Shown here: piece after piece, positions 1 through 64,000 of the stretch | Layout: every line of letters begins with the position of its first letter | Position numbering within the stretch: position 1 is the first letter of the stretch | Origin: Halichondria panicea | Lineage: Eukaryota > Porifera > Demospongiae > Suberitida > Halichondriidae | NCBI RefSeq assembly: GCF_963675165.1 | Contig: NC_087388.1 | Coordinates: forward strand, 5,275,047-5,339,046 | Reading direction: 5' to 3' | DNA: 64,000 nucleotides | Program-made: the position numbers and the translations under genes | The notes under the pieces: model-generated | The model's database searches: none | Seen by the model: only the letters and a program-made list of their open reading frames with translations | What the model was told of the DNA's origin: nothing

Positions 1-3000
1 ATATCCAATGAGGCTCCCGTTGGCCATATATGGCATCACTATAGCAATGCCGGGGCCAGCATCGACACACACCCCTATCAGGGACATGACGTGAGGATGG
101 TCAAAGTCTTGCATCTTATTCACCTCACACACCATGCTCTGAACATCCGACAGCGAAAACAGACCTGTAGGGCAGACAATGACATGAAGAACTGAGGTTA
201 TAATTGTAGGGAGAAGTATATATGTACCTTTTAGTGTCTTCACGGCCACCCCTTGAATAGGTATATTGTTCCAGTCTGTTAGGACGCCCTTGTACACAAT
301 GCCAAATTCACCTGTACAGTAGTAGTGACAGCCCATAATTATTTGCACATCTTTCTTTTACCTTGTCCTATTGCAGTACTGGAGAGCTTCAATATGGAGG
401 CTGGTATTTTGATTGAGTCTGGGATGGACTCAGCAATCTCATTGAGCTCCGATTCTGTGGGTCAGTGAATATTCGGTGCAAGCTATAATATAAAACTAAA
501 CTTACCAACAAGTGCAGTATTACCATCCATAGGAAATATGTCCTCCCGTGTTCTCCTGTAACAATGAATAAGATGATTGAACAGCTATAGAATAGACTAT
601 AATTATTACGTATTAGCCACGATTTCCATTATCTGTTCATGCATAGCAATTGACACGATCTTCTTCCGAGAGTTCAGATAGAAACGAACAAAAATGATCA
701 GCATTACACACACAATCATCACAATAACCCCCAAAACAGTTGGGATGATGATCTCCAGTGGAACTGCAGTCACAGGACTTGTGTAGGTCAGTTGCTGGTC
801 CAATAATTGAGAGATGTTGCTCCCAACGTTCACCTGGAGGGACAGTAACACAATTTAGCTATTATACAGTTTAATAGTCACTTGAATGATGGCTGGGTTT
901 TCCCCTCCTGGGGGATCCAAGGGGGCGGTACAGAATATAACACTCCCTCTAACACTTGAATTACTGAGTGTCTTGGTACACTCCTCCCCTCCCACGATCA
1001 CTCCTATTTCACTGGTCTCCACTGAGTCAAGATTATCACCCTGGATACACACACAGTAACAGTATAGGGTCAGTGTACTAGCTAATAATACATACCACAA
1101 TGCGTATGAGCGTCTCTGTGCCACTGGTGACCTCTTGAGAACTATTTAGTCTAAAATTAGAGGGATCTGATTGGACGCTGATAGGGAGGCGTGCTTGTGT
1201 AATGAGTGGGACATCATCAAACAGTAGGGCATAGTCCAATGGGGTCAGTGAGGTTGTTGTCAGACTAGGAGTCAAGCATGTGATGGTGGTATTGTCCACA
1301 ACACTGCAGTTGCTCCTCTGTAGGGGAGGGACAGTGCATCATGTACAGTATAATAATATTGTTGAGGAAAGCATCTTGAATGAGTGCACACCGTGGGTAC
1401 TGATGCCTCGGTGGAGGTGCCAAAGCTACATAAAGCTACTAACTACTAGCTAGCTTTTATACACACATTGATTATAATTATCATTTTGCTGCATGCATGC
1501 ATAATCAAGATCACTCAGGAAACTAAAGGAGTGGGTAATGATCGACAATGATTGTTGTTAAAACGATCAATGCCAAAAGTTCGAGTCTAAAATTAATGGG
1601 TGCAAGTCAGCAGAGCCTTGCAGCTCTCTTCTCACTCTTGCAGCTACCAATAGCTATAATAGCGTTCTAGTGCAGAACTAACTAGTAGCAACACTCAGTG
1701 AACAAGTTTTGCTACGGACTCTTCTGAAAAGGCATTCCAAGTAAGCAAAACTAGAGAACGAAGCTTTAGTTTTGCAAATCCACAAATACAAATCCAAGAA
1801 AACATGACTAGAAGCCAATAGAAACTCTTACTTACACTTCATTGAACCTTGAGCAGCTGTAAAAGTCTACACACACAGGCACACACACACACACAGACAC
1901 ACAAACACACTAGATGTACCGTATACCTCGCCTGCGCATGTACACCGAGGCATAATAAGCTACAAGTACATGTAGCTGCAATTAAGAATTTGTAACCATC
2001 TAAAATTACCCGCTATACGGTAGCTTACCAGGGGAGCCAACATTGGCTGGTGGTAGACTTCCAAAACAATCAGTTGTACCACGTCCAAATTCACTCCAGT
2101 AAATGTCAGTGTAATGCCTCCACTAGGAATGGTGTTGCTAGGAAACACAGCAGTCACATTAGGGTTGTTACGATAACTGAAGACGACTCCTGGATTGCTG
2201 ACTCTAGCTGCATCAATGGACACTACCACCAATGCAGCGGAGGTGAGGTTTGCTGCTGAGGTCCTGCAATGAATCTCTTGAGACTGGATAGACCTGCTGG
2301 GAAAGTTTGAGCCTTGTCAATAGCTACTCATCACTCACGATATGTTGCAGACGTAGTTTGACCCACTAATCTCCAGAGAGACTCTAGTGTCCTCCTGATT
2401 ACCCACGTCCAGTGCAGTCCCCATCACGACCACTGCAGTTCCCCCATCCATAGATCCAAGGGTCGGAGTCACACTGCTGACAGTAGGTTCCACCGCAGTG
2501 AAGGAGCCACCATTTACAACGGCTAATCTAGAGTCAATGGTCAGAGAGAAGTCTTTGGGCCCTCCAATTGAAAATATGGTAGTCTCACAGACAAACTGGT
2601 GCCATGGTATGTAACCAGTGATGAGGGGAGTGCAAGCCACGCCTCCTAATGTAAGAGTGGAGGTCTGAACGTCGACAAAAGTTCCTCCGAAGTCAGTGCC
2701 CATCACAGTGATTGCTGTACCACCCTCAACTGGTCCTGTGGAGGTTAGAATTATATATAGAGTGACCTGCATGCAGTTTTTTTTATATCCTCATATAGTG
2801 AGTTGTGAATTAGCATATATACTAGCATGCTCATAAAACATAATATCCAGTTTAAAAGGCTTAGTGATGCAAGTATTGAATACACAACATGTTGACAATC
2901 ACAGTATGTACGTAGAAATGATCTATACGCTCACTGCATTCTTACCCGACATTGGAGTGAATGAGTTGATGACAGGGGCAGGAGGATTGTTCCCCTCAGT

Positions 3001-6000
3001 AATGAAAGTATTGGAGCATTCTTGCATCACCTCACAACTACCCCCACACCACCCACATGCGAACTCTGACCCCATTCTGACTGCAACACATTCCGAATAT
3101 TCACTGGCCACGTCACGACAATCATACAACGTCACTGCATGTGTGTGGGTGCAGGGTAAACTAGTATATTATCTAGACGACTACGGTGTTACTAGAATGT
3201 GTTGATAGATGCGAACTTTGCGAGGGTTGATCAAATCGCTACTGTTCACGCTCAATGTACCTTACTTTAAATTAACATTTATTAGAACCTTATTAACACC
3301 TAATATTTACTACTACCTTAACCATGATTTGATGTTGATGTTGATATCATACTCTTCTCTAACAATTCTCATTGTTAGTGCTCCACTTTCTCCCTTTGTT
3401 GTTGTGCGAGCCTCTGGGGCCCTGCTCCACGTATTTAAGGTTTTGTTTACCTTTTTCGCCTCACTTCACTTTAACTTCGTTTTACCCTGTATTGTCAGTT
3501 GATGTTTTGCTTCTCAATCTAAGAATTTGGTTAAGCTACACTGTGAAGTCAATTTGTCTATAATTAGTTGTTGTTGCCTATAGCTAGGAGCCTGTCTCTA
3601 GCTAGTTTGTCTAGCCTGTCTAGAATCCCTCTACACCAAGATAAGAGCTCAACAGCTACACAAAACCTATTATAGTAAATACACACGATCTTTGCCAGAA
3701 CGCAATAGTTAGATCGCAAAGATTTTCTGCTAATTTCATTCGCAAAAGTTTTCACCAACAAAATATTCTAGTAATAAGATATCTGGAAGCGTATATCCAA
3801 ACTCTCCAAATAATTACGGTATAATGGTACCTGAGAATTGTTGCATGGTGTTGCTCAGTGTGTGGTTGATGTCATTCCCCGTCCAGGTTACCATAACAAC
3901 CACAGTGACACTTCCAACACTAGGGGAAAGTGTGAGCTGTAAACGAAATCGTCAGTATGTACAATTAGTACAATTATGCTTGCTATTATTTAATAGGGAA
4001 TGTGTTTCAAGTACCTATGCTTGATCAGGAGCCGCGGCTATATATACTATTTGCTAGCCTCGATTCAAGGCCGATTAAAATACGGCCTGGTACCTATTGC
4101 AGGGGTGATAGTGCGCATGTGTTAGTTTATTCTCCAGAATCTGGGGAATCCCCTTTTTCTTTCTCTCATCTATTTTCTATCTTTGTACATCAGCTTAGCT
4201 CTCTATTGCGTTGTTTCAGAAGGCTTTCACACTAGTCTGAAGCCAAAAGAGGCTCTCATCTACCTCTATGACGGTTGTATGGTCAGAATGTCTTACCTTG
4301 GATCTGTACAGGCTATGGGAAGTGTATAGTGCCTCAAACTGCTACTTGCGAAGACAACCCGGCTATAGGACCATCCTAGACGTAGATGAGAGCCTCTTCT
4401 GTCTTAAAACTAGTGTTCAAGCCTTCTAGATCAACGCAATAGACGGCATAAGCCACAGCTTTACAGAACTCAGTCATAGAGATAAGTATTACGGAACATA
4501 TTTTTAGTAAACGGACTAATTTCCTGTGTAATTTACTAAGGTTTTACGTTCGTAGTACGATTACCCATATTCTGGGTAATTTGAAGCGCATGCGCACTAT
4601 CACCCCTGCAATAGGTACCAGGCCGTATTTTAATCGGCCTTGAATCGAGGCTAACTATTTGCTGGAAGAGGAGGCTACAACAAGAGAGGCCACTGTTCAA
4701 GAGCCACGTTTATTAACTCCAGATAATTTAGTTTGTCATCAAAAGTTGTTTTCACCTGCATAAACTTGAACTCTGTCATGAGAAAGTCTTTATGAAGCAC
4801 TGACAAGCTGCTACTTGAAGCTACGTACATGTACGTAGCTAGCTGCTAGTATTATTTTGTTTGCTGCCACGTGCAGAAATCCTACAGTCAAAGTTCACTG
4901 AGGCTACTATTTGAGAGTGGCTATAATAATTATTACATCGATATTTTACTAGCAAGGGAGGCTACTATTTGAGTGCGGCTTCTGATCGAGCATATACGGT
5001 ACTTGCTGTGTGCATTATTCTACGTATATATACGAGGAATACTGACTGTGTCTGCTAACTCAGTGTTACGGATATTGCAATGCAACAAAAACAACTATAA
5101 TTATATATAGCCATGCTCTTCTAGTTTGATGCCAGAAGCATTCATCAGCCCTATAATTATTGTGCGACTTCTATAATTATATACTCTTGCTCTAATTTTG
5201 TTTCTTATAAACAACTTAATTGAAAATGGACATTTATTTCATACGCATTATGCAAACTCACTGTCCTATTCTATACACCGTAAATTTTGGAGCGAAACAA
5301 AACATGCCGAGGCGCATTAGCACATGTACAGCGGAACTTGCAACATTTATGTACATGTTAATCAGCCACATAATTATGTGCAAGTATTTATTGTGACAAA
5401 CAGTACAAGTGATCCTCTTCATTCCACTGGATAATTCAATCAGTGTATAGCCGCACGAAGAATACTGACTGTGTCTGTGTCTGTCCTAGCTAACTGTTAC
5501 GAATATTGCAATGCCTAAGCTTCTAGCCATGTTCTCTTAGCTTTATGCAAGAAAGATGCAGCAGTCATTGTGAGACTTAAGCTCCTCTTCCATATTTGGA
5601 TATATTGTCCTAGGACATTTTTGTGTATTACTATTATTTCAATGAAAAAAATAATTTCGTAATACACATTATACAGTCCTAGTTATTCTACATACTCTAT
5701 AAAATTCTGGAGCGAAGCAAAATGCCGAGGCGCATTAGCACATGTACAGCGGAACTTGCAACATTCATGTACATGTTAATCAGTCACACAATTGTGTGCA
5801 AGTATCTATTGTGACAAACAGTACAAGTGATCCTCTTCATTCCACTGGATAATTCAATCACATAAGCCAACCATTACAAATTAGTACTCACTTGTCCATT
5901 GCCCACTGTACACAGGATTGAGCTCTCGTTCTCATACTGAGCTGTCAGACTAACTCCATTCACAACACAAGAGTACTCAAAGCCATCCGTCTAATGGAGA

Positions 6001-9000
6001 GATAAACTATGGAACAATCAGATGCATGTGTCATGTGACTCACGGTTGGTATGAGGTTCCTAGTGGTCAGTCGAAGGTCCTGGGCCACCCTCACTGGTTG
6101 AGTATACTCACCAGAGGGGGGCGTGTCCAACAGGGGGCACTCAGCAGTGAAGTCATTGCCTCCAGACACCTGTACAGAGGATGTATAGAGTGAGTCATAG
6201 GTCACCATGAGCTCACCTGTAGGAAGTGAGATACATTCCTGCAAGGAACTGATGTTCCACTGCACTGCTTGTTGAGGTTACACCATCCACACGGACTATT
6301 CAGCCCAAGGCAATCCCTACAGCTATTATACATTTAAAGACATAATATCGTGTTCTCCCTATAATTATTTTAAGACGATGTTCTTGATTTGATAACATAA
6401 TTTTTATAGTCTGGCAAACATGATAAACATAATAGTTACATCATTTTACCTCGTTGTTTCTACACTGTAATTCACGATTTTTGTCGCGTATTGCACACTT
6501 ACTTTGAGTGAATCTGAGCATGCACACTTTAGTGTAAAATAATGCTAGGTTATAAACTAGGTTTGGGGAAGATTGTATCTGGGCATGGTTGGAATTCACT
6601 CTTTTTCAGTTGGCGAATTCCAATGACCAGTAAAACTGATTGTGTATAGGATATACCACACCTAAGAGGAGGATATGCACCCATATATCCTCTGCTACCG
6701 TGGTTACTCCGAGGCGGAGCCGAGGGGTATGTAACCACGGGAAGTTTGGCCTAGGATCGAGGCTAGCTAAGTACTAGATCTAGGTGGTATAGTAGCTATA
6801 AAGCTGTATCAAACAGTGGCGTAGCCAGGATTTTGAGAAGGGCAGGGCTCAAATCAGTTGAGCAGGGCCAGAGCATAACACCTAAAAAAAAGTCATAACT
6901 TTTCCTCAGCAGTCAGCATGCGCATTAGATGGCCCTGCCCACATTTTCATTCAATGACATTATTCTAGTAACTAAGCATGTAGTACAGTGCAGATCGCGG
7001 TGATTCAAGCTGAGTTGGAATTGATAAAGCACAAAAGGGGGGGGGGCTCTAGCCCCTCAGCTCCCCTTCTGCCTACGCCACTGTCAAATCGTAAATTAGT
7101 AGGTCATTGAGCATCAAGCCCAAGCTGTCCACTCCAGTGTGAAAGAAGGGACGTTTTATGTGGTTGCCTATAATTATATATACTGCATGTACGTGCATAT
7201 GTATGTAAATTGTTGCAGACAATGAACTTGGAACAATAAATTTTAGCGCTATATCTACCTGGACATAATTATCTAGATATAGCTATAGTTGCCAAGCGCT
7301 TTAGCGCGAGGCAACTAATACTGCATCGTATCTCAGAAAACCGTATTATGTATGTCATGCTCAGAAATGTCACGCTTTAGGAATACGGAATTGGGTGTGG
7401 CTACATTCAGTGAATCTTTATTACCTACAAACTGATCTACTATTGGCATAATTATTCGGAGAATAAAAGCTACATACTAGCTGGAAGAGCTAGCTGTAGC
7501 AGCTAAGCTATATAAGAGTCTCACATGAACAAAGCCAACAACGACTCTTGGAAAGAGATAATAATTATAGCGGAGTTCTTGAGAGACTGATTCTAACCAT
7601 AATTATATTATATATTTGCTATTTCATAATTATATCCAGGCCAAATCTCATTCTCTATACGTACGTACTCTCTAGCAAGTCTATATACTCTCCTTCTTTC
7701 TTAAAATAGTACTTAAATACAACTTCTGCGCGAGGATAATCATGCGTGTGCGTATACCTAGTTATTATTTCTTCAGCTGTATTTTCAGTAAAAATATATG
7801 TATGTTTTACTACACATGCAGTTTACTATATTACCACAGACACGCCCATGCAGACACATCTATCTATATCCCAGGCCTTGTTGTTCGCCCATTCAAGTGA
7901 AAACTCGGCCTGGCAACGACACTAAAGATTGACTACTAGCGATACACACATAAAATAACAATTGTGATCATTGATTTGTGGGGAGATGTATAATTTATGA
8001 GCTTATACTTGTTCTGAATTATTAATATCTCAAAATGGATGGATATACCTTTCTCCTGCTGAACAATTGTAGATGGTAATGGCTTGGTTGGTGATATCAA
8101 ATGGCTCATTGAATAAAGAGCTCTGAAAGCCCAGGTTAAAGGTTGCAGCCATTCCAGGATAGTCAGGTACCAGTCCTTGAATATCACAACTGAACACTGT
8201 TCCTGGAGTGACCTCAACAGCTGTTACTATGATGGGTGGGAAGTGTCCTTCATTGTCGGTCAGATGACAGGAGATGTTCTCTCCAGGAAGAGGGTTAGGC
8301 AGGCCGGGAGAGGTCAGAGTCACTGTGAGCTGTTGGGGTCAGTTTATGATGTCAGACACAACACACTACAAGCCTTACCTCAGTAGTAAGAATCTCAAGC
8401 ACGAGTTGCATAGGCTCCACAGTAGCAGCAGTAAAACAGTTGGAATTGTCCTGTGTCCATCTAATGGAGAGACTGGAGTTCTGACAGTGCGTGTGACGAG
8501 AGCACTTGTTCTCCACCACACACCACCCACACAGCGGGTTGAGGTCATTAGTACAACTGGTACAGTCTATACGCTGGGAGCACTTCTCTATGGGTACTTG
8601 GAACACCTTCAGAGGGGGAGGTAAAATGGATAGGGTAGAACATAATTATACATGCAAGCATTAACTCACAGCGTCTGTAGTGGCTGCTGTGATGTAGTTC
8701 AGTCCCTCCTGCCATAACAAATGATACACAAGAGAGGTCACTGACTGATTGTAGAATGAACTATCAGCATCCAGGGTAGATGTACCACTGACATCATACT
8801 GTGAAAAACAATGCTATTATTTACATGCACACTAACTGACTCAACCATCCAGCACTTACTCCTAGTATCCTACTATCACGGGTTGCAACAAACATGAAGG
8901 AAAACTGCTCCACCTTCACAGCTACTGAAGAAGTAGGGACAAGGCTGTCTCCGAAGTTGATACGAACTGGTGCTATTAGGTCAATACCACCATTTGGGAT

Positions 9001-10097
9001 GAGAAGGCCGACTGGACTGGGTGTGTCACATCTGTTGACAGGTATCTGGAAAATGAAGAGTGCAAGTGCGTGTGAAGTGCTATAGTAGTATAATAATGCC
9101 GTGCAGTACAAACCTGAGGCTGAGGCAGAGTATCGCAGCTTTCTGAGGAATCTGTTCGCCATGCTAAATCAATTTCTTCCCCAGCAGTGCGTGATACAAT
9201 ACAAGAGTCATATTTAGCGTCCATAGCTTCATTGGCAGCAGTGATATTGACCAGACAAATAGAATTAGTCATAGTATTGATAGAGCAAATAGTTATCACA
9301 GCAGTGGGTCCAGATATTCCACTGAAGTCATCCACTAATGACACTGCACACACATCAGTTAATCCATTGACAGACTGAAAGCCGCAATCGAACCCCAGTT
9401 CATACAAAGCAGTCACTCCACAGGTACTTTGTCCTCCACAATCAGGCATGTTGCAAACACGTAATAGTCTTACAGCTCGTGCATCAGCAGGTTGGATATC
9501 GGCGACAACATAGTAGGCAAATCCACCACTCACAAAACCACCGTATGCATGGAAGTATCGTTCAAAAAAATCTGTAATATCCTCAACAACCAGTTCATTG
9601 CGTGTGCCTGACGGATTGTTGTCGGAAGATCTTTTGAACCCCTCTCCGAATTGTTGCAGCACCATTCTCAGTACATATTCATCATCTTCAATCAGTGTTC
9701 CAGTATAGAAAGTGTCTCCTGACATAAACAAAGCTGCTCCAAAGTCCCCAAAGTACTGATCTGCTGAAACTATTATAGCATTACTGACACTCCTGATAGG
9801 ACCAGCACTGAGGTTGCTTGTATTGTAGACAGAGCAAGAGAGATCCTCTAAACACACCACCAACATCCCAGTAGAACTCAGGGCCAGTCCTTCGGTAATG
9901 ACAGTAGCTCCTAGATAAACTCTCTCCTCTTGTATTAGCTGTGCATTCAGTCTATACAGGTAGTTTCTTGCAGCAAGGAATGTTCTCCCAGTGGAGTCAA
10001 CTTGCAGTCCTGCGAGATTGCCAGACCTTTGAAAGGAGAAATATTGAGAATGAGCTGCTCTTTGCAGCAGAAACAAAAATAAGAGTGACAATAACAT
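1..10097 (-). CDS. Gene A: plexin-ectodomain receptor tyrosine kinase, 3' end cut by window start
   Basis: Nineteen exons are visible on the minus strand: 10097-9114, 9045-8860, 8798-8670, 8606-8379, 8329-8049, 6322-6217, 6169-6044, 5990-5892, 3936-3831, 3134-2946, 2735-2339, 2293-2029, 1317-1096, 1040-882, 833-610, 555-506, 454-362, 311-228 and 164-1. All borders are GT-AG and the joined frame stays open for 1364 codons. The start ATG opens a signal peptide ([18 protein letters not shown]). A Sema domain fills exons 1-4; PSI modules with CGWC cores sit in exons 4, 6 and 10, IPT modules in exons 5, 7-9 and 11-15, and a membrane helix in exon 15. The kinase starts in exon 17; the glycine loop and Lys lie in exons 17-18. 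HRD and DFG lie beyond the window edge. It is head to head with gene B. Domains are seen; ligand and function are unknown. Confidence 0.85.
1318..2028. other. Gene A intron 12 with dispersed repeat
   Basis: A 711-bp intron. Around 1750-1955 it holds a repeat with a CA-rich tract and a terminus ending CGAGGCATAATAA; related copies lie near 12640-12850, 30240-30355 and 45665-45860. Next to the splice donor, 2000-2024 matches one arm of the CCCGCTATACGG repeat seen at 62158-62345. No coding exon was seen. Confidence 0.5.
4055..4653. mobile_element. 599-bp MITE with 9-bp target site duplication (Mutator-like)
   Basis: The ends are inverted copies of about 60 bp, starting TAGCCTCGATTCAAGGCCGA and finishing with its reverse complement. 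The 9-bp direct repeat ACTATTTGC flanks it at 4046-4054 and 4654-4662. No transposase frame lies inside, so it is non-autonomous. A 9-bp duplication with long inverted repeats fits Mutator-like elements. Many shorter TAGCC...GGCTA elements in the window share these termini. Confidence 0.8.
5036..5860. repeat. Tandem direct duplication of about 410 bp in a gene A intron
   Basis: Two adjacent units, about 5036-5442 and 5459-5860, share the same order of segments: GAATACTGACTGTGTCTG, a GCCGAGGCGCATTAGCACAT block, and a final ATTCCACTGGATAATTCAAT. They differ by scattered substitutions and small indels, so the duplication is older than the large segmental copy. Introns of B and E hold one copy of this sequence in the same orientation relative to the gene. 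Confidence 0.7.
6323..8048. other. Gene A intron 5 with mobile-element relics
   Basis: A 1.7-kb intron between the IPT1 and PSI2 exons. It contains the 270-bp element at 6814-7083 and several fragments of the CCAGGCC repeat family (for example near 7870-7915). No exon-like open frame flanked by splice signals was seen. Confidence 0.6.
6814..7083. mobile_element. hAT-like MITE, 270 bp, CAGTGGCG termini, 5-bp TSD
   Basis: It starts CAGTGGCGTAGCCAGGA and ends with the near-inverse TGCCTACGCCACTG. The flanking direct repeat is TCAAA. The interior has no open frame and carries a G-run. It shares terminal sequence and duplication length with the element at 61096-61409. A 5-bp duplication fits the hAT5-type group, which I recall but cannot check here. 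Confidence 0.7.
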
Positions 10098-10166
10098 AGC
10101 TCTACCTCTTAGTCTTACTCTATTCTAGCATGCATTGCGATTGGCCTAAATAGAGCTGCATGCATG

Positions 10167-10221
10167 TAGATGGGCGTGCCCGTCCCCGGCCATAAAAATG
10201 GGGGGACGGGACGCCCATCTA
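10167..10221. mobile_element. 55-bp near-palindromic element upstream of gene A
   Basis: The arms read TAGATGGGCGTGCCCGTCCC and its near inverse around a short AT spacer. The 9-bp repeat GCATGCATG flanks both sides (10158-10166 and 10222-10230). It lies about 70 bp upstream of the gene A start codon. GCATGCATG is itself palindromic and common in this DNA, so the target-duplication reading is moderately sure. Confidence 0.6.
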
Positions 10222-12131
10222 GCATGCATGTGTGTGTTAGATTAGCCTTGTTGCCAGGCCGATTTGTCTCTAAAATAATGCTAAGTCGAGGCTAAAATAA
10301 GCCATAGACTATCTTAGCCTCCTTCACAATCAATAAGGAGGCTAGTCTCCTTCACAAGGCCTAAACAATTAGGCCTGCTACTGACTGCTTGCGCATGCGC
10401 AAAATTATTGGATAATATTCCCGTAATGTTTCCCATTAAACTGAATTTTTACCCGAATTATATCCTGAATAACATATACAGACAAAGAATACTCTTCATA
10501 AAAGTCAGACACAGAGCTATATAGCTAGCTAGCTAGATACAGAGCTGTATTGGTTACAGCAGCAATTTCTTTCTGATAGAGTCGACTTTCACCAAGATGG
10601 GCGTGGCCTATCCATATAGCCTATATTATAGGCTATTGTCAGCCTTCCCCTCCGTTCAGAGGATTGTTATCCACACTGTTGCAGGCTGTGAGTCCTTTGT
10701 TAACATAGTAGGCTAAGGGTAGCTACTATCACACGGGCTAGAAACCTTCACAATCACACTTCTATCCACTTTCTTCAATCCACTTCCGTTCGTTGTGACG
10801 TCATTGTTTTACTGAGCAAATATAATGGTATCCGAATTACCCACTTTCATGCGCAAACATACCAGGCCCTCTCTTCGAGGAAGAGCGGCCTGGGAGATCG
10901 AGGCTAAGATTATCTATGAATAAACTAGGCCGCCCAACTATATTTTGTTAGCTAGATTATGCTCGAGATTTGAGTGGGAGGCTTAAGCAGCTGTACTTAG
11001 CAAAACTTTATTATAAGCTTTCATATTCACTTCTTACTTCTCCTTATACTCATTCAGTTCTCCTAAGTCCTTACAAAGCTCTGTTTGTGCAGTTCTAAAA
11101 GGCTCTAAAGCTCCAGTGCATGCTGGCTGTCTCTAAGGAGTTCTTAGCTTTTTTTAGGTGAAATGCAGAGTCCGTCCATGCAGCTTGAGCCCTGCCTTGC
11201 ATGCCACTGAAACCCCCCTGACAAGAATCCTAGATCCGCCACTGTATTATGCTATTCTTTTATGCTCAAGTCTCTATGAATAATATTGAGGCTGTTATCT
11301 TGAGTCAAGTTAACAGCCAAATTGCCTATTATAATTCCCACATTATTTCTATAAGCACGCTCTCGTCATTGCACAAGTAACATCAAACTATAAATAATGG
11401 CCACACGACTCATCGAATGTCAAGGAAACAATTGAACCACTATAGTACTCACAAATATTTATACTATGATTCGTACTGAATTCTAAAACTTGCCTATTTT
11501 TGTTATAAATTAAGTTCCTATTTTACCAGGGCATATCCTTACCAAAAAATGTGCCTATAATGCTGAAAATTATGCCAGCATAATCTACCAACCTCTATAG
11601 TTGTCGACTCCTATATAGCATTAGTTTAGAGTAGTTATTTAGCGTTTTCAGATTTTTCTCCGTATACACATTAATTTTTGTCTAGTATCAGATATAACGA
11701 GTGTTGCAAGCATGCGCTTGCTAATGCCTCTCGCCATACTATGCTTTCGCTCAAAAAGTATTAGTGTTATAGTAGTTTCTATAATGAATTTATATTAAAG
11801 TTAGCTCATCTATATTAACTCACTGAGAAGAAAATACTTATTTACATGCATCTATTGTTGTTCAGGACCTCAAGAAAGAAGAAAATTGATTCTTCCAAGA
11901 TTAGTTCAGTGTATTATAATATCTATTGAGAAGAAAAGATTTGTATACATATCTATATTGGTAATGGTAGTGTTTTGTGGCTTACCAGGCCCTCATGAAA
12001 AAGATGACTCTGCCAGGAGAATCTGGATTCTGGATATTATTTTCTCACACGTGGGGAATGAGCGCGCATGCGCATTACATCCACAGGAATAATTAAAGGG
12101 TGTGTCCTAAGAGATGGCTACTATATAATAG

Positions 12132-12264
12132 TTAGACACTGTTTAGGAAGTTTCTACATGATTTAGAAGCCCAAAGGGCTGGTTGTAGTATCCCGAACGC
12201 AGTGAGGGTTCTACTAGCCCTGAGGACTTCTAAATCATGTGGAAACTTCCTAAACAGTGTCTAA
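12132..12264. repeat. 133-bp foldback
   Basis: The left arm TTAGACACTGTTTAGGAAGT and the right arm ACTTCCTAAACAGTGTCTAA are inverse, and the pairing continues inward through an ATGATTTAGAAG segment. The loop contains GGGCTGG and TAGCCCT. No coding content. Confidence 0.75.
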
Positions 12265-12331
12265 GCATTTTAGATCATAGCAACCATGAGTATTTAGCCA
12301 ATCAGATTTGAATGTTCTTATCTAATCTTTG

Positions 12332-12408
12332 CTACATGATTTTCTAAGTGAAGTACATGATTTTCTATTGAAGTACATGATTTTCTATTGAAGTACATGA
12401 TTTTCTAA
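12332..12408. repeat. Short tandem array, about 20-bp unit, four copies
   Basis: The unit GTACATGATTTTCTATTGAA repeats about four times with small changes in the first and last copies. It is absent from the second copy of the duplicated block because the whole surrounding segment is missing there. Confidence 0.75.
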
Positions 12409-12639
12409 ATTGGATAGAACATTTCCTCTAACCAATCAGATTGCAGTATTTATGGCAAACATGATCTAAACTATGAAATGCTAGCTGTTTTAACAGATAT
12501 TTTTTGACTCTTGTAGCTAACAAAAAGCTAGCGCTTTAGTGCAAGGCTAATTCATATGTTGAATAGAAAGTTTGTGCGAATAGATGATGCTATGAAAGAT
12601 TCTGAAGAGACTGTAACAGCCTTCAATGTGAGTCAAACT

Positions 12640-12850
12640 AGCCATAACTCGAGAAAGAAACTTTAGTTTGCTAATCCACAAATCAAAATCCAAGAGAACG
12701 TGGCTAGAAGCCTATAGAAGCTGTTAGTTTTCGTCGGATTGCAACCGTTGAGCAGTTACAGCTGGAACAGACACACAGACAGACACACACAGACACACAC
12801 AGTCAGCTTTACCGTATCCCTCCTGCGGCTACGCCTCGAGGCATAATTAT
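12640..12850. repeat. Dispersed CA-rich repeat ending CGAGGCATAAT
   Basis: A block with ordered parts: a TAGTTTGCTAATCCAC segment, a GAGCAGTTACAGCTGGAACA segment, a CACACAGACA run, and a terminus ACCGTATCC...CGAGGCATAAT. Related blocks lie near 1750-1955, 18880-19270 (partial, rearranged) and 45665-45860, so this is an interspersed family, class unknown. Confidence 0.6.
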
Positions 12851-13506
12851 AGGGCTATATTTTGCTTAGCATTCTCTCAAAGTAAGTTTTTATCATAGCC
12901 AGTCAATCTTTAGTCTCGTTGCCAGGCCGAGTTTTCACTTTTATATTGATCATAATTATGCAGCTGTACCTATTTTAAGGCATGTAATTTCGGTCAAAGG
13001 TAAACCACATGCAGGAATGCTTGATCATTTCTGCTGCCGGGTGAATTTAAATTCCAGGCATATCTATTATTATAAACTAGCCTCGTTCCCAGGCCGATTT
13101 GTCTCTAAAATAACGCTAGGTCGACCTAGCGTCATTTTAATTTATGAGCTAAAAATATAGATCTTGAGCATAGCATAACATTGCAGTTTTACCAGCAGTA
13201 TAGCATAATTTATACTCATAAATTAATGTTTACTATATGGAATGAATATAAACAAGAACACTAATCTAATTATAAATCAAGTTATAATTTTGTTTAGACC
13301 CTGCCATACATGTCTTGAACCCAACCATTTTGTTATGGTTTTGTATGTTTTAATCGCATGAGTCCTATATAGGTACATTTACTTGATATATTCATGTAAC
13401 AGTGTTAAGTATATATAGTATATATATTATTATATACCACACTTATTATTATAAACCACCCCTATTATGAGTTCTATTGTGACTGACTCTTGTTATAACA
13501 CTATTA

Positions 13507-13595
13507 TAGCCTTGTTCCTAAGCCGATTTGTCTCTAAAATAAAGCTAGGTCGACAACCTAATTATAAGAGACAAATCGGCCTGGGAACAAGGCTA
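13507..13595. mobile_element. 89-bp palindromic TAGCC...GGCTA element upstream of gene B
   Basis: The outer arms TAGCCTTGTTCCTAAGCCGA and its inverse enclose GATTTGTCTCT...AGAGACAAATC. It lies 76 bp upstream of the B start codon. It is translated in an upstream extension of the first-exon frame, which is one reason to prefer the downstream ATG. The copy at 46520-46608 is nearly the same. Confidence 0.7.
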
Positions 13596-13670
13596 TCTAA
13601 CACACGCTATTTAGGGCCATCGCATGCATGTAAAGACCATTCCGCTTTACCTCTGGTAAGACTAACAGCT

Positions 13671-15373
13671 ATGTTACTGTCACTCTTATTTTTGCTTCTG
13701 TTGCAAAGAGCAGCATATTCTCAAGATTTCTACTTTTCTAGTCACACAGGAATTTTCCCAGGACTGCAAGTTGACTCCATTGGGAGAACATTCATTGCTG
13801 CAGACAACTACCTGTATAGACTGAATGCACGGCTAATACAAGAGGAGACAGTTGATCTAGGAGCTACTATCATTGATGAAGGACTTGCCCTGAGCTCTAC
13901 TGGGATGTTGGTGGTGTGTTTAGAAGATCTTTCTTGCTCTGTCTACAATGCAAGCAACCTCAGTGCTGGCCCTATCAAGAGTGTCAGTAATGCTATAGGG
14001 GAAGATATAGGATTTGGAGTAGCTATCATTACGTCAGGAGACAGTTTCTACACTGGAGCAATAACTGATATAGGTCAAAGAATGGTACTGCAACAATTCG
14101 GAGAGGAGTTCAGTAGATCTTCTGAAAACAATCCATCAGGCTCACGCAATGAACTGGTTTTTGGGGTTAGTGATTTTGGACGACAATTCTATCCATTCGG
14201 TGGTTTTGTAAGTAGTGGATTTGCCTATTATGTTGTCGTCGACTATCAACCTGTAAGTGCACGAGCTATAAGACTATTACGTGTTTGCAACCTGCCTGAT
14301 TGTGGAGGCCCAAGTACCTGTGGAGTGACTGCTTTGTATGAACTGGGATTCGATTGCGGCTTTCAGTCGATCGCTGAACATACTCATGTGTGTGCAGTGT
14401 CATTAGTGGAGGATTTCAGTGGGATATCTGGACCCATTGCTGTTATAAATCTTTGCGTGGGTACTAACTCTATTTGTGTAGTCAATATCACTGCTGTCAA
14501 TGAAGCTATGGATGCTAAATATGACTCTTGTATTGTGTCACGGACTGTTGGAGAAGAAATAGGTTTAGCATGGAAAACAGGTTCCTCAGAAAGCTGCGAT
14601 ACTCTGCCTCAGCCTCAGGTTTGTATGCCATATACTGGCGTTATTATTATTATAGTAATTCACATGCACAGTCATATATATATATACACTTCATTTTCCA
14701 GATAACTATGGACAGATGTGACACAACCAGTCCAGTTGGCCTTATCCTTCCAAATGATGACATTGACCTAATAGCACCACTTCGTATCTACTTCGGAAAC
14801 AGTCTTGTGCCCATTGCTTCAGTAGCTGTGAAGCTGGAGCAGTTTTCCTTTGTGTTTGTTGCAACGTACCATGATAGTAGAATACTAGGAGTAAGTGCTG
14901 GATGGTTGAGTCAGTTAGTGTGCATGTAATAATGGCATTGTTTTTTCACAGTATGATGTCAGTGGTACATCTACCCTGGATGCTAATAGTTATTTCTACA
15001 ATCTTCCAGTGACACCTGGTGTGTATCTTTTGTCATGGAAAGAGGGACTGGACTACATCACAGCAGCCACTACAAACTCTGTGAGTTAATGCTAATATGT
15101 CCTCCCCTTATCAACCCCGGACTCCCCTCTCTGTAGGCGTTCCAAGTACACATAGAGCAGTGTTCCCAGCATATAGACTGTACCAGTTGTACCAATGACC
15201 CCTGCCCACTGTGTGGGTGGTGTATAGTGGAGAACAAGTGCTCTCGTCGTTCGCAGTGTCAGAATACCGATCTCTCCATTAGATGGTCACAGGACAGTGC
15301 CAGCTGTTTTACTGCTGCTACTGTGGAGCCTATGCAACTTGTGCTTGATCCTGATATTTTTGCTAATAATGAG
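13671..15373 (+). other. Gene B: signal peptide, Sema domain and PSI1 (exons 1-4)
   Basis: Exon 1 encodes the signal peptide and most of the Sema propeller, with blade-like strands such as [20 protein letters not shown] and conserved cysteines ([18 protein letters not shown]). Exons 2 and 3 complete it. Exon 4 carries PSI1, spaced CTSCTND...CGWC...C. Sema plus PSI is the ligand-binding head in plexins and MET. Confidence 0.8.
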
Positions 15374-18300
15374 GTAAGGCTTGTGTGTTTATATTTGTAT
15401 TTGAGATCATTCATAAACTGACCCCCACAGCTCACAGTGACCCTGACCTCCCCCGGCCTGCCTAATCCCCTTCCTGGAGAGAATATATTCTGTCATCTGG
15501 CGGACAGTGAAGGACGTTTCCCACCTATCATAGTACCAGCTGTTGAGGTCACCACGGGAACTGTGTTCAGTTGTGATATTGAAAGACTGGTACCTGACTA
15601 CCCTGAAGTACTGAGTGCAACCATCAACCTGGGCTTTCAGAGCTCTCTGTTCAATGAGCCATTTGATATCACCAACCAAGCACTCACCATCTACAAGTGC
15701 TCAGCAGGAGAAAGGTATATATCATTCAGGACAAGTTTAGTTTTCTAGATAAATACAACTTTCACAAATCATTTTATGTGAGTAGCTAGTCCTTTTATAT
15801 CGGATGGGCGAACAAATAGGCCTGGGATAGATTGTATCTGGGCGTGTCTATAGCGATAGTAATTTGCGTAGTAGTAACATTGTAACGTGTATACTTCACT
15901 GAAAATACAGCTAGAGAAATGACAAAGAAAGTATGCTATCTAAAAATTATGTCCAGGTAGATAGGTTCCAGCTTTAACTCAGCCTGTGGACAAGGCTAGT
16001 CAAAAATAGTTATGTTTGCCATACTATAAAAGTTATGTTCTCAAATCAAAAACATTGTCTATACAATAATTATGTCTATATGATAATTATAACCCATTGT
16101 GTACATGCAGCTGTAAGGATTGCCTTGGGCTGAATAGTAGTCCGTGTGGATGGTGTAACCTCAACAAGCAGTGCAGTGGAACATCAGTTCCTTGCAGGAA
16201 TGCATCTCACTTCCTACAGGTGAGGTCATGCATGTGATCTGTGACTCTATACATCCAGTGTACAGGCGTCTGGAGGCAACAACTTCGCTGCTGTGTGCCC
16301 CCTGTTGGACACACCCCCCTCTGATGGGTACATTCAACCAGCAAGGGTGGCCCAGGACATTCGACTGACCACCAGGAACCTCATACCCGCCGTGAGTCAT
16401 GCACATGACACAAGTATCTGATATATTGTTCCATAGTTTCCCTCTCCATTAGACGGATGGCTTTGAGTACTATTGTCTTATGAATGGAGTTAGTCTGAGA
16501 GCTCAGTATGAAAACGAGAGCTCCATCTTGTGTACAGTGGGCAGTGGGCAAGTGAGTATTTTACTATTTTTGTGATGGTTGGCTTATGTGATTGAATTAT
16601 CCAGTGGAATGAAGAGGATCGCTTGTACTGTTTGTCACAAAAGATACTTGAACACAATTACGTGCTTGATTAACATGTATATGAATGTTGCAAGTTCCGC
16701 TGTACATGTGCTAATGCGCCTCGGCATTTTGCTTCGCTCCAAAATTTTATAGAGTATGTAGAATAACTAGGACTGTATAATGTGTATCACGATATTCATT
16801 GTTTACAAGAAATAATTAGAGCAAGATCTAGAGTAATACAACTAGTGTTATGGAAGAGGAGCTCAAGTCTCACAATGACTGCTGCATGTTTCTTGCATAA
16901 AACTAAGAGAACATGGCTAGAAGCTTAGGCATTGCAATATTCGTAACAGTTATCTAGGACAGACACAGACACAGTCCGTATTCCTCGTGCGGCTATACAC
17001 TGTAAAAAATGATGTGTGGTTTTTACGCTATTGTGGCAAACGTGCGTTTTTCCTGATAGTTGCCACAATAGTTATGCACTTGCGTCAAAACCACACATCA
17101 TTTTTTACAGTGTACACAGTCATGTACTTGTAAACACATTCCCTATTAAATAATAGCAAGCATATAATTATGATAATTGTACTAATTGTACATACTGACG
17201 ATTTGGTTTACAGCTCACACTTCCCCCTGGTGTTGGAAGTGTCACTGTGGTTGTTATGGTAACCTGGATGGGGAATGATATCAACCACACACTGAGCAAC
17301 AACATGCAACAATTTTCAGGTACCGTTATATCTGTCGACCATGCATGATAGACGCTTCCAGATAGTCTAGACAATCTACTAGTTAACCCCGTACCCACAC
17401 ACAGTGACGTTGTATGATTGTCGTGACTTGGCCAGTGGATATTTGGAATGTATTGCAGTCAGAATGAGGTCAGAGTTTGCATGTGGGTGGTGTGGGGGTT
17501 TTTGTGAGGTGAGGCAAGAGTGCTCCAACGCTTTCATTACTGATGGGAACAATCCTGCCCCTGTCATCAACTCATTCACTCCAATGTCGGGTAAGAATGC
17601 AGTGAGTGTATAATTATAGTATACTAATGCTAACTCACTATAATTAATGTGATGATACAAAACTTAATTCTGACCTATATCCCCAGGACCAGTTGAAGGT
17701 GATACAGCAATCACTGTGACAGGCACTGACTTCGGAAAAACTTTTGTCCTCATTCAGACCTCCAGTCTTACATTAGGAGGCGTGGCCTGCACTCCCCTCA
17801 TCACTGGTTACATACCATGGCAGCAGTTTGTCTGTGAGACCACTCATTTTTTAACAGAAGGGTCAAAAGACTTCTCTCTGACCATTAACTCTAGAGCAGC
17901 CATTGTAAACGCTGGCTCCTTCACTGCAGTGGAACCTACTGTCAGCAGTATGACTCCAACCTTTGGATCCATGGATGGGGGAACTGCAGTGGTTGTGATG
18001 GGGACTGCACTGGATGTGGGTAATCAGGAGGACACTAGAGTCTCTCTGGAGATCAGTGGGTCAAACTACGTCTGCAACATATCGTGAGTGATACTATTGA
18101 GTAGCTATTGCCAACATTTTCCCTTCAGATCTATCGAGTCTCAAGAGATTCATTGCAGGACCTCAGCAACAAACCTCACCTCCGCTGCATTAGTGGTAGT
18201 GTCCATTGATGCTGCCAGAGTCAGCAATCCAGGAGTGGTCTTCATTTATCGTAACAACCCCAATGTTACTGCCGTGTTTCCTAGCAACACCATTCCCAGT

Positions 18301-21300
18301 GGAGGCATTACACTGACCTTTACTGGACTGGACTTGGATCTGGTACAACAGCCTGTGTTGGAGGTCTACCAGCCAATGGGTGCTCCTCTGGTGAGTCAGC
18401 AACTACCGTAGTAACTATAGAGAGTCTAAATGTAAAACTTTGTTTTATCGAAATTACCCGTGTATGCGCAGCGTGCAGAAGAAGTCGAGTGATTGAGTGT
18501 GTATATTGTGTGTGTATATTGTGTGTGTACGTGTGGACACAAAAATGAGCTGTTTGAGAAATACACACTTTCATGGATTGCTTTAACTGCTGATGAGACA
18601 GACAGCACACTGTAAAAAAGGATGTGTGGTTTTCACAACTATCAAGAAAAAACGCAGGAAAAACCACACATTTGAGACACAATAGTCACGTACCCTGCCT
18701 GAAAACTGAAAACCACACATCATTTTGCGTAATGGGGAATGATCATGAATCTATAAAGCAACAATTAAAAAACAGTGTTTTTTGTCGCCTTCGAAGATCG
18801 CGTACTTATAACTAGCCTATTATTTTAGTCTCTACACTGTAAATAATGATGTGTGATTGTAAAAAGTTATTATGCCTCGAGGCGTAGCCGCACGAGAGAT
18901 ACGGTAAAGCTGACTGTGTGTGTGTCTACAGGAATAATTAAAGGGTGTGTCTGCAAAGAGTTCACAAATGGCTACTATAACTAGCTGCTTTAACATAATT
19001 ATCTTTTCTGATTCTCGTATATATATAGCCAACAAAAAGCTAGCGCTTTAGTGTAATACTAACTTATAAGTTGAATAGAACTTGGTGCGAACAGATGATG
19101 CTACAAAAGATTCTGAAGAGACCTTCAATGTGAGTCAAACTAGTCATAGCTCCAGAAATAAGCTTTAGTTTTCTAATCCATGAATCGAGAACATGGCTAG
19201 AAGCCTGTTAGTTTTCGTCGCATTGCAACCGTTGAGCAGTTAAAGCTGGAACAGGCACACAGTGGCTGTGGATGTAATGCGCATGCGCGCTCGCCCCTAC
19301 TTGTTAGAGAATCCAGTGACTTACTTCTTTTTCTTGAGGTCCTGGTATACCGGTAAGCCACAAAACACGACAATGATACCATATAGAATAGATAACAATA
19401 GATGCATGTACACAAGTCTGGTAACAATAATTATAGATACATGTACACAAGTTTTTCTTCTCAGTGATAGATATACATTTCTGTTTGTTTAGATACTATA
19501 CTGTCTGTGCTTAAATTCTCTCCTATACTCTGTGCGTTTGACAAAGGTTTGCATGTTATTTAAATGGCTATACAGGCCGTTTAAATAACATACAGTTGCT
19601 TCAGTATTGTTGAAGATTATTCTTCAAGCCATCAGATCGATAGGCTTATGTTTCCATTCAGCTCCTCCCCTATATTAATGACTGTGTGGAATTCAATTAT
19701 GTCAACAATTGTAATCAGCAATAATAACGTAACATTATACCTCTTCACCTATTCTAACAGTTTTTGAGTGAAAGCAAAACAACGGCGAGAGGCATTAGCA
19801 CAGCGCAGCTTGCACCACTCGTTGTATCCGTGTTGTTTCTATGCAATGATTTTCAATGCACTAGGTGAATGCTCAATACATGATGCACTGTCTCTCCGCT
19901 ACAGAGGAGAAACTGCAGTGTTGTGGATAATACCACCATCACATGCTTGACTCCTAGTCTGACAACAACCTCACTGACCCCATTGGACTATGCCCTACTG
20001 TTCGATGATGTCTCACTCATCACACAAGCACGTCTCCCCATCAGCGTCCAACCAGATCCCTCTAAATTTAGACTAGATAGTTCTCTAGAGGTCACCAGTG
20101 GCACAGAGACGCTCATACGCATTGTGGTTTGTATTATTAGCTAGTACATGCACTGGCGCTATACTGTTACCGTGTGTGTATCCAGGGTGATAATCTCGAC
20201 TCAGTGGAGACTAGTGAAATACGAGTGACCGTGGGAGGGGAGGAGTGTACCAAGACATCCTCCAATAGTACAGGTAGTGTCCTCTGTACTGTCCCCTTGC
20301 AACCGCCAGGAGGAGAAAACTCAGCCATCATTCAGGTGAGTGACTATAATACGTAGCTATTAAACCGTAAATTGTGTTACTGTGATCTTCAGGTGAACGT
20401 TGGGAGCAACATCTCTCGAGTATTGGACCAGCAACTGACCTACACAAGTCCTGTGACTGCAGATCCACTGGAGATCATCATCCCGAGTGTATTGGGGGTT
20501 ATTGTGATGATCGTGTGTATAATGCTGACCATTTTTGTCTGTGTCTATCTAAAGTCTCGAAGAAAGACCATGTCAATTGCTATGCATGAGCAGATGATGG
20601 AAATCGTGGCTAATACGTAATAATTATTGTCTATGCCATAATTATATAGCTGTTCAATCGTCTTATTCATTGTTACAGGGGAACACAGGAGGATCTATTT
20701 CCTGCGGATGGCAACACAGCACTCGTTAGTAAGTTTATTAATAGTTTGCACTGAATATTCACCGACCCACAGAATCGGAGCTCGATGAGATTGCTGAGTC
20801 CATCCCAGACTCAATCAAAATACCAGCCTCCATATTGAAGCTCTCCAGTACTGCAATAGGACAAGGTAAAGAAAGATGTGCAAATAATTTAATGGGAATG
20901 TCGCCTTATTATAATTATACAGGTGAATTTGGCATTGTGTACAAGGGAGTTCTGACAGACTGGAACAGTGTACCTATTCAAGGGGTGGCCGTGAAGACAT
21001 TAAAAGGTGCATTACTCTGACATCAATACAGTATAATATCATAGCTATAGCTTATTAAGCATACATGCATGCATGGAAATCAAATAATTATGCTTCCCCC
21101 TATAGAGATTACAATTTCTGCAATTATAACCTCATTGTCTACCTTGCAGGTCTGTTCTCAATGTCCGATGTTCAGAGCATGGTGTTTGAGGTGACCAAGA
21201 TGCAGGACTTTGACCATCCTCACGTTATGTCCCTGATTGGGGTGTGTCTCGATGCTGGCCCTGGCATTGCCATAGTGATGCCATATATGGCCAACGGGAG

Positions 21301-23400
21301 CCTCATTAGCTATCTCAAGAAAGAGAGGAGCAGCCTTGAGTTGGACGATGAGTGTGAGATTGATCAGGTGTGTGGTATAGCTAGTTGAACTAAAGCCTCT
21401 CAGTATCTATATCAATACTATTATCAAAGCTATAATAGTTCAATTTGAGCTTTATGGGGATAGTCTCATTATAGGACAAGGTGCATGGTGAGCTTTTTCA
21501 GAACACCAACAATTTGTGTGAGGAAGCTCTTGACATTTTCTACAGATTCTGGAAGTGAGGAAACTGCTACTAAAGATGTGCCATCAGATAGCATTGGGAA
21601 TGACCTACTTGGCCGAGCATAAGTTTGTCCATCGCGACCTTGCAGCCAGAAACTGCATGTGAGTGAACCATCGACTGCATGTGTGTATACAGAGAAGACA
21701 AGCATCAATAGTATAATCTAATCTATAAAGTTCAGAATACACATATAATAGTGATAGCTTTTACTGTTAATGACCTTCACATTATGGGGAATGATAGTGA
21801 ATCCACAAGACTATAAAGCACGATGAGGTTGTCAATGATTAGAAAACACGTCACATCAGCAGTTAAAGCAGCAGTCCATGAAAACGTATAGTTTACTTGT
21901 GTCCACACACACACACCAATCACTCTATTCCTGCTGCGCGCACGAGGTAATTACAAATTATTATGAGAGAACTTTCGTTGCTATTTTATATATTATACGT
22001 ATCCAATATTGTAACAGCATCACAAGCCAACTAGATATGATTGTATTGATTTGACAAACTGCATGTGGACTGTTGTACAGATCATGCACCAATATAAATA
22101 TGAGCATTCGCACACTGGTTAGATAATAATTGTCTCAGTGCATGTGCATGATTCTATATAGGCTGGACTCGGGAGGGGGTATCAGGGTGGGGGACTTTGG
22201 TCTGGCTGAGGACGTCTATGCTAGTGGCTACTTCAAACAGAATGACCGAGGCAATGTGAAGCTGCCCTACAAATGGATGGCATTGGAGAGTCTCAAGGAT
22301 GCCATCTTCACAGAGAAAACTGATGTGGTGAGTCAGTACGTCGTAGGCCTTAAGATGACCCTCAAGTTTGCTAGTACATACAATATTTTACTTGTTTTCC
22401 ATGTGCCCAGTGGTCATATGGTGTGACTTTGTGGGAGATTTTCAATGGAGGAAGGACCCCCTACCCTGCCGTTGACCCGCTGTCCCTCATCCAGCTGCTG
22501 AAAGAGGGGCGGAGACTAGAGAAACCTCTAAACGCAGCCTGTGCCACAGAGATGTGAGTGTATACTCTGGCTTCGTATACGTATAACTATTATCGTAGCA
22601 GTTTCATTGAGCCCTGTTTTAGCAAGCCCTTTAAACTTTTGGAAGCAGGGCTGGCAATCTGAGTAGACTGGAGAGAGCTATATAATTATAGGGCTGCATA
22701 TCATTTGAGTCATTACAATTGACTGTATACATTCCCTCTTATCCTCACACAGTTCTGAAGTGATGTCTCAGTGTTGGAGGGAAGACCCAGAGGAGAGGCC
22801 AACCTTCTCACAACTGTCCTCCATTGTGGAGAGACTACTGACATCCATTTCTGGCTATACTGAACTTGGTATGGTGCTACTGAACCCACTTCAAGAAGCA
22901 GAGGAGCTCAGTAAGCAACATTTTACTCTATATCGTATAATTATAGCAGGTATAACTTTCGTTGGTGAAATGTTCGTACAATCTACCCATTTAATATTCG
23001 TACAACTCAGGATAGTGCACGATGTTGAAACTATTGTACTAGAACAATTTAGCAGTACGATAATAACCCGTATGGTAGCCTACGACATGCACATTTCGTA
23101 TATACGTATATAAAGACTTTTTGCATTTGTTCAGTATACCGCTACTACTATATTATTATGCCCATGCAAAGTGAAGGATCCTCAGTTGTTTAAAGTAGTG
23201 GGTTTGAATCAAGGCTATTATGTTTGGATTGGCTAGCTTATGTCATCATTTTTACTGCAGAATGTGACGGTGAACCCACACTTACTGATCATGAAGACGT
23301 TCATCACTATGTCGACCCTCCGTCAAGTTATCCTCTAACAATTAAGAACAGCGGAGCGTACAACCCCAGGGAAGAAATTACTACAACAGACAATTTATAA
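13671..23400 (+). CDS. Gene B: plexin-ectodomain receptor tyrosine kinase, complete
   Basis: Twenty-four exons: 13671-14618, 14702-14890, 14952-15080, 15137-15373, 15431-15714, 16111-16219, 16266-16391, 16453-16551, 17214-17319, 17405-17590, 17687-18083, 18129-18390, 19905-20126, 20186-20335, 20393-20616, 20679-20728, 20773-20865, 20923-21006, 21150-21367, 21546-21658, 22162-22327, 22411-22553, 22753-22910 and 23261-23400. They sum to 4833 bp, giving 1610 aa. The ATG is placed at the hydrophobic signal ([18 protein letters not shown]); the frame is open 68 codons further upstream, but that stretch is a palindromic repeat. Order: Sema, three PSI and six IPT, helix about 1176-1201, kinase about 1262-1550. 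Catalytic parts are present: GQGEFG, VAVK (about Lys1295), HRDLAARN (about Asp1402) and DFG (about 1420). It should act as a plasma-membrane receptor kinase; ligand unknown. Confidence 0.92.
16998..17112. mobile_element. 115-bp MITE flanked by TA (Tc1/mariner-like)
   Basis: Inverted ends CACTGTAAAAAATGATGTGT and the reverse complement are flanked by TA on both sides. It lies in intron 8 of gene B. Related damaged copies lie at 18607-18735 and from about 18836; an intact duplicate lies at 50013-50127. Confidence 0.75.
18391..19904. other. Gene B intron 12 with mobile-element relics
   Basis: A 1.5-kb intron. It contains MITE relics at 18607-18735 and from about 18836, and part of the CA-rich dispersed repeat at about 18880-19270. 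No exon with intact splice signals was seen inside. Confidence 0.65.
18607..18735. mobile_element. Degenerate MITE related to the 115-bp TA-flanked element
   Basis: It starts CACTGTAAAAAAGGATGTGT and ends AAAACCACACATCATTTTGC, without the final TTACAGTG. A further one-ended relic begins near 18836. Both are in gene B intron 12 and recur in the E copy near 51609-51733. Confidence 0.55.
20393..20616 (+). other. Gene B: membrane-proximal stalk and transmembrane helix (exon 15)
   Basis: The exon encodes the end of IPT6, a short stalk, a hydrophobic run of about 26 residues from [15 protein letters not shown] onward, and a basic stop-transfer KSRRK. The same exon is 224 bp in A, B and E, 254 bp in D and 230 bp in F; the differences lie mainly in the stalk and are multiples of three. 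Confidence 0.88.
20773..22910 (+). other. Gene B: tyrosine kinase domain (exons 17-23)
   Basis: Motifs in order: [19 protein letters not shown], helix-C Glu in [19 protein letters not shown], hinge [59 protein letters not shown] and [12 protein letters not shown]. The activation loop reads [12 protein letters not shown], so the second of MET's twin tyrosines is Phe. The layout is closest to MET/RON; TAM-like is the next best guess. Confidence 0.88.
23261..23400 (+). other. Gene B: C-terminal tail exon
   Basis: The last 46 codons follow the kinase and end at TAA (23398-23400). The tail contains [11 protein letters not shown] and, further on, AYNPRE. Tyr-Val-Asp-Pro fits the pYxxP pattern that Crk-type SH2 domains bind. 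It is conserved in D and E and in changed form in F (YISP). Phosphorylation is inferred only. Confidence 0.7.
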
Positions 23401-23831
23401 CTAATGTATATGGAGTAATGTAATTGCTCTGCAGCATGCATGCATGTAGTGATAGCTGGTGCAACGGACCATGCATGGTACAATGTAGTTTATTACACAC
23501 ATCGGTGTTTATCGTAGCGTAGTGATCGAGTATAATACACGCTTTGCACATTTTTATTATTCTTCCATGCAATAATATTATCATGCAGTAGTGAACAAGT
23601 ATTGTTAAAAGATATATCCAGATATAAATTAGCCAAATGTATAAGATAGAGGATTATATCAAAATAACCATCTCTCTGCAACACCAAGCAGTACATTGTT
23701 ATATTAGTTGTATATTCGGACACAATGATATAATTATACTATATAATATTTACTAAGCGTCAAAGGGCACAATTAAGAGAGAGGGCTGCTGCTTTGAACT
23801 GTCTGCCATTCCTGTGCATGGAATTATTTTG

Positions 23832-24913
23832 CATGAGCGTCTCTGTGCCACTGGTGACCTCTTGGGAATCACATGCAGAGAAGCCTGTAGTTTCTGTTGC
23901 ATTGCAACTCTAACAGTTACAGCTGGAACAGACACACACTTTATTGAATACACTCCGGATGATGATCCAGTGGAACTACAGTCACAGGACTTGCATGTGT
24001 AGGTCAATTGCTGGTCCAATACTTGAGAGATGTTGCTCCCAACGTTCACCTGAAGGGGACAATAACACGATTTAGCTATATACAGTTTTAAAAGTCACTC
24101 ACTTGTATGATGGCTGGTTTTCCCCTCCTGGCAGCTCCACGGGGCCGTACAGATGATTTCACTCCCTCTTAAGCTACCGGGTGTCGTAGTACACTCCTCC
24201 CCTCCCACTGTCACTCCTATCTCACTGGTCTCTACTGAGTCGAGATTATCACCCTGGATACACACATGGTAACAATATAGTCAGTATACTAGCTAATAAT
24301 ACATACCACAATGCATATGAGCGTCTCTGTGCCACTGGTGACCTCTAGAGAACTATCTAATTTACGTGATTGGACGCTGATGTGGAGGCGTGCTTGCATG
24401 TGTGGTGAGTGGGACATCATCAAACAGTAGGGCATAGTCCAATGGGGTCAGTAAGGTCGTTGTCAGGAGTCAAGCATGTGATGGTGGTATTGTCCATAAC
24501 ACTGCAGTTGCTCCTCTGTACAGTGCATCATGTATATAGTAATACTGTATATATTTTTGAGCACAACGCCTTGAATAAGCCACAAGTAGCTGCAAAAATT
24601 TAATTCAGCAATTTGTGACCATCCAAAATTACTCGCTATAGGGTAGCTTACCAGGGGAGCCCCCATTGGCTGGTGGTAGACCTCCAAAACAATGAGTTGT
24701 ACCACGTCCAAATTCACTCCAATAAAGGTCAGTGTGATGCTTCCACTATAGGAATGGTGTTGTTAGGAAACACGGCAGTCACATTAGGATAACTGAAGAT
24801 CACTCCTGGATTGCTGACTCTGGCTGCATCAATGGACACCACCACCAATGCAGTGGAGGTGCATGAGGTTTGATGCTGAGATTCTGCACAAAATCTCTTG
24901 AGACTGGATAGAC
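23832..24913 (-). pseudogene. Decayed receptor fragment (exons 15-12 of the A-F family), copy 1
   Basis: Exon 15-like sequence ends at 24049 but breaks off before the membrane helix, running into a dispersed repeat. Exon 14-like is 24103-24253 (151 bp, one base out of frame against 150 and 159 in intact genes). Exon 13-like is 24307-24515 (209 against 222 bp, frame lost). Exon 12-like is 24652-24913. A stray exon 13 tail lies at about 23835-23866. There is no kinase and no Sema region. It duplicates at 56866-58160. Confidence 0.8.
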
Positions 24914-27782
24914 CTGCTGGGAAGAAAAGTTTGGTACTCGTTTTAGACCACAAGAAAATCTTCCTCAATGTTACTTGTCTATGAATGTTATTAAAGGATT
25001 TTTGTCCCTAACTAAAGAAACTGTTTTACCAACTCAGCAGTGCTGTTACAAGAATGGGTAAGTCAATAATAATTATACATAAGTGATTGCAAGTATATTG
25101 TAAGCTACCTCAGGTCTATTATATAAACCATTCAGAATTTGTGAATCTGGAGACAACAAATGTGCAAACCATAGACTAACTGATAATTATGATCTATGAA
25201 TAATTATTATCCAAGAAATATAATTATAGCGCTTTAGTGACAAATCGTAATGAAGGATATGCTGGAACATGGCTACTCCAGCACCCTATCAGAGAACGTG
25301 AGGCTTATGAAAGAGAATTTACCGACCGCCTTCATCCATACAGTGATAAAACATTCAGAGATGCATGCTGTAATGAAGGACAGAAAAATGACTGCAACAT
25401 ATTCTTTAACCAAAGAGGCATCGTTACAGATGACGGTTATCTGTCTCCAGCTTTAGGTTAGCCCACACATTTATAACATGCGCTTTTGCACAAATGTCAG
25501 ATGCGACATATACGTAGCCATTTGCACAAGTGCATGCATACATGATTCTTAATTGGTTAGTACAGCTTTTCTGAAGTGTAACAAACATAATTATGATTTG
25601 AGGCCAGTTTATTATCATGCAGCTATAATTATTAAAATTAATTGTACAGCTGTTGGTAATGGAGACCCGCACTACCGGCCATTTGATTTTAAAGGAAATC
25701 GTCATCATTTTCAAGGTGTAGGACACTTCATCATTCTAAATCTTGTTTCTTCAAGCCAAAGTGCATCAGAATTTTCTATTCATGGGCATTTATGTCAACT
25801 TGGTTCGAGAGGTGTTACCTGGCTTTTGGAAACTTAAATATTGCTTTTGAAGTAAGTGTATAATACTACTGTGACTGAATACAATTCCCTTGTACCAAAC
25901 ATGTGCATTGTTTTCATATCATATGCCACTCTATCTATCTTAACTGAAACTATCTTACTAATAATTCGATTGATGCAGTTGGGAAGACTTCCAGGATTCC
26001 AAATGTGGCAAACAAGGCCAAATGAAACAAACTTAACACAATTATTAGAAGACCAACCAACTTGGAAAAGTCCTGATGGAGATGTAGAGTTAGTCAGATT
26101 GCGTCGACATGGCGGGAGAGATACAGTCGTGGCATGCTTTTTTGAGTATGGTATAAAACCCCCCATGGTATAAAAATAACCGTTAACGTTGGTCAATTGA
26201 AAAGAAGATATCGATACAATAACTACAAAGTTTGGGTTCCCTTAACCTACGCTGGTAGAGCTTCAGGACTTCTAGGGAACTTAGATGGAAATGATACAAA
26301 CGATTATTTCGAAAGGGGTCAAGAAACCAATCCACTTCCACACTACTATTCAGACAGGGAATTGTACAATAACCACTGGTTGACATGTAAGTTAGTGTAT
26401 TCATGTATATACCTGTTTTCATGCAATTGCTATATATAATTCCCTCTGATATTTATACTGGGGCTGTATGTTATTTTTCTATGTATTGTACAGCTATTGA
26501 CCAATAAGATCAATTAGTGGTGACGTACGTAAGTGTGGTATAAAACCTTCATTTTTCAGGGAATTTATCTGCTGGAGAAAGCCTCTTTTCCCATCATTTA
26601 CAATGTCCTGATAAATCTCTAAAGAAGCATCAGGCATCATATGCTCCGATTACACCAGACCAACTGAACTTTACCGATGAGCAAAAGAGGATCTGTGAAG
26701 GCAATCTACAATGTGTGTTTGATTTAGCTGTTTCTGGGGAAAAAGAAGTTGCTTTAGCAACGCTAACTCATGAAAAATAAGCGAATTCATCAATTGAGAT
26801 CCTAGGTATACATATATGCTTGCCTGTATTTAATTGCAATATTACTTGTTTTCATACAGATAACTACCCACCAAATATCACAGCTGAGTCCACTTTCAGC
26901 GTTACAGTTAGCCAAGAATCAGTTCTCTATCTTAGTGTGAATGACTCAAGAGATAATTTCACCTTAAGTGTACTGGGAGACATACCAACAACTTCTGTAC
27001 TTGAAGAATTGTCAAGGGGAGAGTTTGTATTTCGCTGGACACTATACAAAAGATAACTTACAACCCCCTAATCTTTCTTGCAAATGATAGCCGAGGAGCT
27101 GCTTCACTGTACGCACCCCGAGTTGAAATTTGCAACTGTTTCAATGATGGGAATTGTACCCTTGATGGAATTCTGAGTGATAATGCAACAGCAGTACTAA
27201 CCTGCCTTTGTACACAAGGTTAATTGGCTTGCTAGGAAATAGATTATAGCTATAATTATTCAAAGTCCGTTATGCAGCATTTGGTGAGAGGTTCTGTGAA
27301 GAAGATCGCAATGGGTGCTCAGAGATCCAGTGCTTCGAGGGGGTGGAGTGTATGGACGTTCCTGCTCCTGGAGTGGGGGCGGTGTGTGGAGCATGTTCGC
27401 CAGGCTACACTGGAGACGCACTCAAGTGTTATGGTGAATTGAGATAAATCGTATTACTTTGTCTATAATAATAATGAGCGTGCAGATATTGATGAGTGCT
27501 TCCTAAATCAAACTCTCTGTGACCACAATTGCACAAACACTGATGGAGGGTATCTTTGCTCCTGTTTTAATGGCTATCAGCTAATTAAGGAAACAAGGGA
27601 ATGTGAAGGTGATTACTAGATTCCAATCAAATTATGGTATGCACAATAATTATGTTCTAAAGTCCTAAGGTCATTGTTGTACACTCCATGCATGCTTGTG
27701 GGATTTTATACTTGTAATCAAGGCCCGATTAATGTACGTGTTATGAACAAACCACCTTTGAATTATATAATATGCTTCTCAC

Positions 27783-27899
27783 CAATACATGTTCGTCCAT
27801 CAGTTGTAAGCATGTAACCAGTTGTGCATGAACAGGAAAACGATCCATTAGAGTTGATACACTCTTGTACACACAGATTCAACTGGCATTCATTAGTAT
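27783..27899 (-). other. Inverted calcium-binding EGF exon inside gene C
   Basis: On the minus strand, 117 bp bounded by TTTATAG acceptor and GTGAGAAG donor encode a full module: [30 protein letters not shown] and a final C. Its phase is 1-1, matching the gene C EGF exons at 27486-27608 and 28009-28152 that flank it on the plus strand. Turned over, it would fit the gene exactly. As it lies, it cannot be spliced into gene C. Confidence 0.8.
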
Positions 27900-28988
27900 C
27901 TATAAAAGTGTATGTAAACAAACAGCTATAGCTATATAGAATGCCATGCAGTAACTCTATATTAGTTGTGGTCTGACTATCTGTATCATGTCGAGTTATC
28001 CCTACCAGATATTGATGAATGTTGGCTAGCTGTGCGGGAATCAAATGACCTTTGTGAGAACTATCTAAACACAGAGTGCGTTAACAACGAGGGTTCATTT
28101 AAGTGTGTTTGTGTCCGTGGATACACAGCAAACTCAAATGGAATTTGTGAGCGTAAGTATTACTCTAGTTAATTTGCAATGACATGCATCACTGCATGAC
28201 ACTGAATTATGGCATATCATCCATATTGAAGTTGATAATGAACTCCCTCCGATGATCAGTGTGATCAGACCACAGAAAAGTATTGAGAATAGTGTGAACT
28301 TCACATCACCTATGCTGGTTTCAGAAAATGTGAGTATTTTATCCAGAGGTCTGGTTCATCATGCAAGCATGTGTTTTTATTTGTAAACAGTTCAGTCCAG
28401 AACGCCGATAAAAATTTAGGGAAGCAACTGCAGCTGCTGTCAATAGTTACTGTGGGCTTACAACATGTGATCTTCTTCTCTCATCTGGAGAAACTCAAAT
28501 GCAAGTCATGATTGCATATTATACCTTTTTATGCCAAGAATAATTACCGATTGTTTTGTGCAGATTGACAAGACTAACAATTAAAGCAGCTAATGTAGCC
28601 ATACCTTCTTCGTTGATTTATCAAGACATCAATGGACAGCTTTTGTTCACCTTCTATGTACAAGTTGGTGATGCCTTCCTATCAAAAGAATATCTTAAGC
28701 CAGCAGTACAGGTAAATGTTATTGTTCATTGGCTAATACACCAAGCTTAAGCCTCTAATATAAAATTCCTATAACACAGCAAGCTGAAGAACTCTATCGA
28801 GATGCTGGGTTGCTCCAAGCGCTGCCTCTCCTCACAACACAACCCCCTTTATCTTCAGATCCTGTCACCACACCTAGATCTACAACCTTGATCAAGACGA
28901 TTTTAGAAGATACTCAAATAATCGCCATAGCAGCTGGAGCTGGTGGACCAGCGCTCGTAATCATGACAGTACTACTCAGTCTCTTATG

Positions 28989-29825
28989 GTATCTATAATT
29001 GTGCTGTATGTGTTGCTGCATGATACCATACAAATTAGTTAAGGGATTAGAAACAAAAGTACGAATCTCCACTTACCTTGCAATTCAATCGATTAAGCAA
29101 GCCAAGCTGTACTGAGAACCGTGGCTTGCGAGGTAGCTAAGCTGGTGCCTATTTCTACACACCGTGCAGAATAAACCACTATAGAAAAATGTGCTCATCC
29201 ATCCCTCAGAGGAAGTAGGCGTGGGAACAAGGCTAAATGCATATTCAATAGCCTCCTTCGCAGCCTCTCCTTTTTCTGTTCTTTGTCACACAGGTAAGAA
29301 TTGGAGGAACAAAGAAAGAAAGAACAAACCCTCTTAGACGGTTCGTTCTTTCGTTCTTTCTTTCTTTGTTCCTCCACTTTTTACCGTATTGACTTGTGTG
29401 ACAAAGAATAGAAAAAGGAGAGGCTGCGAAGGAGACTACATTTTCAAGGCCGTATAGCAAGCGGTCAGGCTGATCAGGTTTTGGGCTGACTAGAGGGTTG
29501 ATGTCTCATGTAAGATGGATCCATAAAGAATGAATAATTACAGAGTCCCACCTATGCATTAATTACATGCAGTGTTTGCAGTGATGCACTTTTTAGAGCT
29601 AAGTAGGTAATGGTAGTCATTATTGAAAATTGCATAATGGTTTCCTCTTGGTAATGGTCGTCAATATTGTAATTGATTTAGTAGTTAACCTGCAAAAAAC
29701 TTGCTTGCTACATATACGGCCTTGATTTGGGCAACTAATTATTCTTACCCTGTTTATTTATACCTCATACAGTCTGAAAATTGATAAAGAACCTTATGTC
29801 TGATTATATGGTTGTACTTATACAG
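28989..29825. other. Last intron of gene C
   Basis: This intron follows the transmembrane exon. Without splicing at the GTATCT donor (28989) the frame stops after four codons. It holds the foldback at 29249-29438 and otherwise AT-rich sequence without recognisable exons. Confidence 0.55.
29249..29438. mobile_element. 190-bp foldback element
   Basis: The left arm starts TAGCCTCCTTCGCAGCCTCT and the right arm ends in its near inverse (AGAGGCTGCGAAGGAGACTA). Inner arms pair through TTCTTTGTCACACA and GAGGAACAAAGAAAGAAAG. The TAGCC terminus ties it to the family at 4055-4653. Confidence 0.7.
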
Positions 29826-30249
29826 CTACTGCAAGTATAAATATCGAAACCAAAGAAAAGGGCAACATCAAGTCAACCTGATTGAAGTAACAGATCGTGT
29901 TAATGTAGAGTTGAAAAAGGTGAACATAATTGTGAAGAAATTGCAGAGGTTACATTATCTCTGGTCAAATTGATGTGAACATTAATTAATAGGCTAAAAA
30001 TTGCTGATTTTCAGTAATATGCGACTGATGGAAAACATACATTAAGCGTATAATTATTTTCGTTCTGTTACAGTACATTTACTATAGATCTTATAGCTGC
30101 CTCATAATTATACCTGTGCACAATTATACTCTTCTTATAATATTCTCTCACTCTCACTGCAGCTATTAATGCATGACATTGACTGTGTGTGCATATATAA
30201 TTATATTGACCTTTCTATAGACCGTTCTATTCTCAGACTTGAGCAGCTG

Positions 30250-30250
<1 letters not shown>

Positions 30251-30306
<56 letters not shown>
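30251..30306. repeat. (CA)n microsatellite
   Basis: An uninterrupted CA run of about 28 units. It is attached to the terminus of the dispersed repeat family seen elsewhere, suggesting expansion of that family's CA tract. Confidence 0.95.
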
Positions 30307-30314
<8 letters not shown>

Positions 30315-30529
30315 ACCGTATACCTCGCTTGCGCATGCGCACCGAGGCATAATAAACACAGCAATGTGCTCTTTTTGTACAGTTCTTTGATTTACTAAAA
30401 CTGTCATACTCATGTTAAGGCAGTGCTTGGTAGCTAGGCCTTGGTGGAATTTGCTATAGCATATTTTTAGGAAAAAATAGGCACAAACGAATGTTTCAAA
30501 GCAAAAGACTGTCTGCATAATTATAATTA

Positions 30530-30602
30530 TGGAGTCCACTTGCAGTCCTGGGCGATTGACTGATCTGGAATGACTGTGAGCTGCTCCTTGCAGCAGAAAC
30601 AC
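30530..30602 (-). pseudogene. Fragment of a receptor first exon
   Basis: On the minus strand it reads FLLQGAAHSHSRS, then GLQVDS, matching the signal-peptide end and first Sema strand of gene D ([17 protein letters not shown]) and A. It covers only about 25 codons, with no Sema remainder. Confidence 0.7.
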
Positions 30603-31137
30603 TGTTAAGAGAATAGCCCATTCAATGATGACTCATAGATTGATTAGTCTAGCCTTGAATTTGAAAGACATTAATTCCCGTGGGAGATTGTAGATCTATC
30701 TCCAGAAATGAGCTCAAACATTCATTATCCATAGAATACGAAATATTTAACTATACACGCATGCATGTGTAGTTTATAGGAACATTTACACCAACAAAAG
30801 TACGTACTGATTGCTGTTGCAGTGTATTATTGATACGATATCTATTATCTTCTGTTTGTCTATTATATACTGACATAATTATGCTTGTTATTTTGAAACA
30901 CTTATAATTATGATCACTATTATATATGTACTTAAAAATATGGCAGACATTAAAAGGAAAACAACAATTGCAGAATATAAGCTACGCGATAACAGGTATA
31001 TGTTGTAAATAAGTAAATTGTACCCCAAAATTCACAATATGCAGCTGGAGTTGTATTACAGTTATAATTAAATTTTATGCTATAACTGTTACTATAATAC
31101 TGTACATGCAGAGGACGGCCATTACCTCATAACTAAT

Positions 31138-31143
31138 TTTATT
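31138..31143 (-). promoter_or_regulatory. Possible polyadenylation signal of gene D
   Basis: AATAAA on the minus strand starts seven bases after the D stop codon (31150-31152). The position is close for a signal, and a cleavage site cannot be seen. Confidence 0.3.
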
Positions 31144-31149
31144 GCATAG

Positions 31150-34100
31150 TTATAAATTGTATGATGCTCCGCTGTTCTTAATTGTTAGAGGATAACTTGA
31201 CGGAGGGTCGACATAGCGATGAGCGTCTTTGTGATCAGTAAGTACGGGTTCATCGTCACATTCTGCAGTAAAAATGAACTATTACATGGGTCCAAATATT
31301 AGATGATGACATAATAATGACATGTTTAAACGTACTATATAAGACTCCGGTTTAATGATACTTATGCATGGGCATATCATACAGCTACTATAGTATATAT
31401 ATAGCGGTACTCTGAAACAGAAAACGTACAGTATTTTTTGCTACATAGTGCTACTGTACAAGTAACATGTATTAACAGTAAGACCTACGACAAAACAAGG
31501 GTCAAACTAATACCTTAGTACTATAATACAACCATTACAAGACCGATCATTAAAGCTAATTTTATACACTTACTGAGCTGCTCTGTTTCTTGAATAGTAT
31601 TCAGTAGCACCATACCGAGCTCAGTGTAGCCAGAAATGGATGTCAGTAGCCTTTCCACAGTGGTGGACAATTGTAAGAAGGTTGGCCTCTCCTTTGAATC
31701 TTTCTTCCAACACCGACGCATCAATTCAGAGCTTTGAGGATAAGGGGATGTACAGTTGGGCCAAAACAATACTAAAACCCCCAATTAAGGAGAATGCAGC
31801 CAGTTCTAGTCTATCTGCAGGCCCCCACAACCAACAACAAAGCACAAGGGGATTTGCTTAAATAATAGTATTTGCAACTGATACTAATCAACTCAGAGAG
31901 TACACTCACATCTCAGTGGCACAGGCTGCATTGAGAGGTCTCTCTAGTCTCCGTCCTTCTCCTAGCAGCTTGATGAGGGAGTGTGGGTCCATGGCAGGGT
32001 AGGGAGTCCGTCCTGCATTGAAGATCTCCCACACAGTCACACCGTATGACCACTGGGCACATGGACAAGAAGGAACAATTAATATCGCTAGTTGCAATAC
32101 CTGAGGGGTATTGTGACCTTAGGTCTACCATACTGCTCTGACTCACCACATCAGTTTTCTCTGTGAAGATAGCATCATTGAGACTCTCCAAGGCCATCCA
32201 TTTGTAGGGCAGCTTCACATTGGCTCGGTCGTTCTGTCTGAAGTAGCCACTAGCATAGACGTCCTCAGCCAGACCAAAGTCCCCCACCCTGATACCCCCT
32301 CCCGAGTCCAGCCTATTGTAATGTACAAGATGAAACCACACTGAGACAATCATGTACACTAGTGATGCTGTTTACACTATCAATGCCCATGGATACATAA
32401 TTATAGTAATGACTCATCTATAATATATATGGCTATAATTATATGTATTCACAATGACTACTCGTACACACTGTCGATGGTCCACTCACATGCAGTTTCT
32501 GGCTGCAAGGTCGCGATGAACAAACTTCTGCTCGGCCAAGTAGGCCATTCCTAGTGCTATCTGGCGACACATCTTTAGTAGCAGTTTCCTTACTTCCAGA
32601 ATCTGTGTAGAAAATGGCAACATCTTCCTACAGAATCTCATGCACCAATCACATATCTCCTAATGAGACTATTATTATCACCATTACAAAATAGTAAACT
32701 TCATATATAAAAATTTGCAACAACGAAAATAACGTGCTGCATGCATGTATATACACACATATAGACCTCTACCACACACCTGATCAATCTCACAGTCTTC
32801 GTCCAACTCAAGGCTGCTCCTTTCTTTTTTGAGATAGCTAATGAGGCTGCCGTTGGCCATATATGGCATCACTATGGCAACACCGGGGCCAGCATCAAGA
32901 CATACCCCAATCAGGGACATGACGTGAGGATGGTCAAAGTCTTGCATCTTGTTCACCTCACACACCATGCTCTGAACATCCGACAACGAGAACAGACCTG
33001 TAGGGTAGACAATGATTAACTAACTCTGGACCAGAGGAGGTTCAACACGAGTACCTTGATTATATAGGCAAAAATTGAGTTAATTAGTCACATGCAACAA
33101 TGACTTTAACATTGAATTTTGCACGTGACCAAGCTGAATCGAGGTACTCGTATTGTACCTACTCTGACTCTGGACTCATTAGAAATGTTGCATGTTATAT
33201 AATTGCAGAAATGGTAATCTTTACAGGGGGCAGGAAATTTGAATTACCCATATATAATATTAATACACAGATAATTAGTGCATGGCTGACAACAGACTAA
33301 GTGTATCAAGTTATGACATAATGTTAACCTTTTAGTGTCTTCACGGCCACCCCCTGCATAGGAACTTTGTTCCAGTCTGTCAGGACTCCCTTATACACAA
33401 CGCCAAATTCACCTGTATAGTGATATTCCATAAATTAATTGTAATGCACATCTTTCTTTACCTTGTCCAATTGCAGTACTGGAGAGCTTCAATATGGAGG
33501 CTGGTATTTTGAATGAGTCTGGGATGGACTCGGCAATCTCAACAAGTTCTGATTCTGTATATAATTATAAGTCAGTGAATATAGTATATAGACTGCATTC
33601 AAGCGGCCGGGAATCGAGGCTAAGACTGCATGCATGGATGTATAAAAATCATAGAAACTTACTAACGAGTGCAGTATTGCCATCCACAGGTAATATTTCC
33701 TCCTGTGTTCTCCTGTAACAATATATGACAGCTGGACTATAAGTATTATACAGTTTAACGGGTATATTATTTCGAGGGTATATACTTTCGCGGAATGACC
33801 CGTTAGAAACAGTCATTGCTACTATATGCTATAGCTAATAGAAGGTTTTCGCGGATTTAATTTTCATGGAATAGATGCATTGATAAATTCGTGGGTACAA
33901 ATGTTTGCAGTAGATGCTTGATCAGCGAAAACCACGAACATTTATACCCTCGAAATATACCTGCCATACGGTAATTACCTATTAGCCACGAGCTCCATCA
34001 TCTGTTCATGCATAGCAATAGACACGGTCTTCTTTCTCGAGTTCAGACAAAAACAGACAAAAATGATCAGCACTACACACACTACCACTACAGCCCCCCC

Positions 34101-37100
34101 CAAAACACTCGGGATGATGACCTCCAGGGGAACTGCTGCTTCAAGAACCTCCACCGTAGGAATCTCCACCACAAGAACTATGTAGGTCAGTCGCTGGTCC
34201 AATACTTGAGCGATGTTGCTCCCAACGTTCACCTAAATAGCACAGTAACACAGTTAAGTTATATAGTTTTACTCAACTCGTATAATAGCTGGGTTTTCCT
34301 CTCCTGGGGTCTCCAAGGGGGCAGTACAGATAAATTCGCTCCCTCTTGAATTACTGGGTGTCTTGACACACTCCTCCCCTCCCACGATCACTTGTATCTC
34401 CCTGGTCTCCACTGAGTCGAGATTATCACCCTGGATACACACACGGTAACAGTATGGTCAGTATACAGGATAAAACGTATACCACAATGCGTATGAGAGT
34501 CGCTGTACCACTGGTGACCTCTTGCGAACCCTCCAGCCGAAAATTGGAGGGATCTGATTGGACGCTGATGGGAAGGCTTGCGTGTGTGGTGAGTGGGACA
34601 TCATCAAACATCAGGACATAGTCCAATGGGGTCAGTGAGGTTGTTGTTAGATTAGGAGTTGAGCATATGATGGTGGTATTGTCCACAATACTGCAGGTGC
34701 TCCTCTGTAGGAGAGTAAGTACATTATGTAATACAAAAAAGTCGAAAATTACATGGTGTTGTTCGGTAGTTGCTGGAGGAGCCCCCATCGGCTGGTAGAC
34801 CTCCAACACAGGCTGTTGTACCACGTCCAAGTTCACTCCAGTGAAGGTCAGTGTAATGCCTCCACTAGGAATGGTGTTGCTAGGAAACACAGCAGTCACA
34901 TTAGGGTTGTTACGATAACTGAAGACCACTCCTGGATTGCTGACTCTAGCTGCATCAATGGACACTACCACCAATGCAGCGGAGGTGAGGTTTGCTGCTG
35001 AGGTCCTGCAACGAATCTCTTGAGACTCGATAGATCTGCAGAGAAAAGTTTGAGCACCAGCTATTTAATAGTCACCTACGATGAGGAAATATATACAGTT
35101 ATTTAATATAGCCATGCACTTACAATATATTGCAGACGTAGTTTGACCCGCTGACCTCTAGAGAGACTCTAGTATTCTCCTGATTACCCACGTTCAGTCC
35201 AGTTCCATTTACAATCACTTTGGTTCCCCCGGCCATGGGTCCAAAGGTCGGAGTCACACTGCTGACAGTAGGATCCACTGCAGTGAAGGAGCCAGCGTGT
35301 ACAATAGCTACTCTAGAGCCAATGGTCAGAGAGAATTCTTTAGACCCTTTTGTCATAAAATTGGTGGTCTCACAGACAAACTGCTGCCATGGTATATAAC
35401 CAGTGATGAGGGGAGTGCAGGCCACGCCTCCTAATGTAAGGGTTGAGTTCTGAACATCGACAAAAGTTCCTCCGAAGTCAATGACCCTTATAGTGATTGC
35501 TGTACCACCCTCAACTGGTCCTGTGCATGTATAGGTTTATACTTGCTGCATTGAGTATAAATTATTCCAAACTAGTCAGTCAGAAAAGACACTACTTTAA
35601 TACCCTATAAGTATGTAATCAGAACATTCATAGCTTCAATACTATAGTGACAAGAGAAGTGCTATTTCACTAGATTTTACCTGACACTGGAATGAATGAG
35701 TTGATGACAGGGGCAGGACAATTGTCCCCCTCAGTAATGAAAGTATTGGAGCACTCTTGCATCACCTCACAACTACCCCCACACCATCCACATGCGAACT
35801 CTGACCCCATTCTGACTGCAATACATTCTGAACATCCACTGGCTAAATCACGACAATCATACAGCGTCACTGTGTGTGTGTGGGGGGAACAGAAATACCG
35901 CAAACACTAATCATATTTGTTACAATCTGGAAATGTTAATCCAAATGGTTGACAAATTAATTATAATGGCACCTGAAATTTGTTGCATGGTGTTGTTCAG
36001 TATGTGGTTGACGTCATTTCCCGTCCAGATTACCATGACAACCACAGGAGAACTGCCGACTCCAGCAGAAAGTGTGAGCTGTACACAGAAATCGTCCAGT
36101 ATATACAAGTCAATCAGGCATGTGTACAATATATACAGTAAAACATGCTCCATTAGATGTAAGCGACACATACCACAGTAATGTGTAAACGTATTCATAT
36201 ACTAGTACAATCACAAGCTAAGTAAACATCCTGCATAATATTATTGTTAGCAACACTCACTTGTCCACTGCCCACTGTACACAGGATAGAGCTCTCGTTC
36301 TCATACTGAGCTGTCAGACTAACTCCATTCACAACACAATAGTACTCAAAGCCATCCGTCTAATGGAGAGGGAAGCCATTAAACAATGAGGTATGGACGT
36401 CATGTGACTTACGGGGGCGATGAGGTGCCTGGTGGCCAATCGAAGATCCTGAGCCACCCTTACTGGTTGAGTGTACTCACCAGAGGGGGGCGTGTCCAAT
36501 AGTGAGCATACGGCAGTGAAGTCATTGCCTCCAGACACCTGCATGTATAGAGAATTTATGGAGTCACAAGTCTCCGTGGTTACTGAGCTCACCTGTAGGA
36601 AGTGAGATGCATTTCTGCAAAGAGCCGATGATCCACTGCACTTCTTGTTGAGGTTACACCATCCACAAGGACTGTTCAGCCCCAGGCAATCCTTACAGCT
36701 GTAGAACATATACAGGGAAGCCATTTTTGAAAAACCAAAGCATGAATTAAATGATAATCATGTGTAGGTGTTCTGAAATTGAATATAGCATACCTTTCCA
36801 CTGCTGAGCACCTGTAGATGGTAAGTGCTTGGTTGGTGATATCAAATGGCTCATTGAACAAAGAGCTCTGAAAGCCCAGGTTGATGATTGCAATCACTCC
36901 AGGGTAGTCAACAAGTCCTTCAATATCACAACTGAACACTGTTCCTGGGGTGACCTCAACAGCTGGTACTATGATGGGTGGGAAACGTTCTTCACTGTCT
37001 TCCAGATGACAAGAGAAGCTCTCTCCAGGCAGGAGATTAGGCAGGCCGGGGGAAGTCAGGGTCACTGTGAACTGTGAGGTTAGATTATGATGTCAAACAC

Positions 37101-39126
37101 AACTATACACATCAGTGCCTTACCTCATTAGTAAGAATTGCAGGGTCAAGTGCAAGTTGCATAGGGTCCACAGTAGCAACAGTAACACAGTTGGTATTGT
37201 CCTGTGTCCATCTACTGGAGAGACTAGAGTTCTGACACTGCGTCTGACGAGAGCACTTGTTCTCCACCACACACCACCCACACAGTGGGTTAAGATCATT
37301 GGTACAACTGGTACAGTCTGTACGCTGGGAACACTCCTCTATGGGTACTTGGAACACCTGCATGCAATAATGATGGTAAGGGTAAGGGTAAACTATGCAT
37401 GCAAGCATTAATTCACTCACTGAGTCTGAAGTGACTGCTGTGATGTAGTTCAGTCCCTCCTGCCATGACAAATGATATACCGGTACCGGTACCATTACAT
37501 TATATCTCACTCGCTGACTATAGAAATAGTTATAAGTGTCCAGGGTCAATGTTCCACTGACATCATACTGTGGAGATAAACAAGGCCATTATGTATACAC
37601 ACTACGGGGGCGTTTCTAGAAATTGAAGCGGGGGATGTTCAAGGGTATACTGGTGAGCAACGGGGCAGACATTTTTTACTCCCACATTAACAGAGAGAAG
37701 TGTTACTGCAGTACATTACCAACTGATGCGCACGCTCAATATTAAGCGTGGTCATGACTACTCTAGTAACACGAGCCAATGTAGTTTGCATTATAGAATT
37801 CGATCAGTATTATTATGTTAGCAAAGCTCCCTGTTAGACACGCCACTGCACTACAGTGTATATATAGCTGACTCAACCATGTAGCACTTACTCCTAATAT
37901 CCAATAATTATGAGTTGCAACAAAAACAAATGAAAACTGCTCCACCTTCACAGCTACTGAAGCAACAGGGGCAAGGCTGACTCCAAAATTGATACGAACT
38001 GGTGCTATTAGGTCAATACCACCATTTGGGGCGAGAAGGCCGACTGGACTGGGTGTGTCACATCTGTCCACAGTTATCTGGAAAAATGATTATGTTAGAA
38101 GTATAATAGACCAGAATGCAATCTAACCTGAGGCTGAGACAGGGGGGTAGAGCAGTTATCTGAGCCTGTTCTCCATGCTAAGCCAATTTCTTCTCCAACA
38201 GTGCGTGACACAATACAAGAATTATATTTAGCGTCCATAGCTTCATTGACAGCAGTGATATTGACCACACAAATAGAGTTAGTAGTGTTATAGCAAATAG
38301 TTACCACAGCAGTGGGTCCAGATATCCCACTGAAGTCTTCTACTAGTGACACTCCACACACATGTGTCTTTTCATTGATCGTTTGAAAGCCACAATTGAT
38401 TCCCAGTTCATACAAAGCAGTCACTCCACAGGTACTTGGGCCTCCACAATCAGGCAGGTTGCAAACACGTAACAGTCTTATAGCTCGTGCAGTAGCAGGT
38501 TGATAGTCGACAACAACATAGTAGGCAAATCCACCACTCACAAAACCACCAAATGCATAGAATTGTCGTCTAAAGTCACTAATTCCAAAAACCAGTTCAT
38601 TGCGTGTGCCAGATGGATTGTTGTTGGACGATCTATTAAAATCATCTCCAAATTGCTGCAGTACCATTCTCTGTCCTCCTGCAACAGTCAATACTGATTC
38701 TCCAGTGTAGAAAGTGTCTCCTGACGTAAAGATAGCTGCTCCTAAATAGTCAGGATCTGCTATAGCATTACTGACACTCTTGATAGGACCAGTACTGAGG
38801 TTGCTTGCATTGTACACAGAGCAAGAGTGATTTACTAAACACACCACTACCATCCTCCCAGTAGAGCTCATGGCCAGTCCTCTAGTGATAACAGTAGCTC
38901 CTAGATCAACTCTCTCCTCTTGTATTAGCTGTGCATTCAGTCTATACAAGTAGTTGTCTGCAGCAAGGAATGCTTGCCCAGTAGAGTCCACTTGCAATCC
39001 TGGGACATTAGTAGGGGTATCAAATGAGAATGATTGAGATTGAGAATAAGCTGCTCCTTGCAGCAGAAACAGCCTGAGGGCAAAGAGAGCTACTATAAAC
39101 ATATCTTTTTCTTTAGCACTGAACAA
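31150..39126 (-). CDS. Gene D: plexin-ectodomain receptor tyrosine kinase, complete, altered IPT5 splice site
   Basis: Exons: 39126-38128, 38077-37892, 37567-37421, 37357-37124, 37071-36794, 36698-36593, 36538-36413, 36359-36261, 36078-35973, 35869-35681, 35520-35124, 35035-34753, 34704-34483, 34430-34278, 34232-33979, 33712-33663, 33554-33462, 33412-33329, 32997-32780, 32602-32490, 32312-32147, 32052-31910, 31731-31574 and 31262-31150. Total 4917 bp, 1638 aa. The start may instead be the second Met (39102), right before the hydrophobic signal. Domains match gene [12 protein letters not shown] and [10 protein letters not shown] are present. The exon 12 donor used in B is deleted; either a new donor (48-bp intron) or read-through (1654 aa) keeps the frame. 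The intron 14 donor is GTTGAG. Against A and B, exon 3 has 18 extra bases and the stalk exon 30. Confidence 0.88.
33755..33975. mobile_element. Inverted-repeat element in gene D intron 15
   Basis: The left end carries GGGTATATTATTTCGAGGGT and the right end its inverse ACCCTCGAAATATACCTGCC, with inner TTTCGCGG and CGAAAACCACGAA. About 220 bp, no open frame. It sits between the stalk/helix exon (33979-34232) and the next one (33663-33712). Confidence 0.6.
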
Positions 39127-39431
39127 TGAAGCTGCTCTTATTATACTAGATCTAGCATAGCCATTCTTATCATAGACTCTAGAGAATAATTATACAGACT
39201 GTGAAAGCTCTAGACTAGAGCTGTCACAGTCTGTAGAATTGTTCTACCCATGCACAGGAATGTCAGACAGAAAGTAGCAGCCCCTCCCTCTTAATATTAT
39301 TTTGTGGCCAGTATAGTTATGCATCGGTGCGCATGCGCAAGCAAGGTAGACGTATGCGTGCGTAGCCTCGATTCAAGAATCGGCCTGGAATCGAGGCTAT
39401 GCAGTGCATAGCCTCGATCCCAGGCCGATCA

Positions 39432-40723
39432 GTCTCTAATTGAACGCTAGGTCGCCTCCTCGGCCTGGTATTGATTGTATCTGGGCGTGTATCTGGGCAT
39501 GTGCTGTGGTTGCTGTGGTTGCTCAGGTATTCGCTAAAAAAGAGCGAATACCTGAGCAAGGTGGAGAGAATAGAACACTAATAGTGTATGTAAGCATACT
39601 TACTCCATAAAATCACCATTAAATCACAAAGAACTCCGTGTCATAGGTCTATTCTTTGCAAGTTTAGTTTGTCATAGATATAGGCTTAGCTAGCTAGAGT
39701 GTGAGGAGCTGTCTTGTGCGAAGGAAGAAGGAGCATCACTCTTGTGAAAGAACAGACCTAGGTTCTCAAGTTTCTGCTATCAGTGGCTACCTTTGATTGA
39801 CTACACAATTTAATACAAGCGCTTGATGATTGCCAGATACACTTGCATTGGTAGAGTCTATCCTCAGACTCTGGCCATCGATCTCTTGTATACTATGCTC
39901 AGGGGTGTCCACAAGTGGCTGGGCCTGGGATGTATTGTCAAGGTGAGCGATATAAATCAATAATACCCTTTCATCATTGGAAATTGTACACTATAGCCTA
40001 TAGCCCAATCCTTGGTATCTGGATCAAGATATGACATTACGGCACTGGCACTGGTGTTGTGTTAGCCTCCTTCACCGGCCTTCAAGGAAGTGCGGCCTGG
40101 GATCGTGGCTAGTTTGTGTGGACCATCACTGTGAGTTACAAAATGTATAGTGGAATGGTGAATTTAAGTTCATGAATACTAATTTGTATACAGGAGCAAA
40201 ATGGAACCTTCCCCTCCAACCCCCGTCGTACTCCTCCTAGCTTATGGGTGTGAACTCATTGAAAGAGGATGCCCCAGTGCCACTCGTGTCCTTCCCAAGG
40301 GTCCGATCTTATAGAACTACCTGCACTAAAACTACTGACGTGGAATGGCTCTTTCAACACTTGTGGTTACTATCCTGACCAGTGACGTCAGGATTCTACT
40401 GTCTCTTGATGCACTGTGAACACACAATCTTTGTTATGCCACCTGAAGGCTTAGCAGGCATATCCAACGCAGTATTTATTAAGTCTTTCTGGAAGCTCTT
40501 GTTTGAGATCTTCGCTTCTAAACATCTGCATTTATTATGGGCGCAGTACTGCTGTGCACAGTATTAATTTCTAGTGTCATTATATCATTATATCGCTGTA
40601 TTTTTAGCCAACTGTGATAAACTGAAGATTTTACAGTACATAGCTGATACTTACCAGTTTCCGGTCACGCCCAGATACAATCAATACCAGGCCGAGGAGG
40701 CGACCTAGCGTTCAATTAGAGAC
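39432..40723. mobile_element. Inverted-repeat element of about 1.3 kb, right end interrupted
   Basis: The arms 39432-39488 and 40667-40723 are inverse over about 57 bp (GTCTCTAATTGAACGCTAGG and onward to TATCTGGGCGTG). On the left the terminus continues outward to CCAGGCCGATC and TAGCCTCGAT. On the right the sequence switches at 40724 into another element. The interior holds a short TAGCC...GGCTA element near 40062-40111; no transposase was recognised. Confidence 0.65.
39519..39559. repeat. Hairpin, 17-bp stem
   Basis: TTGCTCAGGTATTCGCT pairs with AGCGAATACCTGAGCAA across a 7-base loop. It lies just inside the left arm of the element above. Function unknown. Confidence 0.75.
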
Positions 40724-42469
40724 GGGGTGTTAATCAACACACTAAATTTTATTGGTGAATGTCAGTGTGTGTTAATGAGCACCCCAGTGTTCACTAACAC
40801 ACGAAGTGGGTTAACAGAACACACCAACTAAGTAGTGTGTAACGTAACACACACACTTCACGTAAAGGAACACACTGATACCCTAGGCCCAACTGTAATT
40901 CATACACACTATGCTTTTTACACCACTGTACAGGCAAAACAGCCCAGAGATTATGTCACAATTATAAAACTTATAATCGATAACAACAAATATCTACGCA
41001 ACAAACTTTTATGGATAACCATTAAACAAAAACATATTAAAGGTTTCAAGTTACTATAGCAGTTAATCTTGTGAGTAAACCACAGCCAGCTGCACCTGCA
41101 CAGAGAATTATATGAGTATGAGTACAGTGGTGTAATAATACTACATTTCAATGCTGCTATAACAAATGGGAGCCAGCTAAGAGAAAATCAGTTCATATAA
41201 TATTATATATAGCTTGGTCCAGTGTATAAAATTGACAATGGGGGCTTGAGAGAATTTGCATACTGAATAGATCAACTTTTTAACTTATCTTTAGTATATC
41301 CTGCTGTTCTCTTGGCTCTCAGAGCAGCTAGCCTGGAAAGACTACTGCTGCATTCTCTGTCTCATCTTGTGCCATGTGGCCACTGGCTCTGGATCACATG
41401 ATCAATTTTCCTGCTATCTAATTATAGAACAGATAGACTAATTATAGAATGCGCATGCGCAGCAGTGCAGTTGCCGTAGCAATCTTCAGAGCAGCTGCTT
41501 TTCTTTTTGATCAAGTCCACGTACCAAGTCTAGTCCTGATCCTTTGAGAAGTCTTTAGACCCCTACTGTTCTATGCATTCAGAGCTCAAGGGGAAGAGAA
41601 GTTTTCAAGTCATAAAGTAAGAGTGAACTTATTAATTGCAATTATGGTAAATAACTGTGCTCATGTAGAAACAAACGGGCATTAAGTTGAAGGTCAATTT
41701 CCAGCCACTCTAAAGCTGTTGTGATGCTACTGTTTAGGTGAGTTTTTAAATTGTAAAGATGTTAATCTTCTATAGATAATAATTTTTATAATTATGAGGT
41801 TTTTGTCAAGTTAAGTCCCTTCACACCGTGCTGTTCTTTGCTCTAAAGGAGAGCAGAAGTATCAAGTCATCAGCACAAAAGGTAAGAATGAACTAGTGAT
41901 TAATTAATTACAGCCATGTCTTGTTTTATGTACATAGAAAAAAGGTCCGTCATAAAGTTGGACGTCAATCACTCTGAAGCTGATTGTAACGCTGCTGTTT
42001 AGGTGAGAAATTGATTCTGTTATTCAGGAATAATAATTTTCTATTATAGGTGGAGCGCTGTTAATGTTGTCAAATCTTTGCGAGGGAGCAGAAATCAAAC
42101 ATGCAGAGGGTACCAAACGATGTAACTATTTTGTACACTTTCTTAGATAGATTAGTCATAGGATGTTTTACTTCGTTCACTGTTAATCATTTAATTTGAA
42201 GTATGCTGTATCAATGCAATGTCTCTTATTGCTATGACAATGTGATGTACTTGTAACACTTATATGCATGTCATGTGAGCACATTACCTATACAGTGCAT
42301 GCTATGTAAACACTTATATGCATGTCATGTGAGCACACTACCACCAGTGTTGATTAACACACTCCAGAGTGTGTGTTGATCAACACATCTCAGTGTGTTA
42401 AACTTAAACAGTGCAACGAGCACACTAAATGCGTGTTAATTAACACACCATTTTTAACAGTGGCGCATG
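40724..42469. mobile_element. 1.7-kb element with repeated GTGTTAAT/AACAC termini
   Basis: The left end (from 40724) has GTGTTAATCAACACAC and AGTGTGTGTTAATGAGCAC. The right end has GTGTGTTGATCAACACA and TGCGTGTTAATTAACACACC. So the termini are clusters of short near-palindromes in inverted arrangement. Inside are two similar units, about 41610-41745 and 41880-42004, each beginning like GTAAGAATGAACT and ending GCTGCTGTTTAGGTGAG. No transposase was recognised. It truncates the neighbour on the left and abuts the duplicated block on the right. Confidence 0.55.
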
Positions 42470-43399
42470 CATGCTAAATCAATTTCTTCCCCAGCAGTGC
42501 GTGATACAATACAAGAGTCATATTTAGCGTCCATAGCTTCATTGGCAGCAGTGATATTGACCAGACAAATAGAATTAGTCATAGTATTGATAGAGCAAAT
42601 AGTTATCACAGCAGTGGGTCCAGATATTCCACTGAAGTCATCCACTAATGACACTGCACACACATCAGTTAATCCATTGACAGACTGAAAGCCGCAATCG
42701 AACCCCAGTTCATACAAAGCAGTCACTCCACAGGTACTTTGTCCTCCACAATCAGGCATGTTGCAAACACGTAATAGTCTTACAGCTCATGCATCAGCAG
42801 GTTGGATATCGGCGACAACATAGTAGGCAAATCCACCACTCACAAAACCACCGTATGCATGGAAGTATCGTTCAAAAAAATCTGTAATATCCTCAACAAC
42901 CAGTTCATTGCGTGTGCCTGACGGATTGTTGTCGGAAGATCTTTTAAACCCCTCTCCGAATTGTTGCAGCACCATTCTCAGTACATATTCATCATCTTCA
43001 ATCAGTGTTCCAGTATAGAAAGTGTCTCCTGACATAAACAAAGCTGCTCCAAAGTCCCCAACGGTCGTGTCCTATTATAGCATTACTGACACTCCTGATA
43101 GGACCAGTACTGAGGTTGCTTGTATTGTAGACAGAGCAAGAGAGATCCTCTAAACACACCACCAACATCCCAGTAGAACTCAGGGCCAGTCCTTCGGTAA
43201 TGACAGTAGCTCCTAGATAAACTCTCTCCTCTTGTATTAGCTGTGCATTCAGTCTATACAGGTAGTTTCTTGCAGCAAGGAATGTTCTCCCAGTGGAGTC
43301 AACTTGCAGTCCTGCGAGATTGCCAGACCTTTGAAAGGAGAAATATTGAGAATGAGCTGCTCTTTGCAGCAGAAACAAAAATAAGAGTGACAATAACAT
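42470..43399 (-). pseudogene. Gene A': truncated duplicate of gene A exon 1
   Basis: It matches gene A from its start codon to 9160 but lacks the last 46 bases of exon 1 and every later exon. A substitution block near 43060-43074 replaces 21 bases of A with 13, a net loss of 8, breaking the Sema frame. The signal peptide and first 130 codons stay open. The promoter side is intact, so it could still be transcribed. Confidence 0.85.
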
Positions 43400-43468
43400 A
43401 GCTCTACCTCTTAGTCTTACTCTATTCTAGCATGCATTGCGATTGGCCTAAATAGAGCTGCATGCATG

Positions 43469-43523
43469 TAGATGGGCGTGCCCATCCCCGGCCATAAAAA
43501 TGGGGGGACGGGACGCCCATCTA
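43469..43523. mobile_element. 55-bp near-palindromic element, duplicate copy
   Basis: Same as 10167-10221 with one change in the left arm (CCCATCCCC for CCCGTCCCC). Flanked again by GCATGCATG. Confidence 0.6.
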
Positions 43524-46519
43524 GCATGCATGTGTGTGTTAGATTAGCCTTGTTGCCAGGCCGATTTGTCTCTAAAATAATGCTAAGTCGAGGCTAAAAT
43601 AAGCCATAGACTATCTTAGCCTCCTTCACAATCAATAAGGAGGCTAGTCTCCTTCACAAGGCCTAAACAATTAGGCCTGCTACTGACTGCTTGCGCATGC
43701 GCAAAATTATTGGATAATATTCCCGTAATGTTTCCCATTAAACTGAATTTTTACCGGAATTATATCCTGAATAACACATACAGACAAAGAATACTCTTCA
43801 TAAAAGTCAGACACAGAGCTATATAGCTAGCTAGCTAGATACAGAGCTGTATTGGTTACAGCAGCAATTTCTTTCTGATAGAGTCGACTTTCACCAAGGT
43901 TAGTGTCAGATGGGCGTGGCCTATCCATATAGCCTATATTATAGGCTATTGTCAGCCTTCCCCTCCGTTCAGAGGATTGTTATCCACACTGTTGCAGGCT
44001 GTGAGTCCTTTGTTAACATAGTAGGCTAAGGGTAGCTACTATCACACGGGCTAGAAACCTTCACAATCACACTCCTAGATCCTATCCACTTTCTTCAATC
44101 CACTTCCGTTCGTTGTGACGTCATTGTTTTACTGAGCAAATACAATGGTATCAGAATTACCCACTTTCATGCGCAAACATACCAGGCCCTCTCTTCGAGG
44201 AAGAGCGGCCTGGGAGATCGAGGCTAAGATTATCTATGAATAAACTAGGCCGCCCAACTATATTTTGTTAGCTAGATTATGCTCGAGATTTGAGTGGGAG
44301 GCTTAAGCAGCTGTACTTAGCAAAACTTTATTATAAGCTTTCATATTCACTTCTTACTTCTCCTTATACTCATTCAGTTCTCCTAAGTCCTTACAAAGCT
44401 CTGTTTGTGCAGTTCTAAAAGGCTCTAAAGCTCCAGTGCATGCTGGCTGTCTCTAAGGAGTTCTTACCTTTTTTTAGGTGAAATGCAGAGTCCGTCCATG
44501 CAGCTTGAGCCCTGCCTTGCATGCCACTGAAACCCCCCTGACAAGAATCCTAGATCCGCCACTGTATTATGCTATTCTTTTATGCTCAAGTCTCTATGAA
44601 TAATATTGAGGCTGTTAACTTGAGTCAAGTTAACAGCCAAATTGCCTATTATAATTCCCACATTATTTCTATAAGCACACTCTCGTCATTGCACAAGTAA
44701 CATCAAACTATAAATAATGGCCACACGACTCATCGAATGTCAAGGAAACAATTGAACCACTATAGTACTCACAAATGTTTATACTATGATTCGTACTGAA
44801 TTCTAAAACTTGCCTATTTTTGTTATAAATTAAGTTCCTATTTTGCCAGGGCATATCCTTACCAAAAAATGTGCCTATAATGCTGAAAATTATGCCAGCA
44901 TAATCTACCAACCTCTATAGTTGTCGACTCCTATATAGCATTAGTTTAGAGTAGTTATTTAGCGTTTTCAGATTTTTCTCCGTATACACATTAATTTTTG
45001 TCTAGTATCAGATATAACGAGTGTTGCAAGCATGCGCTTGCTAATGCCTCTCGCCATGCTATGCTTTCGCTCAAAAAGTATTAGTGTTATAGTAGTTTCT
45101 ATAATGAATTTATATTAAAGTTAGCTTATCTATATTAACTCACTGAGAAGAAAATACTTATTTACATGCATCTATTGTTGTTCAGGACCTCAAGAAAGAA
45201 GAAAATTGATTCTTCCAAGATTAGTTCAGTGTATTATAATATCTATTGAGAAGAAAAGATTTGTATACATATCTATATTGGTAATGGTAGTGTTTCGTGG
45301 CTTACCAGGCCCTCATGAAAAAGATGACTCTGCCAGGAGAATCTGGATTCTGGATATTATTTTCTCACACGTGGGGAATGAGCGCGCATGCGCATTACAT
45401 CCACAGGAATAATTAAAGGGTGTGTCCTAAGAGATGGCTACTATGCTATGAAATGCTAGCTGTTTATATTTTATATAAATATTTTATATATTTTATATAT
45501 TTTATACAGATATTTTTTGACTCTTGTAGCTAACAAAAAGCTAGCGCTTTAGTGCAAGGCTAATTCATATGTTGAATAGAAAGTTTGTGCGAATAGATGA
45601 TGCTATGAAAGATTCTGAAGAGACTGTAACAGCCTTCAATGTGAGTCAAACTAGCCATAACTCGAGAAAGAAACTTTAGTTTGCTAATCCACGAATCAAA
45701 ATCCAAGAGAACGTGGCTAGAAGCCTATAGAAGCTGTTAGTTTTCGTCGGATTGCAACCGTTGAGCAGTTACAGCTGGAACAGACACACAGACAGACACA
45801 CACAGACACACACAGTCAGCTTTACCGTATCCCTCCTGCGGCTACGCCTCGAGGCATAATTATAGGGCTATATTTTGCTTAGCATTCTCTCAAAGTAAGT
45901 TTTTATCATAGCCAGTCAATCTTTAGTCTCGTTGCCAGGCCGAGTTTTCACTTTTATATTGATCATAATTATGCAGCTGTACCTATTTTAAGGCATGTAA
46001 TTTCGGTCAAAGGTAAACCACATGCAGGAATGCTTGATCATTTCTGCTGCCGGGTGAATTTAAATTCCAGGCATATCTATTATTATAAACTAGCCTCGTT
46101 CCCAGGCCGATTTGTCTCTAAAATAACGCTAGGTCAACCTAGCGTCATTTTAACTTATGAGCTAAAAATATAGATCTTGAGCATAGCATAACATTGCAGT
46201 TTTACCAGCAGTATAGCATAATTTATACTCATAAATTAATGTTTACTATATGGAATGAATATAAACAAGAACACTAATCTAATTATAAATCAAGTTATAA
46301 TTTTGTTTAGACCCTGCCATACATGTCTTGAACACAACCATTTTGTTATGGTTTTGTATGTTTTAATCGCATGAGTCCTATATAGGTACATTTACTTGAT
46401 ATATTCATGTAACAGTGTTAAGTGTATATAGTATATATATTATTATATACCACACTTATTATTATAAACCACCCCTATTATGAGTTCTATTGTGACTGAC
46501 TCTTGTTATAACACTATTA

Positions 46520-46608
46520 TAGCCTTGTTCCTAAGCCAATTTGTCTCTAAAATAAAGCTAGGTCGACAACCTAATTATAAGAGACAAATCGGCCTGGGAA
46601 CAAGGCTA
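46520..46608. mobile_element. 89-bp palindromic element upstream of gene E
   Basis: The copy of 13507-13595 with one visible change in the left arm (AAGCCAATTT for AAGCCGATTT). It lies 75 bp upstream of the E start codon. Confidence 0.65.
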
Positions 46609-46683
46609 TCTAACACACGCTATTTAGGGCCATCGCATGCATGTAAAGACCATTCCGCTTTACCTCTGGTAAGACTAACAGCT

Positions 46684-49600
46684 ATGTTACTGTCACTCTT
46701 ATTTTTGCTTCTGTTGCAAAGAGCAGCATATTCTCAAGATTTCTACTTTTCTAGTCACACAGGAATTTTCCCAGGACTGCAAGTTGACTCCATTGGGAGA
46801 ACATTCATTGCTGCAGACAACTACCTGTATAGACTGAATGCACGGCTAATAAAAGAGGAGACAGTTGATCTAGGAGCTACTATCATTGATGAAGGACTTG
46901 CCCTGAGCTCTACTGGGATGTTGGTGGTGTGTTTAGAAGATCTTTCTTGCTCTGTCTACAATGCAAGCAACCTCAGTGCTGGCCCTATCAAGAGTGTCAG
47001 TAATGCTATAGGGGAAGATATAGGATTTGGAGTAGCTATCATTACGTCAGGAGACAGTTTCTACACTGGAGCAATAACTGATATAGGTCAAAGAATGGTA
47101 CTGCAACAATTCGGAGAGGAGTTCAGTAGATCTTCTGAAAACAATCCATCAGGCTCAAGCAATGAACTGGTTTTTGGGGTTAGTGATTTTGGACGACAAT
47201 TCTATCCATTCGGTGGTTTTGTAAGTAGTGGATTTGCCTATTATGTTGTCGTTGACTATCAACCTGTAAGTGCACGAGCTATAAGACTATTACGTGTTTG
47301 CAACCTGCCTGATTGTGGAGGCCCAAGTACCTGTGGAGTGACTGCTTTGTATGAACTGGGATTCGATTGCGGCTTTCAGTCGATTGCTGAACATACTCAT
47401 GTGTGTGCAGTGTCATTAGTGGAGGATTTCAGTGGGATATCTGGACCCATTGCTGTTATAAATCTTTGCGTGGGTACTAACTCTATTTGTGTAGTCAATA
47501 TCACTGCTGTCAATGAAGCTATGGATGCTAAATATGACTCTTGTATTGTGTCACGGACTGTTGGAGAAGAAATAGGTTTAGCATGGAAAACAGGTTCCTC
47601 AGAAAGCTGCGATACTCTGCCTCAGCCTCAGGTTTGTATGCCATATACTGGCGTTATTATTATTATAGTAATTCACATGCACAGTCATATATATATATAC
47701 ACTTCATTTTCCAGATAACTATGGACAGATGTGACACAACCAGTCCAGTTGGCCTTATCCTTCCAAATGATGACATTGACCTAATAGCACCACTTCGTAT
47801 CTACTTCGGAAACAGTCTTGTGCCCATTGCTTCAGTAGCTGTGAAGCTGGAGCAGTTTTCCTTTGTGTTTGTTGCAACGTACCATGATAGTAGAATACTA
47901 GGAGTAAGTGCTGGATGGTTGAGTCAGTTAGTGTGCATGTAATAATGGCATTGTTTTTTCACAGTATGATGTCAGTGGTACATCTATCCTGGATGCTAAT
48001 AGTTATTTCTACAATCTTCCAGTGACACCTGGTGTGTATCTTTTGTCATGGAAAGAGGGACTGGACTACATCACAGCAGCCACTACAAACTCTGTGAGTT
48101 AATGCTAGTATGTCCTCCCCTTATCAACCCCGGACTCCCCTCTCTGTAGGCGTTCCAAGTACACATAGAGCAGTGTTCCCAGCATATAGACTGTACCAGT
48201 TGTACCAATGACCCCTGCCCACTGTGTGGGTGGTGTATAGTGGAGAACAAGTGCTCTCGTCGTTCGCAGTGTCAGAATACCGATCTCTCCATTAGATGGT
48301 CACAGGACAGTGCCAGCTGTTTTACTGCTGCTACTGTGGAGCCTATGCAACTTGTGCTTGATCCTGATATTTTTGCTAATAATGAGGTAAGGCTTGTGTG
48401 TTTATATTTGTATTTGAGATCATTCATAAACTGACCCCCACAGCTCACAGTGACCCTGACCTCCCCCGGCCTGCCTAATCCCCTTCCTGGAGAGAATATA
48501 TTCTGTCATCTGGCGGACAGTGAAGGACGTTTCCCACCTATCATAGTACCAGCTGTTGAGGTCACCACGGGAACTGTGTTCAGTTGTGATATTGAAAGAC
48601 TGGTACCTGACTACCCTGAAGTACTGAGTGCAACCATCAATCTGGGCTTTCAGAGCTCTCTGTTCAATGAGCCATTTGATATCACCAACCAAGCACTCAC
48701 CATCTACAAGTGCTCAGCAGGAGAAAGGTATACATCATTCAGGACAAGTTTAGTTTTCTAGATAAATACAACTTTCACAAATCATTTTATGTGAGTAGCT
48801 AGTCCTTTTATATCGGATGGGCGAACAAATAGGCCTGGGATAGATTGTATCTGGGCGTGTCTATAGCGATAGTAATTTGCGCAGTAGTAACATTGTAACG
48901 TGTATACTTCACTGAAAATACAGCTAGAGAAATGACAAAGAAAGTATGCTATCTAAAATTATGTCCAGGTAGATAGGTTCCAGCTTTAACTCAGCCTGTG
49001 GACAAGGCTAGTCAAAAATAGTTATGTTTGCCATACTATAAAAGTTATGTTCTCAAATCAAAAACATTGTCTATACAATAATTATGTCTATATGATAATT
49101 ATAACCCATTGTGTACATGCAGCTGTAAGGATTGCCTTGGGCTGAATAGTAGTCCGTGTGGATGGTGTAACCTCAACAAGCAGTGCAGTGGAACATCAGT
49201 TCCTTGCAGGAATGCATCTCACTTCCTACAGGTGAGGTCATGCATGTGATCTGTGACTCTATACATCCAGTGTACAGGCGTCTGGAGGCAACAACTTCGC
49301 TGCTGTGTGCCCCCTGTTGGACACACACCCCTCTGATGGGTACATTCAACCAGCAAGGGTGGCCCAGGACATTCGACTGACCACCAGGAACCTCATACCC
49401 GCCGTGAGTCATGCACATGACACAAGTATCTGATATATTGTTCCATAGTTTCCCTCTCCATTAGACGGATGGCTTTGAGTACTATTGTCTTATGAATGGA
49501 GTTAGTCTGACAGCTCAGTATGAAAGCGAGAGCTCCATCTTGTGTACAGTGGGCAGTGGGCAAGTGAGTATTTTACAATTTTTGTGATGGTTGGCTTATG

Positions 49601-52600
49601 TGATTGAATTATCTATCCAGTGGAATGAAGAGGATCGCTTGTACTGTTTGTCACAAAAGATACTTGAACACAATTACGTGCTCGATTAACATGTATATGA
49701 ATGTTGCAAGTTCCGCTGTACATGTGCTAATGCGCCTCGGCATTTTGCTTCGCTCCAAATTTTATAGAGTATGTAGAATAACTAGGACTGTATAATGTGT
49801 ATCACGATATTCATTGTTTACAAGAAATAATTAGAGCAAGATCTAGAGTAATACAACTAGTGTTATGGAAGAGGAGCTCAAGTCTCACAATGACTGCTGC
49901 ATGTTTCTTGCATAAAACTAAGAGAACATGGCTAGAAGCTTAGGCATTGCAATATTCGTAACAGTTATCTAGGACAGACACAGACACAGTCCGTATTCCT
50001 CGTGCGGCTATACACTGTAAAAAATGATGTGTGGTTTTTACGCTATTGTGGCAAACGTGCGTTTTTCCTGATAGTTGCCACAATAGTTATGCACTTGCGT
50101 CAAAACCACACATCATTTTTTACAGTGTACACAGTCATGTACTTGTAAACACATTCCCTATTAAATAATAGCAAGCATATAATTATGATAATTGTACTAA
50201 TTGTACATACTGACGATTTGGTTTACAGCTCACACTTCCCCCTGGTGTTGGAAGTGTCACTGTGGTTGTTATGGTAACCTGGATGGGGAATGATATCAAC
50301 CACACACTGAGCAACAACATGCAACAATTTTCAGGTACCGTTATATCTGTCGACTATGCATGATAGACGCTTCCAGATAGTCTAGACAATCTACTAGTTA
50401 ACCCCGTACCCACACACAGTGACGTTGTATGATTGTCGTGACTTGGCCAGTGGATATTTGGAATGTATTGCAGTCAGAATGGGGTCAGAGTTTGCATGTG
50501 GGTGGTGTGGGGGTTTTTGTGAGGTGAGGCAAGAGTGCTCCAACGCTTTCATTACTGATGGGAACAATCCTGCCCCTGTCATCAACTCATTCACTCCAAT
50601 GTCGGGTAAGAATGCAGTGAGTGTATAATTATAGTATACTAATGCTAACTCACTATAATTAATGTGATGATACAAAACTTAATTCTGACCTATATCCCCA
50701 GGACCAGTTGAAGGTGATACAGCAATCACTGTGACAGGCACTGACTTCGGAAAAACTTTTGTCCTCATTCAGACCTCCAGTCTTACATTAGGAGGCGTGG
50801 CCTGCACTCCCCTCATCACTGGTTACATACCATGGCAGCAGTTTGTCTGTGAGACCACTCATTTTTTAACAGAAGGGTCAAAAGACTTCTCTCTGACCAT
50901 TAACTCTAGAGCAGCCATTGTAAACGCTGGCTCCTTCACTGCAGTGGAACCTACTGTCAGCAGTATGACTCCAACCTTTGGATCCATGGATGGGGGAACT
51001 GCAGTGGTTGTGATGGGGACTGCACTGGATGTGGGTAATCAGGAGGACACTAGAGTCTCTCTGGAGATCAGTGGGTCAAACTACGTCTGCAACATATCGT
51101 GAGTGATACTATTGAGTAGCTATTGCCAACATTTTCCCTTCAGATCTATCGAGTCTCAAGAGATTCATTGCAGGACCTCAGCAACAGACTTCACCTCCGC
51201 TGCATTAGTGGTAGTGTCCATTGATGCTGCCAGAGTCAGCAATCCAGGAGTGGTCTTCATTTATCGTAACAACCCCAATGTTACTGCCGTGTTTCCTAGC
51301 AACACCATTCCCAGTGGAGGCATTACACTGACCTTTACTGGACTGGACTTGGATCTGGTACAACAGCCTGTGTTGGAGGTCTACCAGCCAATGGGTGCTC
51401 CTCTGGTGAGTCAGCAACTACCGTAGTAACTATAGAGAGTCTAAATGTAAAAGTTTGTTTTATCGAAATTACCCGTGTATGCGCAGCGTGCAGAAGAAGT
51501 CGAGTGATTGAGTGTGTATATTGTGTGTGTACGTGTGGACACAAAAATGAGCTGTTTGAGAAATACACACTTTCATGGATTGCTTTAACTGCTGATGAGA
51601 CAGACAGCACACTGTAAAAAAGGATGTGTGGTTTTCACAACTATCAAGAAAAAATGCAGGAAAAACCACACATTTGAGACACAATAGTCACGTACCCTGC
51701 CTGAAAACTGAAAACCACACATCATTTTGCGTAATGGGGAATGATCATGAATCTATAAAGCAACAATTAAAAAACAGTGTTTTTTGTCGCCTTCGAAGAT
51801 CGCCTACTTATAACTAGCCTATTATTTTAGTCTCTACACTGTAAATAATGATGTGTGATTGTAAAAAGTTATTATGCCTCGAGGCGTAGCCGCACGAGAG
51901 ATACGGTAAAGCTGACTGTGTGTGTGTCTACAGGAATAATTAAAGGGTGTGTCTGCAAAGAGTTCACAAATGGCTACTATAACTAGCTGCTTTAACATAA
52001 TTATCTTTTCTGATTCTCGTATATATATAGCCAACAAAAAGCTAGCGCTTTAGTGTAATACTAACTTATAAGTTGAATAGAACTTGGTGCGAACAGATGA
52101 TGCTACAAAAGATTCTGAAGAGACCTTCAATGTGAGTCAAACTAGTCATAGCTCCAGAAATAAGCTTTAGTTTGCTAATCCATGAATCGAGAACATGGCT
52201 AGAAGCCTGTTAGTTTTCGTCGCATTGCAACCGTTGAGCAGTTAAAGCTGGAACAGGCACACAGTGGCTGTGGATGTAATGCGCATGCGCGCTCGCCCCC
52301 ACTTGTTAGAGAATCCAGTGACTTACTTCTTTTTCTTGAGGTCCTGGTATACCGGTAAGCCACAAAACACGACAATGATACCATATAGAATAGATAACAA
52401 TAGATGCATGTACACAAGTCTGGTAACAATAATTATAGATACATGTACACAAGTTTTTCTTCTCAGTAGATAGATATACATTTCTGTTTGTTTAGATACT
52501 ATACTGTCTGTGCTTAAATTCTCTCCTATACTCTGTGCGTTTGACAAAGGTTTGCTCCCACTGTTTGGGTTTGCATGTTATTTAAATGGCTATACAGGCC

Positions 52601-55600
52601 GTTTAAATAACATACAGTTGCTTCAGTATTGTTGAAGATTATTCTTCAAGCCATCAGATCGATAGGCTTATGTTTCCATTCAGCTCCTCCCCTATATTAA
52701 TGACTGTGTGGAATTCAATTATGTCAACAATTGTAATCAGCAATAATAACGTAACATTATACCTCTTCACCTATTCTAATAGTTTTTGAGTGAAAGCAAA
52801 ACAACGGCGAGAGGCATTAGCACAGCGCAGCTTGCACCACTCGTTGTATCCGTGTTGTTTCTATGCAATGATTTTCAATGCACTAGGTGGAATGCTCAAT
52901 ACATGATGCACTGTCTCTCCGCTACAGAGGAGAAACTGCAGTGTTGTGGATAATACCACCATCACATGCTTGACTCCTAGTCTGACAACAACCTCACTGA
53001 CCCCATTGGACTATGCCCTACTGTTCGATGATGTCTCACTCATCACACAAGCACGTCTCCCCATCAGCGTCCAACCAGATCCCTCTAAATTTAGACTAGA
53101 TAGTTCTCTAGAGGTCACCAGTGGCACAGAGACGCTCATACGCATTGTGGTTTGTATTATTAGCTAGTACATGCACTGGCACTATACTGTTACTGTGTGT
53201 GTATCCAGGGTGATAATCTCGACTCAGTGGAGACTAGTGAAATACGAGTGACCGTGGGAGGGGAGGAGTGTACCAAGACATCCTCCAATAGTACAGGTAG
53301 TGTCCTCTGTACTGTCCCCTTGCAACCGCCAGGAGGAGAAAACTCAGCCATCATTCAGGTGAGTGACTATAATACGTAGCTATTAAACCGTAAATTATGT
53401 TACTGTGATCTTCAGGTGAACGTTGGGAGCAACATCTCTCGAGTATTGGACCAGCAACTGACCTACACAAGTCCTGTGACTGCAGATCCACTGGAGATCA
53501 TCATCCCGAGTGTATTGGGGGTTATTGTGATGATCGTGTGTATAATGCTGACCATTTTTGTCTGTGTCTATCTAAAGTCTCGAAGAAAGACCATGTCAAT
53601 TGCTATGCATGAGCAGATGATGGAAATCGTGGCTAATACGTAATAATTATTGTCTATGCCATAATTATATAGCTGTTCAATCGTCTTATTCATTGTTACA
53701 GGGGAACACAGGAGGATCTATTTCCTGCGGATGGCAACACAGCACTCGTTAGTAAGTTTATTAATAGTTTGCACTGAATATTCACCGACCCACAGAATCG
53801 GAGCTCGATGAGATTGCTGAGTCCATCCCAGACTCAATCAAAATACCAGCCTCCATATTGAAGCTCTCCAGTACTGCAATAGGACAAGGTAAAGAAAGAT
53901 GTGCAAATAATTTAATGGGAATGTCGCCTTATTATAATTATACAGGTGAATTTGGCATTGTGTACAAGGGAGTTCTGACAGACTGGAACAGTGTACCTAT
54001 TCAAGGGGTGGCCGTGAAGACATTAAAAGGTGCATTACTCTGACATCAATACAGTATAATATCATAGCTATAGCTTATTAAGCATACATGCATGCATGGA
54101 AATCAAATAATTATGCTTCCCCCTATAGAGATTACAATTTCTGCAATTATAACCTCATTGTCTACCTTGCAGGTCTGTTCTCAATGTCCGATGTTCAGAG
54201 CATGGTGTTTGAGGTGACCAAGATGCAGGACTTTGACCATCCTCACGTTATGTCCCTGATTGGGGTGTGTCTCGATGCTGGCCCTGGCATTGCCATAGTG
54301 ATGCCATATATGGCCAACGGGAGCCTCATTAGCTATCTCAAGAAAGAGAGGAGCAGCCTTGAGTTGGACGATGAGTGTGAGATTGATCAGGTGTGTGGTA
54401 TAGCTAGTTGAACTAAAGCCTCTCAGTATCTATATCAATACTATTATCAAAGCTATAATAGTTCAATTTGAGCTTTATGGGGATAGTCTCATTATAGGAC
54501 AAGGTGCATGGTGAGCTTTTTCAGAACACCAACAATTTGTGTGAGGAAGCTCTTGACATTTTCTACAGATTCTGGAAGTGAGGAAACTGCTACTAAAGAT
54601 GTGCCATCAGATAGCATTGGGAATGACCTACTTGGCCGAGCATAAGTTTGTCCATCGCGACCTTGCAGCCAGAAACTGCATGTGAGTGAACCATCGACTG
54701 CATGTGTGTATACAGAGAAGACAAGCATCAATAGTATAATCTAATCTATAAAGTTCAGAATACACATATAATAGTGATAGCTTTTACTGTTAATGACCTT
54801 CACATTATGGGGAATGATAGTGAATCCACAAGACTATAAAGCACGATGAGGTTGTCAATGATTAGAAAACACGTCACATCAGCAGTTAAAGCAGCAGTCC
54901 ATGAAAACGTATAGTTTACTTGTGTCCACACACACACACCAATCACTCTATTTCTGCTGCGCGCACGAGGTAATTACAAATTATTATGAGAGAACTTTCG
55001 TTGCTATTTTATATATTATACGTATCCAATATTGTAACAGCATCACAAGCCAACTAGATATGATTGTATTGATTTGACAAACTGCATGTGGACTGTTGTA
55101 CAGATCATGCACCAATATAAATATGAGCATTCGCACACTGGTTAGATAATAATTGTCTCAGTGCATGTGCATGGTTCTATATAGGCTGGACTCGGGAGGG
55201 GGTATCAGGGTGGGGGACTTTGGTCTGGCTGAGGACGTCTATGCTAGTGGCTACTTCAAACAGAATGACCGAGGCAATGTGAAGCTGCCCTACAAATGGA
55301 TGGCATTGGAGAGTCTCAAGGATGCCATCTTCACAGAGAAAACTGATGTGGTGAGTCAGTACGTCGTAGGCCTTAAGATGACCCTCAAGTTTGCTAGTAC
55401 ATACAATATTTTACTTGTTTTCCATGTGCCCAGTGGTCATATGGTGTGACTTTGTGGGAGATTTTCAATGGAGGAAGGACCCCCTACCCTGCCGTTGACC
55501 CGCTGTCCCTCATCCAGCTGCTGAAAGAGGGGCGGAGACTAGAGAAACCTCTAAACGCAGCCTGTGCCACAGAGATGTGAGTGTATACTCTGGCTTCGTA

Positions 55601-56423
55601 TACGTATAACTATTATCGTAGCAGTTTCATTGTGCCCTGTTTTAGCAAGCCCTTTAAACTTTTGGAAGCAGGGCTGGCAATCTGAGTAGACTGGAGAGAG
55701 CTATATAATTATAGGGCTGCATATCATTTGAGTCATTACAATTGACTGTATACATTCCCTCTTATCCTCACACAGTTCTGAAGTGATGTCTCAGTGTTGG
55801 AGGGAAGACCCAGAGGAGAGGCCAACCTTCTCACAACTGTCCTCCATTGTGGAGAGACTACTGACATCCATTTCTGGCTATACTGAACTTGGTATGGTGC
55901 TACTGAACCCACTTCAAGAAGCAGAGGAGCTCAGTAAGCAACATTTTACTCTATATCGTATAATTATAGCGGGTATAACTTTCGTTGGTGAAATGTTCGT
56001 ACAATCTACCCATTTAATATTCGTACAACTCAGGATAGTACACGATGTTGAAACTATTGTACTAGAACAATTTAGCAGTACGATAATAACCCGTATGGTA
56101 GCCTACGACATGCACATTTCGTATATACGTATATAAAGACTTTTTGCATTTGTTCAGTATACCGCTACTACTATATTATTATGCCCATGCAAAGTGAAGG
56201 ATCCTCAGTTGTTTAAAGTAGTGGGTTTGAATCAAGGCTATTATGTTTGGATTGGCTAGCTTATGTCATCATTTTTACTGCAGAATGTGACGGTGAACCC
56301 ACACTTACTGATCATGAAGACGCTCATCACTATGTCGACCCTCCGTCAAGTTATCCTCTAACAATTAAGAACAGCGGAGCGTACAACCCCAGGGAAGAAA
56401 TTACTACAACAGACAATTTATAA
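46684..56423 (+). CDS. Gene E: near-identical duplicate of gene B, complete
   Basis: Exons: 46684-47631, 47715-47903, 47965-48093, 48150-48386, 48444-48727, 49123-49231, 49278-49403, 49465-49563, 50229-50334, 50420-50605, 50702-51098, 51144-51405, 52928-53149, 53209-53358, 53416-53639, 53702-53751, 53796-53888, 53946-54029, 54173-54390, 54569-54681, 55185-55350, 55434-55576, 55776-55933 and 56284-56423. Exon lengths equal those of B, again 1610 aa, with every splice site kept. Protein changes seen include Gln to Lys and Arg to Ser in the Sema exon, Thr to Ile in exon 3, changes near AQYENES in exon 8, Arg to Gly in PSI3 and NL to DF in exon 12; I saw none in the kinase exons. It may be a recent paralogue or the other allele of B. 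Confidence 0.9.
50013..50127. mobile_element. 115-bp TA-flanked MITE, duplicate copy
   Basis: Same as 16998-17112, in intron 8 of gene E, with inverted CACTGTAAAAAATGATGTGT ends between TA dinucleotides. Confidence 0.75.
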
Positions 56424-56865
56424 CTAATGTATATGGAGTAATGTAATTGCTCTGCAGCATGCATGCATGCATGTAGTGATAGCTGGTGCAACGGACCATG
56501 CATGGTACAATGTAGTTTATTACACACATCGGTGTTTATCGTAGCGTAGTGATCAAGTATAATACACGCTTTGCACATTTTTATTATTCTTCCATGCAAT
56601 AATATTATCATGCAGTAGTGAACAAGTATTGTTAAAAGATAATATATCCAGATATAAATTAGCCAAATGTATAAGATAGAGGATTATATCAAAATAACCA
56701 TCTCTCTGCAACACCCAGCAGTACATTGTTATATTAGTTGTATATTCGGACACAATGATAATTATAATTATACTATATAATAATTACTAAGCGTCAAAGG
56801 GCACAATTAAGAGAGAGGGCTGCTGCTTTGAACTGTCTGCCATTCCTGTGCATGGAATTATTTTG

Positions 56866-58160
56866 CATGAGCGTCTCTGTGCCACTGGTGACCTCTTGGG
56901 AATCACATGCAGAGAAGCCTGTAGTTTCTGTTGCATTGCAACCCTAACAGTTACAGCTGGAACAGACACACACTTTATTGAATACACTCCGGATGATGGT
57001 CCAGTGGAACTACAGTCACAGGACTTGCATGTGTAGGTCAATTGCTGGTCCAATACTTGAGAGATGTTGCTCCCAACGTTCACCTGAAGGGGACAATAAC
57101 ACGATTTAGCTATATACAGTTTTAAAAGTCACTCACTTGTATGATGGCTGGTTTTCCCCTCCTGGCAGCTCCACGGGGCCGTACAGATGATTTCACTCCC
57201 TCTTAAGCTACCGGGTGTCGTAGTACACTCCTCCCCTCCCACTGTCACTCCTATCTCACTGGTCTCTACTGAGTCGAGATTATCACCCTGGATACACACA
57301 TGGTAACAATATAGTCAGTATACTAGCTAATAATACATACCACAATGCGTATGAGCGTCTCTGTGCCACTGGTGACCTCTAGAGAACTATCTAATTTACG
57401 TGATTGGACGCTGATGTGGAGGCGTGCTTGCATGTGTGGTGAGTGGGACATCATCAAACAGTAGGGCATAGTCCAATGGGGTCAGTAAGGTCGTTGTCAG
57501 GAGTCAAGCATGTGATGGTGCATGGTATTGTCCATAACACTGCAGTTGCTCCTCTGTATAAGGGAGGGACAGTGCATCATGTATATAGTAATACTGTATA
57601 TATTTTTGAACACAACGCCTTGAATAAGCCACAAGTAGCTGCAAAAATTTAATTCAGCAATTTGTGACCATCCAAAATTACTCGCTATAGGGTAGCTTAC
57701 CAGGGGAGCCCCCATTGGCTGGTGGTAGACCTCCAAAACAATGAGTTGTACCACGTCTAAATTCACTCCAATAAAGGTCAGTGTGATGCTTCCACTATAG
57801 GAATGGTGTTGTTAGGAAACACGGCAGTCACATTAGGATAACTGAAGATCACTCCTGGATTGCTGACTCTGGCTGCATCAATGGACACCACCACCAATGC
57901 AGTGGAGGTGAGGTTTGATGCTGAGATTCTGCACAAAATCTCTTGAGACTGGATAGACCTGCTGGGAAGAAAAGTTTGGTATTGTCAATAGCTACTTAAT
58001 AGTATCACTCACGATATTTTGCAGACGTAATTTGATCTCTAGAGAGACTCTAGTGTCCTCCTGGTTACCCACGTTCAGTGCAGTCCCCCTCACAACCACT
58101 GTAGTCCCCCCGGCCATGGGTCCAAAGGTTGGAGTCACACTGCTGACAGTAGGAGCCACC
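56866..58160 (-). pseudogene. Decayed receptor fragment, copy 2, with extra exon 11 piece
   Basis: Pieces on the minus strand: exon 15-like ending at 57083, exon 14-like 57137-57287, exon 13-like 57341-57553, exon 12-like 57701-57958 and, unlike copy 1, an exon 11-like piece from 58013 to about 58160 that stops abruptly. Frames are broken as in copy 1. No kinase or Sema exon is attached; the next gene leftward on this strand is unrelated in position. Confidence 0.8.
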
Positions 58161-59307
58161 GTAATTAGTATCCTAAAAACAGAGAAAAATCTGACATTAC
58201 TACCCGTCTATAATAGTAACATTAAGGTATCTGCTGAACCGCTTGGTCTATTCTCTTTTGAAATGGACACTCAGGACTCAGGATGCACACCTAATTATCA
58301 ATACATGATGAGGTTCACGTTGACTATCTTTTCTTTCGTACAGTATATTGTATCATGTGTCAAAAATCTCATCAATGTCCACCTTACCGGCTTATATCTG
58401 TTTCTTGATCAACTTTTCCTTTGGTCTAAATAAATTGTTTTTAGTGTGATGTAGATTTAAGGCCATACAACTATAGATCTATGATACAACTCTGTTGACA
58501 ACTTCTATAGTCAGTACGTATAACTTTTAAGAACTTCTAAGAAATAAAAATTGGTACATGCACTTGGGCTTGATTTGATTGCATTTCCATTCCCAAGATG
58601 TCATTTGGTGAGTAGCTGCATGAGGGTGTACGCTACAATTTGGTGCCAATGTGAACCTCATCATGTATTGATAATTATAGGTGTGCGTCCTGCAGTTCCA
58701 AAAGTAGTACTTTGCTGTCGAAAACATCAAGGATCCCCTTCACATTAATATTCCGACTATTATTCGCAAAAGGGGAGTAAGGGTATTGGGTGTGGCTGGA
58801 TTGAGTTATCAATGGGGAAAAGGGGGCAACACAATTGAGGTCAGTGGGTGAAAACTAATATTGCAGAAATATCTTCACGTGATTCGGGCGAGGTATAGTA
58901 TTATAGAGATTGATATTCTGGCGAGCATCAGTTAAAATTAACGTACTGTTTGCAGAATAGAGAGTTACAATTATTTTTGTACTGGGCATTAAATTAATCC
59001 TAGCCCCATATATCATATGGCTTCTTAGTTACATGTATATGCCAAGTTTCGTTGAAATCGGAGGGTGTGCTCATTTTTTTGTGTTGAGTTAACGTGGAAT
59101 GTCCCATTCTTGAAACATGCACTTGAATTCATGCGTGAAGTCTTAACATTATTATCAATTAAAATGGTACAAACATACAAAAAATTGTGAATGTACACTA
59201 GATCTAGTACAGGAAAACCATTCAACAATTATATTTCTAGTTAAAAATTATATAATTCTAGCTAGTTAATAGCATTAATTGTCTGGAGTCACATTTTCCC
59301 TGAGGCC
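58161..59307. other. Intergenic region with an inverted pair
   Basis: The segments 58278-58323 and 58647-58692 are inverse (around AATACATGATGAGGTTCAC and TATTGATAATTATAGGTGTG), enclosing about 320 bp. This may be a further inverted-repeat element. The rest is AT-rich. Open frames at 58032-58433 and 58551-58748 run over these repeats and are not convincing genes. Confidence 0.5.
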
Positions 59308-62300
59308 TTACGCACTATTCTCAGTTGTTAGAGGGTCACCTGACAAATGGACTTCACCAGTGGACGTCACCGTGGGCACATTGTCTGCCAGAAAGAAGAT
59401 GAAACAAAATTTATCATACAGTGTGTGCAGTAAATCTTTATAATCTTAGTCAAACAGATTATGTCTACATGCATGTTACTTACTGAGCTGCTCCTCCTCT
59501 TGATCAGTGGCCCCGAGGCCGTAGGCACTATTCTCATATATTAGAGGGTCACCTGACGGAAGGTTGCCATAGTGATGAGGGGTTTCAGTTGGCGGAGATA
59601 TGTAGTCATGTTCTACAGTAGAGGTAAATCAGATGATGGGCTCAAACTAAATAGCATACATGCATGCATATATACAGGCATGTATGTATACAGTCTACAC
59701 CAAGACTCCAAGAGTGCACTTTATCACACACTAGCTATAAAAAGCTAGTAATACTCACAACTAACAATTTTTGCTGTAAGTATATAGTGAATATATATAC
59801 AGTAAACCTACAAGTTTGGTCTATACATATACACTAACTTACTGAGTTGCTCCTCCTCTTGACTGGTGTCTAGTAGCACCATACCAAGCTGAGTGTAGCC
59901 AGCAACGGATGTCAGCAGCTTCTCCACAATGGAGGACAGTTGTGAGAAGGTTGGCCTCTCCTCCGGGTCCTCCCTCCAACACTGATGCATCACCACAGAA
60001 CTGAGTGAGTGTAGGGGGAAATGTATGGAAGTTGGAATGAAACATAAAACTACAATGCTATTAATTTTTTTAGCCCTATACTGAAATTGCAAGGACAGAT
60101 GTAAGTTACTCGTAACACATAATTATGTGCCTCACAATCAGACCAAATTGGCAATCCATACATTATTAATGCTATAGAGGTGCAGCGGAACAATTGCAGC
60201 CAACCCCAGTCCATGCACTTACCCCCTCCCCCACCAACCAACAACAGAGACTTTGAGCACAATTTGAGTTCATGGCAGTACTTACATCTCGGTAGCACAG
60301 GCTGCAGTGAGAGGTTTCTCTAGTCTCCGCCCCTCTCCCAGCAGCTGGATGAGGGAGTGTGGGTCCACGGCAGGGTAGGGGGTCCGTCCTCCATTAAATA
60401 CCTCCCACACAGTCACACCGTATGACCACTGGGCACATGGACAAAAATAGCACTCCTTTACGTTATTGAGAGCAACAATAATAATTATATGAACCAAAGT
60501 ATGGGTGATTAAACACACAATGTCATGTAATTTGAGTTTGAATTCTTATACAGTATTTCAGAGCCATTTTTATAGGGGTTCGTTACATGATGTTCAGTGT
60601 TGGACATTATTTCACCAAATTGCTAGAGGGTGCATGGAATCTTAAGATTGCGGTAAATAGTTTGCTCATGAATATTCATGATTTTCTTATAATGATTTTT
60701 GTGAAACTATAAATGCCATGATAAAAGTTTGAAGCACATACAAGATAAATATATTGGTGTATCATCCTGTGTCAGTCTTCAAAACATTTTCCAGTGGAAG
60801 CTCTGAGCGATCATCATGCAAGTTAGAAACAATACAAACTAGTAGCCATTTTAAACTTTCAAAAATACTTCTTACTCTGTGTTCTTGCTCTTATAATTAT
60901 GATGCTTCTTACCATTCTGGAGGGCGGGTCGAAGCATTTTTTGCTCTCCAGGCCAACAAAATAATAATATGCAGACTAACTCTACTTAAAATGGCGGTCA
61001 GAACCAAGGAAAACAGCTTCTTGTGAGCTTTCAGTAGCCTTTTTTCGAAATATCTCTTCGACCCGCCCTGCATATAGTGAAGCTACAGTATACTGCAGTG
61101 GCGGATCCAGCAAAAAGAAAAGGTGTGTTCCAACAGTGCGAAATTTTGGATAACGCCCACGCACTGTCCCAAAAAATAACTAATCTGAAAGTAAAAAGGG
61201 TACTGACATCCATCTAGGTCTTCACTACTTGTGTAATTGTTTCTGGCCTAGAGAGCTAGTTCCAGACAGTAATAGCCACGTAGGTGTGACTGTACTACTG
61301 TAACCTCAAAAAATGCTCACTCAGCCAAAAATAAAAAACCTTAGGCTTAGTCAGCAATAAGAAAGGGGGGTTCAATGGAACCCCTGGAACCCCTCTGGAT
61401 CCGCCACTGTACTGTACCTAAGCTATCTCTTAAAAATGTATATTCGAGCCATGAAGAAATGACTACTGCGTTTCAGCTGGACTTCCAGCTCATTCTAGCT
61501 GGAAAAGATCACTAGATCTAGCTCATGAATAATTAATAAGCAAACGATTTACCGTAACCTTAAGAAGTATGGGTCTATATACCATGCACATTGACTCACC
61601 ACATCAGTTTTCTCTGTGAAGATAGCATCGTTGAGACTCTCCAAGGCCATCCATTTGTACGGCAGCTTCACATTGGCTCGGTCGGTCTGTCTGAAGTAAC
61701 CGCTAGTATAGACGTCTTCAGCCAGACCAAAGTCCCCCACCCTGATACCTCCTCCCGAGTCTAGCCTGAAAAAATGCACACTGAGACAACTAATCACTGA
61801 TCATGTCCTGTCAAGTGAGCACGTATCTAACAAGTGCATGAGTATTGAATGTGAGGCTAATACGATATATCGACACAATTGGATATCAAATTAAAGCTCT
61901 CAAAATTTTAGCAGTGATGTATATAAACAATAGATGCATACATGTACTTATCTCTCTGTACACACTAGCTGTCAATGGTTCAGAATCACTCACATGCAGT
62001 TCCTGGCTGCAAGGTCTCGATGGACAAACTTCTGCTGTTCAGCCAAGTAGGCCATTCCCAGTGCTATCTGATGGCACATCTTTAGTAGCAGTTTCCTCAC
62101 TGCCAGAATCTGTGGCATAATAGCTGATCAAAAAATGTGTTGGTGCCGTGATCTACCATATATAGCGGGTAAATTTGGTGAAAGAGGCAATTGAACTATT
62201 AATGGCAATTGTTAATTTGACGATCAGCTGCATGGCATTCTTATCTCGTGCGATAGATTGGGACTGAGCCCGGTATCAATTAATTTTGGGGAACCTCACC

Positions 62301-63951
62301 TTGATTTGCAAATCGCCAAAATTACAAATTTACCCGCTATACGGTATATTAAAGGTCAGCCACACCTACACTCTCGATTAAAAAGTTGCTCACCCTAGTT
62401 GTACAAAAGATAATTATTCCATAAGAGATACCTGATCTATCTCACAGTCATCATCCAGCTCAAGGCTGCTCCTCTCTCTCATGAGGTAGTCGAGGAGGCT
62501 CCCGTTGGCCATATATGGCATCACTATGGCAATGCCGGGGCCAGCATCGAAACACACCCCAATCAGGGACATGACGTGAGGATGGTCAAAGTCCTGCATC
62601 TTGTTCACCTCACACACCATGCTCTGAACATCCGACAACGAGAACAGACCTGCAGACAATATTTTGTGAGTGTTGTACTATTAGTAGCAAGAAATTGTAA
62701 AGGGTCAGAGGACATATATCTGGTATAGAAATCAAATATCTGGTACGGAAATCAAATCAATGGACAACTATAGAACATACTCAAGAAAAAATGTGCGGTT
62801 GACAACATACAATTATAAGCTACAAGTAATTATTAAATAATGTCACCTTTTAGTGTCTTCACGGCCACCCCCTGTATTGGTACATTTTTCCAGTCTGTCA
62901 GGATGCCCTTGTACACAATGCCAAATTCACCTGTATAGTGAGTGACATCCCATAAATTAAGTGAAATGCACATCATTCTTTACCTTGTCCAATTGCAGTA
63001 CTGGAGAGCTTCAATATGGAGGCTGGTATTTTGAATGAGTCTGGGATGGACTCAGCAATCTCAACAAGCTCTGATTCTATAGGTCAGTGATATGTATAAC
63101 AGAAACTATACAACATTTACTAAGCCTGAAACTTACTAACAAGTGCAGTATTTCCATCTGTTACCTCTAGATCTTGAGTTTCTCTGCAATATGAAAACTG
63201 TAAATTAACATACAAATTGATTTGTTAACCAATACTTACCCGGTAGCAACGAGCTCCACAATTTCTTCATGCTTAGCAATTGACATGGACTTTCTCCGAG
63301 AGTTTAGATACAAGCAGACGAATATGATCATCATTACACACACGACCACCACAACTACACCCAAAACACTGGGAATGATGATCTCTAGAGGAACCATTGC
63401 CGCCACCCCTAGACCTGTGTATGTCAGTTGCTGGTCCAATACTTGAGCGATGTTTCTCCCAATGGTCACCTGAAAGGGTCTTGCAGTGACACAGTTACAG
63501 TTTATTAATACCTCACATTTATGATGGCTCGGTCTTCCCCTCTAGGGGGCTCCAAGGGGACAGTACAGAATATATCACTTCTTCTATCACTTAAACTACT
63601 GGGTGTCTTGACACACTCCTCCCCTCCCACTGTCACTCGTATCTCACTGATCTCCACTGAGTCGAGATTATCACCCTGGATACACACACGGTAACAGTAT
63701 GGTCAGTGTACTAGCTATATAAGACGTACCAAAATGCGTATGAGCGTCTCCGTACCACTGATGACCTCTTGGGAACTATTTAGTTGGAAATTGGAGGGAT
63801 CTGATTGGACATTAATCGGAAAGCGTGCTTGTGTGATGAGTGGGGCGTCGTCAAACAGCAGGGCATAGTCCAATGGGGTGAGTGAGGTTGTCCCTAGACT
63901 AGGAGTCAAGCATGTGATTGTGGTATTGTCCACAAGAATGCAGTTGCTCCC
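59308..63951 (-). CDS. Gene F: plexin-ectodomain receptor tyrosine kinase, 5' half outside window
   Basis: Visible exons: 63951-63730, 63675-63517, 63469-63240, 63183-63137, 63076-62984, 62930-62847, 62649-62432, 62109-61994, 61765-61600, 60428-60286, 60000-59843, 59612-59484 and 59384-59308. They equal B exons 13-24 plus one extra tail exon and encode 613 residues: IPT5-6, the helix ([17 protein letters not shown]), a full kinase with [11 protein letters not shown] and [10 protein letters not shown], and a longer tail. The HRD exon has one extra codon (LAEQQKF). The tail has [13 protein letters not shown] and YENS and is partly duplicated between its last two exons. Stop TAA at 59308-59310. 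Sema and PSI exons are expected beyond 64000. Confidence 0.88.
60917..61075. repeat. Foldback in gene F intron
   Basis: GGAGGGCGGGTCGAAG near 60919 and its inverse CTTCGACCCGCCCTGC near 61056 enclose about 120 bp. It lies just left of the hAT-like element. Confidence 0.6.
61096..61409. mobile_element. hAT-like MITE, 314 bp, 5-bp TSD
   Basis: It starts CAGTGGCGGATCCAG and ends CTGGATCCGCCACTG. The direct repeat TACTG flanks it on both sides. It has no transposase. The ends resemble the element at 6814-7083, and a single relic end of this type lies near 11230-11246. Confidence 0.78.
62158..62345. mobile_element. Inverted-repeat element in gene F intron
   Basis: The left end ATAGCGGGTAAATTTGG and the right end ACAAATTTACCCGCTATACG are inverse; about 190 bp. 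It lies in the intron between the N-lobe exon (62432-62649) and the HRD exon (61994-62109). One arm of the same family lies next to the exon 12 donor in gene A (about 2000-2024). Confidence 0.65.
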
Positions 63952-64000
63952 CTGTGGGGAGAGAGTATATACATCAAACATAATTATAGTTGCTGGCTTA

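Follow-up and report, generated by a model that had tools for sequence, protein, structure and literature searches.

A sponge receptor tyrosine kinase with a complete plexin-type ectodomain and its probable origin by fusion

Gene B, which lies in the 64-kb window of Halichondria panicea DNA analysed here (64,000 nucleotides, the whole stretch), can be read as a real single-pass receptor tyrosine kinase (RTK) with a complete plexin ectodomain, a member of a tandemly expanded sponge family, and this reading is likely as a whole, including an origin of the family by fusion. The architecture itself is not new, as it matches that of Met-LP, a complete plexin ectodomain with an intracellular tyrosine kinase that the available sections of one survey describe in an annelid, a mollusc and a starfish (Capitella teleta, Aplysia californica and Acanthaster planci; PMC6374515). 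The same sections record no Met-LP for the single sponge that was included, and two origins within Bilateria had already been inferred (PMC6374515). What is new here is a sponge as the host of plexin-ectodomain kinases, the presence of 28 Sema-bearing copies, hybrids with a partial plexin ectodomain, and close relatives of each half, a plexin and a set of sponge kinases, within the same genome. The features of the window are collected in Table 1.

Table 1. Features of gene B and of its neighbours in the window.
Feature	Coordinates	Strand	Description	Basis
Gene B	13671..23400	+	Receptor tyrosine kinase with a plexin ectodomain; 1610 aa in 24 exons	Splice model and domain searches
B putative signal peptide	13671..13724	+		Hydrophobic N-terminal start
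B Sema propeller, divergent	13725..15145	+	Limits approximate	hhalign; without Pfam match
B PSI1-IPT1-PSI2-IPT2	15146..17276	+	Limits approximate	Pfam PSI 430-479; plexin-A1/A2/A4 alignment
B PSI3-IPT3-IPT4-IPT5-IPT6	17277..20428	+	Limits approximate	Pfam TIG, strongest at 795-884; plexin-A4 aligned as far as B 1133
B transmembrane helix, exon 15	20456..20545	+		Hydrophobic stretch judged by eye
B tyrosine kinase domain	20850..22822	+	Motifs GQGEFG, VAVK at 1292	PF07714 E=1e-80; PDB MET/MER
B C-terminal tail	22823..23397	+	Contains GYTELG and YVDPPSSY tyrosines	
Gene A	1..10097	-	Exons 1-18 plus the larger part of exon 19; remainder past window start	Spliced model
Gene D	31156..39102	-	24 exons, 1624 aa modelled; ATG at 39102; modelled to 31156, stop not placed	
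Gene E	46684..56423	+	Recent duplicate of B; differs by 10 aa (codons: 10 nonsynonymous, 3 synonymous)	
Gene G	59491..63391	-	Transmembrane helix to tail, 10 exons modelled; Sema and IPT3 exons past window end	
Duplicated unit	9160..24936	.	In common with 42470-57981; 12488-24936 at 99.06%, 9160-12124 at 98.5% identity	
Truncated Sema-exon fragment	42457..43426	-	Remnant of A-like gene	
IPT fragment without kinase	23756..25007	-	Remnant; near-copy at 56790-58207	

The model of B runs from an ATG at 13671 to a stop codon at 23398-23400, and the phases of its 23 introns join into 1610 aa without an internal stop; all 23 are GT-AG, a property that was a selection criterion of the model and not an independent outcome. 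The gene model, Pfam, PDB matches and hydrophobicity place the kinase inside the cell, after one transmembrane helix. Pfam recognised the tyrosine kinase (E=1e-80), TIG/IPT (2.5e-26, four stretches) and PSI (1.1e-11, two stretches) in B, with no Sema match up to E=1. The cytoplasmic RasGAP domain of plexins (PF08337), which plexins carry where B has its kinase, was not found in B by Pfam but was found elsewhere on the same contig, C12. In a phmmer search of the PDB, for which the query begins at residue 18 of B, human plexin-A1 aligned with query positions 250-1047 (B 267-1064; 189 bits) and plexin-A4 with 402-1116 (B 419-1133; 167 bits), spans that cover PSI1, IPT1, PSI2, IPT2, PSI3 and IPT3-6. 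The best stretch of human MET was limited to query 750-1118 (B 767-1135), and its 105.7 bits in all include a second stretch within the loose E=10 limit. The first-pass annotation had read the order Sema-PSI1-IPT1-PSI2-IPT2-PSI3-IPT3-6 followed by a tyrosine kinase instead of a RasGAP domain; the Pfam matches, the kinase motifs and the plexin alignments, which run from PSI1 through PSI3 rather than over a single PSI, agree with it, the Sema being seen by profile-profile comparison. The plexin-like signature stretches that it quoted are present in the sequence, and the gene models of A, D and E bear out the same plan, those of A and D having been made with an aligner that avoids stops.

The Sema part appears to be present but divergent, and is the weakest point of the architecture. 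Exon 1 gave no match to any Pfam model in any of seven family members (0/7), an exon-1 profile found no Sema in the PDB, and the Pfam Sema model matched four places in the rest of the genome and none inside the window. When exons 1-3 were taken as the profile, it aligned over its full length with a Sema template of three sequences, a short PLX2 piece being omitted (hhalign score 52.4, 88% probability); the maximum among 100 column-shuffled templates was 29.6. Against a single plexin-A3 sequence, the hhalign result was weak (32.2, 15.5% probability; shuffled maximum 26.6 in 60). With the Sema accepted on this profile-profile comparison, B carries the Sema, three PSI and six IPT of a Met-LP ectodomain. 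It does not show the single PSI and four IPT of MET and RON, with which it shares a Sema-PSI-IPT ectodomain and a kinase of the same larger group; its PSI1-IPT1-PSI2-IPT2 also align to plexins.

The ectodomain's closest relative found outside the RTK family appears to be PLX1, a plexin on the same contig with the same ectodomain order, 65% identical to B over 1009 aa. Its 12 exons are separated by 11 introns, each with the phase seen in B, and its ectodomain is followed by exactly 5000 N (C12:6727672-6732671), a gap that weighs against the fusion reading, and then by Plexin_RBD and Plexin_cytopl (1.6e-54). Elsewhere in sponges, four plexins with short cytoplasmic parts have been reported from Amphimedon. 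In the ectodomain tree, ten family members and PLX1 group together (99/99) to the exclusion of PLX2, human plexins and MET; the PLX2 model, made with B as query, is unreliable beyond its conserved parts. PLX1 is placed outside the family because its silent-site distance to the copies (dS 0.50-0.60) exceeds every within-family distance measured (0.20-0.46 within six members). The protein trees nest PLX1 among the copies, beside L016 (93/93 in one tree, 82/87 in the other), and the RTK cluster ends about 1.2 Mb from PLX1, which would fit a transfer in the reverse direction, with an older RTK family from which PLX1 captured its ectodomain or by which it was converted. Such a transfer is rather unlikely, given the larger silent-site distance, a position of PLX1 as sister to all copies that was not rejected (AU p=0.126), and the greater age of the plexin architecture, which the available sections of PMC6374515 place already in choanoflagellates.

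The contig carries 28 intact Sema exons, each followed on the same strand within 10 kb by IPT3 and kinase exons (28/28). The model of gene A has 24 exons and 1599 aa, with exon 19 straddling the window start and exons 20-24 outside; gene G continues beyond the window with IPT3 at C12:5339350 and a Sema exon at C12:5344076. In further copies the plexin ectodomain is incomplete and lies behind Calx-beta, Sushi or SRCR modules. Among the locus models, the ectodomain of L018 has an odd exon split (103+8 bp), those of L012-L015 upstream of about exon 8 resemble chance joins (an ORF scan was substituted in two of the four loci), and the kinase models of L012, L014 and L015 stop early; kinase counts in the genome are lower bounds. 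Over about 15 kb, the units of B and E share about 99% identity, as would be seen if B and E were alleles and uncollapsed haplotypes had inflated the copy number. This is unlikely, as both limits of the common unit fall within other family members, in a truncated A-like Sema exon to the left and in an IPT fragment to the right, and exon 1 of the remaining 26 intact copies has 71-89% identity to that of B. In the available sections of PMC6374515, starfish Met-LP likewise occurs in several copies with a plexin adjoining one of the genes, but the copies number four against 28 here. The sponge family also differs from Met-LP in its host, in its partial-plexin hybrids and in a kinase drawn from a sponge family with other upstream domains.

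Among the matches listed, the closest kinase relatives appear to be six sponge kinases on C1, C11, C5 and C6, 67-72% identical to that of B. They have the same kinase but quite different domains upstream, namely Sushi, IgGFc-binding or SRCR (at L005 the upstream ORFs match Sushi, not SRCR). The kinase exon lengths 84-218-113-166-143 are identical in five of these six loci, whereas in L007 the last kinase exon measures 144, where the modelled match stops. The sponge kinases form a clade (100/100), but the kinase tree neither separates the plexin-ectodomain family from the rest of them nor shows its root; one clade for the family kinases was not rejected (p=0.44). In the PDB, MET (221 bits) and MER (220.6 bits) match the B kinase equally, and its identity is 43% to MET and 44% to MER. 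EGFR, nominally the top match with 307.9 bits, was set aside as the sum of two tandem domains of 152 bits each. The earlier description of the kinase as "MET-like" is therefore loose; the kinase falls in a group of sponge, MET/RON and TAM sequences (99/97 and 99/96), in which sponge with TAM has 76/62 and sponge with MET/RON was not rejected (p=0.36). Constraint is stronger on the kinase (dN/dS 0.20) than on the ectodomain (0.42-0.53 for B-A and B-D); the ectodomain value of 0.93 for B and E comes from few differences. After the kinase, the motif [GD]Y-x-[EQ]-[LF] is present in all 13 printed tails that reach that point, from 17 loci. YVDPPSSY, with tyrosines 7 apart, is found only in B, D and E; a correspondence with the two-tyrosine docking site of MET (Y1349/Y1356, 7 apart) would be tentative.

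These relationships bear on the two origins that the first-pass annotation had offered, a MET ancestor with a full plexin ectodomain or an independent fusion. An independent fusion in this sponge lineage appears best supported because the nearest relatives of both halves, PLX1 and the sponge kinases, are found in the same genome. The fusion would have taken place in a forerunner of this demosponge, linking a plexin ectodomain to a kinase of the sponge RTK family found elsewhere behind Sushi, IgGFc-binding or SRCR domains; the donor was probably a plexin, PLX1 being the nearest relative found outside the family, and the join point probably lay before the juxtamembrane exon. Descent from a common ancestor with MET, with the complete ectodomain kept in the sponge and modules lost in MET, is compatible with the grouping of the kinases and with the unrejected sponge and MET/RON clade. 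It is nevertheless quite unlikely: the ectodomain of B is only about 31% identical to the MET IPT region, human plexins being no closer (31-33%), against 65% for PLX1, and silent divergence from PLX1 is just 0.50-0.60. Moreover, no Sema or PSI3-IPT4 was found among the matches listed on C1, C6 and C11, contigs of the kinase relatives, and in the available sections of PMC6374515, which give MET one PSI and four IPT, Met Sema domains fall within a bilaterian-only clade, with weak support (PP 0.53). That a plexin-like gene and an adjacent but separate kinase gene were mis-joined by models built on DNA sequence is very improbable, with introns of compatible phase at the junction in each of B, A, D and E, order and strand kept in 28/28 loci, and no stop between the two halves of the B model.

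Regarding function, the ligand of the Sema propeller and the PSI/IPT stalk may be semaphorin-like or a different surface molecule (the sponge has semaphorins of its own, for example at C15:2839028); on binding, two receptors would pair and their kinases would phosphorylate each other and the tail tyrosines, giving a phosphotyrosine signal in place of the plexin RasGAP output. Tentatively, the family could form part of a combinatorial receptor-kinase repertoire, with one constrained kinase module on exchangeable, faster-changing ectodomains in clusters of tens of genes, as would be expected if neighbours or microbes, instead of a single fixed guidance cue, were being recognised. The ectodomains seen with this kinase are full plexin, partial plexin behind Calx-beta, Sushi or SRCR, IgGFc-binding plus Sushi, and SRCR. 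If the fusion reading is correct, the joining of a plexin ectodomain to a kinase was repeated and not solely bilaterian, with at least one event in sponges, and the "Met" architecture alone would therefore be uninformative on Met ancestry. The young link to a resident plexin, together with kinase relatives bearing other ectodomains, would allow the steps by which such a receptor arose to be tested directly, and a large family with a constrained kinase and a variable ectodomain would be a candidate for a recognition system in an animal that lacks neurons.

Two further observations were made in this genome. Five silicatein-type genes are present, which points to a siliceous demosponge as the most likely source; according to the available part of PMC10772126, Homoscleromorpha and Hexactinellida lack functional silicateins. 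A COX1 fragment has two in-frame TGA codons, which fits a code with TGA=Trp.

The first-pass annotation had read gene B as a tyrosine kinase receptor with a complete plexin ectodomain, and this observation was confirmed. The splice model of B, assembled by combining open frames with conserved matches to paralogues and with splice sites (introns picked as GT-AG), comprises 24 exons encoding 1610 aa without internal stops. Pfam identified PK_Tyr_Ser-Thr (1e-80), TIG in four stretches (2.5e-26) and PSI in two (1.1e-11), and found three PSI stretches in PLX1, a close relative. Among PDB sequences, with a query beginning at B residue 18, the ectodomain aligned with plexin-A1 (query 250-1047), plexin-A2 (249-1116) and plexin-A4 (402-1116); the best MET stretch covered 750-1118, with a second under E=10. 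Because of these Pfam domains, the PSI stretches of PLX1 and the plexin alignments, the proposed ten-domain plexin order is right, with domain boundaries that are approximate and were placed by us.

The Sema domain of the B family is very divergent: Pfam Sema had no match in B or in seven family exon-1 sequences, and Sema was not found in PDB with an exon-1 profile as the query. When exons 1-3 of seven sequences were combined into a profile, it matched a Sema template made from plexin-A3, MET and a semaphorin of the same genome (C15) end to end over 364 columns (score 52.4, 88% probability), whereas the top score among 100 column-shuffled templates was 29.6. Judged by this alignment against shuffled controls, the divergent N-terminal part is accepted as a predicted Sema domain. 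A semaphorin-like open frame of 804 aa (L043; Pfam Sema 1.2e-14), with PSI-like and TM parts judged by eye, is a candidate ligand.

The architecture of B is of an already known type, for which Junqueira Alves et al. (2019) coined the name Met-LP; their examples come from Capitella, Aplysia and Acanthaster, the last with four copies, and they infer two independent origins and describe in the sponge Amphimedon only plexins and semaphorins, including four plexins with short cytoplasmic parts (PMC6374515). Among Halichondria receptors, PMC8242945 names a plexin from sponge and a Sema gene, together with domains of the Sushi, Calx-beta and IgGFc-binding types. No report of a sponge Met-LP was found in the open-access literature searched, nor is one described in the accessible parts of PMC8242945, PMC8662651, PMC6485061 and PMC6792448. 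Within the open-access literature searched, sponges are a new host phylum for this architecture, and the family likely represents a further independent origin of plexin-ectodomain kinases; it is also unusually large and shuffled.

The RasGAP family was located at two places on C12, PLX1 and PLX2. The PLX1 ectodomain has 12 exons, shares the phases of all 11 introns with B and is 65% identical to it over 1009 aa; it is followed by a run of N, then by Plexin_RBD and Plexin_cytopl. PLX2 is 28% identical to B over PSI3-IPT4. Protein trees nest PLX1 within the RTK ectodomains, which counts against it as an outside relative, but its placement as their sister was not rejected (AU test, p=0.126). Ectodomain silent-site distances from PLX1 to each of six copies were 0.50-0.60, compared with 0.20-0.46 among those six; over PSI3-IPT4 they were 0.60-0.80, compared with at most 0.57 among ten copies. 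These distances place PLX1 outside the RTK ectodomains; gene conversion could distort both trees and distances.

The family kinase is 67-72% identical to six other sponge kinases (L002-L007), 43% to MET and 44% to MER. The kinase tree recovered a sponge clade (100/100) within a group with MET/RON and TAM (99/97; 99/96 in a smaller sequence set), within which the tree gave no firm branching order. Kinase dS was 0.16-0.46 within the family but reached at least 1.6 against L002, L003, L006 and L007; against L004 and L005 it was at least 2.6 or could not be computed. By these distances the kinase lineage is old and the ectodomain link to PLX1 young. Of 16 ORFs picked by eye, three came from PLX1, and 11 of the 13 from L002-L007 matched. 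Upstream of the kinase and on its strand, L002, L006 and L007 had both IgGFc-binding and Sushi matches (in L007 Sushi from a separate ORF), L003 and L005 had only Sushi, and L004 had SRCR. We infer from their position that the kinase genes include these ORFs as exons. Same-family kinase clusters also lie on C1, C11, C5 and C6, with IgGFc-binding, Sushi or SRCR ORFs upstream in the six loci examined.

A search of the whole genome with the Sema exon yielded 42 matches: 28 intact copies, PLX1 and 13 fragment rows. All 28 intact exons lie in C12 4.56-5.57 Mb, and each is followed on its own strand, within 10 kb, by an IPT3 exon and a kinase exon. C12 holds 31 IPT3 places and at least 33 kinase-exon places, of which three and at least five, respectively, are without an intact Sema exon. 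Models through the ectodomain cover seven of the 28 copies (A, B, D, E and those in L016-L018); the models of A (3' part in L019) and D, each with 24 exons and no stop, are output of a stop-avoiding aligner. Between B and E there are 10 residue differences, and both genes lie in a recent segmental duplication (99.06% identity over 12.5 kb, 98.5% over 3 kb) whose breakpoints fall within fragments of neighbouring family copies. MITE-like short inverted-repeat elements with a common core occur in introns 8 and 12 of both genes.

Outside C12, four of the six IPT3-bearing places (L012-L015; C2, C4, C5) have PSI3-IPT6 and the kinase in common with the C12 family, and the genome-wide Sema-exon search had no match there. 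Six of nine ORFs scanned upstream matched; L013 and L014 both had Calx-beta and Sushi, and L013 had SRCR as well. Order and strand suggest that these ORFs and the kinase share one transcript. L012-L015 would be hybrid receptors that combine the kinase of the C12 family with part of a plexin ectodomain.

For pairs B-A and B-D, the kinase had a dN/dS of 0.20 and the ectodomain one of 0.42-0.53; the B-E ectodomain gave 0.93, on few differences. In the six-copy comparison no 45-codon window averaged above 0.74, so this test gives no indication of strong positive selection.

Coordinates of the features described
Feature	Location	Detail
Gene B	window 13671-23400	
B/E segmental duplication	window 9160-24936 / 42470-57981	
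Inverted-repeat elements, B introns 8/12	window 16996-17114, 18616-18726	core AAACCACACATC
Counterpart inverted-repeat elements, E introns 8/12	near window 50037-50106, 51634-51715	core AAACCACACATC
Run of N, PLX1 ectodomain to plexin RasGAP exons	G000:C12:6727672-6732671	exactly 5000 N
Semaphorin-like frame L043	G000:C15:2837400-2840600	minus strand
Same-family kinase clusters, among the matches listed	C1 3.85-4.49 Mb; C11 2.15-2.32 Mb; C5 2.32-2.44 Mb; C6 2.31-2.37 Mb	
COX1 fragment L001	G000:C1:5280527-5280718	two in-frame TGA codons

Elsewhere in the genome, active sites of the silicatein type, CGASYAF or CGSSYAF, in which Ser replaces the catalytic Cys, occur at five loci (L038-L042; C2, C6); in L036 and L037, cathepsin L-like frames have CGGCWAF or CGSCWAF at the same site. 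The silicatein-type genes make a siliceous demosponge the most likely source of the genome. The COX1 fragment within a nuclear contig is likely a mitochondrial insertion.
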